DNA of 64,000 bases from Bryoerythrophyllum caledonicum (taxonomy: Eukaryota > Streptophyta > Bryopsida > Pottiales > Pottiaceae), in the NCBI GenBank assembly GCA_963971425.1, contig OZ020525.1, positions 13,026,187 to 13,090,186 of the forward strand, in the 5' to 3' direction. Each line of letters starts with the position of its first letter. Position 1 is the stretch's first letter. Position numbers and translations under genes: made by a program. Under the pieces are notes generated by a model. It was not told where the DNA came from. It saw only the letters and a list, made by a program, of their open reading frames with translations, and did no database searches. Of the stretch, positions 1 through 64,000 are shown in pieces.

Positions 1-808
1 CAGAGCAAAGGTACAGACAACTGAGGCAGACAAGGAGCAAACGTTGACTCTCATCGATCAATGATGTATCAGCATATATACTAGGAGCAGAACTGAAGTC
101 TGTACGCGGACAATGAACTCTCTTTGCCCCCAGGCAATGTCGGCGGGTTGCGTTCAGGAAGTTGCTAAGGTTCAGGTGCGAGTCGGGGACGGCGTGTCGT
201 CGCCCTCCAACTGCCCCCCGAGCTCGATGTTCGCACGCTGGAGGGTACTTCGTTTAAACATTACTCTAAGAAACGATTACTATATTTGGGAATCGACAAT
301 CCCGAGGATGGCTGGATGATGGAGCATTCATTCGCGAACTTGATAGTGAATTGTGTCTGCTGGACTGCTTCTTAATTTGCATGATCTGCTGATTGTCTCT
401 TGTGGTGATCAACCCAGAATGGGCAGCCCCAGCAAAGCTTCCCCGGCTTCGTCTAGCTCGCAGCAACCAAACTTCCTCCGATTACAGATTGAAGTGACAG
501 TAGTTTGCATATAACTTAAACTTACAGTGAGAATCCTCGTCTTCGAAGACAAGTTCGGAGTTTACGTGACAACGCACTTCGCGAGTGAGTGACATCATGA
601 CTCCGACGCCCTCTTCTCCACATGTCATAAGAGGCTCCCCCAACTGTTGTCTCCTACTTCGAGGCAACCATTCCAAGTGCCATGTGTTCTTAGAATGCCG
701 GTTGATATGTCTGTCATGACATTGTCGGTTACACGGTTTACTTCTTGACAACAGGCAATGATTGTGCGTCTGATTGTGCTTCAATCATTCCCCATTTTAC
801 CAGTTTTT
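1..808. other. Highly conserved block of unknown role, unit A
   Basis: By eye only two substitutions separate this block from 14,322-15,129 in unit B, whereas the DNA just beyond it (about 840-1,300) differs at roughly one base in ten. It is GC-richer than its surroundings. No long open frame is convincing: the best are about 68 codons on the plus strand and 100 on the minus strand, the latter from a non-ATG start. It contains an AT-rich TATA-like stretch near 75-82. It may be a regulatory region, a short gene or a recent gene-conversion tract. Confidence 0.5.
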
Positions 809-978
809 ATATGGTGAGATAATACAATATTCTAGGCATTGTGCACATTTATAGTGGTTTTGATGGCCTTTTGTAAGTATTTTGTGTTTGGTATCTAAAC
901 CCAAGTAAGCGGATTTCTATGTTTTGGTGGCACAAGCTTCGAGGTGGGCCCTCGTCTTCATGTAAAATCAAATTTTAA

Positions 979-1099
979 CCCTTCAAAGACATTGGAGGGA
1001 CCATGGTCAAAATGTACCTGCTGTCTTGATGACGGACATGAGCATCTACAATCCTTGTAGATTTCGTCCATGGTCGCTCTAGGCCTTGTCCTTTAAGGG
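979..1099. mobile_element. Small TTAA-flanked MITE-like element (unit A)
   Basis: A degenerate short element. The left end is TTAA-CCCTTCAAAGAC and the right end, near 1,090-1,100, is GTCCTTTAAGGG with a decayed flank. The unit B partner at 15,311-15,433 has TTAA on both sides. The ends resemble the CCCCTAAAGGACC ends of the larger TTAA family in this window. Confidence 0.45.
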
Positions 1100-1883
1100 T
1101 AAAGTGGTTCCAAAGTTGGCTGGTCCTATCATTCTGTGTTGAAAAAGAAGTGCAAGTTTCTTGCATCAACTTTGCAGACACTTGGAGCTCTATTGAACCT
1201 TTAGAAGTCTTTGACAATTTCACACCAAAACCACATCAAAACTATTGATTCTCGTGCAATGTGCAAGGAAGCAAACCAAAACTCTTATTTCTAGTTTTAA
1301 CTATAGGGTCTAGTTAAGACTTAATTAGTAACATATACACTAAATTTCATGAACTTTGACCTCACGGACTGAAAGATTATAGTGTTTGAAGTAGAGAAAA
1401 CGGCTGATAATCTTTCTTCTGTTGAGTGGACCAGTTGACTTTGACTTCACTTGGTGTCAAAAATATTCACTACACAAGGTCTATATTCATTACTATCAAC
1501 ACGTAACTAAGCAATTTTGCCCTTGTAGTTTAAAAGTACACTTGTCTCCTACGACGGCCATTGCACACAAAAATGCCAAATTAGTGGTTTTTTCAAAAGT
1601 TTGTTTCCAAAAATTACCATATTATGAAGAGTTAAAGCTTTTGCACCTTGGAAATGCTAGAACATATTCAATTTGCCATTATACATTAGACATTGTTGAA
1701 TCATTTTTTCTATCTTTACAGAAAAATTTGAACTATTTAGCCATTTTAATTGTGTTTTTAGAAGTTTTGGGCAAGTAATCTATATTGTCTCCTTTGTCCA
1801 ATCTATACTGGTATTTATAATCTCAATTTACTTAAAATTTTAAATACAAAAAAGTCATTTTTAGGAAGAGACAAACATTGCTA

Positions 1884-4710
1884 CACCGTTCCCTGAACAT
1901 AGTGTGGGCCAAAGTAGTTCAAGTTTCTATACTAATTGAAAATTTACATACCATCGTCAATTGCTACACATTTGTTTAACAACAAATACCCAATCAAAAC
2001 TTGACATACATGTGCTTGATGTAAATTAGTGTTAGTGATCCACATTATACACAAGGAACGGTGTAGTTTGGCCGGAGCTATCTCGCCTTCACATGCCCTA
2101 AACTTTCCAAATCACATCCAAAATAATTGATGACATCATCCCAACTGATTTTTATCCAGTCAAATGAATGAGTTGAGTGTGCGTGTTGAAATGGATGGAT
2201 GTTTGAAATGAGATGGATGATTTCCATCGATAAGGTTTGAGAACTTTGGGGTTTGGGGTGTGCGGCCGCACACGGGGTGGGAGCAAGTTGTTGCTCCATG
2301 AAGCAATGCTTGCCAGGTATGGGGCAGGTATGCCGAGGGTATCAACGGTATGCGGTTAGGAGCCCCTCCACAGCTCCCCCCGCAAAACGATCATCATACC
2401 GAGACATCTTGCAGCAACGGTTACAATGTCACTCCAATCTGCTTAAATCAAAACTCAAAACTACAAACAAAACAAACCCTAAGAAAGAAGGAAAGCTCTT
2501 GATTTCCAAACCCTGGACTCCAATCTCACTTCTCTATGTCTCTCAATTCCAAGCCATTGCAATTCAAAAACGCAATTCACTTCAATACTATAGCACAAGA
2601 GAGACGAGCCCCGCGAGATTGCGCTTCTGATCAAAACAAACCCTAAGAAAAAGAGAGAGGAAGAAGCTCTTTTTTTCGAAGTCTATACTTCAAACCCACT
2701 CTTTTCTCCTGATTCAACATTCGAATTCGCCAATGCCATCTGCAGACGAATGCCATGCCTGCAATCATACACCAATCTACAGTCTAACCTTGATAATATC
2801 ACACCCTCCGTTTCACCCAAAAATGTGATATTATCAAGGTGTGACAATTTCGATAATATCACGTTTGGCAATTTTAGGCAAAATGTGATATTATCAAGAA
2901 AGAAGGCCAACAAAAATTCAAAAATAAAAAATAAAAATCAGAAAATTAAATTAAATTACAAATTGTCATACACTTGATTTTCCAACCTGAATCAATCACC
3001 ATCAGATGTTATAAATCACAAAAATCAAATAAATGAATTAGTGAAATCTCATATTGAGACTTAACAAATTAGTAAATCCATTGAAACCTAACATATGATT
3101 TATCTCGCCTCATGTCAAATGGTCATTGAGAAATAACACGTGCCAAGGTGTAACTGGTTCACATTACACATATAGTATCATCAATTAATCGCCATTCCAG
3201 CAATGAACTTACACCCCAGCGACTTGTACTGTACAAAATCTGTAAAGAAACCAACCGCAATCAAACCCTTAACCTCTCCCGAGTCTCAATGCTTTTAGAG
3301 CTCAGAACCCTCGCTCTTCCTAGAACCCTCGTCTTCACCAAAATCTATGATTTGCGCACATTTTTCATTCAGGAATCACCTCCAATCGTAGATATAGTAA
3401 AACATTCCGAGGAGATATGCCATCATCCACACTTATTAATCCATCCATTTTTTATATTGTCACACTTACACTACATATTTTGAAAAAAAAAAGTGATATT
3501 ATCAAGGGTGATAGTGATATTAACAAGGTAGTTTTACACTAAGAAAAATTGTTTCAAGGTTTTGGGTGACAATATCAAGGTGTTATATTAACAAGTGTGA
3601 TATTATCAAGGTTACACTCTATAATGCGCATCTGCAATCGAATGCCATGTCTTGCGCAACGCCAAGATTGGAATGGTGAGAGAAGGAAAGCAACGAGCAC
3701 ATTGACGACACATCCAAACCGTCCACTAGGAACCTTCGACGGTGAAGGTATCCGTCACTTCACCGGTTTCATGTAGAATTGTCATCGTCTTGGATTAGGG
3801 TTCCTTTGCCGCCGCCATCCCTTAATTAGAGCTCTAAATCTGGCTCAAGTTGTCAAAGTTGCTGTAGCTCATGCCACGGCTTTGCATGCTGGTACTTATT
3901 CAGTCGAGTGTGTGTTTGTGCATGGACTGCACAAATATTTTGGTGAGGGTGATGAAGCGTTCTCATGAGAGGAGGAATGTGACGAGGTATGCTAAGTCCA
4001 TGGTGAATAGAAACTCGTGAAAATGTACATGTTTCCTCCTAGTTTTTGGTTGATGGAATATTGTTGCAGCCATCTAGAATTGTCGGTCAGAAGAAGTTGT
4101 CAGGTTTCAACGCAAAAATGCCCTAGTTTGTACATGTATGTCGTATCTATAGACTATGTGTTGAAGTAAGTTAATTTTTTGTATTGGGGCTCGTGTTCGA
4201 TTTTGGAAGTGGCTGACAAGATGCAAGATGATGCAAAATGTATCTGTATGAGTGACATAGTGTCTGAGTGTGCAACAAAAGGTGTGAAAGGTGTACGGAA
4301 GAGTGTGAAACGATTGCCTAAGGGCTCCTACAGAGGAGAGCTGCACAGAGGAGCTGTGGAGGTGCTCCTAACCACATACATCTCATTTCAAACATCCATC
4401 CATTTCAACACGCACACTCGACTCATTCATTTGACTGGATAAAAATCAGTTGGGATGATGTCATCAATTATTTTGGATGTCATTTGGAAAGTTTAGGGCA
4501 TGTGAAGGTGAGGTAGCTCCGGCCAAACTACACAGTTCCTTGTGTATAATGTGGATCACTAACACTAATTTACATCAAGCACATGTGTGTCAAGTTTTGA
4601 TTGGATATTTGTTATCGAACAAATGTCTAGCAATTGACGATGGTATGTAAATTTTCAATTAGTATAGAAACTTGAACTACTTTGGCCCACACTATGTTTA
4701 TGGAATGGTG
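1884..4710. mobile_element. DNA element with long (~370-490 bp) terminal inverted repeats, nested
   Basis: The left arm (1,884 to about 2,378) and the right arm (about 4,345-4,710) are inverted copies. Both contain the same stretch around gatgacatcatcccaactga and a shared inner end around ttaggagcacctccacagct. The left arm carries an extra ~135 bases (about 2,221-2,350). The outer ends are CACCGTTCC and GGAATGGTG, each flanked by TA, compatible with a TA target duplication. The interior has no recognisable transposase. It contains the 2,788-3,612 element and, at 3,640-4,170, moderately GC-rich DNA that might be captured host sequence. Confidence 0.6.
2788..3612. mobile_element. Small element bounded by clusters of CCTTGATAATATCAC repeats
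   Basis: It starts CCTTGATAATATCACAC and ends with the reverse complement GTGTGATATTATCAAGG. Four copies of the motif in alternating orientation lie at 2,788-2,898, including a perfect 16-bp hairpin at 2,788-2,839. About five more lie at 3,492-3,611, mostly in the opposite orientation. The 600 bp between is AT-rich without a gene. Terminal clusters like this are typical of transposase-binding sites, but the superfamily is not identified. Confidence 0.45.
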
Positions 4711-6219
4711 TAGCAGTTCTCAGAAAAGTCCTTGCAATTACAAAATTCAAATTGCAATGAATGCATTCATACTCTATTGCTTTTAAAAGAAAGGAAATAG
4801 TGAAATGTACATATGGACTTCTAATTCATCTCCAAAAAGAACTAAGTAATTTTTGTACACCAATTTCACTTGCGTAATAATGTATGATGACATTTAAGGT
4901 GTCCTTTTAAAGTAAAATAGAGAAAAAATGTCATTTTAGTGCACATGAAGAAGCCAATTTTGAATGCAAAAGACATGTAAATTCACTTCAAAAAAATACC
5001 AAAATCCTACCAATTTTTTCATTTATAAAAGATTTGAGCAAAAGGTTGTCGTTTTTTACTGTTGATCAATGCACTTGGGTAAGTGCATAATTGCTTAATT
5101 GCGTGTTTATGATGTTAAGCATGATATTAGTTTCTTGTACACCAATTATTAGCAAAAGAAAAGGAGTGTAGCATATTCAAAAAAATTGTGCAAGGAATGG
5201 AGGTTCAAAAATTGCCAATTTGAGGGTTTTTTTTTGTGAACTTGACATCTTTTAGAATGAAAATCCTAAACTACTTGTCAATAAGAAGGTTACACCACAT
5301 CTTGTAATAGAAAAATAAAAAATGAAAAAATATGAAGATTTCTAAAATTCATGTGGAAAAGAGGAAGTTTTTTGGTACCTTGCTTGACAATGTGTGACAA
5401 TGTGTGAACATGTTTGACTTGGATTAACATTCTCTTTTTCAAAAGACAAGAAATGCTTTTTGACAATGTGAAAGGAGATAATGTGATTTGTTAATATTGA
5501 ATCTCTCACATTTAACTGAGTACCCTAGCAAAAGTTTTTAGAATTGCCCGACATCCCGCTTTTAAGCAATTTTTCTTTATGATGGCATAACTTTTTCTAG
5601 CAAATGTTGGACTTAGGAAAAAAATGAACCCACACAAAGTTTTAGCAATGTCCATTCACAATAGAAATTTCAAAGAAGAATGTTGTAAATTGACACCATA
5701 GGAACTTTGTGCAAACCTTTAAAAGTCTCCCAAGGGGGCTCTTGGAAATTTAGGGGTTAAGGACCACAACAAATCTATACACGGCCTGTGCAACTTTCTC
5801 TTAGAGCATTGTAGGTTCAATGCGGGATCCCTCTGGGCTTGCAAAAGTCAACAACCACAAATTGGGAGGGTTCTTTCTACACAAAAATACGGTGGAATTA
5901 CCGATTGGCCCACACCAAAATTTCTCCAAGTTTCCTACAAATCCATTAGAGTACGGTTCAATGTCACACTACATTTGTTGGAAGTGCACAAATCCGCACA
6001 GGTTTCCACAATTCGCGAATTAGGCAACAATGAATTATTGGTGAAGCTATTCTCAAATTTCTTCAAAAGTGATCACCTATGGGCTTGTTGTCCTTAAAGG
6101 GAACTAACATTAAGACCACCCTTAACCAACAAATTGAGGTGGTGAAAGAAGAAAACTGTGGCCTACAAGATCACTGTTTCCTTGCTAGCAAGACATGCTC
6201 TGGCCACACACAGTTTAAG

Positions 6220-6500
6220 CGAATTGACAGGACATCCCCCACGCTTGGACTTACCGGGTGGGGGATGAGGTGGTGGGGCCAAAACCTGGCCCCTATTTTG
6301 TTTTTGAATGGGGGCCTAAATTTAGCCAAAGGGGGACCTACAGACTAAACTGGGGCCGTAGGCCACAATTTTGTAAAAAAAAAAGCCAAAAAAAGCCTCT
6401 GACCCCCCCAAAATGGGAGGGCCAGAAAAATGAACCCATGCAATTAAGACGGGGGCCCACCTCGGGTAAGTCCGAGCGTGGGGGACGTCCTGTCCGTGCC
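6220..6500. mobile_element. 281-bp MITE with 9-bp target duplication, only in unit A
   Basis: It is flanked on both sides by CAGTTTAAG (6,211-6,219 and 6,501-6,509). Unit B has the uninterrupted site (CGGTTTAAG, about 18,246-18,254). Inner to the tips, both ends carry GGACAGGACRTCCCCCACGC as inverted repeats of about 30 bp. A 9-bp duplication suggests a Mutator-like element (8 bp would suggest hAT). It has no coding capacity. Confidence 0.7.
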
Positions 6501-7009
6501 CAGTTTAAGAGCACTTGCTCATCTAGGCACAGTGTAGGCTACGCCGTGAAGTGTGGCGCCAGGTGGGATATGGGGCCGGCGAGCTTGTTTCTTTATATAT
6601 AGTGAAGACCAATATGGTTTTGAGTTTTTATATTATTTAAATAATTACATGCAATCTTAATTGGCACACACTTGCTTGAAAGACATACACCCAATCAAAA
6701 CTTGACATGCATGTGCTTGTGTAGATTAGTGTAGATGATCAACATAAACAATACATCCACACTAAGGTAAAACTTCCATACCCAACAAGTTAAGCAATGT
6801 GCATATATGGAGCCAACAGATAATAATACTTGTATTTTTCATTGATAGCCAGTAGAAATGCAGTTCTATTCAAGTCATTTTCTTCTCATAGAGATAGAAT
6901 GTCGACTTTTAATATATGATCTTACAGAATTGAACTTCACTAGATCTAAATTTAAATGGGGCTTAAGTGGCACAAAGCCCAATTCCACTTCGACCTACAT
7001 CTCTATTAA

Positions 7010-7224
7010 CCCCTAAAGTTCCTTGACAATTTCCCTCAAAAACTATAAGTGGTACTAACTTTCAAACCACAAATCCAAAAAATAAAATAAAAATATGTCC
7101 ACGAAGCTCTTATCAAAGGCAATCTAGAATAAAAATTTCAGAGAAAATTGATTTTTTTTCGAATTTTAGGAACCTGCCCAAAAATCAAGGAATCCCCCCG
7201 AAGGAGACTCTGGTCCTTTAGGGG
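7010..7224. mobile_element. 215-bp TTAA-flanked (piggyBac-type) MITE, only in unit A
   Basis: It starts CCCCTAAAG and ends CTTTAGGGG, with TTAA immediately outside both ends (7,006-7,009 and 7,225-7,228). Unit B at 18,751-18,754 has a single TTAA with the same flanks (tacatcttt and gactacattc), which is a clean empty site. The insertion therefore duplicated exactly TTAA, the hallmark of piggyBac-type transposition. It is too short to code for protein. Confidence 0.8.
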
Positions 7225-7795
7225 TTAAGACTACATTCTTGGGGTCCACACTAGCTACTACAATGTTGTTAGCAATGTTGCTACACTAAATATTGCATTT
7301 AGTGTACTAAACACTAAATGCGAACATGTATACTAATTGCAAACTACGCAATTAGTGTAGTGGTAGAATACTATATTAAATGGCAACTACTACACTATTT
7401 GGGAATTCTAGTAAAGATTGGAATAAAAAAAATTCTACTTGTGGTCATTTAGTGTATCAAAAGTATAAGAGAATTATTTGTACATTTGGAGTATCAAAAG
7501 TGATGAAGAGAAAAAAATAAAAACTTGTAGAGGAAAGATTGGAAAATACAATAATTTGGAGAAAAGAACAACATAGAAAAATCAACAAAGTTTGAAAAAG
7601 AAACAATTTGGAAACACCAACAATTTTGAATTGAGAGAAAATAACAATTCTAACAGAAAAATTGGCAAAAGAGAACATAGATATGGAAGGAAAGTGAATT
7701 TGCAATCCAAAAAATAAAAAAACATTTGCAAGTAAGAGACTGAGGTTTGAAAGGAATGAGATTTTTATTTTTTTTTATATGATTTGTAAAAGAGA

Positions 7796-8240
7796 TCATT
7801 GGAAAACAGAAATATTTGATAAACGAAAACAGTAAAAATGGAAAATTTTGAAAAAAGAATCATTTGAAAAAGTAATCTTTTGAAGAAGGAAGTATTTGAA
7901 AAAGAAAACATTTGAAAAAATAACATTTAGAAAAGTAACCTTTGAAAATTTAACTTTTTGATAAAGTAAGTTTTTAAAAAAGGCAACCTTTAGAAAAGTA
8001 ATCTTTCTAAAAGTTAACATTTGAAAAAGTAATATTTTGGATAAAATAACATCTTGGAAAAGTCCTCTTTTGAAAAAGTAACATTTTAGAAAAAGTAACA
8101 TCTAGGAAAAGTCATCTTTTGAAAAAACAACCTTTTGAAAAAGTAACCTTCTCAGTATATAACATGTTGAAAAAGTTTACATTTGAAAAAGTTACCTTTT
8201 GAAAAATATCATTTTGATAAAATAATCATTTGAAAAAAGA
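7796..8240. repeat. Degenerate tandem array of TTTGAAAAAGTAAC-like units (unit A)
   Basis: About 25 imperfect units of roughly 15-18 bases (ttgaaaaagtaacattt and variants) run head to tail. The minus-strand open frames across it (FF-K-L-F type peptides) are artefacts of the repeat. The unit B counterpart at 19,260-19,510 is about half as long. Confidence 0.75.
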
Positions 8241-8591
8241 CGTCATTTGGAGGTATCTATTTGTTTTTTTAGTTTCATTCAAATAAGGCATGACGACTTA
8301 TAGGCGGTTCGTTACGGGTATGTTTTTTTTTATAAAAGTATTCAAATAAGGCATGGCGGCCGATAGGCAGTTGATTGGAGGTATCTCTTTAGTTCATTTT
8401 ATTTTTATTGGCACAAGAAAGTTGATTGGGAGTTTCATGAATGCCATAGAGGACTATCACTATTTGTCAACTTCTTTGCAACTAGGGTTGGTACCCATTG
8501 TCCCAACGGGGAGAACGGAGGGTGGTGTGTTAAATTCACGTTTGTATGTTTTGTATTTTAAAACCTATTAGCTGGAATCGAATCTAAATGG

Positions 8592-8665
8592 AAAAGTACT
8601 TATATTTTTGGAGTGCATGTAAATGTTACCCTAGTTTAAATCCACTCCAAAAATAAAGTACTTTT
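8592..8665. repeat. 74-bp perfect-like hairpin
   Basis: AAAAGTACTTATATTTTTGG is followed 30 bases later by its near-exact reverse complement. The arms are about 24 bp with one unpaired base. It lies in the block private to unit A. It is possibly a small fold-back insertion. Confidence 0.6.
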
Positions 8666-9420
8666 GCTTTACATTTGCATTTTCATCAACCCTTTCTGCA
8701 CATAAGTATCACTTGCCTAATATAGGAGGAGAAAACCCTTCACATCAAGAGGTCAAAATCAAGAGCCATTAGGTTACTACCTAATATCAAGAATCAAGTA
8801 GACTACATCATTGACCGGGAGCGGCGGACAAATTGACGCGTTTTATATAGGTAGATTAGTGTACTAGGGTAAGTACACTATTTGTGCCAGTACACTAAAT
8901 GCAACATTTAGTGTAGTATTTTGTCTCCGAGTAATAATCTTACATGCTTATCGTGAAGTTTGTGTCATAGTAGATATTTGTATTTCACCAACAGATTCAT
9001 AATCTGTTATTTCCCTTCATAATTTGATCATAAAATTCTCTATTTCATTGCTCACTTTAATCCAAAAAATGGATATACATAGGAATGAATACACCAATAG
9101 GTGACATAGTTCCACAAGAAGTAATATCTATCCATCTTTCCCTACACAATTAAAAATAAATAAAAAGGTTTAGCCCTTTTAGGACGAGGTGGCTATGGAT
9201 AAGAAGAGATCTACGCATGTAATAGATGATAAACAACATATTCTAATACGCTCGTAGATTCTCCCATCATCCATAGCCACCCCATCCTTATAGTGGCACA
9301 AGCCTTTAAATGTTCACTTCGACTACCATTATCTCTCTCCAACATTCTCAGGGTTTACTGAGGCGAATGGGTCCTGTCAATGATCAGACTTGTTCATCTG
9401 AAAGAAATGAATGCACAGAA

Positions 9421-12400
9421 TCAATGAATGCTGATGTCGACGTTCCGTGCTTCGTGAAGTCTCCCCGATCGCATCTGCGCACCGGAGCAATCACGTCGAC
9501 TGCTGCCAACTTCCGTTGCCGCAATCCTCCGTCGCCTCAGCCGCAGACACGAAGCTCGGGGGAAGCACGAGATCTCGAGCAGGGGCGTCCTGGGGACGGG
9601 GACGCACTTGATGAGCACCGCGAGTGGCAGCGCCACGGATCCGATGGCCACGCACATCCCCCACCACTTGATCGCCAGCATCGTCGTGTTCGCGAAGCTG
9701 TTGAGGAACGTCACGATGATCACCTGGAAGAAGACGGTGATGGCGATGATCGCCTGGAAGAGGAAGTTGCGGTGGATGCCCTGGAACACGTTGAAGGTCT
9801 CCGGGCGGCGCGCATTGATCTCGTTGAAGAGCTGGCAGAACACGAAGGCGTTGAAGATGATCGTGTTGCGCTCCAGGACTTGCTCGTCGTGGGTTCCCTT
9901 GAGTCCCAGAATCTCGATTCCGCGGTAGGTGAGGATCAACAGAACTGTGATCTGGTAGAGCGCCTGGCCGAAGATGTTGCGCCACATGATGTTCGTGATG
10001 AGCGGGTCTTTGCGGCCGATCGGGGCGCGGTCCATGAGGGCGTCCGTCGGCGCCTCGGTTGCGAGCGCGAGTGCTCCCATCGTGTCCATGATCAGGTTCA
10101 CCCAGAGGAGTTGCACGGCTGTGAGCGGGACCTCGCCGGAGCTGACGGCGGCGACGAAGTTGATCGCGAGGGCCACCACGTTCACGGTGAGTTGGAACTG
10201 GATGAACTTCTGGATGTTTGCGTACACGGAGCGCCCCCAGCGCACGACCTTGACGACGGAGGTGAAGTTGTCGTCCAGGATGATGATGTCCGAGCTCTCT
10301 TTCGCGACTTCGGTTCCCGCGATTCCCATGGAGAGGCCGATGTCCGAGGCTTTCAGCGCCGGCGCGTCGTTTGTGCCATCGCCGGTGACCGCCACGACCT
10401 CGCCGCGGTTCTTGAGCGCTTCCACGAGCTTGAGCTTGTCCAGAGGGGAGGACCGCGCCATCACCGCGAGGTTGTCGAGGTCGGCGCCCCCCAGCCTCGC
10501 CTCGCTCCAGTTGCGGAAGTCCTTTCCCTCCACGACGAGCTGTGAGTCGTTGGTGAGGATCCCGCACTCCGCGGCTATGGCTTTCGCGGTGTAGACGTTG
10601 TCGCCCGTCACCATGCGCACCTTCACCCCCGCTCTTTGGCACTTCTCGACGGCTTCCTTGACGCCCTCTCTGCACGGGTCCTTGATCCCGGCTATGGCCA
10701 AGAGGCAGAGCTCCTGGTCGGGCGCCGTCCAGTCTGACTCGCTCTCGGGAATCTGGCGCTCGTCGATAGAGCGACGCGCAAACGCGATGCAGCGCAGAGC
10801 TTGCGCTGCCATCCCCTGGATTATGTCGTTGAACTCTCGCCGCTTCTCGGGAGTCATGAGCTGCGGCTCACCGTTGGAATCCGTCCACCTGGTGCAGAGG
10901 TCGAGGGTGATCTCCGCTGCTCCCTTCCAGTGCAGCTCAACCTCACCGTCCGACTCCGCGCATGACCTGAACACAACGCCGGCGCGCTTCTTCTCGGAGT
11001 TGAACGTCTCCACATGCAAGATCTCATTCCTCTGGCGAGTCGCTCGGAAGTCCATCCCCAGCGCGATCCCCCACGTGAGGATCGCTGCTTCGGTAGGGCT
11101 GCCCGTCACATCCGGCTTCGACTCTCCATCTTTCTGCGGCGCCACATTGCCATTGCTGTTGAGACATATCGAATCCAGTAGCGACTTCCGCAGTCCCAAA
11201 GGAAGGGACGCAACCGAGTCCTCGCTCTTGATCTCCCCTCCCACGCACGCCTTGGTGACAGTCATCTTGTTGGTCGTGAGCGTCCCCGTTTTGTCGCTGC
11301 AGATGGTGGTGGCGGATCCCATGGTCTCACACGCAGCGAGCTTCCGAACCAGAGACTTATCCGCCATCATCTTCCGCATGGAGTAGGCTAAGGTGAGCGT
11401 CACTGCCAGAGGCAAACCCTCGGGCACCGCCACCACCACGATCGTCACCGCGATCGAGAAAACGTGCACCATCTCCTTGATCACCTGCATCGCTCTCCTG
11501 TCCTTGGGAAGCGCGTTCTTGAACGTGATTCCAAAGTAGCGCCCGATCAAGATGACCAACACAACCGATGCGACAACGAGACCAACTGTCCCGATCAAGG
11601 TAGCAGCGCCGTTCAACCTCACCTGGAGCGGAGTCAGGTCGTCGGTATCAGCTGAAATGGACGCCATCACCTTCCCCCACTCGGTGTTGAGCCCCACCCC
11701 TGTCACCAGCATCTTCCCCTGACCATCTTGCACTTTGCATCCCGACAACAGAAACGGTTTGGTCTTGACATCCTTCTTCACAGGCATGCTCTCGCCAGTC
11801 ATGGTGGACTCATCGATCGCCAGCGAGTGACCTTCAACAAGCACCCCATCGGCCGGAACTTGACCACCGATCGACAACGGCACAACGTCACCCACCACAA
11901 GGTCGAATATCGACACTTTCTGCCTCCGACCTGCTCTCAAAACCTCCAGCTTGATGTTCTCCTTCTCCTCGTTCAAGTTTCGGAAATTCATTCCCTGCTT
12001 GTAATCGTTTCCGGCCGTGACGAAAATGACTAGTAACACTGCAACGGCGATGCTGGTGCCCTCATACCATCCCTCTTTAATGCCCTCAGTCCATATCCCA
12101 GTTCCTAACGAGACTACTGCGCAGACCATAAGTATGTTGAGTGTCGTATCCTTGCAAGCGTCCCAGACGAAGGACAAGAAACTCTTACTTTTCTTTCTGG
12201 GATAAGTATTGCCGCCGAACTCATCACGTCTCCTTTGCATCTGTTGTTCACTTTCGTCCAGTCCAAATTCGCTGTCGGTGAGCAGTTTGCTACATAGACC
12301 TGTAGTTCCACCTAATCGCTGGAAGTCATCTAGATTTTCCCGGTCCTCAAGCAACTGGGTAAGCTCAGACACAGCAACTCCGAAGCAATGATCCGGTTGT

Positions 12401-12582
12401 ATGCGGAAATTTCTATTTCGCTGACACCTAAATAATCGAAAACAAGCCTGTATTGAAATCGAAACGGCCTTGAATGATAGAGGTCTTGAACATCTCCTAC
12501 TTCTGGCTTTTTCCTTCAAGGACTCGAACTGTGGTTGTATCTCCATGTGTGCCATTCTAGATCTAGACCTGGAATCTGCCAT
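9421..12582 (-). CDS. ACA: Plasma-membrane-type (IIB) Ca2+-ATPase, ACA family, copy 1
   Basis: 1,053-residue P-type ATPase expected to pump Ca2+ out of the cytosol in exchange for H+, driven by ATP. The coding region is one exon. Visible parts: an Arg/Lys- and aromatic-rich N-terminal segment (residues ~36-60, SFKAVSISIQACFRLFRCQ), placed where plant ACAs bind calmodulin and self-inhibit; the actuator motif TGES; PEGLPLAVTL in TM4 (about residue 395); the phosphorylation site DKTGTLT with the Asp at about 430; TGDGTNDAPALK at about 735; and the C-terminal TM5-10 block (about 800-1,000). The length fits the family. I chose the ATG at 12,582 (MADSRSRSRMAHMEIQ) because it matches the start of copy 2; the frame upstream runs through a predicted splice acceptor from a TTG. 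Arabidopsis ACA12/13 also lack introns in the coding region, so this need not be a retrocopy. Which membrane it sits in is not shown by the sequence. Confidence 0.95.
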   Translation of the reverse strand: MADSRSRSRMAHMEIQPQFESLKEKARSRRCSRPLSFKAVSISIQACFRLFRCQRNRNFRIQPDHCFGVAVSELTQLLEDRENLDDFQRLGGTTGLCSKLLTDSEFGLDESEQQMQRRRDEFGGNTYPRKKSKSFLSFVWDACKDTTLNILMVCAVVSLGTGIWTEGIKEGWYEGTSIAVAVLLVIFVTAGNDYKQGMNFRNLNEEKENIKLEVLRAGRRQKVSIFDLVVGDVVPLSIGGQVPADGVLVEGHSLAIDESTMTGESMPVKKDVKTKPFLLSGCKVQDGQGKMLVTGVGLNTEWGKVMASISADTDDLTPLQVRLNGAATLIGTVGLVVASVVLVILIGRYFGITFKNALPKDRRAMQVIKEMVHVFSIAVTIVVVAVPEGLPLAVTLTLAYSMRKMMADKSLVRKLAACETMGSATTICSDKTGTLTTNKMTVTKACVGGEIKSEDSVASLPLGLRKSLLDSICLNSNGNVAPQKDGESKPDVTGSPTEAAILTWGIALGMDFRATRQRNEILHVETFNSEKKRAGVVFRSCAESDGEVELHWKGAAEITLDLCTRWTDSNGEPQLMTPEKRREFNDIIQGMAAQALRCIAFARRSIDERQIPESESDWTAPDQELCLLAIAGIKDPCREGVKEAVEKCQRAGVKVRMVTGDNVYTAKAIAAECGILTNDSQLVVEGKDFRNWSEARLGGADLDNLAVMARSSPLDKLKLVEALKNRGEVVAVTGDGTNDAPALKASDIGLSMGIAGTEVAKESSDIIILDDNFTSVVKVVRWGRSVYANIQKFIQFQLTVNVVALAINFVAAVSSGEVPLTAVQLLWVNLIMDTMGALALATEAPTDALMDRAPIGRKDPLITNIMWRNIFGQALYQITVLLILTYRGIEILGLKGTHDEQVLERNTIIFNAFVFCQLFNEINARRPETFNVFQGIHRNFLFQAIIAITVFFQVIIVTFLNSFANTTMLAIKWWGMCVAIGSVALPLAVLIKCVPVPRTPLLEISCFPRASCLRLRRRRIAATEVGSSRRDCSGAQMRSGRLHEARNVDISIH

Positions 12583-12764
12583 TCCACAGACGTCTTCTCT
12601 TGATCGCCTCGAGGATTTGAGTGTACACAAAATGCCACAAGGAAATTGAAGTATGAGCCTTTGATCCAGATCAGTATCGGAATGTACAGAGTTCCGTCGA
12701 CGTGAAAACAGTAGAATTCGGAAAAGAACGGCGATGAAATTATCGACAAGTTCTTGTAACTGAT

Positions 12765-13800
12765 CTGCACGCAATGAGAGAAATTATACTAGGTTAGAAA
12801 AACCACTGACCATTTGTGCCATAGTTTTAAACATGGACGGTAATCACAACCTGGGAGTCTGCATGCTGCGATCAACAAAAGTAGTGTTCTTATTAAGACA
12901 CACTAAGTGTAGCTATGTAGTGGGTGTATGGTTTTCATCTTTATTAAAAAAATTTGGTCTTAAATGTGATATTTCATTTTTCTATAATGACACCCAACAT
13001 CTAATATTTATAAATACTTGATAAATGTAAATATTTAATGTAAATAAATGTAATATATTAAAGTATAAATGTCAAATATAATGTTATAAATAAACGTAAT
13101 GTATAAATCTGATATGTGTAAAATATATGTAATATGAAAATAAATTAAATATTTAAATTATCAAATAATTATATAAATATATGAAATAAATATATGAATA
13201 AATAAATAATGAAATAGTAAAATATTTAATAAATTAATAATAAATGTTATGAATAAATAGATGTTAGTTCATCAAAATTTGCAATATTTTAATTGTTACG
13301 CACAACATATGTATATATAAGTTTATTTGATATTGAAATAAATGTAATTTATAAAAAAATAACTAAATGTATTATATAATCAAATTTTCATAACTTTATG
13401 TAATATATAACTTGTAATTAGCATCATAAAGGTCAATCATTACTTCATGGGTTTACAACTTGAAAGTTTTCATCGAGTTCAATCTTCACTATAAAGCTTA
13501 AGTGAATCCTAAACCGTGAACCCTAACACCTTGTGCTTAAGAGAAATAATTAGTGTATAGTGAGTCACTTTTCATACACCTTCTCTATGACTCACAAATT
13601 TATGTCCTCGTTACTATTGTCAAATTTACCTTATTGTGACCTCCAAACTGCATATCTTATTATAACCTCGAAATGACAGGCCTAATTACGACGCTAAGAC
13701 ACCACGCACTCTGAATTCTGAGGCAAATTCAGCTATCATCCTCAGACAACACCTCTGTGAGTAGAATGATCGGAGAAGCTCGATGTGAAAGTATACGAAC
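12765..13800 (-). other. Predicted 5'UTR intron of Ca2+-ATPase copy 1
   Basis: On the minus strand ctactcag|gttcgtatac forms a donor (GT at 13,800-13,799) and ctctcattgcgtgcag|atcag an acceptor (AG at 12,766-12,765). The same pair occurs at the homologous place in unit B, where the donor is a better consensus (CAG|GTACGT). This intron is 1,036 bp against 326 bp in unit B. The extra length is mostly AT-rich filler. This is inferred from splice signals and conservation only. Confidence 0.5.
12960..13420. repeat. AT-rich low-complexity filler in the intron of copy 1
   Basis: About 460 bases of aatgtaaata/aataaatgt-type sequence, more than 80% A+T and absent from unit B. It contains no gene. Confidence 0.7.
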
Positions 13801-14321
13801 CTGAGTAGTGGACCTGTAGTCCCAACCCAAGTATTCCTCCGGGTTGTGAACTGATCACGATTGCAGAAACAGCTAAGCGTTCTCGATCACGCTTGTGGCT
13901 GCGAGAAGGACATTAGGAATCAGCAACATGGCACTGGAAGAATTTGAAAGGCTCACTCAGATCACCGGCCGTGTAAACCACATGTTTAAGTTCGATCACG
14001 CGACTCTAGCGCATCCAGACTCAAACTAGAAAATGACTCACACTTTCAGTCACCAGATCAAAGAGAACGAGGCATCCCAGTGCAGTAGATGTAAGGCCCA
14101 TTACCTTCTTGTTCAATTTTGTTGCAAAGATGACATCTCAATCGATGTCACTGAGCAGTAAGTCACGTCAACTTCTGAAGTCTTGAGAGTTCTAAACCCA
14201 CAGTGAACTACCCTAGCCGGTCCTAGAGATTGATCAAGCAGCAGCACAAGAACACAAGAATGCCGGCACCAGCTCGATTAGAAGAAGTTCAGTACAAGAA
14301 CAAGCTAAATCAGAGGTAAGG
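13801..14321 (-). promoter_or_regulatory. Presumptive 5' exon and promoter of Ca2+-ATPase copy 1
   Basis: Lies directly upstream (minus sense) of the predicted 5'UTR donor and between the two duplicated units. It has mixed base composition and no open frame of note. I see no strong TATA box, and the transcription start is unknown. Confidence 0.3.
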
Positions 14322-15129
14322 CAGAGCAAAGGTACAGACAACTGAGGCAGACAAGGAGCAAACGTTGACTCTCATCGATCAATGATGTATCAGCATATAT
14401 ACTAGGAGCAGAACTGAAGTCTGTACGCGGACAATGAACTCTCTTTGCCCCCAGGCAATGTCGGCGGGTTGCGTTCAGGAAGTTGCTAAGGTTCAGGTGC
14501 GAGTCGGGGACGGCGTGTCGTCGCCCTCCAACTGCCCCCCGAGCTCGATGTTCGCACGCTGGAGGGTACTTCGTTTAAACATTACTCTAAGAAACGATTA
14601 CTATATTTGGGAATCGACAATCCCGAGGATGGCTGGATGATGGAGCATTCATTCGCGAACTTGATAGTGAATTGTGTCTGCTGGACTGCTTCTTAATTTG
14701 CATGATCTGCTGATTGTCTCTTGTGGTGATCAACCCAGAATGGGCAGCCCCAGCAAAGCTTCCCCGGCTTCGTCTAGCTCGCAGCAACCAAACTTCCTCC
14801 GATTACAGATTGAAGTGACAGTAGTTTGCATATAACTTAAACTTACAGTGAGAATCCTCGTCTTCGAAGACAAGTTCGGAGTTTACGTGACAACGCACTT
14901 CGCGAGTGAGTGACATCATGACTCCGACGCCCTCTTCTCCACATGTCATAAGAGGCTCCCCCAACTGTTGTCTCCTACTTCGAGGCAACCATTGCAAGTG
15001 CCATGTGTTCTTAGAATGCCGGTTGATATGTCTGTCATGACATTGTCGGTTACACGGTTTACTTCTTGGCAACAGGCAATGATTGTGCGTCTGATTGTGC
15101 TTCAATCATTCCCCATTTTACCAGTTTTT
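14322..15129. other. Highly conserved block of unknown role, unit B
   Basis: Partner of bases 1-808, almost identical to it. It lies upstream (minus-strand sense) of the unit A Ca2+-ATPase and beyond the 3' end of the unit B one. No gene is recognised in it. Confidence 0.5.
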
Positions 15130-15310
15130 ATTGAATATGGTGAGATAATAGAATATTCTAGGCATTGTGCACATTTATAGTGGTTTTGATGGGCTTTTGT
15201 AAGTATTTTGTATTTGGTATCTAAACCCAAGTAAGCGGATTTCTATGTTTTGGTGGCACAAGCTTCTTCAGGGAGGTGGACCCATGTCTTCATGTAAAAT
15301 TTAATTTTAA

Positions 15311-15433
15311 CCCTTCAAAGACAACGTGGAGCGACCATAGGCAAAATGTAGCCGTTGTCTTGATGACAGACAAGAGCATCTACAATCCTCGTAGATTCCG
15401 TCCATGGTTGCTCCAGGCCTCGTCCTCAAAGGG
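15311..15433. mobile_element. Small TTAA-flanked MITE-like element (unit B)
   Basis: 123 bp, from TTAA (15,307-15,310) plus CCCTTCAAAGAC to CCTCAAAGGG plus TTAA (15,434-15,437). It is orthologous to 979-1,099. Its ends resemble degenerate CCCCTAAAGGACC ends. Confidence 0.5.
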
Positions 15434-15530
15434 TTAAGTGTTTGCAAAGCTAGCTGGTCCTATCATTATGTGTTGAAAAAGAAGTGCAAGTTTCTCACAT
15501 CAACTTTGCATACACTTGGAGCTCTATTGA

Positions 15531-16473
15531 ACCTTTAGAAGTCTTTGACAATTTCACACCAAAAACACATCAAAACTATTGATTCTCGTGCAATGTGCAA
15601 GGAAGCAAACCAAAACTCTTATTTCTAGTTTTAACTGTAGGGTCTAGTTAAGACGTAATAAGTAACATATACACTAAATTTCATGAACTTTGACCTCATG
15701 GATTGAAAGATAATAGTGTTTGAAGTAGAGAAAACGGCTGATAATCCTTTTTTCTGTTGAGTGGACCAGTTAGTTTTGACTTCACTTGGTGTTAAAAAAT
15801 TTCACTACACAAGGTCTGAATTTTTTACTATCATGTTAAGCATGATATTAGTTTCTTGTACACTAATTATTAGCAAAAGAAAAGTGGTGGAGCATATTCA
15901 AAAAAATTGTGTAAGGAGTGGAGGTTTAAAAATTGCCAATTTGAGGGTTTTTTTTTGTGAATTTGACATCTTTTAGAATGAGAATCTAGTGGTCAATAAG
16001 AAGGTTACACCACATCTTGTAGTAGAAAAAATAAAAAATGAAAAAATATGAAGATTTCTAAAATTTATGTGGAGAAGAGGAAGTTTTTTGGTACCTTGCT
16101 TGACAATGTGTGACAATGTGTGAACATGTTTGACTTGGATTAAAATTCTCTTTTTCAAAAGACAAGAAATGCTTTTTGACAATGTGAAAGGATATAATAT
16201 AATTTGGTAATATTGAATATCTCACATTTAATTGAGTGTCCTAGCAAAAGTTTTTGGAATTGCCCGACGTGCCCGCTTTTAAGCAAATTTTCTTAGTGAT
16301 GGGATAACTCTTTCTAGTAAATGTTCGACTTAGGAAAAAAATGAACCCACACAAAGTTTTCAGTAACGTCCATCCACAATAGAAATTTCAAAGAAGAATG
16401 TTGTAAATTGACACCATAGGAACTTGTCCAAACCTTTAAAAGTCTCCCAAGGGGACTTTTGGAAATTTAGGGG
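15531..16473. mobile_element. TTAA-family non-autonomous element (unit B), uninterrupted
   Basis: 943 bp. The left end is ACCTTTAGAAGTC after TTGA and the right end is AATTTAGGGG before TTAA (16,474-16,477). Its interior matches the interiors of 24,611-25,375, 28,806-32,513, 44,254-54,865 and 56,849-61,146, for example around cttggtgtcaaaaat and the cacattgtcacacattg stretch. It serves as the unbroken reference copy of the family in this window. It encodes no protein. Confidence 0.65.
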
Positions 16474-16929
16474 TTAAGGACAACAACAAATTTGTAGCGG
16501 TGTGTGCAACTTTCTCTTAGAGCATTGCACTTTCAATGCGGGATCCCTTTGGGCCTGCAAGAGTCAAGAGCGACGCTATCTTGTGAGCGGCGAGCAGCGT
16601 GCGGCGAGCATACAAAACTCTGAAAACTGGAAAAAAAATCACAGTTTTTTTTTAAAAATGTGAAATTGTCCGCAATTTGGGCAAAACTATGAATTTTGGA
16701 GCATTTTTCTTTTCTAATTGCTAAACTAAGTAAATAGCCTATAACTGTCGTCACTTGTGGAACAATTATTTTGGACTACTAGGCTTTCTTCTCTTCTCGT
16801 GCTTTGGTTATAACGTACGTCTAATATCTTTAAATTTAGAATGATCACATTCAAATCTTGTACATCAGGTTTAAAATTTTTGTTTAGGCACGACAAAATT
16901 TATTACTTATAAATATCCACTAAGTTGGA

Positions 16930-17045
16930 CACAAGGTATACTGTAGGGTATCACATAGGTATCAAAAGGGCATTGCCTATGTTTATAACGGGTATCACAT
17001 AGGCATTACTTGGGTATCATCCATGTATTACAAGGTCATCATGTG
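16930..17045. repeat. Degenerate TATCACATAGG-type array, locus 1 (inside MULE-like element)
   Basis: About eight units such as gggtatcacataggtatcaa within the 16,567-17,877 element. Confidence 0.55.
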
Positions 17046-17326
17046 GACAGTAAATGGGATCACTTACATAAATCCAAAGGGATTTTTGGAAAAGGTTGAT
17101 AGTCTCCACTTTGAATTCAACTAGTACAAAACTCTCCATTGCGTACGGTAGTATATGTGAAGTACGCCAATTAACAAATCATAACAAACTCAATAAGTAC
17201 ATGAACTAAATTCACGTCCACGTCTACGACTCTGCAACTCTACATCTGAGCAATCTAAGATCGTAGATCTTTTTGAGAAATACAACATCATTGCCTTTCT
17301 CACTCTTGTTCGGCAATGTTCGCAAG

Positions 17327-17842
17327 CTAAAGAATTTGCATGACTTCGTTGAAGTTGTAGCTTGGAGTATGCATGAATACGTCCTCTTTGTAATCCATTT
17401 TACAAAGGTAACGTAAGATGTAATAGACATGCTTGCAATACTTCCATTGCCCCTTCTTTCCCAACGCCTCCAATTGCATCTTCAAAAAATCAGGGCATAA
17501 ACACCCCGAAAGGTCCGTGAAGGTGATGCAATAGGACTTGTTCTTTCCTGTATGAAGAGTGATAACGCATCCCCATCCGTAATACGGTATGGCATAGAGG
17601 TTGGAGACATAACAATTATTCACAAGAGCGGCGCTCGACCACTTGTTGCGTTGCTCAGTCCTTGGAACATCTATGGTTCTACGAATCGCATAGCCATTTC
17701 GAAAGGTGTGGTAAGAATTCGGGTTCACTTTACATATGTCAAGATAGACTAAAAATAACCTACAGCCATAGGCGTTGCTTTCAAACTTTGTAAAAAAATA
17801 GTGGAAAAAAAAACAGTAAAATTCAATGCTCACCGCTTGCCG
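17327..17842 (-). pseudogene. SWIM-type zinc-finger coding fragment inside the MULE-like element
   Basis: The minus-strand open frame encodes CLCPDFLKM, then about 13 residues, then YCKHVYYILRYL. This is the CxCxnCxH pattern of SWIM fingers, which occur in MULE transposases and in host regulatory proteins. It is preceded by YCITFTDLSG, a typical lead-in strand, and followed by HTPSYNFNEVMQIL. There is no ATG start of its own, because the frame opens into the terminal inverted repeat. It is therefore either the tail of a decayed MULE transposase or a captured host exon (Pack-MULE). No DDE core is visible. Confidence 0.5.
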
Positions 17843-18809
17843 CTCGCTGCTCACGGCTCACAAGATAGCAAATCCTACAAGAGTCAACAACCACAAATTG
17901 GGAGGGATCTTTCTACACGAAAATACGGTGGAAATACCGATTGGCCCACACCAAAATTTCTCCTTTCCTACAAATCCATTAGAGTATGGTTCAATGTCAC
18001 ACTACATTTGTTGGAATTGCACAAATCCACACAAGTTCTCGCAATTCGCAGATTAGGCAACAATGAATTATTGGTGAAGCTATTCTCAAATTTCTTCAAA
18101 AGTGATCACATGTGGGCTTGTTGTCTTTAAAAGGAACTAACACTACGACCACCCTTAACAAACAAAGTGAGGTGGTTAAAGAAGAAAAATGTGGCCTACA
18201 AGATCAATGTTTCCTTGCTAGCAAGACATGCTCTGGCCACACACGGTTTAAGAGCACTTGCTCATCAAGGCACAGTGTAGGCTGTGGCGCGAAATGTGGC
18301 GTTGGGCGGGATACGAGGCTGGCAAGCTTGTTTCATTATATATAATGGAGGCCAATATGGTTTTTGAGTTTTTATATTATTTAAAAATTTATATGCAATC
18401 TTAATTGGCACACACTTGCTTGAAAAATACATACCCAATCAAAACTTGACATGCATGTGCTTGTGTAGATTACTATAGATGATCAACATCAACAATACAT
18501 CCACACTAAGGTAAAACTTCCATAACCAACAAGTTAAGCAATGTACATATATGAAGACAACAGATAACAATACTTATGTTTTTCATTGATAGCCAATAGA
18601 AATGCAGTTTCAGTATAAGTAATTTTCTTCTGATAGAGATAAAATATCAACTTTTAATATATGATCTTACACAATTAAACTTCACTAGATCTAAATTTAA
18701 ATGGGGCTTAAGTGGCACAAAGCCCAATTCCACTTCTACCTACATCTTTGTTAAGACTACATTCTTGGGGTCCACACGAGTTACTACAATGTTGTTAGCA
18801 ATGTTGCTA

Positions 18810-19587
18810 CACTAAATATTGCTTTTAGTGTACTAAACACTAAATGCAAACATGTATACTAATTGCAAACTAAGCAATTAGTGTAGTGGTAGAATACTAT
18901 ATTAAATGCCAACTACTAAACTATTTGGGAATTCGAGTAAAGATTGAAATAAAAAAATTCTACTTGTGGTCATTTAGTGTATCAAAAGTGAAGAAGAAAA
19001 AAAAAAAAAACTTGTAGAGAAAAAATTGGAAAATACAACAATTTGGAGTAAAGAACAACTTAGAAAAATCAACAACTTTGAAAAAGAAACAATTTAGAAA
19101 CACCAACAATTGAGAGAAAATAACAATTATTAACGAAAAAATTGGCAAAAGAGAACATAGATATGAAAGGAAAGTGAATTTGCAATCCAAAAAAACGAAA
19201 CATTTGCAAGAAAGAGACTGAGGTTTGAAAGGAATGAGATTTTTTTTTGGAGATGATTTGTAAAAGAGATCATTCAAAAACAGAAATATTTGAAAAACAA
19301 AACACTTCAAAAAATAACATTTACAAACGTAACCATTCAATAACTAACATTTTGATAAAGTAAGAATTTATTTAAAGTAATCGTTGGAAAAGTAAGGTTT
19401 GTTAAAAGTTAACATTTGGAAAGGTAAACATTTTGAGAGAGTAACATTATGAGAAAGTAACATCTAGAAATGTCATCTTTTGAAAAACCAACCTTTTGAA
19501 ACCATAACCTTTTGTCAACTTCTTTGCAATTAGTGTACCAGGGTAAGTACACTATTTGTGTTAGTACACTAAATGCAATATTTAGTG
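18810..19587. mobile_element. TA-flanked non-autonomous element, unit B copy
   Basis: Shorter orthologue of 7,284-8,913, with the same end sequences and TA flanks and a reduced internal array. Being present at the same site in both units, it predates the duplication. Confidence 0.55.
19260..19510. repeat. Degenerate tandem array of GAAAAAGTAAC-like units (unit B)
   Basis: Shorter and more decayed version of the 7,796-8,240 array in the same relative position. Confidence 0.65.
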
Positions 19588-20092
19588 TAGTATTTTGTCT
19601 CCAAGTAATACTCTTACATGCTTATTGCGAAGTTTGTGTCAAAGTAGATATTTGTATTTCACCAACAGATTCATAATCTGTTATTTCTTTACATAATTTG
19701 ATTGTAAAATTCTCTATTTCATTGCTCACTTTAATCCAAAAAATGGATATACGTAGGAATGAATACACCAATAGGTGACATAATTCCACAAGAAGTAATA
19801 TCTATCCATTTTACCCTACACAATAAAAAAAAAAAAAAGGTTTAGCCCTTCTAGGACGAGGTGGCTATGGATAAGAAGAGATCTACGCATGTAATAGATG
19901 ATAAACAACATATTCTAATACGCTCGTAGATTCTCCCATCATCCATAGCCACCCCATCCTTATAATGGCACAAGCCTTTAAATGTTCACTTCGACTACCA
20001 TTATCTCTCTCCAACATTCTCAGGGTTTACTGAGGCGAATGGGTCCTGTCAATGATCAGACTTGTTCATCTGAAAGAAATGAATGCACAGAA

Positions 20093-23000
20093 TCAATGAA
20101 TGCTGATGTCGACGTTCCGTGCCTCGTGAAGTCTCCCCGATCGCATCTGCGCACCGGAGCAATCACGTCGACTGCTGCCAACTTCCGTTGCCGCAATCCT
20201 CCGTCGCCTCAGCCGCAGACACGAAGCGCGGGGGAAGCACGAGATCTCGAGCAGGGGCGTCCTGGGGACGGGGACGCACTTGATGAGCACCGCGAGTGGC
20301 AGCGCCACGGATCCGATGGCCACGCACATCCCCCACCACTTGATCGCCAGCATCGTCGTGTTCGCGAAGCTGTTGAGGAACGTCACGATGATCACCTGGA
20401 AGAAGACGGTGATGGCGATGATCGCCTGGAAGAGGAAGTTGCGGTGGATGCCCTGGAACACGTTGAAGGTCTCCGGGCGGCGCGCGTTGATCTCGTTGAA
20501 GAGCTGGCAGAACACGAAGGCGTTGAAGATGATCGTGTTGCGCTCCAGGACTTGCTCGTCGTGGGTTCCCTTGAGTCCCAGAATCTCGATTCCGCGGTAG
20601 GTGAGGATCAACAGAACTGTGATCTGGTAGAGCGCCTGGCCGAAGATGTTGCGCCACATGATGTTCGTGATGAGCGGGTCTTTGCGGCCGATCGGGGCGC
20701 GGTCCATGAGGGCGTCCGTCGGCGCCTCGGTTGCGAGCGCGAGTGCTCCCATCGTGTCCATGATCAGGTTCACCCAGAGGAGTTGCACGGCTGTGAGCGG
20801 GACCTCGCCGGAGCTGACGGCGGCGACGAAGTTGATCGCGAGGGCCACCACGTTCACGGTGAGTTGGAACTGGATGAACTTCTGGATGTTTGCGTACACG
20901 GAGCGCCCCCAGCGCACGACCTTGACGACGGAGGTGAAGTTGTCGTCCAGGATGATGATGTCCGAGCTCTCTTTGGCGACTTCGGTTCCCGCGATTCCCA
21001 TGGAGAGGCCGATGTCCGAGGCTTTCAGCGCCGGCGCGTCGTTTGTGCCATCGCCGGTGACCGCCACGACCTCGCCGCGGTTCTTGAGCGCTTCCACGAG
21101 CTTGAGCTTGTCCAGAGGGGACGACCGCGCCATCACCGCGAGGTTGTCGAGGTCGGCGCTCCCCAGCCTCGCCTCGCTCCAGTTGCGGAAGTCCTTTCCC
21201 TCCACGACGAGCTGTGAGTCGTTGGTGAGGATCCCGCACTCCGCGGCTATGGCTTTCGCGGTGTAGACGTTGTCGCCCGTCACCATGCGCACCTTCACCC
21301 CCGCTCTTTGGCACTTCTCGACGGCTTCCTTAACGCCCTCTCTGCACGGGTCCTTGATCCCGGCTATGGCCATGAGGCAGAGCTCCTGGTCGGGCGCCGT
21401 CCAGTCTGACTCGCTCTCGGGAATCTGGCGCTCGTCGATAGAGCGACGCGCGAACGCGATGCAGCGCAGAGCTTGCGCTGCCATCCCCTGGATTATGTCG
21501 TTGAACTCTCGCCGCTTCTCGGGAGTCATGAGCTGCGGCTCACCGTTGGAATCCGTCCACCTGGTGCATAGGTCGAGGATGATCTCCGCTGCTCCCTTCC
21601 AGTGCAGCTCAACCTCACCGTCCGACTCCGCGCGTGACCTGAACACAACGCCGGCGCGCTTCTTCTCGGAGTTGAACGTCTCCACATGCAAGATCTCATT
21701 CCTCTGGCGAGTCGCTCGAAAGTCCATCCCCAGCGCGATCCCCCACGTGAGGATCGCTGCTTCGGTAGGGCTGCCCGTCACATCCGGCTTCGACTCTCCA
21801 TCTTTCTGCGGCGCCACATTGCCATTGCTGTTCAGACATATCGAATCCAGTAGCGACTTCCGCAGTCCCAAAGGAAGGGACGCAACCGAGTCCTCGCTCT
21901 TGATCCCCCCTCCCACGCACGCCTTGGTGACAGTCATCTTGTTGGTCGTGAGCGTCCCCGTTTTGTCGCTGCAGATGGTGGTGGCGGATCCCATGGTCTC
22001 ACACGCAGCGAGCTTCCGAACCAGAGACTTATCCGCCATCATCTTCCGCATGGAGTAGGCTAAGGTGAGCGTCACTGCCAGAGGCAAACCCTCGGGCACC
22101 GCCACCACGACGATCGTCACCGCGATCGAGAAAACGTGCACCATCTCCTTGATCACCTGCATCGCTCTCCTGTCCTTGGGAAGCGCGTTCTTGAACGTGA
22201 TTCCAAAGTAGCGCCCGATCAAGATGACCAACACAACCGATGCGACAACGAGTCCAACTGTCCCGATCAAGGTAGCAGCGCCGTTCAACCTCACCTGGAG
22301 CGGAGTCAGGTCGTCGGTATCAGCTGAAATGGACGCCATCACCTTCCCCCACTCGGTGTTGAGCCCCACCCCTGTCACTAGCATCTTCCCCTGACCATCT
22401 TGAACTTTGCATCCCGACAACAGAAACGGTTTGGTCTTGACATCCTTCTTCACAGGCATGCTCTCGCCAGTCATGGTGGACTCATCGATCGCCAGCGAGT
22501 GACCTTCAACAAGCACCCCATCGGCCGGAACTTGACCACCGATCGACAACGGCACAACGTCACCCACCACAAGGTCGAATATCGACACTTTCTGCCTCCG
22601 ACCTGCTCTCAAAACCTCCAGCTTGATGTTCTCCTTCTCCTCGTTCAAGTTTCGGAAATTCATTCCCTGCTTGTAATCGTTTCCGGCGGTGACGAAAATA
22701 ACTAGTAACACAGCAACGGCGATGCTGGTGCCCTCATACCATCCCTCTTTAATGCCCTCAGTCCATATCCCAGTTCCTAACGAGACTACTGCGCAGACCA
22801 TAAGTATATTGAGTGTCGTATCCTTGCAAGCGTCCCAGACGAAGGACAAGAAGCTCTTACTTTTCTTTCTGGGATAAGAATTGGCGCCGAACTCATCACG
22901 TCTCCTTTGCATCTGATGTTCACTTTCGTCTAGCCCAAATTCGCTGTCGGTGAGCAGTTTGCTACATAGACCTGTAGTTCCACCTAATCGCTGGAAGTCA

Positions 23001-23239
23001 TCTAGATTTTCCCGGTCCTCAAGCAATTGGGTTAGCTCAGACACAGCAACTCCGAAGCAATCATCCGGTTGTATGCGGAAATTTCTATTTCGCTGACACC
23101 TAAATAATCGTAAACAAGCCTGTATTGAAATCGAAACGGCCTTGAATGATAAAGGTCTTGGTCTATCAATCAAGATGGACTTGAACTCTGGTTGGATCTC
23201 CATGTGTGCCATTTTAGATCTAGTCCATGAACTTGCCAT
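20093..23239 (-). CDS. ACA: Plasma-membrane-type (IIB) Ca2+-ATPase, ACA family, copy 2
   Basis: 1,048-residue near-twin of copy 1, also uninterrupted. It starts at the ATG at 23,239 (MASSWTRSKMAHMEIQ). The catalytic features are all kept: TGES, PEGLPLAVTL, DKTGTLT (Asp at about 425), TGDGTNDAPALK and ten predicted membrane segments. About ten substitutions separate the two proteins over the shared ~1,020 residues, for example SEQQ/SEHQ, GGNTYPR/GANSYPR and GGEIKSED/GGGIKSED. Residues 10-35 differ much more (PEFKSILIDRPRPL here, PQFESLKEKARSRRC in copy 1), just before the putative calmodulin-binding segment. The two pumps could therefore differ in regulation. Both appear functional. Confidence 0.95.
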   Translation of the reverse strand: MASSWTRSKMAHMEIQPEFKSILIDRPRPLSFKAVSISIQACLRLFRCQRNRNFRIQPDDCFGVAVSELTQLLEDRENLDDFQRLGGTTGLCSKLLTDSEFGLDESEHQMQRRRDEFGANSYPRKKSKSFLSFVWDACKDTTLNILMVCAVVSLGTGIWTEGIKEGWYEGTSIAVAVLLVIFVTAGNDYKQGMNFRNLNEEKENIKLEVLRAGRRQKVSIFDLVVGDVVPLSIGGQVPADGVLVEGHSLAIDESTMTGESMPVKKDVKTKPFLLSGCKVQDGQGKMLVTGVGLNTEWGKVMASISADTDDLTPLQVRLNGAATLIGTVGLVVASVVLVILIGRYFGITFKNALPKDRRAMQVIKEMVHVFSIAVTIVVVAVPEGLPLAVTLTLAYSMRKMMADKSLVRKLAACETMGSATTICSDKTGTLTTNKMTVTKACVGGGIKSEDSVASLPLGLRKSLLDSICLNSNGNVAPQKDGESKPDVTGSPTEAAILTWGIALGMDFRATRQRNEILHVETFNSEKKRAGVVFRSRAESDGEVELHWKGAAEIILDLCTRWTDSNGEPQLMTPEKRREFNDIIQGMAAQALRCIAFARRSIDERQIPESESDWTAPDQELCLMAIAGIKDPCREGVKEAVEKCQRAGVKVRMVTGDNVYTAKAIAAECGILTNDSQLVVEGKDFRNWSEARLGSADLDNLAVMARSSPLDKLKLVEALKNRGEVVAVTGDGTNDAPALKASDIGLSMGIAGTEVAKESSDIIILDDNFTSVVKVVRWGRSVYANIQKFIQFQLTVNVVALAINFVAAVSSGEVPLTAVQLLWVNLIMDTMGALALATEAPTDALMDRAPIGRKDPLITNIMWRNIFGQALYQITVLLILTYRGIEILGLKGTHDEQVLERNTIIFNAFVFCQLFNEINARRPETFNVFQGIHRNFLFQAIIAITVFFQVIIVTFLNSFANTTMLAIKWWGMCVAIGSVALPLAVLIKCVPVPRTPLLEISCFPRASCLRLRRRRIAATEVGSSRRDCSGAQMRSGRLHEARNVDISIH

Positions 23240-23408
23240 TCCACTTACGTTTCAGTTACCCCTTCTTTTGATCGCTTCAAGGACTTGGTTGCGCACAAAA
23301 TGTCGCAAGGAAATAGAAGCCTGACCCTCCGATTAAAGATCAGAAACGGAACGTACAGTGCGCCGTCGTCAGTGAACGATTACGAGAATATCAACTCTTG
23401 CAACGGAT

Positions 23409-23734
23409 CTGCATGCAATGAGAGAAATAGGTTAGTGAAACCACCGACATATTTGTGATCTCCATTGGTTTGTGATACTATCCATCATCAAGTACAATCT
23501 TCACTTTTAGACTGACACCAGTTACTGATTATCAAAAAAATGCAACGACCTCCTTGAGTAATACAACGACCTCCTTGAGTAATAGAACGACCCAGTATAA
23601 CTGAAGTCGAGACCTCGCCAACCAACACAACACCACACACTCTGTATCCTCAAGCAGATCTGACTAAGGTCCTCAGACTACACCTCGGTGAGCCCAATGA
23701 TCGCCGAAGCTCAACTTGTAAGAATCCTACGTAC
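23409..23734 (-). other. Predicted 5'UTR intron of Ca2+-ATPase copy 2
   Basis: The donor is gactcag|gtacgtagg (GT at 23,734-23,733) and the acceptor ctctcattgcatgcag|atccg (AG at 23,410-23,409), both conserved in unit A. Length is 326 bp. A TATA-like tatatatct lies at about 23,786, which would give a first exon of only a few tens of bases. Confidence 0.5.
23543..23595. repeat. 21-bp direct repeat, 2.5 copies
   Basis: CAACGACCTCCTTGAGTAAT plus one base occurs twice in tandem (23,543-23,563 and 23,564-23,584), followed by a partial third copy. It lies in the predicted intron of copy 2 and is absent from copy 1. Confidence 0.8.
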
Positions 23735-24600
23735 CTGAGTCTTATATTGGCGAACTTATGTTCGTCCAGGAGCGGACCGAGCAGTATATATCTTAGCACG
23801 CCGGTGCAGACATCGGGCGACGTCGGAGCAGTTTCGAGTGCTGTGCAGGCCCAGCGCGAGTCGGTAGCAAGCGAGTGTAATGTTGTCCGGGTGGCGTTCC
23901 GGGTGGCGGACCGCTTCCACCACTGGAGTTACCGACCGCCCAGGACCTGGTATTGTTCCGCTGATCTTGTTATCAGCAGTTGTCTACAAATAAACCACTT
24001 GTGTCCTGGCGGTCGGTCTGCAAGCGCCAGTGAGCAGCCTGCAAATGTCTGCAGACTGTGGACGCGTTTATGTAGGCAACTTTTTGTTTGTTTATTTTAT
24101 TCCCAAACCTTTTTTTTTGAAGTTTCTGAGGAGGTTCGTGTTAGGTATCGTCCTCCTCTGAGAGCATCTCCACCGCTGGCGGGGAAGGACCCTTGCTAGG
24201 GCGGAGAATGACCAGGAAATGCGGGGACGAAGGTTTGGGTAGCGGGAGGGGAGCGCATCGTTGGAAATTTGCTCTGCATCACCGTAAAATCCCAAGTTGG
24301 AAAATCCTGCCTGTTCTCGTCTCATCATGGAGATATTGGTTACCTCATTGACCGGTTGTGGGGGTTGTCGGATTTGCGTGATTGACGGCTACGGGTGGAT
24401 CCGGAATTGTTGACCGTTGTTTGGGATTATGTGCTGCGGGGGAGCTAGTTACTGCTTTCAACCAGCCTCCTCTCTGCCAACCGCGTGCTGCCATGTACGT
24501 GAAATTTGAACCACGGCCAGTTACGGTTTTCACAGATGAGAATCCGGGCGTTAATGATGTACCTTCTGATATGATCCATGTGGTTTGGCTTTAAGACTCA
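23735..24600 (-). promoter_or_regulatory. 5' flank of Ca2+-ATPase copy 2, no gene seen
   Basis: GC-rich sequence upstream (minus sense) of copy 2 and not homologous to the flank of copy 1. It contains a 15/16-bp inverted repeat, ACCGACCGCC-CAGGAC at 23,931 and its complement ending at 24,017. A plus-strand open frame of 150 codons at 23,747-24,199 starts with TTG and has no recognisable domain. Confidence 0.35.
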
Positions 24601-24610
24601 TCTTACTTAA

Positions 24611-25375
24611 CCCCTAAATTTCCTTGAAAAATTTCACTCCAAAACTGTTGATTTTAGTGCAAACAAAAGCTTTTATTTCTAGTTTTAACTGTAGGATCTT
24701 GATTAAGACTTTTTGAGTAACACACATAATTTTGTAAAGTTTGGCCGCACAGATTGAAAGATTTTTAGTGTTCAAAGTGGAGAAAAGATATCATTTTCTT
24801 CCCTGTATTGAGTGGATCAACAAACTTTGACTTCGCTTAGTGTCAAAAATATTGAGCTACACAAGGTCAAAATTCATTACCATCGTAGTACGCATGATGC
24901 TAGAACTTCATTGTACAGTACACCAATTTTTAGAGGTAAAGAAGAGGTGTAGCATATTCAAAACAATTGTGCAAGGAGTGGAAGTTCAAAAATTGCCAAT
25001 TCAAGTTTTATTTTTTTTGTGAACTTAATATGTTCTACAATAAGAATCCAAACCATCAACAAGAAGTTTTACAACACATCTTCTAGTAGGAAAGCATAAA
25101 GTAAAAAATATGAAGATCTCTAAGTTTTATGTGGACAAGAAGAAAGTTCTTGGGTACCTTGCCAACAATGTGTGAAAATGTTTGACTTTGGTTGAAGTGT
25201 AATTTTCTGCTGAAGACAAGAGATGTTTGCCGATGTGAAAGGAAATAAAATTACTTGCTAGTACTAACAAACTCACATTTTTTAGAGTGTCCCAGCAAAA
25301 TGTTTTGGAGTTGCCCCACCTGCCTACATTTGAGAAAATTAATAGGAAACAATTTCATACTTTTTAAAGAAAAAT
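24611..25375. mobile_element. TTAA-family element, right end missing
   Basis: TTAA at 24,607-24,610 is followed by CCCCTAAATTTCCTTG and then family-typical interior sequence, including ttgacttcgcttagtgtcaaaaat and aaaatgttttggagttgcccc. The right terminus is not found. The sequence is cut off near 25,375, where a MULE-like end begins. Confidence 0.55.
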
Positions 25376-25406
25376 ACAAATTAATTATTTTTCTCCTATT
25401 TTGTTT

Positions 25407-25449
25407 ATACTCACGACTCACCGCCCATCGTTCACCGCTTACAAAATAG
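25407..25449. mobile_element. Solo end of the MULE-like family
   Basis: The stretch actcacgactcaccgcccat through cgcttacaaaatagca matches the right end of the 16,567-17,877 element. The opposite end is not recognised, so it is probably a remnant. Confidence 0.4.
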
Positions 25450-25916
25450 CATTGCTGGTCCACCACCCACCCCAAAAGTGTGAGTAATTGAAACACATCC
25501 CATAACCAATTAACTTTGGACGATCATCCGTTTTTTGAAGGTTGTGTTGGTGGTTTTATGACATCTACGATAGTAACTCAATGTAGGACCAACCACTAAA
25601 AAAGTTGCCACCTGTAAGGTTATTACATTGTTTTTTGCAAGTAAGGTTGTAGAGCCAGTGGTTTTGTTTTTGGCATCTCCAACGCTCAGTTTGTGAAGTT
25701 TTCAGTAAATTTGGTGGGGTCAAATTATAGTAGAAGTCAGGAAGCTTAAGTTGGTGGTTATAGGACATTTGACTTTGAGTGGTTGTGAGTTTGATTGTGT
25801 AACAATAATACCCTATAGGTTTAATATATTAAGCCTTAAACATTCCATGGGGATTGCATATTTGGTCATGTATTTTACTCTGTAGAATACAAAAATGACT
25901 TTAATTTAGTGAGTGA

Positions 25917-26028
25917 AAGTTTGCGTGGTCCGTACACAAAGTTCAAGTTTGCCTGGTCCGTACACGAAGCTCAAAGTTTGTGTGGTCCGTACACGAAGTT
26001 CAAGTTTTGTGTTGTCCGTGCATTATGA
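25917..26028. repeat. Tandem repeat of ~29-bp units, four copies
   Basis: Four head-to-tail units of the form agtttgNNtggtccgtacac plus gaagttca; the last one is degenerate. Confidence 0.8.
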
Positions 26029-26029
26029 G

Positions 26030-28435
26030 TAAACACAAACTTGGGTGAAAAGGTACGTGATTACTTCAACATGCACAGATTTGGTCATTTTGGCATGTAA
26101 TAACAGCAGAAATGAAATTTAAGTTCAGTCAAAGCTATCTAGTCCAGTCAGGCATTATCTGCTGTAAAAGAACCAGTGCAGGTTTTCTTGCAAATTTTGC
26201 AGGCTCTACAAGCTCTGTTTACACCAAGAAACTAGAAGTTGCTGTAAATTAGGGTCACTTGTGACTTAGAATTTTGCTACGCATTTCATTTGACAGGTGT
26301 GCACTGTTGAATGCATTTCTCATTATGACAATTCCGAATTTTTCAATCACTTTATAGTGGCATGTTTAGCTCATTGTCCACTACATTTAGTAACAAGAGA
26401 TAATTTTTCCTCTCGTGCACAAAATTTTGAGGAACCTTGAACGTCACCCAATGGATACATAATTGATATGAACGAAATTAAGCCTTCACTATGTAAAATA
26501 GAGATTGATTATCGATATAAAGCAAAAGGTATTTATATCGGCATACAATAAGCTTTTCCGATATATTTCAAAGCGATGGAATTCAGTATAATTAAACCAA
26601 TTTTTATTTTTTTTGTAGACTTTGTTAAAAGAAACTGGTAATGCTTATCTCAATTTTTTTCAAAAACAAGCATTTATCAATAAATTCTAAATAATCATAA
26701 TCTGGAGTTGTGCAATAAGCCTATGCACTTATCTATATGGTGTCTCTAGATGCACTTATCTATATGGTATCATATACCTAAGATATTATCTGAAGGTGAT
26801 ATTTGAGGTGGCCTATTGAGAGAATAGATTCATGATTTTGAGGTGGACGTACTCTGAGGACCGTCAAGCATTGTTAATGCCTGATGAATCCCACAGACAA
26901 ACGTGAAGCCGTTTTGCAGACATCTCTAGTGTAAAACCGGTGAACGTGATTCCGGACAGCTAGCTGCCTTGAATGTCATTCTGAGAGCAGACTTTCCAAC
27001 ACTGCAACTTCGCAACACGACCACGAGTAGCACCTGAAGATTGCGTACCTTCCAAGCATCGCGTGAAATTCGAGCTAGAACTTATCAACAAGTCGCAGAC
27101 AACGAGGATTCACGCACCCCGACAAAGCAGTAATGTCAGGCTCCTTTGCTGCAGTGTTCTCGCCGTGGAGCTCAGCCTCCAACAAGCACATGTTAGTCAA
27201 TCACAGTTGTCACTTAGACTACGAACAGACACACCGTTATGATAGACCAAACGGTGTCACTATCCTTCTATAAGAAGGCTGTGACCTTTGTACTTCAATA
27301 ATTAATTAATATATCTTATTCTTCATACCTTTGCACTCTATTCGTAACAGCACAAACCCGCCCGGAAATCTGCGTCCACCAAGGCGCGTTGCCGACGTTA
27401 CAGTTGCAGTAACAGTCTGCCACTCTGTTGCTCTACCGTTTCCCTATTCCGATAGCAGTCTGATGGGTGAAGTGTCGGGTCGACAAAGCAGCAAAACGAT
27501 AGACCGCTACCAGCTATATGATGGGATGTTATAGAAAACTGCAGATCTGGGTGCTGTTCCACGCTACCTTCCAATTCTCCACGCAAACATTAGCTTCTTT
27601 CTACCTACCCTAACTTCACAGGCTGGCTAGAGATGGAAGACATCACTCTTCTGCGATGGAGGAGCTCTTGTTGCCCTCCTCTTCGATATGTCAGATGCTT
27701 GAACGTAGTAATTAATCAAAAGAGTAGACACTTTACTAGTCACTGGTCACTGATCCCCAAGTGTCTACCTTTCAGCTGCACGTCCGACATCTTTGCGCGT
27801 TGACGAGAGTTGTTGGTGTGCGTGTCGGCATCACTGTCACCAAGTTGAAGGGAATACGCCATATTTTTTAACGTCTAGATCATTTTGAGATCGTGCAAAT
27901 TATGCACAGAGGTATATTTAGGCACCTTTTATTTGTTGGCAAGGTATGAGACATTCATGGTTATTCAAATTTTGTGTAATGCTGAGGAGATGTTTCTCTC
28001 TCTTGGTTTTGTTTGCGCTTTAATCGTGCACGTACCATGAGGATTTCTTTGTGGGAGTCTGGACCTACTTGCAATTTGTGTTTATACAAAAACTTCCTTT
28101 GTTGAAAATTCTAGATTTGTAGACCAGTGTTTGTTTCTTGATGAGATACAATTGTTTTCACTGTATCAAGCAATGAGAAACATGTGACGCTTTGCCAATA
28201 GACGTGCTATGGATTACATTGCATTCAGGGGTCGGAGGAGAGATGGGGAGGCAAAGAGACGACAGACATGCTGGCAGGTGTAGAGGAAGAGAGAAGAAGA
28301 GGCAAGATTGTTTGTCACTACCTCTAAAAAAATGGAGATGAAGGAAGTGTGTTTGAGAGTATGTTACGTTGTGCACTTTTGTGTGTATTTTGGGTTTTTT
28401 TATATTGGTTGTGACACTCAATTTGTTGTGTGTGA
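26030..28435. other. Stretch without a recognisable gene
   Basis: AT-rich to about 26,850, then more balanced (26,860-27,830). All open frames are under 70 codons and show no domain. A 19-bp direct repeat (atgcacttatctatatggt) occurs near 26,722-26,770. Between 27,180 and 27,300 there is a promoter-like ttctataagaagg. I see no transposon ends here. Confidence 0.4.
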
Positions 28436-28439
28436 CAAT

Positions 28440-28625
28440 GTTCATTTTCATAACACCCCACATCCCTCAAGTTCTCCAAGTCTCCACTTCCCTCAAGTTC
28501 TTCAAGTCTTGATTTCCCTCAAGTTCCCCTAAGTCCCTATTTCACTAATGTTGCTACTTCCCCAAGTCCCCAAAGTTTTCACTTCCTTCATGTTTCCCAA
28601 TTACCAACTTCCCTCAAATCCCCCA
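28440..28625. repeat. Degenerate CT-rich tandem repeat (TTCCCTCAAGTYC)
   Basis: About ten loose units such as ttccctcaagttcttcaagt and acttccccaagtccccaaag. It is followed at 28,655-28,700 by three units of cgttacagtttagttt. Confidence 0.65.
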
Positions 28626-29454
28626 ACATATAAATAGTTATTTAGATTATCGTTACAGTTTAGTTTGTTGTTACAGTTTAGTTTATCGTTACAGTTTATA
28701 TTTGAGTTTTTTTTAATTATTATTATCATTACTACATTATATTATATTTAGTATTTCTTTATTTTATAATATTAAAATCAACCTAAAATTGATGGATTTA
28801 TTTATCCCTAAAGGACCAATTGTCCCCCCAGGGTCAAATTGGATTTCGGGCATGTACCTAAAATTCGACAAAAATTCCTTTTACATTGAAAATTTTACAC
28901 TAGATTGCCTCTAATAAGAGCTTCCCGGAGGTATTTTTATTATTTTTTTTGGATTTGCGGTTTGAACGTTAGTACCAATCATAGTCAAAAATGGGGACTC
29001 GGAGCACCTCCAAATTTTTTGACAAAAGTTTCTATTAACATGGAGATTTTTCACACATATAAAGAATATTTCCTTTTTTGGAAATTTTCAAAAAAAAATC
29101 TTGTCTTTGGTGTAAAAAGGCAATTTATTCCAAGTCAAACATTTTCACACATTGTTGGGCAACGGGGGAAAAAAAATTCATCTTTTCTACATAAAATCTA
29201 GAGATCTTAATATTTTTCACTTTTTATATTTTCAACAACAATGTGTGATGGAAAAATTCTTATTGACCGTTTGGATTATCATTTGAATACATACATAGTT
29301 CACATAAAAATAAAACGTGAAATGGCAATTTTTGAACCGTCCGAACCTTGCACACTTGTTTTGAATATGCTTTACCCCAATTTTACCTCTAAAAATTGGT
29401 TTGATGGAAAATAACATCATGCTTAAGGCAATGGTAAAATATTTAGACCTTGTA

Positions 29455-30028
29455 CAATAGGGTGACATTCAAATTGGCCGTTTAGTAGTTCCAGGGATAG
29501 TGTCCTACACTGCTGCCAACTTTGACACCCTCCCGAAAGCTGAGAAATTGTTATTTTACCATGAAAATTTAAGGACAGCATCATCTTTATGTTGAAAACA
29601 TGCATACCAAATTTCAAGTCCAGGAGACTTATACAAAAAAACTTATGCAAGATCTACCAACATGGGATAGCTGTGAGAAAAGTGTCACAGCTGCCAACTT
29701 TGACACCCTCCCAAGAATTGAGGAAATTTTTTTTGCCCATGAAATTTTTGGAGCAAAAACATTTTTATGTTGTTTGCATGTGTGGAAAATTTCAAGTCCA
29801 AAAGACCTATACAAAAAATAATATTCCAAATCTACCAACATGTGTAGTTTTGAGAAACAAAGGGGAAAACCATTTTACTACTTCCAACTTTGACGCCCTC
29901 CTTAGGATTGAGTTTTTGTTGATACATAATGAAATTTTTGGCACAAGATCATCTCTACGCTGGTAACATGTGGGATAAGTTTCAAATCCAATAGACATAC
30001 ATAAAAAAAGTTATTCCATATCTATCAA
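29455..30028 (+). repeat. Left inverted arm of the Tc1-like transposon
   Basis: Pairs with 31,662-32,235 over 574 bp with few differences. It carries repeated ~150-bp subunits. Confidence 0.85.
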
Positions 30029-30434
30029 CATGTGTAACTATGATGAACAATTTGAAGGTCATATTGAAAATGTCAAAATATCTTTGGCACCTCATGCTTT
30101 TTCATTGAACTCAATCATGTGAGTAAGCCACCAAACATAAATGCTTCTCAAAAAGATCAATAACATCTAAATGAAGAAGTGAAGAGGTGTTCCATGCAGA
30201 AGAATCCACTTGGCCATAAAGTATGCATTAGACACATGACAAATTTTTTCTTCTAAATATCTATTGAACACTATGTAAAGGGAATGGTGTGTGTGATTTG
30301 TGATAGACTGAATGTTGAGACAATCCTCAAAACAGAGAGTGTTATATTGTGGGATGCATGAGTGTTGATTCACATTGGGCATACATGATGAGTGATTAAG
30401 AGCAAAACGATTTTTCATGTATGCATATGGGCTT

Positions 30435-30625
30435 CTGTTTTGGCGACCCTTCTCTCTCCTCTCTGCTCCAGCGCCTTGGCTCCCTTCTCTCCCCCTTGCT
30501 CTGCTCCAACCCTATTCTCCTTCCTCTGCCAATTGTCACGTGTCAATCTTGCAACCCCTTTTGCTCTGCTCTAGCCCCTTGGCCCCCTTCTCTCCCCCTT
30601 GCTCTGCTCTAACCCCTACTCTACT
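30435..30625. repeat. CT-rich repeat upstream of the Tc1-like transposase
   Basis: Several copies of ttgctctgctcYaacccc and ccttctctcccccttgctct lie between the left arm and the transposase start. Two larger units of about 110 bases can be seen. Confidence 0.6.
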
Positions 30626-30657
30626 GCTGTAGCTAGCATCACGCACTCTATAAGTTT

Positions 30658-31669
30658 ATGATGGCAATTTCAGATGAAATTCGTGCTCGCATCATAGGTT
30701 TGAGTGAGGGAGGATTTACAGGAGTTCAAATTGCAGCTACTATTGGAGTTCCTATTAGAACAGTTACAAGATTAGTAAAAACATTTAGAGAAGATGGAAC
30801 CTACAAGCGCAAACCTTGCGGTGGAAGTCACGCTAAAAAGCTTAGTAATAGAGATGTTCGTAGTATTGTGCATTACTCAAAAAATTCATCGTTGCTCTTT
30901 ACTCTCAGAGATTACCAATGCATGTCCTACTCAAGTGTGTAGACGTACTATTCAAAGGGTCTTACATAAAAATGGCATTTTTAGTCGAATTGCAGTCAAA
31001 AAACCTTTTTTGACACCTCGTCACATGTCTCAACGATTAGCTTTTGCTCAGTAGTACCGTGGATGGAGTGCAAAAGAGTGGGAGCGTGTTGTTTGGACAG
31101 ATGAATCTACTTTTGAATTTGGAAAAAATTCTCGGCAAATTCATGTTTGGAGAAGTGCATACGAGCGTTATTCATCAAGTTGTCTAGCTCCTACTTTTAA
31201 AAGTGGAAGGACTTCTTTAATGATTTGGGGCGCATTTGCCGGAGGACAAAAGTCAGAACTTGTCTTTATGCCTAAAGGTCAACGTTCTGCTAAGGATTTT
31301 ATAGAAGTGGTTTACGATGCCAAATTGGTTCATTTCATGGGTCAAATTCCACAAGGAGTGCTTATGGAAGATGGGGCACCCGTCCATAGGAGCAAAATAT
31401 GTGAAGAATGGAGACAAAGCCACCTTCTCGAAAAGCTCAACTGGCCTACAAACTCTCCCGATCTCAATCCAATCGAGAACGTTTGGAGGATATTAAAAGA
31501 TGTTGTGCAACATGGCAAACAATGCCCTAGAAGCTTAGATGTGTTGAAGGTAGTTCTTGAAAGAGAGTGGAAGTTAGTCAATGGTACAAAGCTCCTTCAA
31601 CTATGTCATTCTATGCCCTCTAGGTTACTAGCAGTGATTGACGCTAATGGAGGACATACACGTTGGTAG
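30658..31669 (+). pseudogene. Broken Tc1-like transposase
   Basis: The N-terminal helix-turn-helix half starts MMAISDEIRARIIGLSEGGF and reads to about 30,880. The rest continues in another frame, so there is a frameshift near 30,880-30,900. A stop lies at about 31,052 (LAFAQ*YRGW). The catalytic triad is recognisable: VWTDESTFE, LMEDGAPVHRS and SPDLNPIENVW, with 34 residues between the second Asp and the Glu (DD34E). It ends GGHTRW. It is about 40-50% identical by eye to the intact transposase at 58,302-59,321. Confidence 0.85.
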
Positions 31670-32235
31670 ATATGGAATAACTTTTTTGTGTACATCTTTT
31701 GGCTTTGAAACTTATCCCACATGTTACCAGCGTAGAGATGATCTTGTGCCAAAAATTTCATTATGTATCAACAAAAACTCAATCCTAAGGAGGGCGTCAA
31801 AGTTGGAAGTAGTAAAATGGTTTTCCCCTTTGTTTCTCAAAACTACACATGTTGGTAGATTTGGAATATTATTTTTTGTATAGGTCTTTTGGACTTGAAA
31901 TTTTCCACACATGCAAACAACATAAAAATGTTTTTGCTCCAAAAATTTCATGGGCAAAAAAAATTTCCTCAATTCTTGGGAGGGTGTCAAAGTTGGCAGC
32001 TGTGACACTTTTCTCACAGCTATCCCATGTTGGTAGATCTTGCATAAGTTTTTTTGTATAAGTCTCCTGGACTTGAAATTTGGTATGCATGTTTTCAACA
32101 TAAAGATGATGCTGTCCTTAAATTTTCATGGTAAAATAACAATTTCTCAGCTTTCGGGAGGGTGTCAAAGTTGGCAGCAGTGTAGGACACTATCCCTGGA
32201 ACTACTAAACGGCCAATTTGAATGTCACCCTATTG
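31662..32235 (-). repeat. Right inverted arm of the Tc1-like transposon
   Basis: Inverted copy of 29,455-30,028. The last codons of the transposase frame (HTRW, stop at 31,667-31,669) run into its inner edge. Confidence 0.85.
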
Positions 32236-32579
32236 TACAATGCAAAAATTTGATACAAAGTGAAGTCAAAGTCTGCTGATCTACTCAATGCAGGAAGAAA
32301 ATGAACCATTGTTTTGACTATAAACACTAAAATCTATCAATCCGTGCGGAGGATTGCAACAAAAATTTCATGGCATGTTTATATAGAAGTCTATTTTAAG
32401 ATATTATGGTTGAAAATCCAAAATTCACTTTAAAATGTGATTTTCATGTCTCTTTTTGGCAGTGGCAGTTATGGACTGGTTTTAGAGCGAAAGTGGTCGT
32501 GGTCCTTTAGGGGTTAAAGATCAATATGTAAAATTCATAATTTTAGATTTATATAGGTAGCTATTACGGTAATATTATA

Positions 32580-33246
32580 TCCTTTCATATTGTCAAAGAA
32601 CATTTCTTTTCTTTAGTGAAAAATAGTCTTTTAACCCAAGTCAGACATATTCACACATTGTCACACATTGTTGGGCAAGGTACCAAAAAAACTTCTTCTT
32701 CTCCACATTAGACTTGGAGATCTTCATACATTTCACTTCTTTTTTTTCTACTACAAGATGTGATGTTAACCTTCTCATTGACAGTTTGGACTTTCATTCT
32801 AAAGCATATCAAATTCACAAAAAATTAAAATGTGAATTGGCAATTCCCAAACCTCCACTTCTTGCACAATTTTTTTTTGTATGCTACACCCCTTCTCTAC
32901 CCCTAAAAATTAGTGTTCAAGGAACTAATAATCATGCTTGACATGATGGTAAAGGATTTCGACCTTGCCGTAGTGCAAGACTACTACACCAAGTGAAGTC
33001 AAAGTCCGATGATCCATGCAATGTAGGAAAGAAAATAAACCGTTTTCTCCACTTCAATCACCATAATCTTTTGATCTGTATGGTCAAAGTTTATGAAATT
33101 TTGAGAGTATGTTACTAAGTATGTCTTGATTGAGATCCGGCTATCAGAACTAGAAATAAAAGTTTTTGTTTCCATCCTTACTCATTGCACTAGAATCAAC
33201 AGTTTTGAAGTGTTTCTGGTGCAATATTGTCAAAGAAATTCAGGGG
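32580..33246. mobile_element. TTAA-family fragment, left end missing
   Basis: Family-typical interior in the reverse orientation (cacattgtcacacattgttgggcaagg at about 32,650-32,680). The right end CAGGGG is followed by TTAA at 33,247-33,250. No left terminus is found next to the preceding element. Confidence 0.5.
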
Positions 33247-33289
33247 TTAAATCACAATGGAGAACATCCAAAAATGTTGGAAAATTCAA

Positions 33290-33362
33290 GGGACTTGTCT
33301 ACCTGATACCTATGTAATACCTACGTGATATCCATGTAATGCCTAGGTGATCATACCCGTTG
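33290..33362. repeat. Degenerate TATCACCTAGG-type array, locus 2
   Basis: About six units of 11-13 bases (gatacctatgtaatacctac and variants) in the opposite orientation to the other loci. Related arrays lie at 16,930-17,040, 34,335-34,425 and 55,510-55,590. Confidence 0.55.
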
Positions 33363-33429
33363 TGTGCGAACCAATGCGATTTGGAAAAATCATGAGTGTG
33401 GGGAGTAGGTGCCGAAAGTGACCACTACG

Positions 33430-34330
33430 TACGGTAATCCACTTGGTGGACAATTCACGTAGTGACAATTGTACCAAGAGGGGACTCCAAAGTACAATGA
33501 ACATCCAGCGTCTGGAAAAGTTGCTGGATGGTCATCCACCAACGCTCTCGACGTGCCACAAACGCTCAGTCGGAGGAACCATGGATGTGTGCACTGGATT
33601 CATGAACCAGAAACCAGAAGAATGTGTGACTCTCACTTCATCTCTCCGGTCCTCACGTCTGCTTCATAAACTTCTCAGCAGCTGCTTGCTTGGCTCAATC
33701 TCGTCTGCAGACTTTTTGCAACCCCTATGGCCTTTTGGCGCGTGCCCAGCCGAGGGAGAGTAGATGAATTCCAGGCTGGGCCTTCAATCACAAAGCCGCA
33801 ACATTCTCACCTCATCTCACCTGCACACCACAATCTTCCCCTTCCATGTCGTTACATGTTTTAACCGCAGTGAGATCAAAACTAGAGTTCACTCTCTCAG
33901 CTACTCTCACGAAGATGCCGCAATGCTTACTAGTCTTGGCAGGAAAAGTCAGTCCAAACTTTCCGTCCACCACGTCCGGAGCTACTATTACTGCCCATGT
34001 TTCACGCCCATTTCAGTGCTTTTCCTTTCCGTACCGCATGTGTACTTTATTTTCAGTTCATGCAGAAGAGACATTTGTTATTTTGGCGGATTTCACTTCC
34101 ATTCAAGGCATTTCTGTGCATTTCTAGATTCAAAATTCTATCTGCAAATATGTGCCAGGTTTTTGTACCAGTTGCTAGTTAAATTCCATCAAGGAGCCCC
34201 TGACTTATTGTAATGGTATCCGACAACTCACCCACAACCAAGCAAAATTCGTCTAGCAACGTCCTATATTGTAGACATTGGTCTGGTACGGACACCCCTG
34301 TACGAACGATTTTTTTGTTTTAACATAGTG
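33430..34330. other. Stretch without a recognisable gene
   Basis: Balanced base composition and several overlapping open frames of 60-150 codons on the plus strand (33,443-34,213), none with a domain or an evident splice pattern. It could be decayed host DNA. Confidence 0.35.
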
Positions 34331-34334
34331 GTTT

Positions 34335-34500
34335 GGACACAATGGTTATCACCTAGGTATTACATGAGTATTGCCTAGATATTACAAGGGTATGACCTTG
34401 GCATTACATGGGTATCACCTAAGACGAATATTTTATATTTTCCAAAAAATTTGGACACCCTCCATTTTGAATTTATTATGTACAAACCCGGCGACCAACG
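34335..34500. repeat. Degenerate TATCACCTAGG-type array with conserved tail, locus 3
   Basis: Units such as ttatcacctaggtattacat repeat about eight times. They are followed by a shared tail (tccattttgaat...ttatgtacaaac) that also follows the arrays at 55,510 and, more loosely, 16,930. This indicates a dispersed repeat family with an internal microsatellite. Confidence 0.55.
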
Positions 34501-34776
34501 CATAGGGTAGTCTCTAAGAACACCTGGTGTGACCCAATGTGTGGAACGTGGCGCCATGGCGGACGTAGGGTCCATAGGGCTCTTGATGCCCACATCCACA
34601 TCGTGCTGCCTTGCATGAAATTTTCGTCCACCACGTGACGTCCCATTAGCTAGTCGGTCAACGATTCTTGCCATGCCTACAACATCATGTGGAAAAGCCT
34701 AGATTTGTCCTGGCATCCTTTGATGTGGAAAATACGGTGGGGAGGTTAGACGGAGCGGTGCGGTTGCTTTGAATAC

Positions 34777-34779
<3 letters not shown>

Positions 34780-34822
<43 letters not shown>
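34780..34822. repeat. (TA)n microsatellite, about 21 units
   Basis: Uninterrupted AT dinucleotide run of about 43 bases. Confidence 0.97.
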
Positions 34823-34824
<2 letters not shown>

Positions 34825-34933
34825 AAATGGGCTCTAATTTTTATACATTAGATTTGTCACATGAATAGAGAAAAAAGATAAAAGTACATCACAATTGTTG
34901 AGATGAAAAACCGCCCTACTACTATGAATTTAA

Positions 34934-35503
34934 CCCCTAAAGAACCATTTTCCCACATTGGGGGGATGTTTTCCACTATACGAGCAAGTTCCTATGGTCT
35001 CAATTTTTATCATGAGTTTTTGGAATTTTTAATAAAAATGCGGCATACTAGAACTAGCTTCGTGGGAATCTTATTTTTTCACGTTGGACCTCAAAAAAGA
35101 AGGTTATGCTATTCTAAGTGCCAAAGTGGGGACCGTGGGCGGCTCCAAAATTTTGCCAGAAGTTTCTATTGACATCAAGAGTTTTCATACAAATAAAAAT
35201 ATTACTCTCTTTGAGGATGTCAAAAAATTATTCTTGTGTTTAGTGTAAAAAAGCATTTTAACCCAAGTCAAACAAAATTTTCACACATTAAATGCCGGAC
35301 GAGGGGGAAAAAAAAACTTTCTCTTGCACTTCAAAGGCTGTAATCTTCAAATCCACCCAGTGGATTGCAACCAAAAAAAAATACAATACATTGTTCACAC
35401 ACAAGTCCACTTTAAGATCTTGTGGTCAGAAAGTCCAAAAATTTGTGATTTTCATGCCTCTTTATGACAATGAGAGTTTTGGACTGATTTTTCCCTGCAC
35501 GGG
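34934..35503. mobile_element. TTAA-family element, about 570 bp
   Basis: TTAA (34,930-34,933) plus CCCCTAAAGAACCATTTTCC on the left; CCTGCACGGG plus TTAA (35,504-35,507) on the right. The interior has the family stretch around ttttgacatcaagagttttc. No coding potential. Confidence 0.55.
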
Positions 35504-36156
35504 TTAATATTGATTTTATGTAAAAATCATATCGACACGGGGCTTCTGCCTCAAAGATTATCCCCATGAAAAAAACGATACCATTTAAAATATGTGAAAC
35601 TTATCATACTATAAGATTTATATCAACAATCTTCAATACGAAAGTCATACAATAGTAATCTTCCCACCTGAAACTCGTGACCGTATGTTCCAAATTCACC
35701 TGAGCAATTCCGCCATCACTTTTTCGCGAACTTGTCACGATGCGGAGAAGCTGCAAACCAACTAATGATCGACGTGGAAATCAACCGGTAAATGCAGCAG
35801 CTCGTGGTTCATGGCACGGCTTCTACTAGACTTTTCTGGTTCGAAGCTTCCATGCACGCCGAACATTACGTCGTCGACCCGCCTCTGACGTCGTCGGCTA
35901 TCGTTCGAACTGGCTCTTCTCCACACTTTCGCTCCTGCTTCAGTTCACTGGTATGATCAATGCACAGGCGCTTTGGTTGTGTGTGGATTAAGGCCTCCCA
36001 CGTCACAGCCCGGTTCTCACCAACTCCAGGCCCATCGCACTTTTCCTCTTTCAACGCTGCGGCTCCGCCTGCATAAAGCGCGTTGTGGGTACGTGAAGCG
36101 CATCTGTTTACTGAGGATTCCCCTGCATCCTCATCGCTGTATTCCGGGTCTGTGCA

Positions 36157-37524
36157 ATGGCGATCGTTCGGAGCTCTGTGCTCGCGCTGGTGCTGTTGGC
36201 TTTGGTGTCCCAAACGCACGCCCAGGTGAGTGAAGACTGTGGATTGTCGCTTTTGTGCATGAAGTCATAATTCAAACTGTGATGTGTTATGTTCGGAGGG
36301 CATGTTAGGTGTATTCTAGATAGGCGCTACTGTTTAGATTCAGTCAGGTTTTAATTCATCTCGCAAGTTAGTCGGGACAGATTAGCATTGTTGAAATAAG
36401 AGATATAGCGTTACTTTTGAAATGCGACATGAATGGAACTCTCGCTGCATGTGTGACTACGTGTAGTGATTGCGAGGTCATGTGTAGAGCACCTGAAATC
36501 TGCAACTGCAGTTGAAGTTTGCAAGCGCTCTGTACCCGAGAATATGGGGTGATTTTGTATTTTCATGTTGCAGACTGCTTGCAACACGACGCTGCTGGAA
36601 GCGGTGCTTGCGAGGTCCGACCTCTCGATCCTGGCGACAGTCGTCAACGACTCCGGCCTTGCTAGCGCCCTCGCCGAGAGCGACAACGTCACCGTCATCG
36701 CGCCTAACAACGACGCCTTCAACGGAACCGGCGGACTGGTGCCGCTTCTCAGCGCCAACAACCTCACTCTGAAGGATGTTACCGAACCGTATGCACTCCT
36801 CAGAAAACGCCGTTTCTAAGAGTTTGCTGATTTGTGTTTTCGCCGAGGTCGTCTTAGGGTTTGGTGATTGTGCAGGCGATTTTGAAACGGAATAATTCAT
36901 TTCGTAACCGCGCTGCAAGCATTTTGCTGTTCTTAAATTATGTTGTCTCTCTCGTTTCTTTAATAGTTTTTTGTTTCGATGTGCAGAGGGAACAACCGGG
37001 CCGCGAGCATCTTGCTTTACCATGTTGTTGATACTCCCGCGCGCGCTGCTCAGCTCACGAACGGACAGGTGCTGCCGACGCAACTCGAGGGCTACAACCT
37101 TACTGTAAGGAAGGGGGGTGATGGCGGTGTTACCATCGTCGGAAAGGCCAACAACGCTACAGTCGTGGTGGCCGACTTGCAAGTGTGCAACTCGATCATC
37201 CATATTGTGAACCGCGTACTGCTGCCCGAAGCGATCTTGACCTCCATCCCGGTCACGAACGTCACCGCTGCGCCAGGTAACGCGTCTATCCTGATATTCC
37301 TCCATGATTATGTACTTGAGAGTAGTCTCGATGTCTGATCCGGATGTTTTTGCGCAACCTCAGGTCCTTCTGATCCCGCTGTGCCTCCTCCTCCCGGTGC
37401 GCCGTCTCCTCCCGCTGCGATTGTGCCTCCTCCTCCCAGCGGCAGCAGCGCTGCATCCGCTCTCGGCGCCGGCTCTCTCGTGTTCGGGCTCTCCGGCGCT
37501 GTCGCCGCTGCGCTCTTGATGTAA
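36157..37524 (+). CDS. FLA: Fasciclin-like arabinogalactan protein, single FAS1 domain, GPI-anchored
   Basis: Four exons by GT-AG signals: 36,157-36,225, 36,574-36,788, 36,987-37,276 and 37,364-37,524, joining in phase to 244 residues. Residues 1-22 (MAIVRSSVLALVLLALVSQT...) are a signal peptide. A FAS1 domain follows (about 24-188), with VTVIAPNNDAF as the H1-type motif, ILLYHVV as the conserved YH region, and NSIIHIVNRVLLP near the end. Then comes an AGP-like Pro/Ser/Ala module (PPPPGAPSPPAAIVPPPP, about 197-216), a small-residue site (SGSSAAS) and a hydrophobic C-terminal tail ending LLM, as in GPI-anchored proteins. Several N-x-S/T sites are present. Such proteins are secreted to the cell surface and wall and act in adhesion and wall signalling. 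The exact role is not deducible here. Confidence 0.9.
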
Positions 37525-37680
37525 ACTGAGAATTTTTTTGTAAAGAAACCCGCCTCCTCAGAATGTACTTTTTTCCGAAGGCTTTAAGCAGCATTTGCAG
37601 AAGTAGCTGACGTCTTCGACGTAGTGGTAGATCAGTAATACAAATTCTTGGCATTCATGTTGTACTGTGTTGCATGCTTC

Positions 37681-37686
37681 AATAAA
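37681..37686 (+). terminator. AATAAA polyadenylation signal of the FLA gene
   Basis: AATAAA about 157 bases after the FLA stop codon, at a plausible 3'UTR distance. Confidence 0.5.
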
Positions 37687-37863
37687 ATCCGGCTTTAAAA
37701 GTTCGCAGAGAGGACGACAATGTTTGAATCACTCCATTATATTCTCAACTAGAATAGAATTTTCTCGCACACTTCGTACGAGCAACCTCTTCACGCACCT
37801 GTTATCATTCAGCTATGGCGATCACCCGCCGTTGCCGTCGCTTCTCTTATTGCCATTTCCGTG

Positions 37864-38162
37864 TTGAATCTTGTGTTTCACCTGTTCCGAGACAGTGGAA
37901 TGTTTGTGCAGGGACGATCATCAACATTAAGAATTCAAAATATGTTTTAGCAACGCTCTGTAATCAGAAGTTTCCGTTTACTCAACTATTGTTCATTAAT
38001 AGACCGCGACAAGGATTGTAAAAACGGCGGACTTAATATGCTCGCTGATTGACACAAAAGAACGCATAGAACATGGATTGAACTCCGCGAGAGGGCGGGA
38101 GAGGATGAAGCATTTGGCAGGAGCTGCAATTTTAAGCGCAAGGCGACGCAGAGAAGGTGAGA
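37864..38162 (+). repeat. Inverted duplication flanking the serine-rich gene, left arm
   Basis: About 300 bases matching, in reverse complement, 40,334-40,610 at roughly 80% by eye. Shared stretches are tgaatcttgtgtttcacctg, ctctgtaatcagaagtttcc and gaactccgcgagagggcggg. The inner edge in both arms is an AAG|GTGAGAT-like splice donor. The arm lies upstream of the gene at 38,508 and may contain its promoter and a 5'UTR exon. Confidence 0.65.
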
Positions 38163-38507
38163 TTTTACTGTTCCGAAATGCTGTGGCAGAGATGTTAATA
38201 TTAGCAATCCATGGCGGATTGGTCGCTGGCCCGGCTTTCGCTGCCGATCTTGCTGCGCAGCGCGCTGCAGCCGGAAATGCAGTTGGTGAGAAGCTGCGAT
38301 TGAATGCCGCAATTCCACTTTGGAGGGAAAGAATGCCGAGTATTCCAGGTCTGCGGCAGCTCTCGCACGTCGGCCATGGAGCGATGGCGTGTCTCGTTCT
38401 GTTACCACGATAGCTCGGAAGAAGCGTGGCGAGAGATGCGGAAGGTTAGAGTGAGAATGTTGCAATGAGAGTTTTGAGAGCTTAGGGTTTGGTGGAGAAG
38501 GAAGGGG

Positions 38508-39425
38508 ATGGCGATGGCGTCGTCGTCGTTGGATACGTCGTCGGAGGCGTCCGGCTCGATGAGGTCGCCGCTGTCGAGCTTCATGCGGTCGCCAACGCTG
38601 AGCTCCATGATGCCGTCACCGGTGTCGTCGCGGCTGACGATGGAATTCGAGACGGCGTTCATGATGGAGGCGGAGGAGCCGATCCGTTTCTCAGGAACTG
38701 ACATTCTACCCTATCTTTCGCAGCCGAGCTCGTCAAGAGAGTCGAGCTCAAGCTCCGACTTCGAGTCGCAGAGCGGCGGCTCAGGTTCCACCTCTTTCTG
38801 CGACCTGAACGATTCAAACCGCATCACGCTCGGAAGCTTGATCGGTTTTCCGATGGCGGACTCGTTCCGCAACTTTGGCGAGTCGCTACGGTTTCTTGCG
38901 ATGGGGGAGAGCAACCGCACGGTGGAGCCGCCGAGGCGCAACCGCTCGTGCAGCTTGCTGTCCGATCTCTTCCGGTGCTTGCAGCGCTCCAGACCAGAGT
39001 ACATCAACGACGACGCGCCCGCGGCGAGCGGAAACGGGCTCGCGAACCTGGCCTCGTTCACCATCACGGAGGTCTCAGAGGAGGAAGAGCGTGACTCCGA
39101 CTGCGACACCGGCCCAACCGTGTTCGAGAACTCGGTGTTCGTGGAGCGCGACACGCTTGGCAGCCGCATCTACGAGTTCAACCCGCTCTACCTCGACAAC
39201 ATGTCGGAGGTTGATTCTCAAGCGACGAGTCTCGCTCGCGAGGAAAGCATTCCTGAAGATGCCTCTTCGAAGCTTCCCCGTGACTCCGATGACGAGAGCA
39301 CGCAATCCAGCAGCCAGGTGATCGCGCCGCCCAGCCCTCGCTTTGATTACCAGGCGCTCTCGCCGGTGCGCTCCGTCCTGACCGCCATTTGCTGCCGCAT
39401 CGGCGTCGACTGCCCGAGTGACTAA
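38508..39425 (+). CDS. Unrecognised serine-rich protein, 305 residues, single exon
   Basis: ATG at 38,508 (MAMASSSLDTSSEASGSM), stop at 39,423-39,425. GC-rich with strong third-position GC, as in the neighbouring real genes. I do not recognise a domain. The N-terminal third is Ser/Met-rich (SPLSSFMRSPTLSSMMPSP). The middle has a conserved-looking block (MADSFRNFGESLRFLAMG, then RRNRSCSLLSDLFRCLQRSR), with basic residues resembling a phosphosite or calmodulin-type helix. The rest is acidic and Ser-rich (TEVSEEEERDSD, DSDDESTQSSS), ending ICCRIGVDCPSD. No signal peptide or membrane segment. Likely intrinsically disordered. A predicted 5'UTR exon may lie at about 38,100-38,155, ending AGAAG|GTGAGA. 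Confidence 0.6.
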   Translation: MAMASSSLDTSSEASGSMRSPLSSFMRSPTLSSMMPSPVSSRLTMEFETAFMMEAEEPIRFSGTDILPYLSQPSSSRESSSSSDFESQSGGSGSTSFCDLNDSNRITLGSLIGFPMADSFRNFGESLRFLAMGESNRTVEPPRRNRSCSLLSDLFRCLQRSRPEYINDDAPAASGNGLANLASFTITEVSEEEERDSDCDTGPTVFENSVFVERDTLGSRIYEFNPLYLDNMSEVDSQATSLAREESIPEDASSKLPRDSDDESTQSSSQVIAPPSPRFDYQALSPVRSVLTAICCRIGVDCPSD

Positions 39426-39473
39426 TCATTTTGGTTGCGCATCTTGTGCACATGAATGTGTTGAGTCCTCGCT

Positions 39474-39690
39474 TTCGAAATGACGAGTAATCTGTTTCAG
39501 AAGTTGGCGAATTCTCTGTTTGGACTTTTATCGAAATGACGAGTGCTCTGCTTTGGATTTCTCGAAATGGCGAGTGCTCCCTTTCGGAAGGTTTTTTGAA
39601 ACGGCGAGTCGTCTTTCTCTAGATGGCGAGTTATCTGTTTTGGATGTTTTAGCGAAATGGCAGTGCTCTGTTTCGGACGACTTTTGGAGG
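39474..39690 (+). repeat. Degenerate ~38-bp tandem repeat in the 3' flank of the serine-rich gene
   Basis: About six units of the form cgaaatggcgagtgctctgt plus ttcggannttttt, starting about 50 bases after the stop codon, so probably in the 3'UTR. Confidence 0.7.
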
Positions 39691-40333
39691 TGTTTCTTTA
39701 TTTGTTTCCGGCTCCTCGGATGTACAGTGACGACGTCTGCGAAGTGGAGTGCTCGTGACCAGGCGGCAAGGGATCTCGGCGATCTCGGGTAGAGCTCAGC
39801 TGTGAGGAGAGGGTGCTCGGAAGACATTAGCTGGAGAGAGAAAGATGCATGAACATCTTGTTCTTCTTCCAATGTGTAGAGTTCTTAGACGATGACAGAT
39901 TAGAAGCGCTCATTGACGAGGAATAACGATGCTGCGGTGATTCGAATTGTGATCAAAGTGGTAGAAACCTGCTTCTTCATGATAAATTGGTGAGCAGAGT
40001 ATTTTGATGGTCAGCCGTGCTTCTCACGCTTACTTCTGTGTATACGTGTTGTACATGTTCCCTCTTTTCTTGCTAATGTTTCTCCTGTCGATTCTCTGAA
40101 TGCTTCTGTCGTCTTGATTACTGTTCTACTAGCTCATGGCAAACTGAGGTGCATTGATGAAGTAATAGGCCTTTCAGTGCGGTATTTGTCTTTGTTCTTG
40201 GCAGATCCGGAGCTGTATCCTCGCCAAGATTATGAAGGTGCTAAGACAACATGTTGTTAGTCCAACTGCATTGGAATCAGGTTTGAAATAGAATAGCGTG
40301 GTTGAGAAATGTCCAAGTGCTGGATCTCACCTT

Positions 40334-40610
40334 TTGTGCGTCCCCTTGCGCTTGAAATTGCAGCTCCTCCTGTCCCGCTCTCTCTCGGAGTTCATGCGTT
40401 CTTATGCGATCCTTGTCGCGGTCAATTAATGAAGGATAGTTAGCAAACGGAAACTTCTGATTACAGAGCGTTGCTGAAACATGTTTTGAATTGCTGATGT
40501 GGATAATCGTCCCCCGCACGAACACTTCCATTTTTCTTCTGTTTTTGGGCACATGAAAACCAGACATTCCACTATCTCGGTTTCTGGAAACAGGTGAAAC
40601 ACAAGATTCA
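40334..40610 (-). repeat. Inverted duplication flanking the serine-rich gene, right arm
   Basis: Inverted partner of 37,864-38,162. Read on the minus strand it would place the same promoter/5'-exon-like sequence pointing back towards 39.4 kb. No minus-strand gene is evident there. Confidence 0.6.
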
Positions 40611-40754
40611 GCGTATTTATGGTACGGAATAGTCTGCATTTCGATGTTGATCAAAGATCGTGTGACGAATGACCTTTTACATATCCTGAAAGTTTTGTTA
40701 CTAATGATTCTTGGACAGCTTGCGAGTCATTGAGCTGCTGCTGGACTTTTGTCA

Positions 40755-40915
40755 GTATTTATTTTTATTTTTTTGGCACACACGAGTTGCAGTATTGGCA
40801 ACTTGCAGTGGCCCTGTCAAGTGAGAAGATTTTACAACCAGTAATTGAACCCACAACCTCATGTCTTTGGGTATCTCACACTATCAGTCAGGTAGTTTAG
40901 GGTCATCTCAGACCT
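40755..40915 (-). mobile_element. SINE-like retroposon (tRNA-type head, A-rich tail)
   Basis: On the minus strand, ctgatagtgtgagataccca and gaggttgtgggttcaattac resemble a tRNA-derived head with a B-box-like GGTTCAATTAC. It ends about 80 bases later in an A-rich tail (aaaaaaataaaaataaata). The boundaries are approximate and no clear target duplication was found. Confidence 0.4.
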
Positions 40916-41272
40916 ACTTTGGTCAAAATTTGATTGAAGATCTCATTTAGCCCATAAAGACAAAAAGCCCCAAAGTGGCCTTTTAATGATTTGGAGTACT
41001 GTACACAGTTGTCACTTTCAGAAGAAAAATGGAAGTGTTTATTTTTCCAAATGGAAGCACCTACTGCCGAAGTATTTATTTTTCCAAATCAAAGCATTTT
41101 GGGCACAATGCATATCACCTACGCAATTTTGGGGTGGTTCTGATGAAACATAGTCTTGGTCCTTCAGGGGTTAGGGGGTTAAATAGCACTGCCCTACCTG
41201 TCTCCTAGTACAAAGAAAACAGGAGGTTGGTGGGATGACTGCGTAGGGAGCAGAAGGTGAACTCTTTGAAGC

Positions 41273-41410
41273 TCATCTCTACTTGGAAAATGGAACCCTT
41301 GTCAATGAACGCTCCGGTGAAAACGGTTGGATGAAAACGTGTCCAACATTTGCACAAGGGGAACTGTCTTCACAAGGACCTGAAAGCATCTAATCTGATT
41401 GTCTGGGCAT
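41273..41410 (+). pseudogene. Relic of a receptor-like protein kinase
   Basis: LYLENGTL at about 41,277-41,300 recalls the hinge motif YLxNGSL of plant receptor-like kinases. HLHKGNCLHKDLKASNLIVW at 41,347-41,406 matches the catalytic-loop motif (HRDLKASN), with the usual Arg replaced by Lys. The two lie in different frames, with most of the intervening sequence lost, and no other kinase parts surround them. Confidence 0.45.
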
Positions 41411-41797
41411 ATTATTTTGATCCATTGCAAAAGCCTACACGTTGTTTGACCCAAGGCAAGCAATTGCGAGCTCAAGAGCATTACAAGTAACTCTCAGAAA
41501 AATTGGCGCACTAGGCGCTAGTATATTGACATTTACAATATATCTGATTGTCTCACAAAAACTTCGAGACGATGTCAAGGTTGAGGAAGTTCAAATTTTG
41601 AGAATCTACCTAGTCCACCGCTTAGCAAATGGAAGCTTCGGCTGTAGAAAGTTACCTGGTTTTTAACTGCCCTTTCCCCAAAATCCATCCGGTGCTATCG
41701 CAAGCAGCTCACATCCGCCAAAAGCCACGGTTCACAAATGCAGCGATTGTCAATCTGCCAATGGGCTTGTAACATAACACTCTTCTTCTAATGTTTT

Positions 41798-43831
41798 TTA
41801 ATCACTATCATCGTCTATCGACTGTTGAACTCCTGCCGCATCGCCCATTTCCTCATCCTAACATTTCAACGGGCACAGGTTAGCAGGAGAATCGAATGAA
41901 AGTTAGGCTTAAGCATCATCAGAAAATGTGTATTCCTTCTAAACTACAGCTCACCTTGTCCCAATCCTTGAGCTTCTGTTTTCCAAGCATAAAATCGTCT
42001 TTTACGACTGTCCATCGCGACGCTGGCTGGTTCTGCAGAAAACCCAAAACAGAAGGATCTTGTTAGATGCTGAAATTGCAGGGAACTGCTTGGTAGATCT
42101 TCTCAAATAAACCAAGAAAGACTGACCTGTGATTCCGATGTTCCAAACTTGAAAGGTGGTGCTGAGGCTGAGGATAGACTTCTTTTGCTACCGACAGCAG
42201 CAGAGGTTCCGGTGCCTCTGACTTCCGCTAAGAAGGCCGACTTGCTCTGTTTTGCGACCACTGCAAACCCGAACACCCGATTCAGAATGTACCTCAGCAA
42301 GATGTAACACGAATGTGTAGTAAACGAAGAAAAACAATGTCAATTTACCTTTTGCATCACGGGAATCTGAAGTAGCCTGCACCTTTTGCGCTTTGCTGAC
42401 CTGCACATTGTCAACAAAATATAACTACCCGGTGCCATAAAAAAAGCTTAGCAACGTAATCAGACATGCACTAAACAGTAGAAAACGGCTAATTCACTAC
42501 AGGAGCTTCACAAAAAGACTTTCAAGGCACTAATTAAGCTTACTAACATGTTGCCATTCCATTTTATGGATGTGAGATTAAATTTATGGAGTAGAGCAGA
42601 AATAATTACCGCATTGAAAAGCTTCACCACTCCTCTTGTGGCCAACCTGACGAGATCCTTTTCTTTGGTATCAGTAAACGTCTGCGGGTATATGTGGGCT
42701 TTCTCTCGGAGCTAGAGACGCAAAACACAGCCACATAAGCTATGTGATCGAACAGAAAAGTACTCCGACAGAAATTAATTGGCATCTCACGCGCTAATTA
42801 CAATCATCCCCGAAATACAATCTTTAGATGACTGCTTTCCACTCACGCGATGAACAAAGTAATCTAGCAAGAATTCAACCTGAGCTTAATAAGAGAAGTT
42901 GACCATGTGGACAACATCCTGATCCAAGTTACAATGATCAGAGACTCATGTCTTGTGACAAACTCCAAAGCCACAACCAGGAGACATGCAACGAGGAATT
43001 ACCTCCTTCTTCTCTTTCCTTGCGACTTTGTTCTCCTTGGATTCCCCCGCCTCCTCCTCAAGCTTCCTCGCCACAAGCGTCTGCCTCGCCGCCAACACAG
43101 GCCCCTGCAACCATAACCAAACCATAAGCAAATCCAAAAACAACTCCGCCAACACTGCAGGAAGAGAAAACAATCACTCATCCGCTTCATGACATGTTAC
43201 GTACAGTCTCGGATTCCGTGGCCACTTTGCTCTGTTTCAGAATTTTGCTGAACGCACGGCTGTAAGCGGACGACGCCGCGTCCTCCTCGCCCTTGCCAGT
43301 ATCACTATCACTGCCATCCTCCAACGACACGGAACCAGAAGGCTCTCCCTCACTCTCATCACCCGCCTCTTCTTCCTCCTCATCTGTCTCCATAGCCTCC
43401 GCTTCTTCTTCACCTTCCTCCTCATTCTCTACTTCCCTCGCTGCTACAGCAATATCGGCGTGGTCACTCTCCTTCTCCAACTCTACCCTCTCACTCGGCC
43501 CTGCGTCCTGCTTCCACGCGCTGTCGCCGGTATCATCGTCATCCAGCCGCCGCGCGCTCCCGATGTCGCGCAAATCCTCCTCGCTTCGGCTGCGGCTGCC
43601 TTCCATAGAATCCTCCTCGTCCTCGGAGCCCCCGGCGTCCATGATCCTCCCGAGCAACCGCCGCGCTCCCTCCTGCTCCTCCTCCTCGCTCTCCACCAAA
43701 CCCTCGAACTCGTCCTCCATCACCCCGTCGTCGTCCGAGTCGCTCTCGGACTCCTCGCTCTCCACGGCCTTCGCCGGAACTTCCCGCCGCTTCTTCCCCG
43801 CCCGCGAAGGCGCCTCCTGCTTCCTCGCCAT
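41798..43831 (-). CDS. RRP15: RRP15-like ribosomal RNA processing protein
   Basis: Seven exons on the minus strand join in phase to about 384 residues: 43,831-43,205, 43,104-43,003, 42,711-42,610, 42,400-42,349, 42,260-42,127, 42,032-41,955 and 41,857-41,798 (stop). All introns are GT-AG. Rrp15 is a nucleolar factor for pre-60S assembly and 27S pre-rRNA processing. Exon 1 encodes a basic start (MARKQEAPSRAGKKRREV) and a long acidic Ser/Glu/Asp tract, then AFSKILKQSKV, which opens the Rrp15 domain. GPVLAARQTLVARKLEEE, LREKAHIYPQTFTDTKEKDL and LATRGVVKLFNAV are the diagnostic core, and KDDFMLGKQKLKDWDK a conserved C-terminal block. The protein ends in DDDSD. I chose the ATG at 43,831 because the open frame further upstream begins with TTG. 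Confidence 0.92.
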
Positions 43832-44620
43832 CGCTGCAAATGAGTACAAGCAAGGTTTCTGAGAACAAGTGCAGCGTTCGGGAAGAGAACCTAAAGCCGT
43901 TGAAGCAGGTTCATTTACCAATTCTGGTTATGCTCTTACCTAAGATCTAGTACAGGGGTAGATGATGATAGGTTTAGGAGGCTTAGGGTTTGGCGCTCAC
44001 GAAAGAGGCCGGACAAGAAGCTTGAATTGTGTTTTGAGTGCAGTGACAGGAATGAGTGCAGTGACGGTTTTGGGAAGCGTGTGACCTAGGGTTTAAGTCG
44101 TGACGGTTTTGGGAACCGTATGACCTAGGGTTTAAGTCGTGACGGTTTTGTATGCGGAGTCCAAAGCCGACATTGTTCACACCATGTGTAGATATGGAAT
44201 GTGGGAATGGGATAGATGTTGGTTGCCCTTGAACCACCAGTTTAATCCTTTGACCCCTAAAGGACCAAGTGTCAAAAATGGGCTTTTTGAAAGCTCGGTC
44301 AAGTTTCTATGCTGCCAATTTCCAACATCCTCTTTGTAATTCTTACCATAGAAAGGCATTACCAAGACCTTAGTGGGAAAACAATTTTTTCCTAAATTGG
44401 ACATTTGATGAAAAAGTTATAGGGTTTTGAATTTCAAATGGAGAGAACGGGCACCTCGGGCACCTCTAAAAACTTTTGCTAGGACAATCTATTGAATGTA
44501 AGATTTTCAATACTCCCAAGTAATATTGTTCCCTTCATATTGTCAAAAAAAAAGTTCTTGTCTTTAGTGAAAAATAGCATACCAACTCAAGTCAAACATT
44601 TCCACACATTGTCACTCATT

Positions 44621-44978
44621 TGTCACGGGACGTGGCGTCGAGGGTCTCTCCGTATCGTAGATTTTAGCGTAGATTAGTTTGTTACTAATCTACGTGTGTT
44701 TAGGGACGAACGGCGGCGCACCGTTTTTATCCGTGGATGATTTTCATCCACTTAGGGTTGTATGCGTGTGCGTATAGCGCCGCACACGTCCTTGACTTGA
44801 CGTCTTTGTCAAGTCAAGCTTTGTGAGTAAGGTTAGAGAGTGATTAGTGAGATCTTTGCTTGTAAGTGATGGTTTATCATTGGTGAAAGCTCCGCATTCT
44901 CTACTTTAGTTGCACTCGTTGATTCTCCCCTTGTGGAGTGCGTGTCGCTTGACTTCTTGTGGAAAACACATGTGATTC
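44621..44978 (+). repeat. Terminal repeat part A1 of the Ty3-type element
   Basis: 358 bases starting TGTCACGGGACG, matching A2 (53,822-54,179) with about five differences. It lacks the B part that follows A2. Confidence 0.9.
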
Positions 44979-45179
44979 ACTTGACAAAGACCCTACATTT
45001 TCTACAATTAGATCTCGTTTTATGGAGCTAGAAATTGTGAGAAAACTTGTGGGTACTTAGCATGATGTTGTAGAGCGCGTTTAGAGGAAGCTAATGCGAC
45101 AAACGGCGTGCGATTTGAACAATTTTTGAAGAAGTTGTGAGCGGTAGAAGATTGGAGCAAGGTGGATAAGCTTTTGGAC

Positions 45180-45265
45180 CTGCTGTGCAAATTTTTCATC
45201 CGCCGCGCGATTTTTCATCCACGGTGGTTTTTCATCCACTGCGGCAGTTTTCATCCGCTGGGTCG
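45180..45265 (+). repeat. Leader repeat of TTTTTCATCC units in the Ty3-type element
   Basis: Four close copies of tttttcatccrc (near 45,187, 45,209, 45,226 and 45,248) in the untranslated leader. Related copies occur in the A terminal repeats (gattttcatccactt). Confidence 0.7.
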
Positions 45266-46213
45266 CAAATCCGTTGGGGTACGTATTCCCGTTAGGGACC
45301 CTAAACCGTGCCGAAGTTCCTAAAACCGTCACTTTTGGGCTGAAATTTCAGCACATCCCTGGACCAAAACATCAAAATTTTAACTTTTGCAATTTTGATT
45401 ATTTCTGGATTCCGATTACGGATTTGAGTTCGCAGAGGAATTATAAGCCTTATAGAGCAGTAAAATTTAGGTTTTTAGCACTTTCAAAAACCGACATTTT
45501 TTAGGTGTCTTCAAAACAATCACATGTTTATGTGACCTATAAAAAAAAATTATAAAAAAAAAAAAGTGTTTAGAGTCTAACTTCGGAGGTAATTAGCTAG
45601 TGCATTTTTACTCTAGTTTTGAGTGAAACTTGCTTTTATAGTTAAGGAATCTCGTCATTTATCCAATTCTAGTATTGGATTGACGTTTTGGCACGTTTGT
45701 CACCCATGGTTTGAATTTCGTTGGGGGACTAGTGTTTTTGAACTCCGTGACCATATGATTCTATTACCTCCTTAGTTTTAAGACATTAGGGGCACACCTT
45801 GCGGTGTTTCTCTTTGATTTGCAGGTTTTGCGACTTTGAGGCATCCACTGCAGGCGTGTGCCAGTGGCGCTGTCTCTTTCATTTTCCTGCTTTTATGTTG
45901 TTGGGGGAGAGGATCGGGTTTTGATTTCTGGATTCTTGTGCGGTACCTCCCCCGTGTTGCGGGCTTGTTGCCGGTGTTTTCCGGTGGCCCCATTTCTTGT
46001 TGTTCCAGTTAATGATAGGGTACCGTAGGGGTGAAGTCGGATTTATGGCCGGCAAGACCTTTCTATGTGGGGGGATGTGGTTGGACCTGTGGTAGCCGGA
46101 GGTGATGACCGGTGATCCACATAACTTGGTGATTTTGCAGGTGCAGGTTGCCCGTTCGTACCCTTACCCTTTAGATAGTACTCGTAGATAGATCCCGAGG
46201 TGGTTTTTTGTTC

Positions 46214-47470
46214 ATGGTGAGTACCTGGAATCGGTATTACCGCTCTCCCTCACCAAACCACTCGGAGAGTGCTTCCACCACAGACTTTGGGCCAGGGTCG
46301 GATACCGACGAGGCTTTTGAGCCTGTTTCGGCGTTGGATACCGACCGTAGGCTTCGGGTCTGGAGTGTGGGCACGTTTGACGACATGGAGGACGATCACC
46401 GTCATGTCGTGCGAGACAGGTTCTCGGGACGGGCTGGGGGCATCTCCCTACCCGATTGGCGTCTCCGATTCCAAACTTGGATGAAGGAGAAGCGCCAGCG
46501 GACGCCGTCGTTCAACGATTGGTACGCGTTCGAGGTTTTGCCCCAGCATTTGGAGTTGGAGGCACTTCAGACATATGGGAGGTGGACCACGCAGCACGAG
46601 GCAGAGTTGCGCCCGGTTGAGGAGTATTGGCGCCAGCGTGTGGAGTTGGTCACTGCACTCAAGGAGAGTGCGGTTGCTCAATTCTCGACTTCCACCGAGG
46701 AACCCATGGAGGAGAAGAGTTTCCTCGGTGAGGACTGCAAGGGCAAGGGTGTTGCCATTGTGGGCGAACGAGCTGGCATGAGGGCCATGTCTCGTTTGGC
46801 CGTAACCACACGTGCAGCATTGGTGGCGGTTGGCAACCCGCCAGCCTTCGATCCTTTGGCGCAGTTCATGGCGCATCTGGAGATGGAGTACGGGGGGTTT
46901 CGGCGCGATCAGATGCACCGCATCCAGGACTTCCGCCGTGAGAAGGAAGACAAGCCACGCACCATGTACACACGGTTGGCACGGTTGGCGGCGGAGGCTG
47001 GTGATGTCTTTACGGAGCGCCAACTTGTGAAGATTTTTATCTCCAAGCTCGACAAACGGATGGTAGAGTTGATCAGTCCGCATTTGCTCTTCCGGTACCA
47101 CGGCAACGCGACCTTGGCTCAGGCGTTCGCCGAGGTGGAAGCGCTTGACCGGGCGTTGGGTGTGAGCGAGGCCACAGACTTGGTCACGTCGCTCATGGAT
47201 GCTCCGAAGCCCAAGAAGCTTGCTACGGCGACTGGTAGCTTGGCAGAAGCACAACCTGAAAAGGTTGTGCATTGTTGGGCTTGTGGAGAGGCCGGTCACA
47301 CCAAGGGGGACCCCAATTGTCCGAAGAAGAAGGAGACAGTGGCAAGGAAGGCCAAGCCCAAGACCGAGGCGGCCAAGCTTACGGAGAAGACTGGGAGCAA
47401 GGGGAAGAAGCCTGTGACATGCTCTCACTGTGGCAAGCCTGGCCACAGTGATGAGAACTGCTTTTCTCTT
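46214..47470 (+). other. Gag-like region with two CCHC zinc knuckles
   Basis: A capsid-like helical region is followed by two nucleic-acid-binding knuckles, CWACGEAGH...C at about 47,272-47,320 and CSHCGKPGHSDENC at about 47,420-47,462. They are separated by a Lys-rich linker. Confidence 0.8.
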
Positions 47471-48239
47471 CACCCAGAGAAGCGCCCAGGATCTTCGGCT
47501 GTTGGATCGGATGTCGTGAAGTCACTTCAATCCGAATTGGCGGAGTTGAAGAAGCAGATGAGCGCGATGGCTTCTTTGGGGCAAGTGGTAGACACACGGC
47601 CTGTGGTGACGGATCAGGGCTCATCTTCAGCCTTAGATCGCTACTTGTATGGCGCTTCCGGGGAGGTGGTGGCAGCGGTTGCCACTCGTGCTCAGACCAT
47701 TACACAGGCGGTAGCACCTTCTTCCACTGTGCCGGGTAGTAGCGGTCGTTCACGCCATGCGGGTTTGCCGGACCACATTGGTCAGTCCCGGCTACCTCTT
47801 TCGTTCAGCATCGCGGATGCGGCTACTTCTATTGCCGCTCCCACTTCGATTCCGGTCCCACCGATTTCTTCCAGTCCTGGAGATGCTGCACACACCTTGG
47901 CGTATAAGGTGTTGCAATTGCCGGTGTTTGCTGGTGTGGACTTTCTTACACCGGATTTTCAACCATCCGGTATATTCCATTTGGCGGGTAGTATGTTGGA
48001 AGGCAAGGTGTCCATTCCGTCGTTGGAGGTGTCACAGGCAGTGACCGCTCCACCCACTGAGGAGGATTTTGTGGCAATGCGGGCCAAGTTCGCGGCGGAG
48101 GCTATTTCCGCGTTTGAGGCCAATGCCACTTCCACAGCTATGGAGCAGTCATCCGGGGATCGGGCCTTGATCTCTGGAGTGGCTTATTTGTCTGACGTTG
48201 CAGCCCGGTCGCCATGGGAGCGACGTAGTGTGCGTCCAG

Positions 48240-48650
48240 GGGTGGTACGTTTGGTGAATGACGATGGAGTCATGGTGGTAGGCCGTACGGATGGCAACTC
48301 CACTCGAGCTACCCCTCTACGTGTTATGTTGGACTCCGGGGCTCAGCCAGTAATGATTGGCAAGCAACTAGCCCAGGATTTGGGTCTAGGTGCTTTGGAC
48401 CTCGAGCCTTGTCCATTCACGATTGTTACATCGGTTGGGGGCACGGAGAAGGCCATGGGCTACACCCGACATCCGTTGCAGTTGATGTTTGGCGTGGGAT
48501 CTGGTCCATTGTTCTCCCATGTCTCCCTTCAGTGCGCTGTTACTAGCGCCACCAACTACGATATTTTGGTGGGCCAGCAGGCACTATATCCACTTGGATT
48601 TGGGGTGGATAACTGGACGGAGGAGGCCTGGATTAGGCCAGGGTGGTTTG
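48240..48650 (+). other. Retropepsin-like aspartic protease domain
   Basis: VMLDSGAQPVMIGKQLAQDL (Asp-Ser-Gly at about 48,332) is the active-site motif, followed by a flap-like region and ILVGQQALYPLGF, the usual second conserved stretch. Confidence 0.8.
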
Positions 48651-48999
48651 CTGGTGATGGCAGGAAGGAGCTCATCTCCGTAGTCTTCGCAGCTAGCGCG
48701 GTGACTTCGACGACAGACGCTATGTTTGGGTGTAGTGCTCTGGCATCAAACTTGCCGTGTGCTTCTTCACTTTTGGAGGAGGCATATGCATTTATGTCTG
48801 TGATGGAGGATTCACGCGAGCACCTACCATTGGCGATCCCTGCCCGTCATTGCAAGGATCCGCTTCCGCCGTGGGGGACACCGTTGGAGCTCACTTGTCG
48901 TAGTGGAGAGATCGTGGATGCTCTTGATGCTCCACTGCCTTCAGTGGATTCTTCCACTCCGTTGTTGGCTCGTACTATTCAGTGGCGACCACCGAATGA

Positions 49000-49960
49000 G
49001 GGTATTACCCTTGTGGAGTTATTTGCCGGTATCAGTACGGGGCTCGCGGCTGTGTTGGAGGCCGGGCTCAAGGTACGACGGTATATCCACGTGGATACTG
49101 GCTTTGCAGCCAACCGTGCCGCTCACCATCACATTCAACGTCTTCTGGCGTTGTATCCAGAGCAGTTACCCTCTTCTGCGATTCGAGGGTATTTTGGCAA
49201 GTTGCCACGTGATGTGACGTTGATCAGTGAGGATGATCTTCGCCGGTTAGGTCACGTGGACTTGGTGATTGTCGGATGGCCTTGCCAAGGCCATTCACGG
49301 GCGGGAAGTGGACGTGGCTTGGATGATCCACGGTCGGGTCTCTTTACGGATTTGCTCAGGCTCGTCCAGTGGTGGATTACCCACCAATCGACACCACCGG
49401 GGTACATTTTTTAGAATGTACCCCCATTGGGGGATACACGGACGAAAGTGCGTGAGGATGGGGCGTACATCCATCACCTTCTTGGTCCCCCTACGTTTGT
49501 TGATGCCGCAGCGTTGGGATCTTACGCCCATCGGCCACGTTGGATTTGGACCAACATGGCATCATCCACGACGCTCACTTCTACACTTGCTCAAGTGCAA
49601 CGGCCCGTGCGCCGTGAGGTCGATGACATTTTAGACGACCACCGTGTTTCCACGGAGGTTACGAAGGATGATGAGCCACCATTGGCGGTGGTCAACCGCG
49701 TTGGTTTCACTCGGGGGGCATTTCCCACTTTGATGTGCTATCCAGGCTCTTTTGCCTTCAGGTCACGCGGTCCGGGCATGGTTTGGGATTCTTCTTCCCA
49801 CACTTTCGAGGAGCCTTCTGCCGATGAGAGGGAGCGGGCGATGGGCTTTTTGACAGGCACCACCGCCGCACCGGATATCTTTGAGGGCCAACGCCGTTAT
49901 TTGTTGGGTCAAGCCATTGACCTCAACACCGTTGTTTGGATATGTGGCCTCTGTTTCGCC
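49000..49960 (+). other. C5-cytosine methyltransferase (DNMT3/DRM-like) domain in the retrotransposon
   Basis: Motif I: VELFAGISTGLAAVLEAG, the S-adenosylmethionine-binding loop. Motif IV: VDLVIVGWPCQGHSRAG, with the catalytic Pro-Cys at about 49,280. An NVP motif VI core, motif VIII-like AHRPRWIWTNM (compare AHRARYFWGN of DNMT3), and ERERAMGFLTG plus RRYLLGQAIDLNTV for motifs IX-X. The spacing and the motif I and VIII wording resemble the DNMT3 class more than DNMT1 or bacterial enzymes. It sits between protease and RT. Such domains add a methyl group to DNA cytosines; here it could mark the element's own DNA or its targets. Confidence 0.85.
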
Positions 49961-50399
49961 GCTCAACGCCGTTGGAGTGACCATCCACGCGTGTTGGGGG
50001 CAGACTCTGATGGTCAGGGGGCAGCGGTGCCACATCTCACAGAGATCGAGGAAGCGGAGTTGCTATTTCGATTGAAGAGACATGCAGCTGAGGAGCTTCG
50101 TGTTCAGCGTGTCTTTGCAGCCTTGGCAGAGGACTTTGGCCATGAGGATGCTCGAGATATCTTTTCCCAGTTTTATCATCACGACACGGGATTTTCTGTA
50201 GATTCTGTGAGTGAAGGGTCTGGGGGCATTAATGCCCTCTCTGCTACCAAGTAGCAATCACCGGCCGTGCCGGTACGCGGTGAGTCTTCTACGGTGGAGA
50301 AGGAGACCACGGAGTTTGATGATTGGCCTTTGGATTTGGGGCCACATCTTACCGGTGCCGAGGCACGAAGGGTACGAGCGTTTATACGTTCGTATCGTA

Positions 50400-51130
50400 G
50401 TTGTTTTGCCTTTAGTCTCCATGATTTGTTGGGCTACAGAGGCAAACCAATTCACATTCAGTTGGAAGATGACCACCCGATCTTCCGACGACCGTACAAG
50501 CTCAGTCTTTCTGAGAAAGTTGGGGTTCAAACTCGTTGTCAGGAGTTGTTGGACGCCAGCTTGATTGAGCTCTCTAACGGCGAGTACGCTTGTGCCACGG
50601 TGATGCCATCGAAGAAGGACATCTTTGGCAACTGGACGGAGAAGCGGATGTGTGGGAATTATAGGCCGGTCAATCGTAAGACCAAGTCGGATCGGTATCC
50701 CATGTCCACGCCAGAGGAGTTGTTTGATGCGGTGGGACACGCCAGAGTATTTAGTACTCTGGATTTGCGGTCCGGTTACCACCAGTTACCATTGATGGTG
50801 GACGACTGGGTGAAGACCGCGTTCTGGGGAGTTGATCTGGATGGGAGAGATCAGCTCTACCATTGGAAGTTTCTCCCATTTGACCTCAAGAACGCACACG
50901 CTGAGTTTCAGAGGGTGATGGACCGGGTGTTGACCGGTTTACCGTTTGCCCGATGCTACATTGATGATGTTATCATTTTTAATAGAAGCCCACAGGAGCA
51001 TGTGAGGCATCTTCAGGCGGTGTTTGAGAGGTTACGGCAGTGGGAATTGCGCTTGCACCATGGCAAATGCAAATTCTTCCATGACCGGTTGCCATACTTG
51101 GGACATACGATTGTTCCAGGAGGTCTTGGC
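50400..51130 (+). other. Reverse transcriptase domain (Ty3/gypsy type)
   Basis: Ordered motifs: a KLGFK/LSEKV-type start, RMCGNYRPVNRKTKSDRYPM, FSTLDLRSGYHQLPL, FLPFDLKNAHAEFQRVMD and the catalytic YIDD at about 50,957-50,968, then FERLRQWELRLHHGKC and LPYLGH. Confidence 0.9.
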
Positions 51131-51379
51131 GTGTAGCAGGCGAAGGTTGACGCGCTGCAGAAGATCCCAGCCCCAATCGACGTGTCGCGGCTCAGAGCTT
51201 TTCTTGGCCTGGCGAATTACTATCGCCGGTTTGTCAAGAACTTCAGCTTGATTGCCAAGCCGTTGACTATTCTCACGGGGAAGGATCAGCCATGGACTTG
51301 GGGACGGGAGCAGCAACAGCAGGCGTTTGTTACTTTGAAGCTGAAGCTCGGTTCAGCGCCTGTACTACGACGTCCAGAT

Positions 51380-51760
51380 GCTACACGGCCTTTCCACTTG
51401 CACACAGATTGGAGTGCAGTAGGATTGGGAGCCGTGTTGACTCAAGAGGATGATGAAAGACGAGAGTACGTTGTGGCGTTCGCTTCTAGGAGCAACAACA
51501 ACGCGGAGTCCAACTATTTGTCCTATGAGGGGGAGGCCTTGGCCGCGGTTTGGGCCATAGCTCATTTTAGGCCCTACTTGTATGGGCAGCGTTTTACTTT
51601 GGTGACCGACCACCAGCGTTTGAAGTGGCTCATGGAGTCTGACAAGCTTACTGGCAAACTTGCCAGGTGGGCTTTGTTGCTCCAGGAGTATGATTTTGAG
51701 GTTGTACACCGGGCGGGCATCACGAACTTGGATGCGGATGGTCTATCTCGCAATCCAAGT
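51380..51760 (+). other. RNase H domain of the Ty3-type element
   Basis: HTDWSAVGLGAVLTQ, EGEALAAVWAIAHFRPYLYG, TLVTDHQRLKWLM and NLDADGLSRNP are the standard Ty3/gypsy RNase H motifs, with Asp, Glu and Asp in place. Confidence 0.9.
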
Positions 51761-52099
51761 CCATCGGAGGAGGATTTGACTGGTGCCAGGTGGCATGGGG
51801 ACTGTGACATGGAGTCAGTCCCGGGGTGGCATGCAGCAGCCTACCTCACATTGATGTCAGGATCCACATCGACGTTGCCTGACATGGCAGCAAATGAGGA
51901 ACCGGACAAGGCCCAGGTTGTTAGCGACGTGTGGGAAGACATTCCAGTCTTGCACAAGCTACAACATGGCACACTTCCGCCCGCTCTTTCGGCCATGGAG
52001 CGCGATCGAGTTGGACACCGGATAGCGAGGTTCCGTTGGGAGAACGGCCTTCTATTTCGGTTGTGGCCGGATGGAACTAGGCGCATAGTTCCCAGACCG

Positions 52100-52760
52100 G
52101 ATCAGAGGGCTTCGTTGGTACGGCAAGTACACGAAGACCTTGGTCATTTTGGTGTGCGACGGACTCATTCGATGTTGCGCAGTCAATATTGGTGGACCGG
52201 CATGTATCAGCAGGTGGCCATGTACGTTTCACGGTGTGAAGTCTGTGATCGGATCAGATCCAGCTTCAACACATTGTCACCACAGTTGCAGCCTTTGCCC
52301 ATTATGGGTTTGGGCTACCGTTGGTCTCTGGATTTTGTCGGGCCACTTGTTGTCATCCCATGTGGAGCCAAATACGTGTTGGTGATGGTGGAGCACTTCA
52401 GCAAGTGGATTGAGCTTGTGGCATTACCACAGAACTCCTCGGAGTTGGCGGCCATGGCATTCCTTGACCGGGTGCTCGCTCGTTTTGGAGCCGCAGCTGA
52501 GGTGTTGACTGACCAAGGGCGTGAGTTCCTTGGTGCTTTCGAGGCTTTGTGCACCAAGGCTTTGATTGACCACCGTACGACTTCTAGAGATCATCCGGAA
52601 GCGGACGGTTTAGCGGAGCGTGTGGTTCAGACCGTCAAGCGTGGACTACGGAAGTATGGATTACTTCAGGGTGGCCACCGTGATTGGGATCTGATGATAC
52701 CATGGATCGCCATGGGATACCGGTTTAGTCGGCAGGCCTCTTTGGCCGCTTTCAGTCCGT
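52100..52760 (+). other. DDE integrase of the Ty3-type element
   Basis: An HHCC zinc finger (H...GHFGVRRTH...CEVCD) is followed by the catalytic core with SLDFVGPL, LTDQGREF and a Glu in HPEADGLAERVVQ. Confidence 0.9.
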
Positions 52761-53221
52761 ATCAGTTGTACGGACGGGAGCCGATTCTACCCAGTTCTGT
52801 ACGGGAGAAGTTGGCCCCAGTTGTGGACTTGGATGATCCAGAGGTCTGGATCCAGTGTCTGCGTGACCGAGCGGAGTTCTTTAAGCGGGCCATGCAAATG
52901 GCCATGGAGAATTTATCCATCGCTCAGCATCGCGACACATTACGGTACGCTCACATTCGCAGCGGCGCTTATCGACCTCAGTTGCGACGTTTCTCCACTG
53001 GAGATTACGTTTATTTGCAACGTGAGGCGCCTACGACGTTGGACGTCAAGGTTGGGCGCACCATTCTTCGTGTGAAGGATGTGTTGCCTAGTGGCATCTT
53101 GTTGCTGGAAGGCAAAGATGGCCGGGAGTGTCGTGAGCACTCCAAAAACTGCGCGCCCTGCCATTTGCTCATTGATGGCTCCGTGCATCCTGAGTTGGCC
53201 GTTGTGCCACAGGGTCTTCCG

Positions 53222-53365
53222 TGTTTTGTGTGTGGTGAGAAGAAGGGTGCGGCTACTATGTTGCTTTGTGACCATTGCCAGCGTGGTTGGCATATGGCTT
53301 GCTTGACGCCGCCTCTTTCTACTCTACCGTCCGAGGATTGGACTTGCCCTCGTTGTCGGAGGTCT
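53222..53365 (+). other. PHD finger at the C terminus of the integrase region
   Basis: CFVCGEKK, LLCDHCQRGWHMACL and WTCPRCRR form a complete C4HC3 PHD finger. PHD fingers read histone H3 tails. In this position it could steer integration, as chromodomains do in chromoviruses (inference). Confidence 0.85.
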
Positions 53366-53714
53366 TCGAGTCACGTTTCATCCGATGAAACGGCTTGAAT
53401 TCCTCATAGACTTGTCATTATGTGGTGCATTTCCATCCAGTTGGAGTTCCTGGTTTCGGTTCAAGGATAGGCAACGTGGAGATTGACCAAGGGATTGGCA
53501 ACAAAATTGCCTAGGGCGATTAAAGATGGGGCTCACATTGCACCCGGCCTACCATCTCTTTGTTACTTCTTCATATGCTTATTGATTCGACGACGGCGAC
53601 ATCTTTGGCTGCATGCATACAGTTGTTGCAGCGACATCACCGTGCCGTTTAGTCTTATTAGTGTTGTTTGGTCCTAGCTGGATAGAAGGTCTCTTTATCC
53701 GCTAGGGGGGGCAC

Positions 53715-53819
53715 TTGAGGGTGTATTACGTATACTTGTTTTAGTGTATGTTTTTCGTTTATTTGATGTTGGTTAGGACTCTCGATCTATTGTGGTTATC
53801 GATCTTTCTTTACACGACA
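53715..53819 (+). repeat. Terminal repeat part B1 of the Ty3-type element
   Basis: 105 bases starting TTGAGGGTGTATTACG and ending TTTACACGACA, matching B2 (54,181-54,285) with one difference. It follows a G-rich polypurine-like run and is separated from A2 by two bases. Confidence 0.9.
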
Positions 53820-53821
53820 GC

Positions 53822-54285
53822 TGTCACGGGACGTGGCGTCGAGGGTCTCTCCGTATCGTAGATTTTAGCGTAGAATAGTTTGTTACTAATCTACGTGTGT
53901 TTAGGGACGAACGGCGGCGCACCGTTTTCATCCGTGGATGATTTTCATCCACTTAGGGTTGTATGCGTGTGCGTATAGCGCCGCACACGTCCTTGACTTG
54001 ACGTCTTTGTCAAGTCAAGCTTTGTGAGTAAGGTTAGAGAGTGATTAGTGAGTTCTTTGCTTGTAAGTGATGGTTTATCATTAGTGAAAGCTCCGCATTC
54101 TCTACTTTAGTTGCACTCGTTGATTCTCCCCTTGTGGAGTGCGTGTCGCTTGACTTCTTGTGGAAAACACATGTAATTCCTTGAGGGTGTATTACGTATA
54201 CTTGTTTTAGTGTATGTTTTTCGTTTATTTGATGTTGGTTAGGACTCTCGATCTATTGTGGTTATCCATCTTTCTTTACACGACA
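53822..54285 (+). repeat. Terminal repeat parts A2 and B2 of the Ty3-type element
   Basis: A2 (53,822-54,179) joins directly to B2 (54,181-54,285). A2+B2 begins TG and ends CA like an ordinary LTR of 464 bp, but the left terminus of the element has only the A part. Confidence 0.9.
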
Positions 54286-54869
54286 CATTGGTGGGCAAGG
54301 TATCAAAAAAAATTCTTCTTTTCCACATAAAACCTAGATATCTTTATATTTTTCACTTTTTATTTTCTCCACAACAATATGTGGTGTAAACCTTCCTATC
54401 GACCATTCGGATTATCAATCTAAAACATATTGAGTTCACAAAAAATTAAAGTGTGAATTGGCAAATTTCGAACCTCCACTCCTTGCACAATTGTTTTAAC
54501 ATGCTACACCCATCCTCTACTTCTAAAAATTGGTGTATAGGGAACTAACATCATGCTTAATAAGATGGTAATAGATTTAGACCTTGTGTAGTGCAAAAAT
54601 TTGACACCAAGTGAAGTCAAAGTCTGTTGATCCACTCAACGGAGGGAAGAAAATGAACCATTTGCTTGATTTCGAACACTATAATCTTTCAATCCGTGCG
54701 GTAAAAGTTTATGAAATTTTGGTTGTATATTACTTTATATGTCTTAATTGAGATCCTACGGTCAAAATTAGAAACAAAAGTTTTTGTTTCCTTTGTTGTT
54801 CAATGCACTAGAATCCAAGAATTTTGAAGCGTTTTTGGTGTAAAACTCTCCCGGTACCTTAGGGGTCAA

Positions 54870-56840
54870 CAAGCAATTTTAGATTATGTGTTGATCTCTA
54901 AACCACATGGTCTGGTGAATATATGTTGTAATCTGTTCCTAGTTACAACCATTGTTGTTGTGAACTCTTGTCTGCACTTGGAAAACATTTAAATATTAGT
55001 ACGGATCAAATTGGAAGTTGCAGATCACACCAATCCATGGCGAGAGTAATGGATCATATTCCTAAACATGGTTCCATAGGGTATCAAGATTTGAAAGGGT
55101 GCTTGGATGTCCTACCCTACCCTCGTTTACACACTTTCATAAGCTTCACGAACTACCCGACCGTGGAGGCACGTCACGAGGCATGTCATGCATCGGATGC
55201 GAAACAATGCATCACCTTGGTTTTGGTTTAGGATTCGGACATCTATATTGTATTATTATATGTAGAGATAAAATATGAGTATAAATTCCAAAACACGGAC
55301 ATTGACTTTGTGAAACCTTAAAACCAGCAAAAGACTGATTTAGTTCTTACAGCCTCAAATTTTACACTTGAGAAATAGTTTGTACCACCTTCACTAACTA
55401 CTCTACCTCACTAAAAACCCACCCTTCTCTACCATACGCATCAATATTTTGGTTTGAACACGCCTGTACAAACCGATTAATTATTTTTTAACACAGTGAA
55501 TAGGACACGATGGATATCACCCATGTATCATACAAGTGTTGCCTACATATTACAAGGATAGGACCTAGGCATTACATAGGTATCACCTTGGACAAATATT
55601 TCATATTTTTCAAAGAATTTTGAGAAACTCCATTTTGAATCACTTATGTACAACCTGGATAGACACGTAGGATATTAGCAAGTTTGCTTGACTGGCTCCC
55701 GCATGCATGATTGGATGCACGACTGGCATCCATCCCACTTTGTCTCGGTCGAAGCGACTCTAAGCACAAACTGCGCTCACGTCGGTTTAGGATTGTTCAA
55801 TCTACAACTTTTTCCAACTGGACAGTCATTTGGACAGGCCGATATCGTGACTAGGTTTTTCCAAGGTAGGAGAGCGCTGGGGAGAAAGCACCAGCAAGCC
55901 TGCTGCGCAAGTTGCAACGATCGTGACTCATTCAATTCAAGCGTGCGTTTCCTAACGAGTTATGACGGCTGGTTCGTGGAGACCAGATTCGGAATGTTCC
56001 ACGTCGTGAGGAGCGGCAGAGAATGTCGCGGGGCACAGTCGTGGTGAGCCTCATATGCACCAGTGAATATTGTGGACTAAAATTTCCTACTAGTGGAGGA
56101 TCTGGCCTGTGAGCGCCGAGATTTGTGTGGGTGCTCAACCTTAGTTGTCTCGGCAGAGTTGCTTTAGACGTTCGAGAGCTTTTCTGTGTAGAGTAGTTTT
56201 TCCAAGTAGTTGTGGCGCGATACGTTTCGAGGTGGTTGTGAGAGGCTTTTTTGTTTGAGGATTTGGGTTCAGAGAGGCTCTAGGTTGTGAGGATGGATTT
56301 AGAGAATGGGGCTTGGGGTCGTCGTACTTGAAGATGGCTCAGATGGCGGCGAATTCTTTTGGTTTAGGGTCGTTGACTCATTCCGCGATATGATGCGAGG
56401 TGCGGCGCAGTGGGAGGGTTGCTGTTGTGTGTGGAACAAGAGGTGTTGGCAGAGGAGGCACGAGTGTCTGCCCAGTTCGGAGGCAGAGCTGTGCTAGAGG
56501 CAGCGGCGGTTTGGTACTGCCAGAGGCGACCTGTTCGCGAGGATTGGCGGTTGCAGGGGGTGTGTTGGTGTGCGAGGAACAAGAGGGCCGACGACGTTCG
56601 AGGAGGAGTTCAGCAGCAGGGCTGCTGGAGAAGAGGTGTAAGGGAAGTCAGTACACTGCGCGACCTAACAACTGTAAGCGCACGAGTTGGATCAGCGGCG
56701 GGTGGAGGCGAGCGTGCTGGTACACGAGAAGAGGGACTGGGCGAGCAGTGGAGGTCGGTGGTTTAGGATGAGAACAATTGCGGCGGAGACTGGTGTGAGC
56801 GTGGATACACTAAGCTACTAAGAAGACGTATGAATTGAAC
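54870..56840. other. Stretch without a recognisable gene
   Basis: AT-rich to about 55,690, including a TATCACCTAGG-type array at 55,510-55,590 with the shared tail to 55,660. Then GC-richer DNA (55,690-56,800) with overlapping frames of 60-120 codons and no domain. The GC-rich part resembles 61,600-62,300 in texture and may be old, decayed coding or retroelement sequence. Confidence 0.35.
55505..55665. repeat. Degenerate TATCACCTAGG-type array with conserved tail, locus 4
   Basis: Units such as ggatatcacccatgtatcat and ggcattacataggtatcacc, then a tail (tccattttgaatcacttatg) shared with 34,335-34,500. Confidence 0.55.
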
Positions 56841-57504
56841 CCTTTTAAACCCTAAAGGACCAGAGTCTCCTTCGGGGGGATTTCTGATTTTGGGCAGGTT
56901 CCTAAAATTCAAAAATAAATCCTTTTTCTCTAAATTTTTCAATTCTAGATTGCCTCTGATAAGAGCATCGTGGAGATATTTTTATTTTATTTTTTGGATT
57001 TGTGGTTTGAAAGTAACTACCACTTAAAGCCAAAAGTGGGGACACCGGGCACCTCCAAAAATTTTGACAAAAGTTTCTATTGACATTGAGATTTTTCACA
57101 CATATAAATAATATTTCCCTTTTTGGAAATTTTCAAAAAAAAAATCTTGTCTTTAGTGTAAAAAGGCATTTTATTCCAAGTCAAACAATTTCACACATTG
57201 TCGAGCAACGAGGGAAAAAAACTTCATCTTTTCTACATAAAACTTAGAGATTTTCATATTTTTCACTTTTTATTTTTTCAACAGCAGTATGTGGTGAAAA
57301 CCTTCTAATTGACCGTTTGGATTATCATTTGAATACATACATTGTTCACAAAAAAATAAAATGTGAAATAGCAATTTTTAAACCTCCACTCCTTGCACAC
57401 TAGTTTTGAATATGCTACACCCCTTTTTTACCTCTAAGAATTGGTGTGTTGGGAAATAACATCATGCTTAAGAGAGTGGTAAAAGATTTAGACCTTGTAT
57501 AGTA

Positions 57505-59533
57505 CCCACCAGCAAGTTTACGTTCAAATTTTCGAACTCCAAGTTCCAGTGAAAAAAAACTGTAACTTTGAAAAATAAAATCTCCCAATTAACTCCAAAC
57601 TTCACGAAACTGCCACATATTTGTTTAAAAACAAGCTAACTACATTCCACATGTCATTAACATACAAATTTCAGCCATGTGTATGAGAAAAATCAGATTG
57701 CATTAATTGCTCTCCAAGTTGTGTTTGTGGCTCCTAAAATGTGAAGACAACATCCACTCTTCTTGAGACAACACAGTTTAGATTTTTGTGAGTTTGAGCT
57801 TCATATATGGATCTTCAAGAACCTTTCAACACAAAACATGCTTCATTCAAGCAATGGAGGAACTTGTGGATACATTCTGTGAGTGTTTTTGGTGAGTAGT
57901 TACAATTCTAGTGGTGTTATTTCTTGAGCTTGCAACTTTGCACCAGTAGTAGAATTTGAAGGATTCATTACTCCTTGAGGATTTTGGTGGGTACAACATC
58001 AAGTGGGAGTGTTGAGCATCACTAGAAGTGCTCAACATCAACTGGATCAGCTCAACATCAACTGGGAGTGCTCAATTGGGAGAAAATAATTCACTCAGAT
58101 TGGTAAGTGTTCATGCTTGCATTCTCAACTCAAATGGTCTTTCATAGCTTTATGTGATATGGTCTACTGGCCATGATGAGCAAAATAGTGAATTGAGATG
58201 GTATATGGTGACGTTGTCTTCATTAATTCAAAGGATATGGTCATGAAATAAGAGGTGTTTTGTTGCTGACTTTATTGATGTTGTTGGTGGGATTTAGAGC
58301 TATGAAGACTAGAATGCTAAGTGAGGGTGAGAGGGGGATGATCATTGGTATGTGTACTGCTGGCATGTCAACACATCGTATTGCAACAGAATTAGGAATG
58401 ACACAGTCCACAGTGTTTACTATTTGGAAGAATTTTCAAGAGCGTGGAACTACACAACCATTAAAGTCAAGCGGTAGGCCTCCAAAGCTCAATGTGCGTG
58501 ACAAGAGGGTGCTTGGCCGTATTTTATCTAAGAATCGTCGCTTACCACTTGCTGCAATCAGAGAGAAGATGCATGTGAAGGTTTCCCCCACCACATTAAA
58601 GAAGGCGATGAACAATATCGGATTTTCTAACCGGGTTGCTGCAAAGAAGCCGTTTCTTAGTAAAGAGCACATGGCAAGGAGATTGGCATTTGCCAAAGAA
58701 CACCGACATTGGACAATATCTGATTGGAAGAACGTAATATGGACAGATGAATCTTCATTTGAAATTGGGAAAAGGTCGAGCGCCGTGAAGGTATGGCGAA
58801 AGTCACATGAACGTTTTTCTTTGGATTATTTAGCACCATCTTTCAAATCCGGTCGTTCATCAGTGATGGTTTGGGGTGCATTCACCGGTTATGACAAGTG
58901 CCAACTTGTTATAATTCCACCGGATAGACGGAAAGGTAGGGACTTTGTTGATGTAGTTTATGAAAGTCGCTTGAGTGGCTTCTATTTTCTCTACGATCAC
59001 CCTCAGACACTTATACTCATGGAAGATGGTGCCCCGGTACATCGTAGCAAAGAATCAAGTGATTGGAGGCAAGCGCATGGCATAAGAAAGCTTTTATGGT
59101 CCGCAAACTCTCCCGACTTAAACCCCATTGAAAACCTATGGAAGATTGTGAAAGATACTATCCAAAAGGAAGAGCTACCGCAAAATAAAGAAGAATTAGT
59201 CAACACAATTGAAAGGGCATGGGAAGAGGTGTCTTTAGAGACAATTGAAGTTCTCTTTGCAACCATGCCTCATCGTATGAAGGCTGTAATCAAAGCTAAT
59301 GGTGGTAGCACTAGATGGTAGATAGTTTGTCAAAAAATGCTATATTTACATATAAATCTATAATTTTTTGTGTGAATTCCTAATATATTAATAAAGTAGA
59401 TTTCATTATCTCTCCGATGCACTTTGCGGTTTGTGATTTGGATCATTTTTGAGCAAATGGTGGCAATTTGAAATTGGAGACCAGTGTCTTGTTTCTGCAA
59501 AATGAGTGCTGTGAACGTAAACTTGTTGGTGGG
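57505..59533 (+). mobile_element. Tc1-like (DD34E) transposon, apparently intact
   Basis: 2,029 bp with TA on both sides. Inverted tips: CCCACCAGCAAGTTTACGTT at the left and the matching CCCACCAACAAGTTTACGTT read from the right end. It carries one full-length transposase gene. The 750 bases before the gene hold only short repeats (ctcaacatcaactgg near 58,000-58,075). It abuts the fold-back element at 59,536 with a single TA between them. Confidence 0.88.
58302..59321 (+). CDS. Tc1-like DD34E transposase
   Basis: 339 residues from the ATG at 58,302 (MKTRMLSEGERGMIIGMCTA). An in-frame ATG at 58,278 would add eight residues. Two helix-turn-helix modules (about residues 8-55 and 65-110) with a GRPP-type basic linker (KSSGRPPKLN) bind the inverted repeats. 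The catalytic core has VIWTDESSFE, LILMEDGAPVHRS and SPDLNPIENLW, with 34 residues between the second Asp and the Glu, i.e. DD34E. It ends NGGSTRW. Length and motifs are complete, so the enzyme could be active. Its dead cousin lies at 30,658-31,669. Plant mariner-like enzymes are normally DD39D, so this subtype is unexpected. Confidence 0.92.
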   Translation: MKTRMLSEGERGMIIGMCTAGMSTHRIATELGMTQSTVFTIWKNFQERGTTQPLKSSGRPPKLNVRDKRVLGRILSKNRRLPLAAIREKMHVKVSPTTLKKAMNNIGFSNRVAAKKPFLSKEHMARRLAFAKEHRHWTISDWKNVIWTDESSFEIGKRSSAVKVWRKSHERFSLDYLAPSFKSGRSSVMVWGAFTGYDKCQLVIIPPDRRKGRDFVDVVYESRLSGFYFLYDHPQTLILMEDGAPVHRSKESSDWRQAHGIRKLLWSANSPDLNPIENLWKIVKDTIQKEELPQNKEELVNTIERAWEEVSLETIEVLFATMPHRMKAVIKANGGSTRW

Positions 59534-59535
59534 TA

Positions 59536-60862
59536 CTGTACAGTCCCCTTCAATAAGGTTACGTACTTTTTGCATTCCTAGGGATAGTAACTTTCAGTGT
59601 TGCCAACTTTGACACCCTCTCGAGGTCTAGAAAATTGTTATTTTACCATGAAATTTTTGGCACATGATCATTTCTATGTTGACATCATGTGTGCCAAATT
59701 TCAAGGCCATAAGATGAATATAGAAAAAGATATTCCAAATTTACCAACATGTGTAGTTGTAAGCCATTCACAACTGCCAATTTTGACACCCTCCTGAGGG
59801 CTGAAAATTTGATATTTTACCATGAAATTTTTATCACAAGATCATCTCTATGCTGATAACATGTGTGTGAAATTTCAAAGCCATGTGATGAATACAATAA
59901 TAGATACACAAGATTGTTTCTCATAGTTTTACATGTTGGTAGATTTTGAATATGGGTTTTTTTATTCATCTTCTGGCCTTGAAATTTGGCACACATGTTA
60001 TAAACATAGAAGTGATCACGTGTTAAAAATTTCATAGTAAAATAACAATCTTTCAAACCTAGGGAAGGTGCCAAAGTTGAAATGGTACCCGGTTGTTTCT
60101 CACAATTAGCACGTTGGTAGATTTTGATTTTTTTCTTTTCTATCGTGGATATTTTAGACTTGAAATTAAGCACACATATAATCAACATAGAGATGGTCTC
60201 ATGTCCAAAATCCCATGGGAAAAAATATAAAATTCAATCCATGGGAGGGTGTCAAATTTGGCAATAGTGAAATGTTTCTCACAACTACACATGTTGGTAG
60301 ATTTCAAAAATATTTTGCTATATAGGTATTCTGGCCTTAAAACTTGGTACACATGTATTCAATACAAACATGGTTTCATGCCAAAAATTTCATGTGCAAA
60401 ATCAAAAGATTTAATCCTTGGGAGTGTGTCAAAGTTGGCAAGGAGTGAAATGTTTCTTACAACTACACTCACAACTACACATGTTGCTAGATTTTAAATA
60501 TGTTTCTTAGTGTGGATGTTTTGGACTTTAAACATGTAATAAACAGAGAGAAGGTCCCATACCAAAAATTACATGGGCAAAAACAAAAAATTCAATCCTT
60601 GGGAGGGAGTCAAAGTTCGTAGCTATGAAACTTTTCTTAGTGCTACCCATGTTGGTAGATCTTGAATATCTTTTTTTCTATTCGACTTCCGACCTTGAAA
60701 TTTTGCACACGTGTTGTCAACATAGAAATGATCTTGTGCCAAAAATTTCATGGTAAAATAACAATTTCTCACCCTCAAGAGGGTGTCAAAGTTGGTAGCA
60801 CCGAAAGCTACTATTCCTAGGAATGCAAAAAGTACATAACCTTATTGAAGGGGACTGTACAG
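59536..60862. mobile_element. Fold-back Tc1-related non-autonomous element
   Basis: 1,327 bp with TA at both ends. Tips are CTGTACAGTCCCCTTCAATA and its reverse complement. Each half is made of diverged ~150-bp sub-repeats (gccaactttgacaccctc, catgaaatttttggcac, taccaacatg) in inverted orientation. These are the same kind of sub-repeat as in the arms of the 29,455-32,235 transposon. No transposase. Confidence 0.8.
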
Positions 60863-61154
60863 TACTGTACAATGCAAAAATTTGATACAAAGTGAAGTCA
60901 AAGTCTGCTGATCTACTCAACGTAGGGAAGAAAATGAACCATTGTTTTGACTTCAAATACTAAAATCTATCAATCCATTCGGTGGATTGCAACCAAAATT
61001 CTATGGCATGTTTATATAGAAATCTATTTTAAGATCTTACGGTTGAAAATCCAAAATTCACTTTGAAATGTGATTTTCATGTCTCTTTTTGGCAGTGGTA
61101 GTTTTGGACTGGTTTTAGAGCGAAAGTGGTCGTGGTCCTTTAGGGGTTAATGAC

Positions 61155-63185
61155 GATGGTGGAAGTTTAACCACTCTTTCTAGAAGTAGTTGCTAATTTT
61201 TAACATTCAATGACTTAGCTTTATACCTGGTTCTTTGGTTGAGGTTGAATATTGATAGCAAAATTGAGATCGTGGAGTGCTTGGTTGGAGAATTTTACTT
61301 GAATTTGACCTGGAATGCAAAAGCTGGGAGTCACAGCATGGATTTTTAAACGAAGTTGCATCAGGCCAGCTTGTAATTTGTTGATTGAAGTTGTAGGCAG
61401 GCTCTGAATCACCCGGGTTTTGAACTATCACCAACATGAGCCTATTCTTGTCTCCAGTTCTCGATATTGAAGCCGGCTGCATCACACACATTAGCAGAGT
61501 GGATTATAGTTGATAATTATGCTAGAGATAATCACCTACATTGGGAGAGTGGATTTATAGCTGATAATTAGCGGACGTGGGAGGTGAGTGAATATCGTAT
61601 AGGGTTGTCTGGCAGCAACTTCTCATGTGAGCAATTGCTAGAGTAGTGAGTGCGTTCAAACGCCGAGGTTACAATGGTAAGAGCCGGCGCCAAAGCGAAG
61701 GTGGATGTGCGGAAGAGCCGTTGGTAACGGAGCAAACATGTGTGAACTCTAGAGGCTACAACATGAAGAATAGTGGAAAGTGTGGGAATTGAGGTGGAAC
61801 GCGCTTAAGGAACGGACTGCAAGGCGAACGAGATGTGTGGACGGAAGTGCGTATAGTGTTGGCGGCCACTAGACGAGGCATACATGTCGTGAAGGTTGGT
61901 GCCGATGCGGTTCCGATAGAAGAAGAGACGGGGAGTGCGATGTGATAGGAGACCGGATTGCGCATTTGGCGGCAGGCGCGGTGCAACTGTGGGAAGCAAT
62001 CGAGATCCGACGTGGACGAGGAGTACGCTCGCCACGTCTCCGGAGGACATTGGAGCGGTAGAATGACGGCAGTGGCGGTAAGTGGAGGAAGTGTGTTTTG
62101 CCGACAAGGGGCGTAGGAGAAGTGGCACCCTCGAAGTACGAGTGAACGTGAGGACGGGTGTGGACGCTGGTAGCGTTGAGGACTTTGGTACGAGTGGTCA
62201 ACCGCCGTGGTGAATTGGTGGCGGAGCAAGTTGCGGAGGAACGACACAAGTTGTTGCAACTGCGGCCGCGCCTCTAACAACTCGTTTCCAGTAGGTGGAA
62301 GAGGAATTAGATTCATTGTTTGGCCGTGGGAATTGCAGGCCCGGTGATGTTGTTAGTGTCGGAGACTAGGCTGTGGTTTAACCACTTTTCGTTTATTTAA
62401 TGTATTAATTTTGTTGTTCCACTTCTTCTGTTGTGTCATTTTTATTTTGTTGTGCCACTTGTGTTGGCGCCCTTCTTGTACCAGTTCTTTTGATAGCCCT
62501 CCGTGTTCCTGGCTTCCTACTCGTGGTCGTGTCATGTCAACGTAGGGGTGCAGATGAATAGCAGCAGTGCTGTTGCGGCAGTGTAGGGACGAAACGGTAA
62601 CATTTGTTTCTTTTTGGAGCTGCAGTAGTGGTTAGAACTTAGCGCGGCCTGAAGTAGGTGAGGAGGTGGCCCTGTCCATCGGAAGAATCTATGATCAATC
62701 AGAGCAAGTGGTGGTGTTGTTGGTTGTAGAGATCGATGATGTGAAGGACGTAAAGAGGGAAGTAAGACCGTATTACCTCCAAAGGTATCGAGGGCATTGC
62801 CCTCAATGATTGGGCTAACGGTTCTATCGAGGCAAGGTTGCATTGGAAAGGCGATGTCGGACGGAGTGAGTTTCTGGTGTGGATTGGAGTTAGCTGAAGC
62901 TGCAGCTCAAGTAGAGCGCAAGAGAAGAGAGGTTGCGGTTAGCGAGCTGAACCTAAAGCAAAATCATCCTCGACGGCTAGAGTTTGCGAGTTCCGAGGCT
63001 CTTGATCCGATGGACAAAGTAACACAGCTCCTCCTCTGATATGGTTTTCATTCTTCGTGTTTGCTTGTTGTGTTCGCAAATCCATACTAATGTGAATACT
63101 ACGGATCAGCTCGTGGGCAAGTGTCAGTACAGTGCTAGAGTGCTGATGTGCAAGCGTTGGCGGCGAGGAGGTGTTGCCTTAAGTG
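61155..63185. other. Stretch without a recognisable gene
   Basis: GC-richer DNA with overlapping open frames on both strands. Examples are a minus-strand 186-codon frame at 61,756-62,316 and plus-strand frames at 62,640-62,810 and 62,797-63,039 (MSDGVSFWCGLELAEAAAQV). None shows a domain or consistent splice sites. It may be decayed coding or old retroelement DNA; I cannot assign it. Confidence 0.3.
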
Positions 63186-63189
63186 CTAT

Positions 63190-63970
63190 TGAGTTCGCAA
63201 TGATCTCTGCAGGGGGTCGATGTCTTAGCAGAGAAGATCAACGTGAGGTATTGAGTTCACGCTCTCCGAATAATGCATAAATCTAGTTCTGGAATCAGCT
63301 TGTGTGTACCAAGTCCGACTCATTCTTCAAGAAAATACAAGTGGTAATTTTCTATTGATTTTTCTCTTTGGATTTATGTAGGTGGTGGATGGATCGTGGT
63401 GCCTATTAAGTGAGTAAGAAAGTTCGCACCTAAGTCTTTCATGAGCTCAAGATACGCAAGCATTTTCTGACATTACACATGCCAAAGAGAATGCACCATT
63501 GAATTTGGATGTTGGACTGACTCCTTTGATCGAAACACACACTCTCTTTGCTCTCGAGAAGATTTCATATGCGACTTGAGATGTAACTTGCTTTTAAATT
63601 ATTTTTGTGTGCAGGGTCTTAGGGTTGATGAGTTTGCAATGATCTCTGCAGGGGTTGATGACTTAGTAGAGAGGATCAGCGTGAGGTATTGAGTTCACGT
63701 TCTCCGAATGACGCATGAACCTAGTTCTTGGGTCAGTTTGTGTGTACAAAGTCCGACTCATGCTTCGAGAGAATACAAGTCGTAATTCTCTATTGATTTC
63801 GCTCCTTGGATTTGTGCAGATGGTAGATGGATCGTGGTGCCTGCTGAGTGAGTGAGAAGTTCACACTTAGGTCCATAACAAGCTTAAGGTACATAAGCCT
63901 TTTCTGACGTTACACATGCCAGAGAGAATGCACCATCGATTTTGGATGCTGGATTGACGGCTTCTTCTAC
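63190..63970. repeat. Tandem duplication with a 439-bp period
   Basis: The stretch from gcaatgatctctgcagg (63,197) to about 63,530 recurs from 63,636 to about 63,960 at roughly 85% identity. Shared landmarks are gtgaggtattgagttcacg, ggatggatcgtggtgcct and cacatgccaNagagaatgca. A further unit may lie beyond the window. No gene is seen in it. Confidence 0.8.
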
Positions 63971-64000
63971 CTTGGTGGCACATGCATTACCTTGAATACG

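Follow-up and report, generated by a model that had tools for sequence, protein, structure and literature searches.

A DNMT3-like methyltransferase ahead of a leaky-type stop codon in a high-copy Ty3-type retrotransposon family of an apparent land plant

Known retrotransposon-borne methyltransferases

DNA methyltransferases (DNMTs) of retrotransposons have been in print since 2018, when de Mendoza et al. described KnitGypsy-Dnmt3 of Klebsormidium nitens (PMC5890265), and a 2025 survey repeats their occurrence for streptophytes and dinoflagellates (PMC12344493). According to the main text of the 2018 report, KnitGypsy-Dnmt3 combines an LTR Gypsy domain set with a Dnmt3-related, unrearranged DNMT inside the polyprotein, has DIRS-structured repeats (legend of its Fig. 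4) and is under purifying selection in K. nitens, with Ka/Ks < 0.2 (PMC5890265). SymbioDIRS-Dnmt3 of dinoflagellates, reported as an independent capture, likewise has a Dnmt3-type enzyme in a polyprotein with reverse transcriptase (RT) and DIRS-type split repeats, but has a tyrosine recombinase instead of a DDE integrase (PMC5890265). PAT/DIRS elements have split direct repeats and, in some cases, a methyltransferase; they are described as making no target duplication and having no integrase (PMC4157794). Retrotransposon-borne DNMTs are already known, also in combination with DIRS-like repeats.

The window analysed here is a stretch of 64,000 nt from Bryoerythrophyllum caledonicum (assembly GCA_963971425.1, OZ020525.1:13,026,187–13,090,186, forward strand). 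Positions 44621–54285 of the window hold a Ty3-type element in which gag, protease, C5-methyltransferase, RT, RNase H, DDE integrase and a PHD finger follow one another. It shares the Gypsy domain set, the unrearranged Dnmt3-related enzyme, the DIRS-like repeats and the purifying selection with KnitGypsy-Dnmt3. In contrast to that element as described in the main text of the 2018 report, the enzyme of the window family ends the Gag–protease frame, before a leaky-type TAG; the integrase ends in a PHD finger, a domain absent from that text (PMC5890265); and the family occupies 339 junction sites in an apparent land plant. K. nitens may share the stop and PHD traits. The species did not appear by name among the proteins retrieved by our C-terminal (82 proteins) and ORF1-length (32 proteins) queries. 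Because the family has an rve integrase and makes 4-bp target duplications (five of five elements), unlike PAT/DIRS, we do not file it as DIRS.

What looks new is the apparent land-plant host, with relatives in Marchantia and Sphagnum, the leaky-type TAG after the enzyme, the PHD-ended integrase and the A–coding–B–A–B repeats, with their 4-bp target duplications and inner joint. No report of bryophyte family members, the leaky stop or the PHD finger was found in the open-licence PMC literature, which is weak evidence of absence.

Structure of the element

The coding region is read, without mending, as two frames: Gag–protease–methyltransferase (46214–50251) and RT–RNase H–integrase–PHD (50255–53398) (Table 1). 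The start methionine of the first was inferred from relatives, which begin MVST. Three in-frame TAG codons occur in the window copy, at 49412 (within motif VI), 50252 and 51134. This copy is disabled: the TAGs at 49412 and 51134 are lesions, whereas the one at 50252 is the family's own.

Table 1 Features of the element, in window coordinates
Feature	Position	Strand	Remarks
Target site duplication CATT, left copy	44617–44620		
Terminal repeat A1, begins TGTCACGGG	44621–44979	+	A1/A2: 5 mismatches and 1 gap
ORF1, first piece: Gag, protease, methyltransferase start	46214–49414	+	TAG at 49412 ends the piece
Two Gag CCHC zinc knuckles	47273–47320, 47420–47461	+	Motif reading; Pfam zf-CCHC E 0.028, below cut-off
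Aspartic protease motif DSGAQP	48332–48349	+	Asp_protease_2 1.9e-4, 22.5 bits, under cut-off 24.3
DNMT3-like C5-methyltransferase and tail	48998–50251	+	TAG at 49412–49414 interrupts motif VI
TAG between ORF1 and ORF2, then CAATCA	50252–50254	+	Leaky-stop context UAG-CAR-YYA
ORF2: RT, RNase H, integrase, PHD	50255–53398	+	TAG at 51134–51136 interrupts the window copy
Reverse transcriptase	50639–51112	+	Pfam RVT_1 4e-24; YIDD at 50957–50968
RNase H	51308–51691	+	Pfam RT_RNaseH 2.2e-36, RT_RNaseH_2 7.4e-33
Integrase, H2C2 zinc domain and rve core	52097–52642	+	Integrase_H2C2 3.7e-17, rve 1.8e-13
Integrase DDE motifs	52325, 52505, 52601	+	Motif reading
PHD finger, C terminus of integrase	53222–53356	+	Pfam 2.3e-10
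Polypurine-tract-like AGGGGGGGCA, immediately 5' of B1	53704–53713	+	Role inferred
Internal repeat B1	53714–53819	+	
GC dinucleotide linking B1 (ends GACA) and A2 (starts TGTC)	53820–53821	+	
Internal repeat A2	53822–54179	+	
Terminal repeat B2, ends ACGACA	54180–54285	+	1 mismatch versus B1
Target site duplication CATT, right copy	54286–54289		

The order RT, RNase H, integrase in the Pfam matches is that of Ty3/Gypsy elements. A preliminary description of this DNA had recognized a Ty3-type element with the enzyme between protease and RT and a linked PHD finger. The Pfam domain set (RVT_1, RT_RNaseH and rve) bears out the first point and the Pfam and motif positions the second, and the PHD finger was recovered by Pfam in both subfamilies of the family. 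The layout is not otherwise the standard Ty3 one that this description had supposed, given the TAG after the enzyme, the PHD finger on the integrase and repeats that run A–coding–B–A–B. It had overlooked the disabled state of the window copy, the family-wide nature of the stop at 50252 and the unusual repeat structure.

Elsewhere in the window, the minus strand has a pair of long frames (9421–12774 and 20093–23239) that resemble each other closely, are separated by about 10.7 kb and match P-type cation ATPases in Pfam, and a 353-amino-acid open frame on the plus strand (58260–59321) matches Tc1/mariner-type transposases (DDE_3 1.5e-13, HTH_Tnp_Tc3_2 1.4e-12).

The methyltransferase

The first piece of the enzyme (48998–49411) matches Pfam DNA_methylase at 4.7e-10 (39.8 bits; cut-off 22). 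The NCBIfam match, to TIGR00675 (5.8e-12), is under the curated cut-off. Motifs I (LVELFAGI, 49010–49033) and IV (GWPCQGHS, 49274–49297) are followed by AHRPR (49526–49540), ERERAMGF (49826–49849) and LLGQAID (49901–49921), and the TAG at 49412–49414 occupies the Glu of the ENV that is read in other copies. The second piece (49415–50251) has no Pfam match up to E 0.1 and is 83% identical over its length to a protein annotated PF00145 (P0001). When one family member was compared with the PDB, DNMT3B was the top match (6.2e-8). A 12-member profile ranked DNMT3B and DNMT3A first (1.4e-21, about 80 bits), ahead of a DRM-type chain (2.1e-12, a score handicapped because DRM is circularly permuted), HhaI (1.1e-10) and DNMT2 (1.5e-7). 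DNMT1 or CMT chains did not appear by name among the 57 sequences listed for this profile. Judged by these comparisons, the enzyme is a DNMT3-like C5-methyltransferase.

Pfam, with a match above its cut-off, and the solved structures agree on a C5-methyltransferase, and the profile upholds the earlier label 'DNMT3-like'. The motifs, previously listed as present in order, are so for I, IV and the later ones; motif VI is broken by the stop in the window copy. Similarly, the enzyme does lie at the 49000–49960 first assigned to it, but its frame (48998–50251) passes 49960.

Among solved structures, animal DNMT3A and DNMT3B are the best match to the family enzyme, which has the motif order of the DNMT3 family (I, IV, VI, VIII–X). 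Motif IV reads PCQ (ECQ in six relatives) as opposed to PCN in the aligned DNMT3B chain, and, unlike in animal DNMT3A and DNMT3B, Pfam recovered neither an ADD nor a PWWP domain from the window pieces. Of 36 aligned rows, 25 read GWPCQG at motif IV and 6 read GWECQ; the Cys of this motif is present in 34, the other 2 being Marchantia gene models gapped at the site. Motif VI is ENV in 35 rows and ENA in one. The catalytic Cys and Glu are thus present in the family, and the window copy has a stop in motif VI.

We estimated dN/dS for one pair per subfamily (L028 versus L029 for A, L009 versus L010 for B); the comparison of A with B is saturated. The values, in that order, are 0.09 and 0.04 for the DNMT core, 0.12 and 0.09 for the whole domain with its tail, 0.06 and 0.04 for RT, and 0.13 and 0.10 for the PHD finger. 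The methyltransferase is under purifying selection in both comparisons.

Copy number and subfamilies

The window copy belongs to a high-copy Ty3-type family. The host assembly searched comprises 437 Mb in 894 contigs, with the window on scaffold C14, and contains at least 123 PF00145 matches (scored among 1,055 candidates). A query with the subfamily A domain gave at least 100 matches (scored among 2,447 candidates), none of which spans fewer than 363 of the 418 residues, and 9 of these 100 scored copies have a 1,353-codon frame with no stop inside the match. The preliminary description had allowed for a chance insertion confined to one copy; in subfamily A, no fewer than 100 copies carry the domain.

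Two subfamilies are present, A (the window copy, L019, L028 and others) and B (L009, L010 and others). Identity between them is 55% for the methyltransferase core, 60% for RT, 66% for RNase H–integrase and 51% for the PHD finger. Junction sites between the two frames number 137 for A and 202 for B, or 339 in 437 Mb. We took 20 further copies from the host genome, chosen for long frames. In 9 of these, ORF1 spans at least 1,353 and ORF2 at least 1,041 codons from stop to stop, a proportion that, given how the copies were picked, does not stand for the genome average. Some copies keep both frames open.

No cellular host DNMT3 was identified among the scored best PF00145 candidates (123 of 1,055). 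The best PF00145 match, L001 (G000:C14:16014858–16018817), was rejected as a cellular DNMT, as an IS4/5-type transposase adjoins it. It is a Dcm-type methylase (218 bits) within a 22-Mb plant scaffold; we take it to be bacterial, through contamination, misjoin or gene transfer. The viral contigs scanned gave no match.

A leaky-type stop after the enzyme

In 17 of the 20 chosen copies, the long first frame ends at the TAG after the methyltransferase and the second frame continues in register. Of the exceptions, L014 has the TAG along with other damage, L013 has lost the junction and L027 has CAG at the stop. The junction reads AAG-TAG-CAA-TCA in subfamily A and CAA-TAG-CAA-CCA in B; the flanks of the stop differ and the hexamer behind it stays within CARYYA. 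We surveyed 47 sources, leaving out L031 (no methyltransferase match) and L029 (not from the host), and found a recognizable junction in 42 of the remaining 45 host copies (all but L002, L013 and L032). The stop is TAG in 41 of the 42, and CARYYA follows in all 42, once as CAGTCA. Counted by subfamily, 19 of 20 copies of A and 22 of 25 of B keep the TAG, and we therefore reject the reading of the stop at 50252 as a lesion. The junction of L029, an independent environmental contig, is identical (TAG-CAATCA), and its enzyme is 92% identical in protein sequence.

We also searched the whole genome with the codon at the stop left free and the flanks exact, for which reversed-pattern controls gave 0 matches for both A and B. 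For A, TAG occupies 98 of the first 100 listed of the 137 junctions, with TTG and TAT in the remaining two; for B, it occupies 94 of the first 100 listed of the 202, with TAA in three, CAG in two and TAC in one. Because intact flanks were required, these counts alone are no proof that the stop is under selection.

Tobamoviruses use UAG-CAR-YYA as their type I readthrough signal (PMC3542737), and a plant reporter with the tobacco mosaic virus form of this motif showed 32% readthrough (PMC2754532). The stop codon and the next six bases of the tobamovirus signal equal those of the element, and the same frame continues behind them, as in type I readthrough sequences. A random in-frame stop would take the form UAG-CARYYA about once in 1,500, assuming equal bases. 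Unlike in tobamoviruses, the putative signal of the element sits between the methyltransferase and RT of a Ty3-type element. ORF2 has no Met before codon 117 in L028 and none before codon 82 in L010, which makes simple re-initiation appear improbable. We infer that the family's TAG is probably read through. Given that the leaky-type stop directly follows the enzyme, the enzyme should be made at the level of Gag. Three distant relatives (P0221, P0223 and P0231) have one long frame from DNMT to integrase without a stop, and Gag-level supply of the enzyme is therefore not required everywhere.

Repeats and integration

Plain identical LTRs were not found. All five elements inspected (the window copy, L019 and L028 of subfamily A, and L009 and L010 of B) have the arrangement A–coding–B–A–B, with A at the left end and B–A–B at the right. 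They share TG...CA ends, a purine-rich tract immediately before B1 and perfect 4-bp target duplications (CATT, AGCA, GTGC, AGGA and CCTC), which were read by eye and, for CATT, also checked separately. In all five, the inner joint, ACGACA-GC-TGTCA, has the sequence that would arise if the right end met the left end with two bases added. TGGTATC, the primer binding site for initiator Met tRNA, is absent within 360 bases around the A1 end in each of them.

When joined, the flanks of the window element align in six cases with repeats at other places in the window that are uninterrupted (656 bp at 80% in the best case), and these empty-site matches across the insertion point fix the ends of the element. 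The insertion target is a dispersed repeat, about 80% identical, with uninterrupted copies at 15552–16275, 32569–33221 and other places in the window. The repeat pairs of L010 (372 and 233 bp) are 100% identical, indicating that the family moved recently.

In the textbook view, elements with a DDE integrase insert from linear DNA with plain LTRs, a view into which A–coding–B–A–B combined with target duplications fits badly. The repeats suggest a circle of two-LTR type, with B–GC–A as the LTR, that is cut at an inner joint. It is conceivable, although we consider it unlikely, that a DDE element of the Ty3 lineage integrates from such a circle, and that the methyltransferase, made at the level of the capsid protein through the leaky stop, marks the circle. 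If true, retroelement methyltransferases would track a split-repeat, circle-using life cycle, whether the recombinase is of the tyrosine or DDE type, and this tie would explain their repeated capture.

The PHD finger

The PHD finger is present in the window copy (A) and in L009 and L010 (B) by Pfam; tblastn with the window PHD piece had matched A copies only, and the PHD finger of B was later shown by Pfam. Chromodomain Gypsy elements also end their integrase in a histone-reader-like domain, whereas in this family the reader is a PHD finger. It may steer the integrase towards a histone state.

Relatives and host

A query with the C-terminal piece of the enzyme retrieved 82 proteins, mostly from jgi, ena or lgn contigs taken to be metagenomes, together with Marchantia and Sphagnum jensenii (57% identity over 36% of the query). 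An ORF1-length query retrieved 32, including six Marchantia polymorpha gene models and one Closterium protein. The Marchantia models (P0219, P0222, P0224, P0225, P0229 and P0230; for example, Mp_4g09160) are filed as hypothetical or uncharacterized. Counts of plant DNMT genes may therefore include transposon enzymes. Proteins P0204–P0217 (1,252–1,451 amino acids, on contigs of 4.4–10 kb) end 78–141 residues past the methyltransferase core, with no RT match. P0221 also ends in a PHD finger by Pfam. P0233 (1,631 amino acids, with a PHD finger) has, between RNase H and the integrase, a stretch with 39% identity to the methyltransferase; this stretch has no Pfam match at 0.001, and the arrangement may reflect domain shuffling or another capture.

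In a tree of the enzymes, Marchantia is the neighbour of subfamily B (support 0.75), and A falls among other contigs. This separation suggests that both host subfamilies are old. The environmental contig L029 (CADCWO010000201.1) is filed under an uncultured cyanobacterium, and its ends share 127 identical bases; the ends resemble a circular assembly path, and our guess is that the contig is plant DNA that was present in a soil-crust sample.

By the following features the host is apparently a land plant; we read it as a bryophyte, probably a moss. The genome has 46 matches to the DYW deaminase (PF14432), of which 38 lie on scaffolds C1–C15, including C14; to our knowledge, DYW proteins mark land plants. 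On account of these 46 matches, we think a dinoflagellate or charophyte host unlikely, and the earlier expectation that a host of neither kind would extend the phenomenon applies. The plastid order atpB (by eye), rbcL, trnR(ccg) and accD (Carboxyl_trans) fits a land plant without proving it. The rbcL sequence groups with a Fissidens-named sequence and with a neighbour that we take, from its SM prefix, to be Spirogloea, and rbcL alone did not set a moss apart from this neighbour. Two rbcL types occur in the assembly (L054 versus L055 and L056), which indicates that it holds more than one plastid source. Residues of L054 (His20 of rbcL and Arg in atpB and accD) resemble C-to-U editing sites.

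Proposed role of the enzyme

It is puzzling that an element should write a mark that is used against it. We propose, with a probability of roughly 55%, that this is a land-plant family of the KnitGypsy-Dnmt3 kind in which a leaky stop supplies the enzyme at the level of Gag for methylation of the element's own DNA before or at integration. Most ribosomes would stop at the TAG and yield Gag–protease–DNMT, and a minority would read through and add RT–RNase H–integrase–PHD. The leaky-type stop thus predicts a dose: particles would take up the enzyme together with Gag, and more of it than of RT. Either inside the particles or in the nucleus, it would methylate the new double-stranded DNA of the element, and a new copy would be marked already on integration. 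The likeliest gain would be that the newcomer resembles resident methylated chromatin and is tolerated. Methylation of cDNA was proposed in 2018 for the DIRS type (PMC5890265), to which we add the dose and position of the enzyme. The related SymbioDIRS DNMTs methylate CG in yeast, which we count in favour of own-DNA methylation; KnitGypsy-Dnmt3, the one close relative tested, gave no methylation in yeast, a result that its authors call inconclusive and that we count against it (PMC5890265). We also count against the proposal the stop-free frames of the more distant relatives and the CpG ratios given below. With hundreds of copies, some with open frames, whether new copies arrive methylated is testable.

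The same mark could serve self-limitation, with the enzyme promoting silencing of the family in cis and in trans, which would lessen the damage from copy number and let host and element persist. Many copies do keep an open methyltransferase frame, KnitGypsy-Dnmt3 copies carry CHG and CHH methylation in their host and the option is listed by the 2018 authors (PMC5890265). The 339 junction sites and the identical repeats of L010 argue otherwise, and selection on the element would hardly keep a trait that lowers transposition; we therefore consider this role improbable. It is also doubtful that, instead of being a DNA methyltransferase, the enzyme has RNA as its target or serves the Gag precursor by binding nucleic acid. 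Its fusion to Gag–protease, with Gag-level supply if the stop is leaky, would suit such a role, as would the yeast result for KnitGypsy-Dnmt3 (PMC5890265), but the catalytic motifs are retained and the profile favours DNMT3A and DNMT3B far above DNMT2-type tRNA enzymes (1.4e-21 versus about 1e-7).

The enzyme might instead mark or protect the circular or end-joined DNA intermediate implied by A–coding–B–A–B. The B1–GC–A2 joint equals two joined termini in all five elements, and tyrosine-recombinase retrotransposons, several groups of them with split direct repeats, sometimes carry a methyltransferase (PMC4157794, PMC5890265). However, the joint was checked in five elements only, Ngaro and VIPER are described as having split direct repeats without a methyltransferase (PMC4157794), and SymbioLINE-Dnmt is a LINE with no LTRs (PMC5890265), so that we regard this as quite unlikely. 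The two disabling stops in the window copy would suit a functionless passenger domain, a chance insertion or an assembly artefact, a reading that is extremely improbable. Against it are dN/dS values well below 1 in two comparisons, at least 100 scored subfamily A copies, the existence of two subfamilies with 55% identity across the DNMT core, the relatives found in environmental contigs, Marchantia, Closterium and, as a fragment, Sphagnum, and the six matches across the insertion point to uninterrupted repeats in the same window. Copy counts, dN/dS and empty-site matches likewise rule out a single odd copy.

The ratio of observed to expected CpG is 0.50 in L010 and L018 and about 0.8 in L009 (0.78), L016, L019 and L028 (0.80). 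As it varies among lineages of one genome, it provides no simple methylation scar; the spread may reflect differing methylation histories or codon use within that genome.
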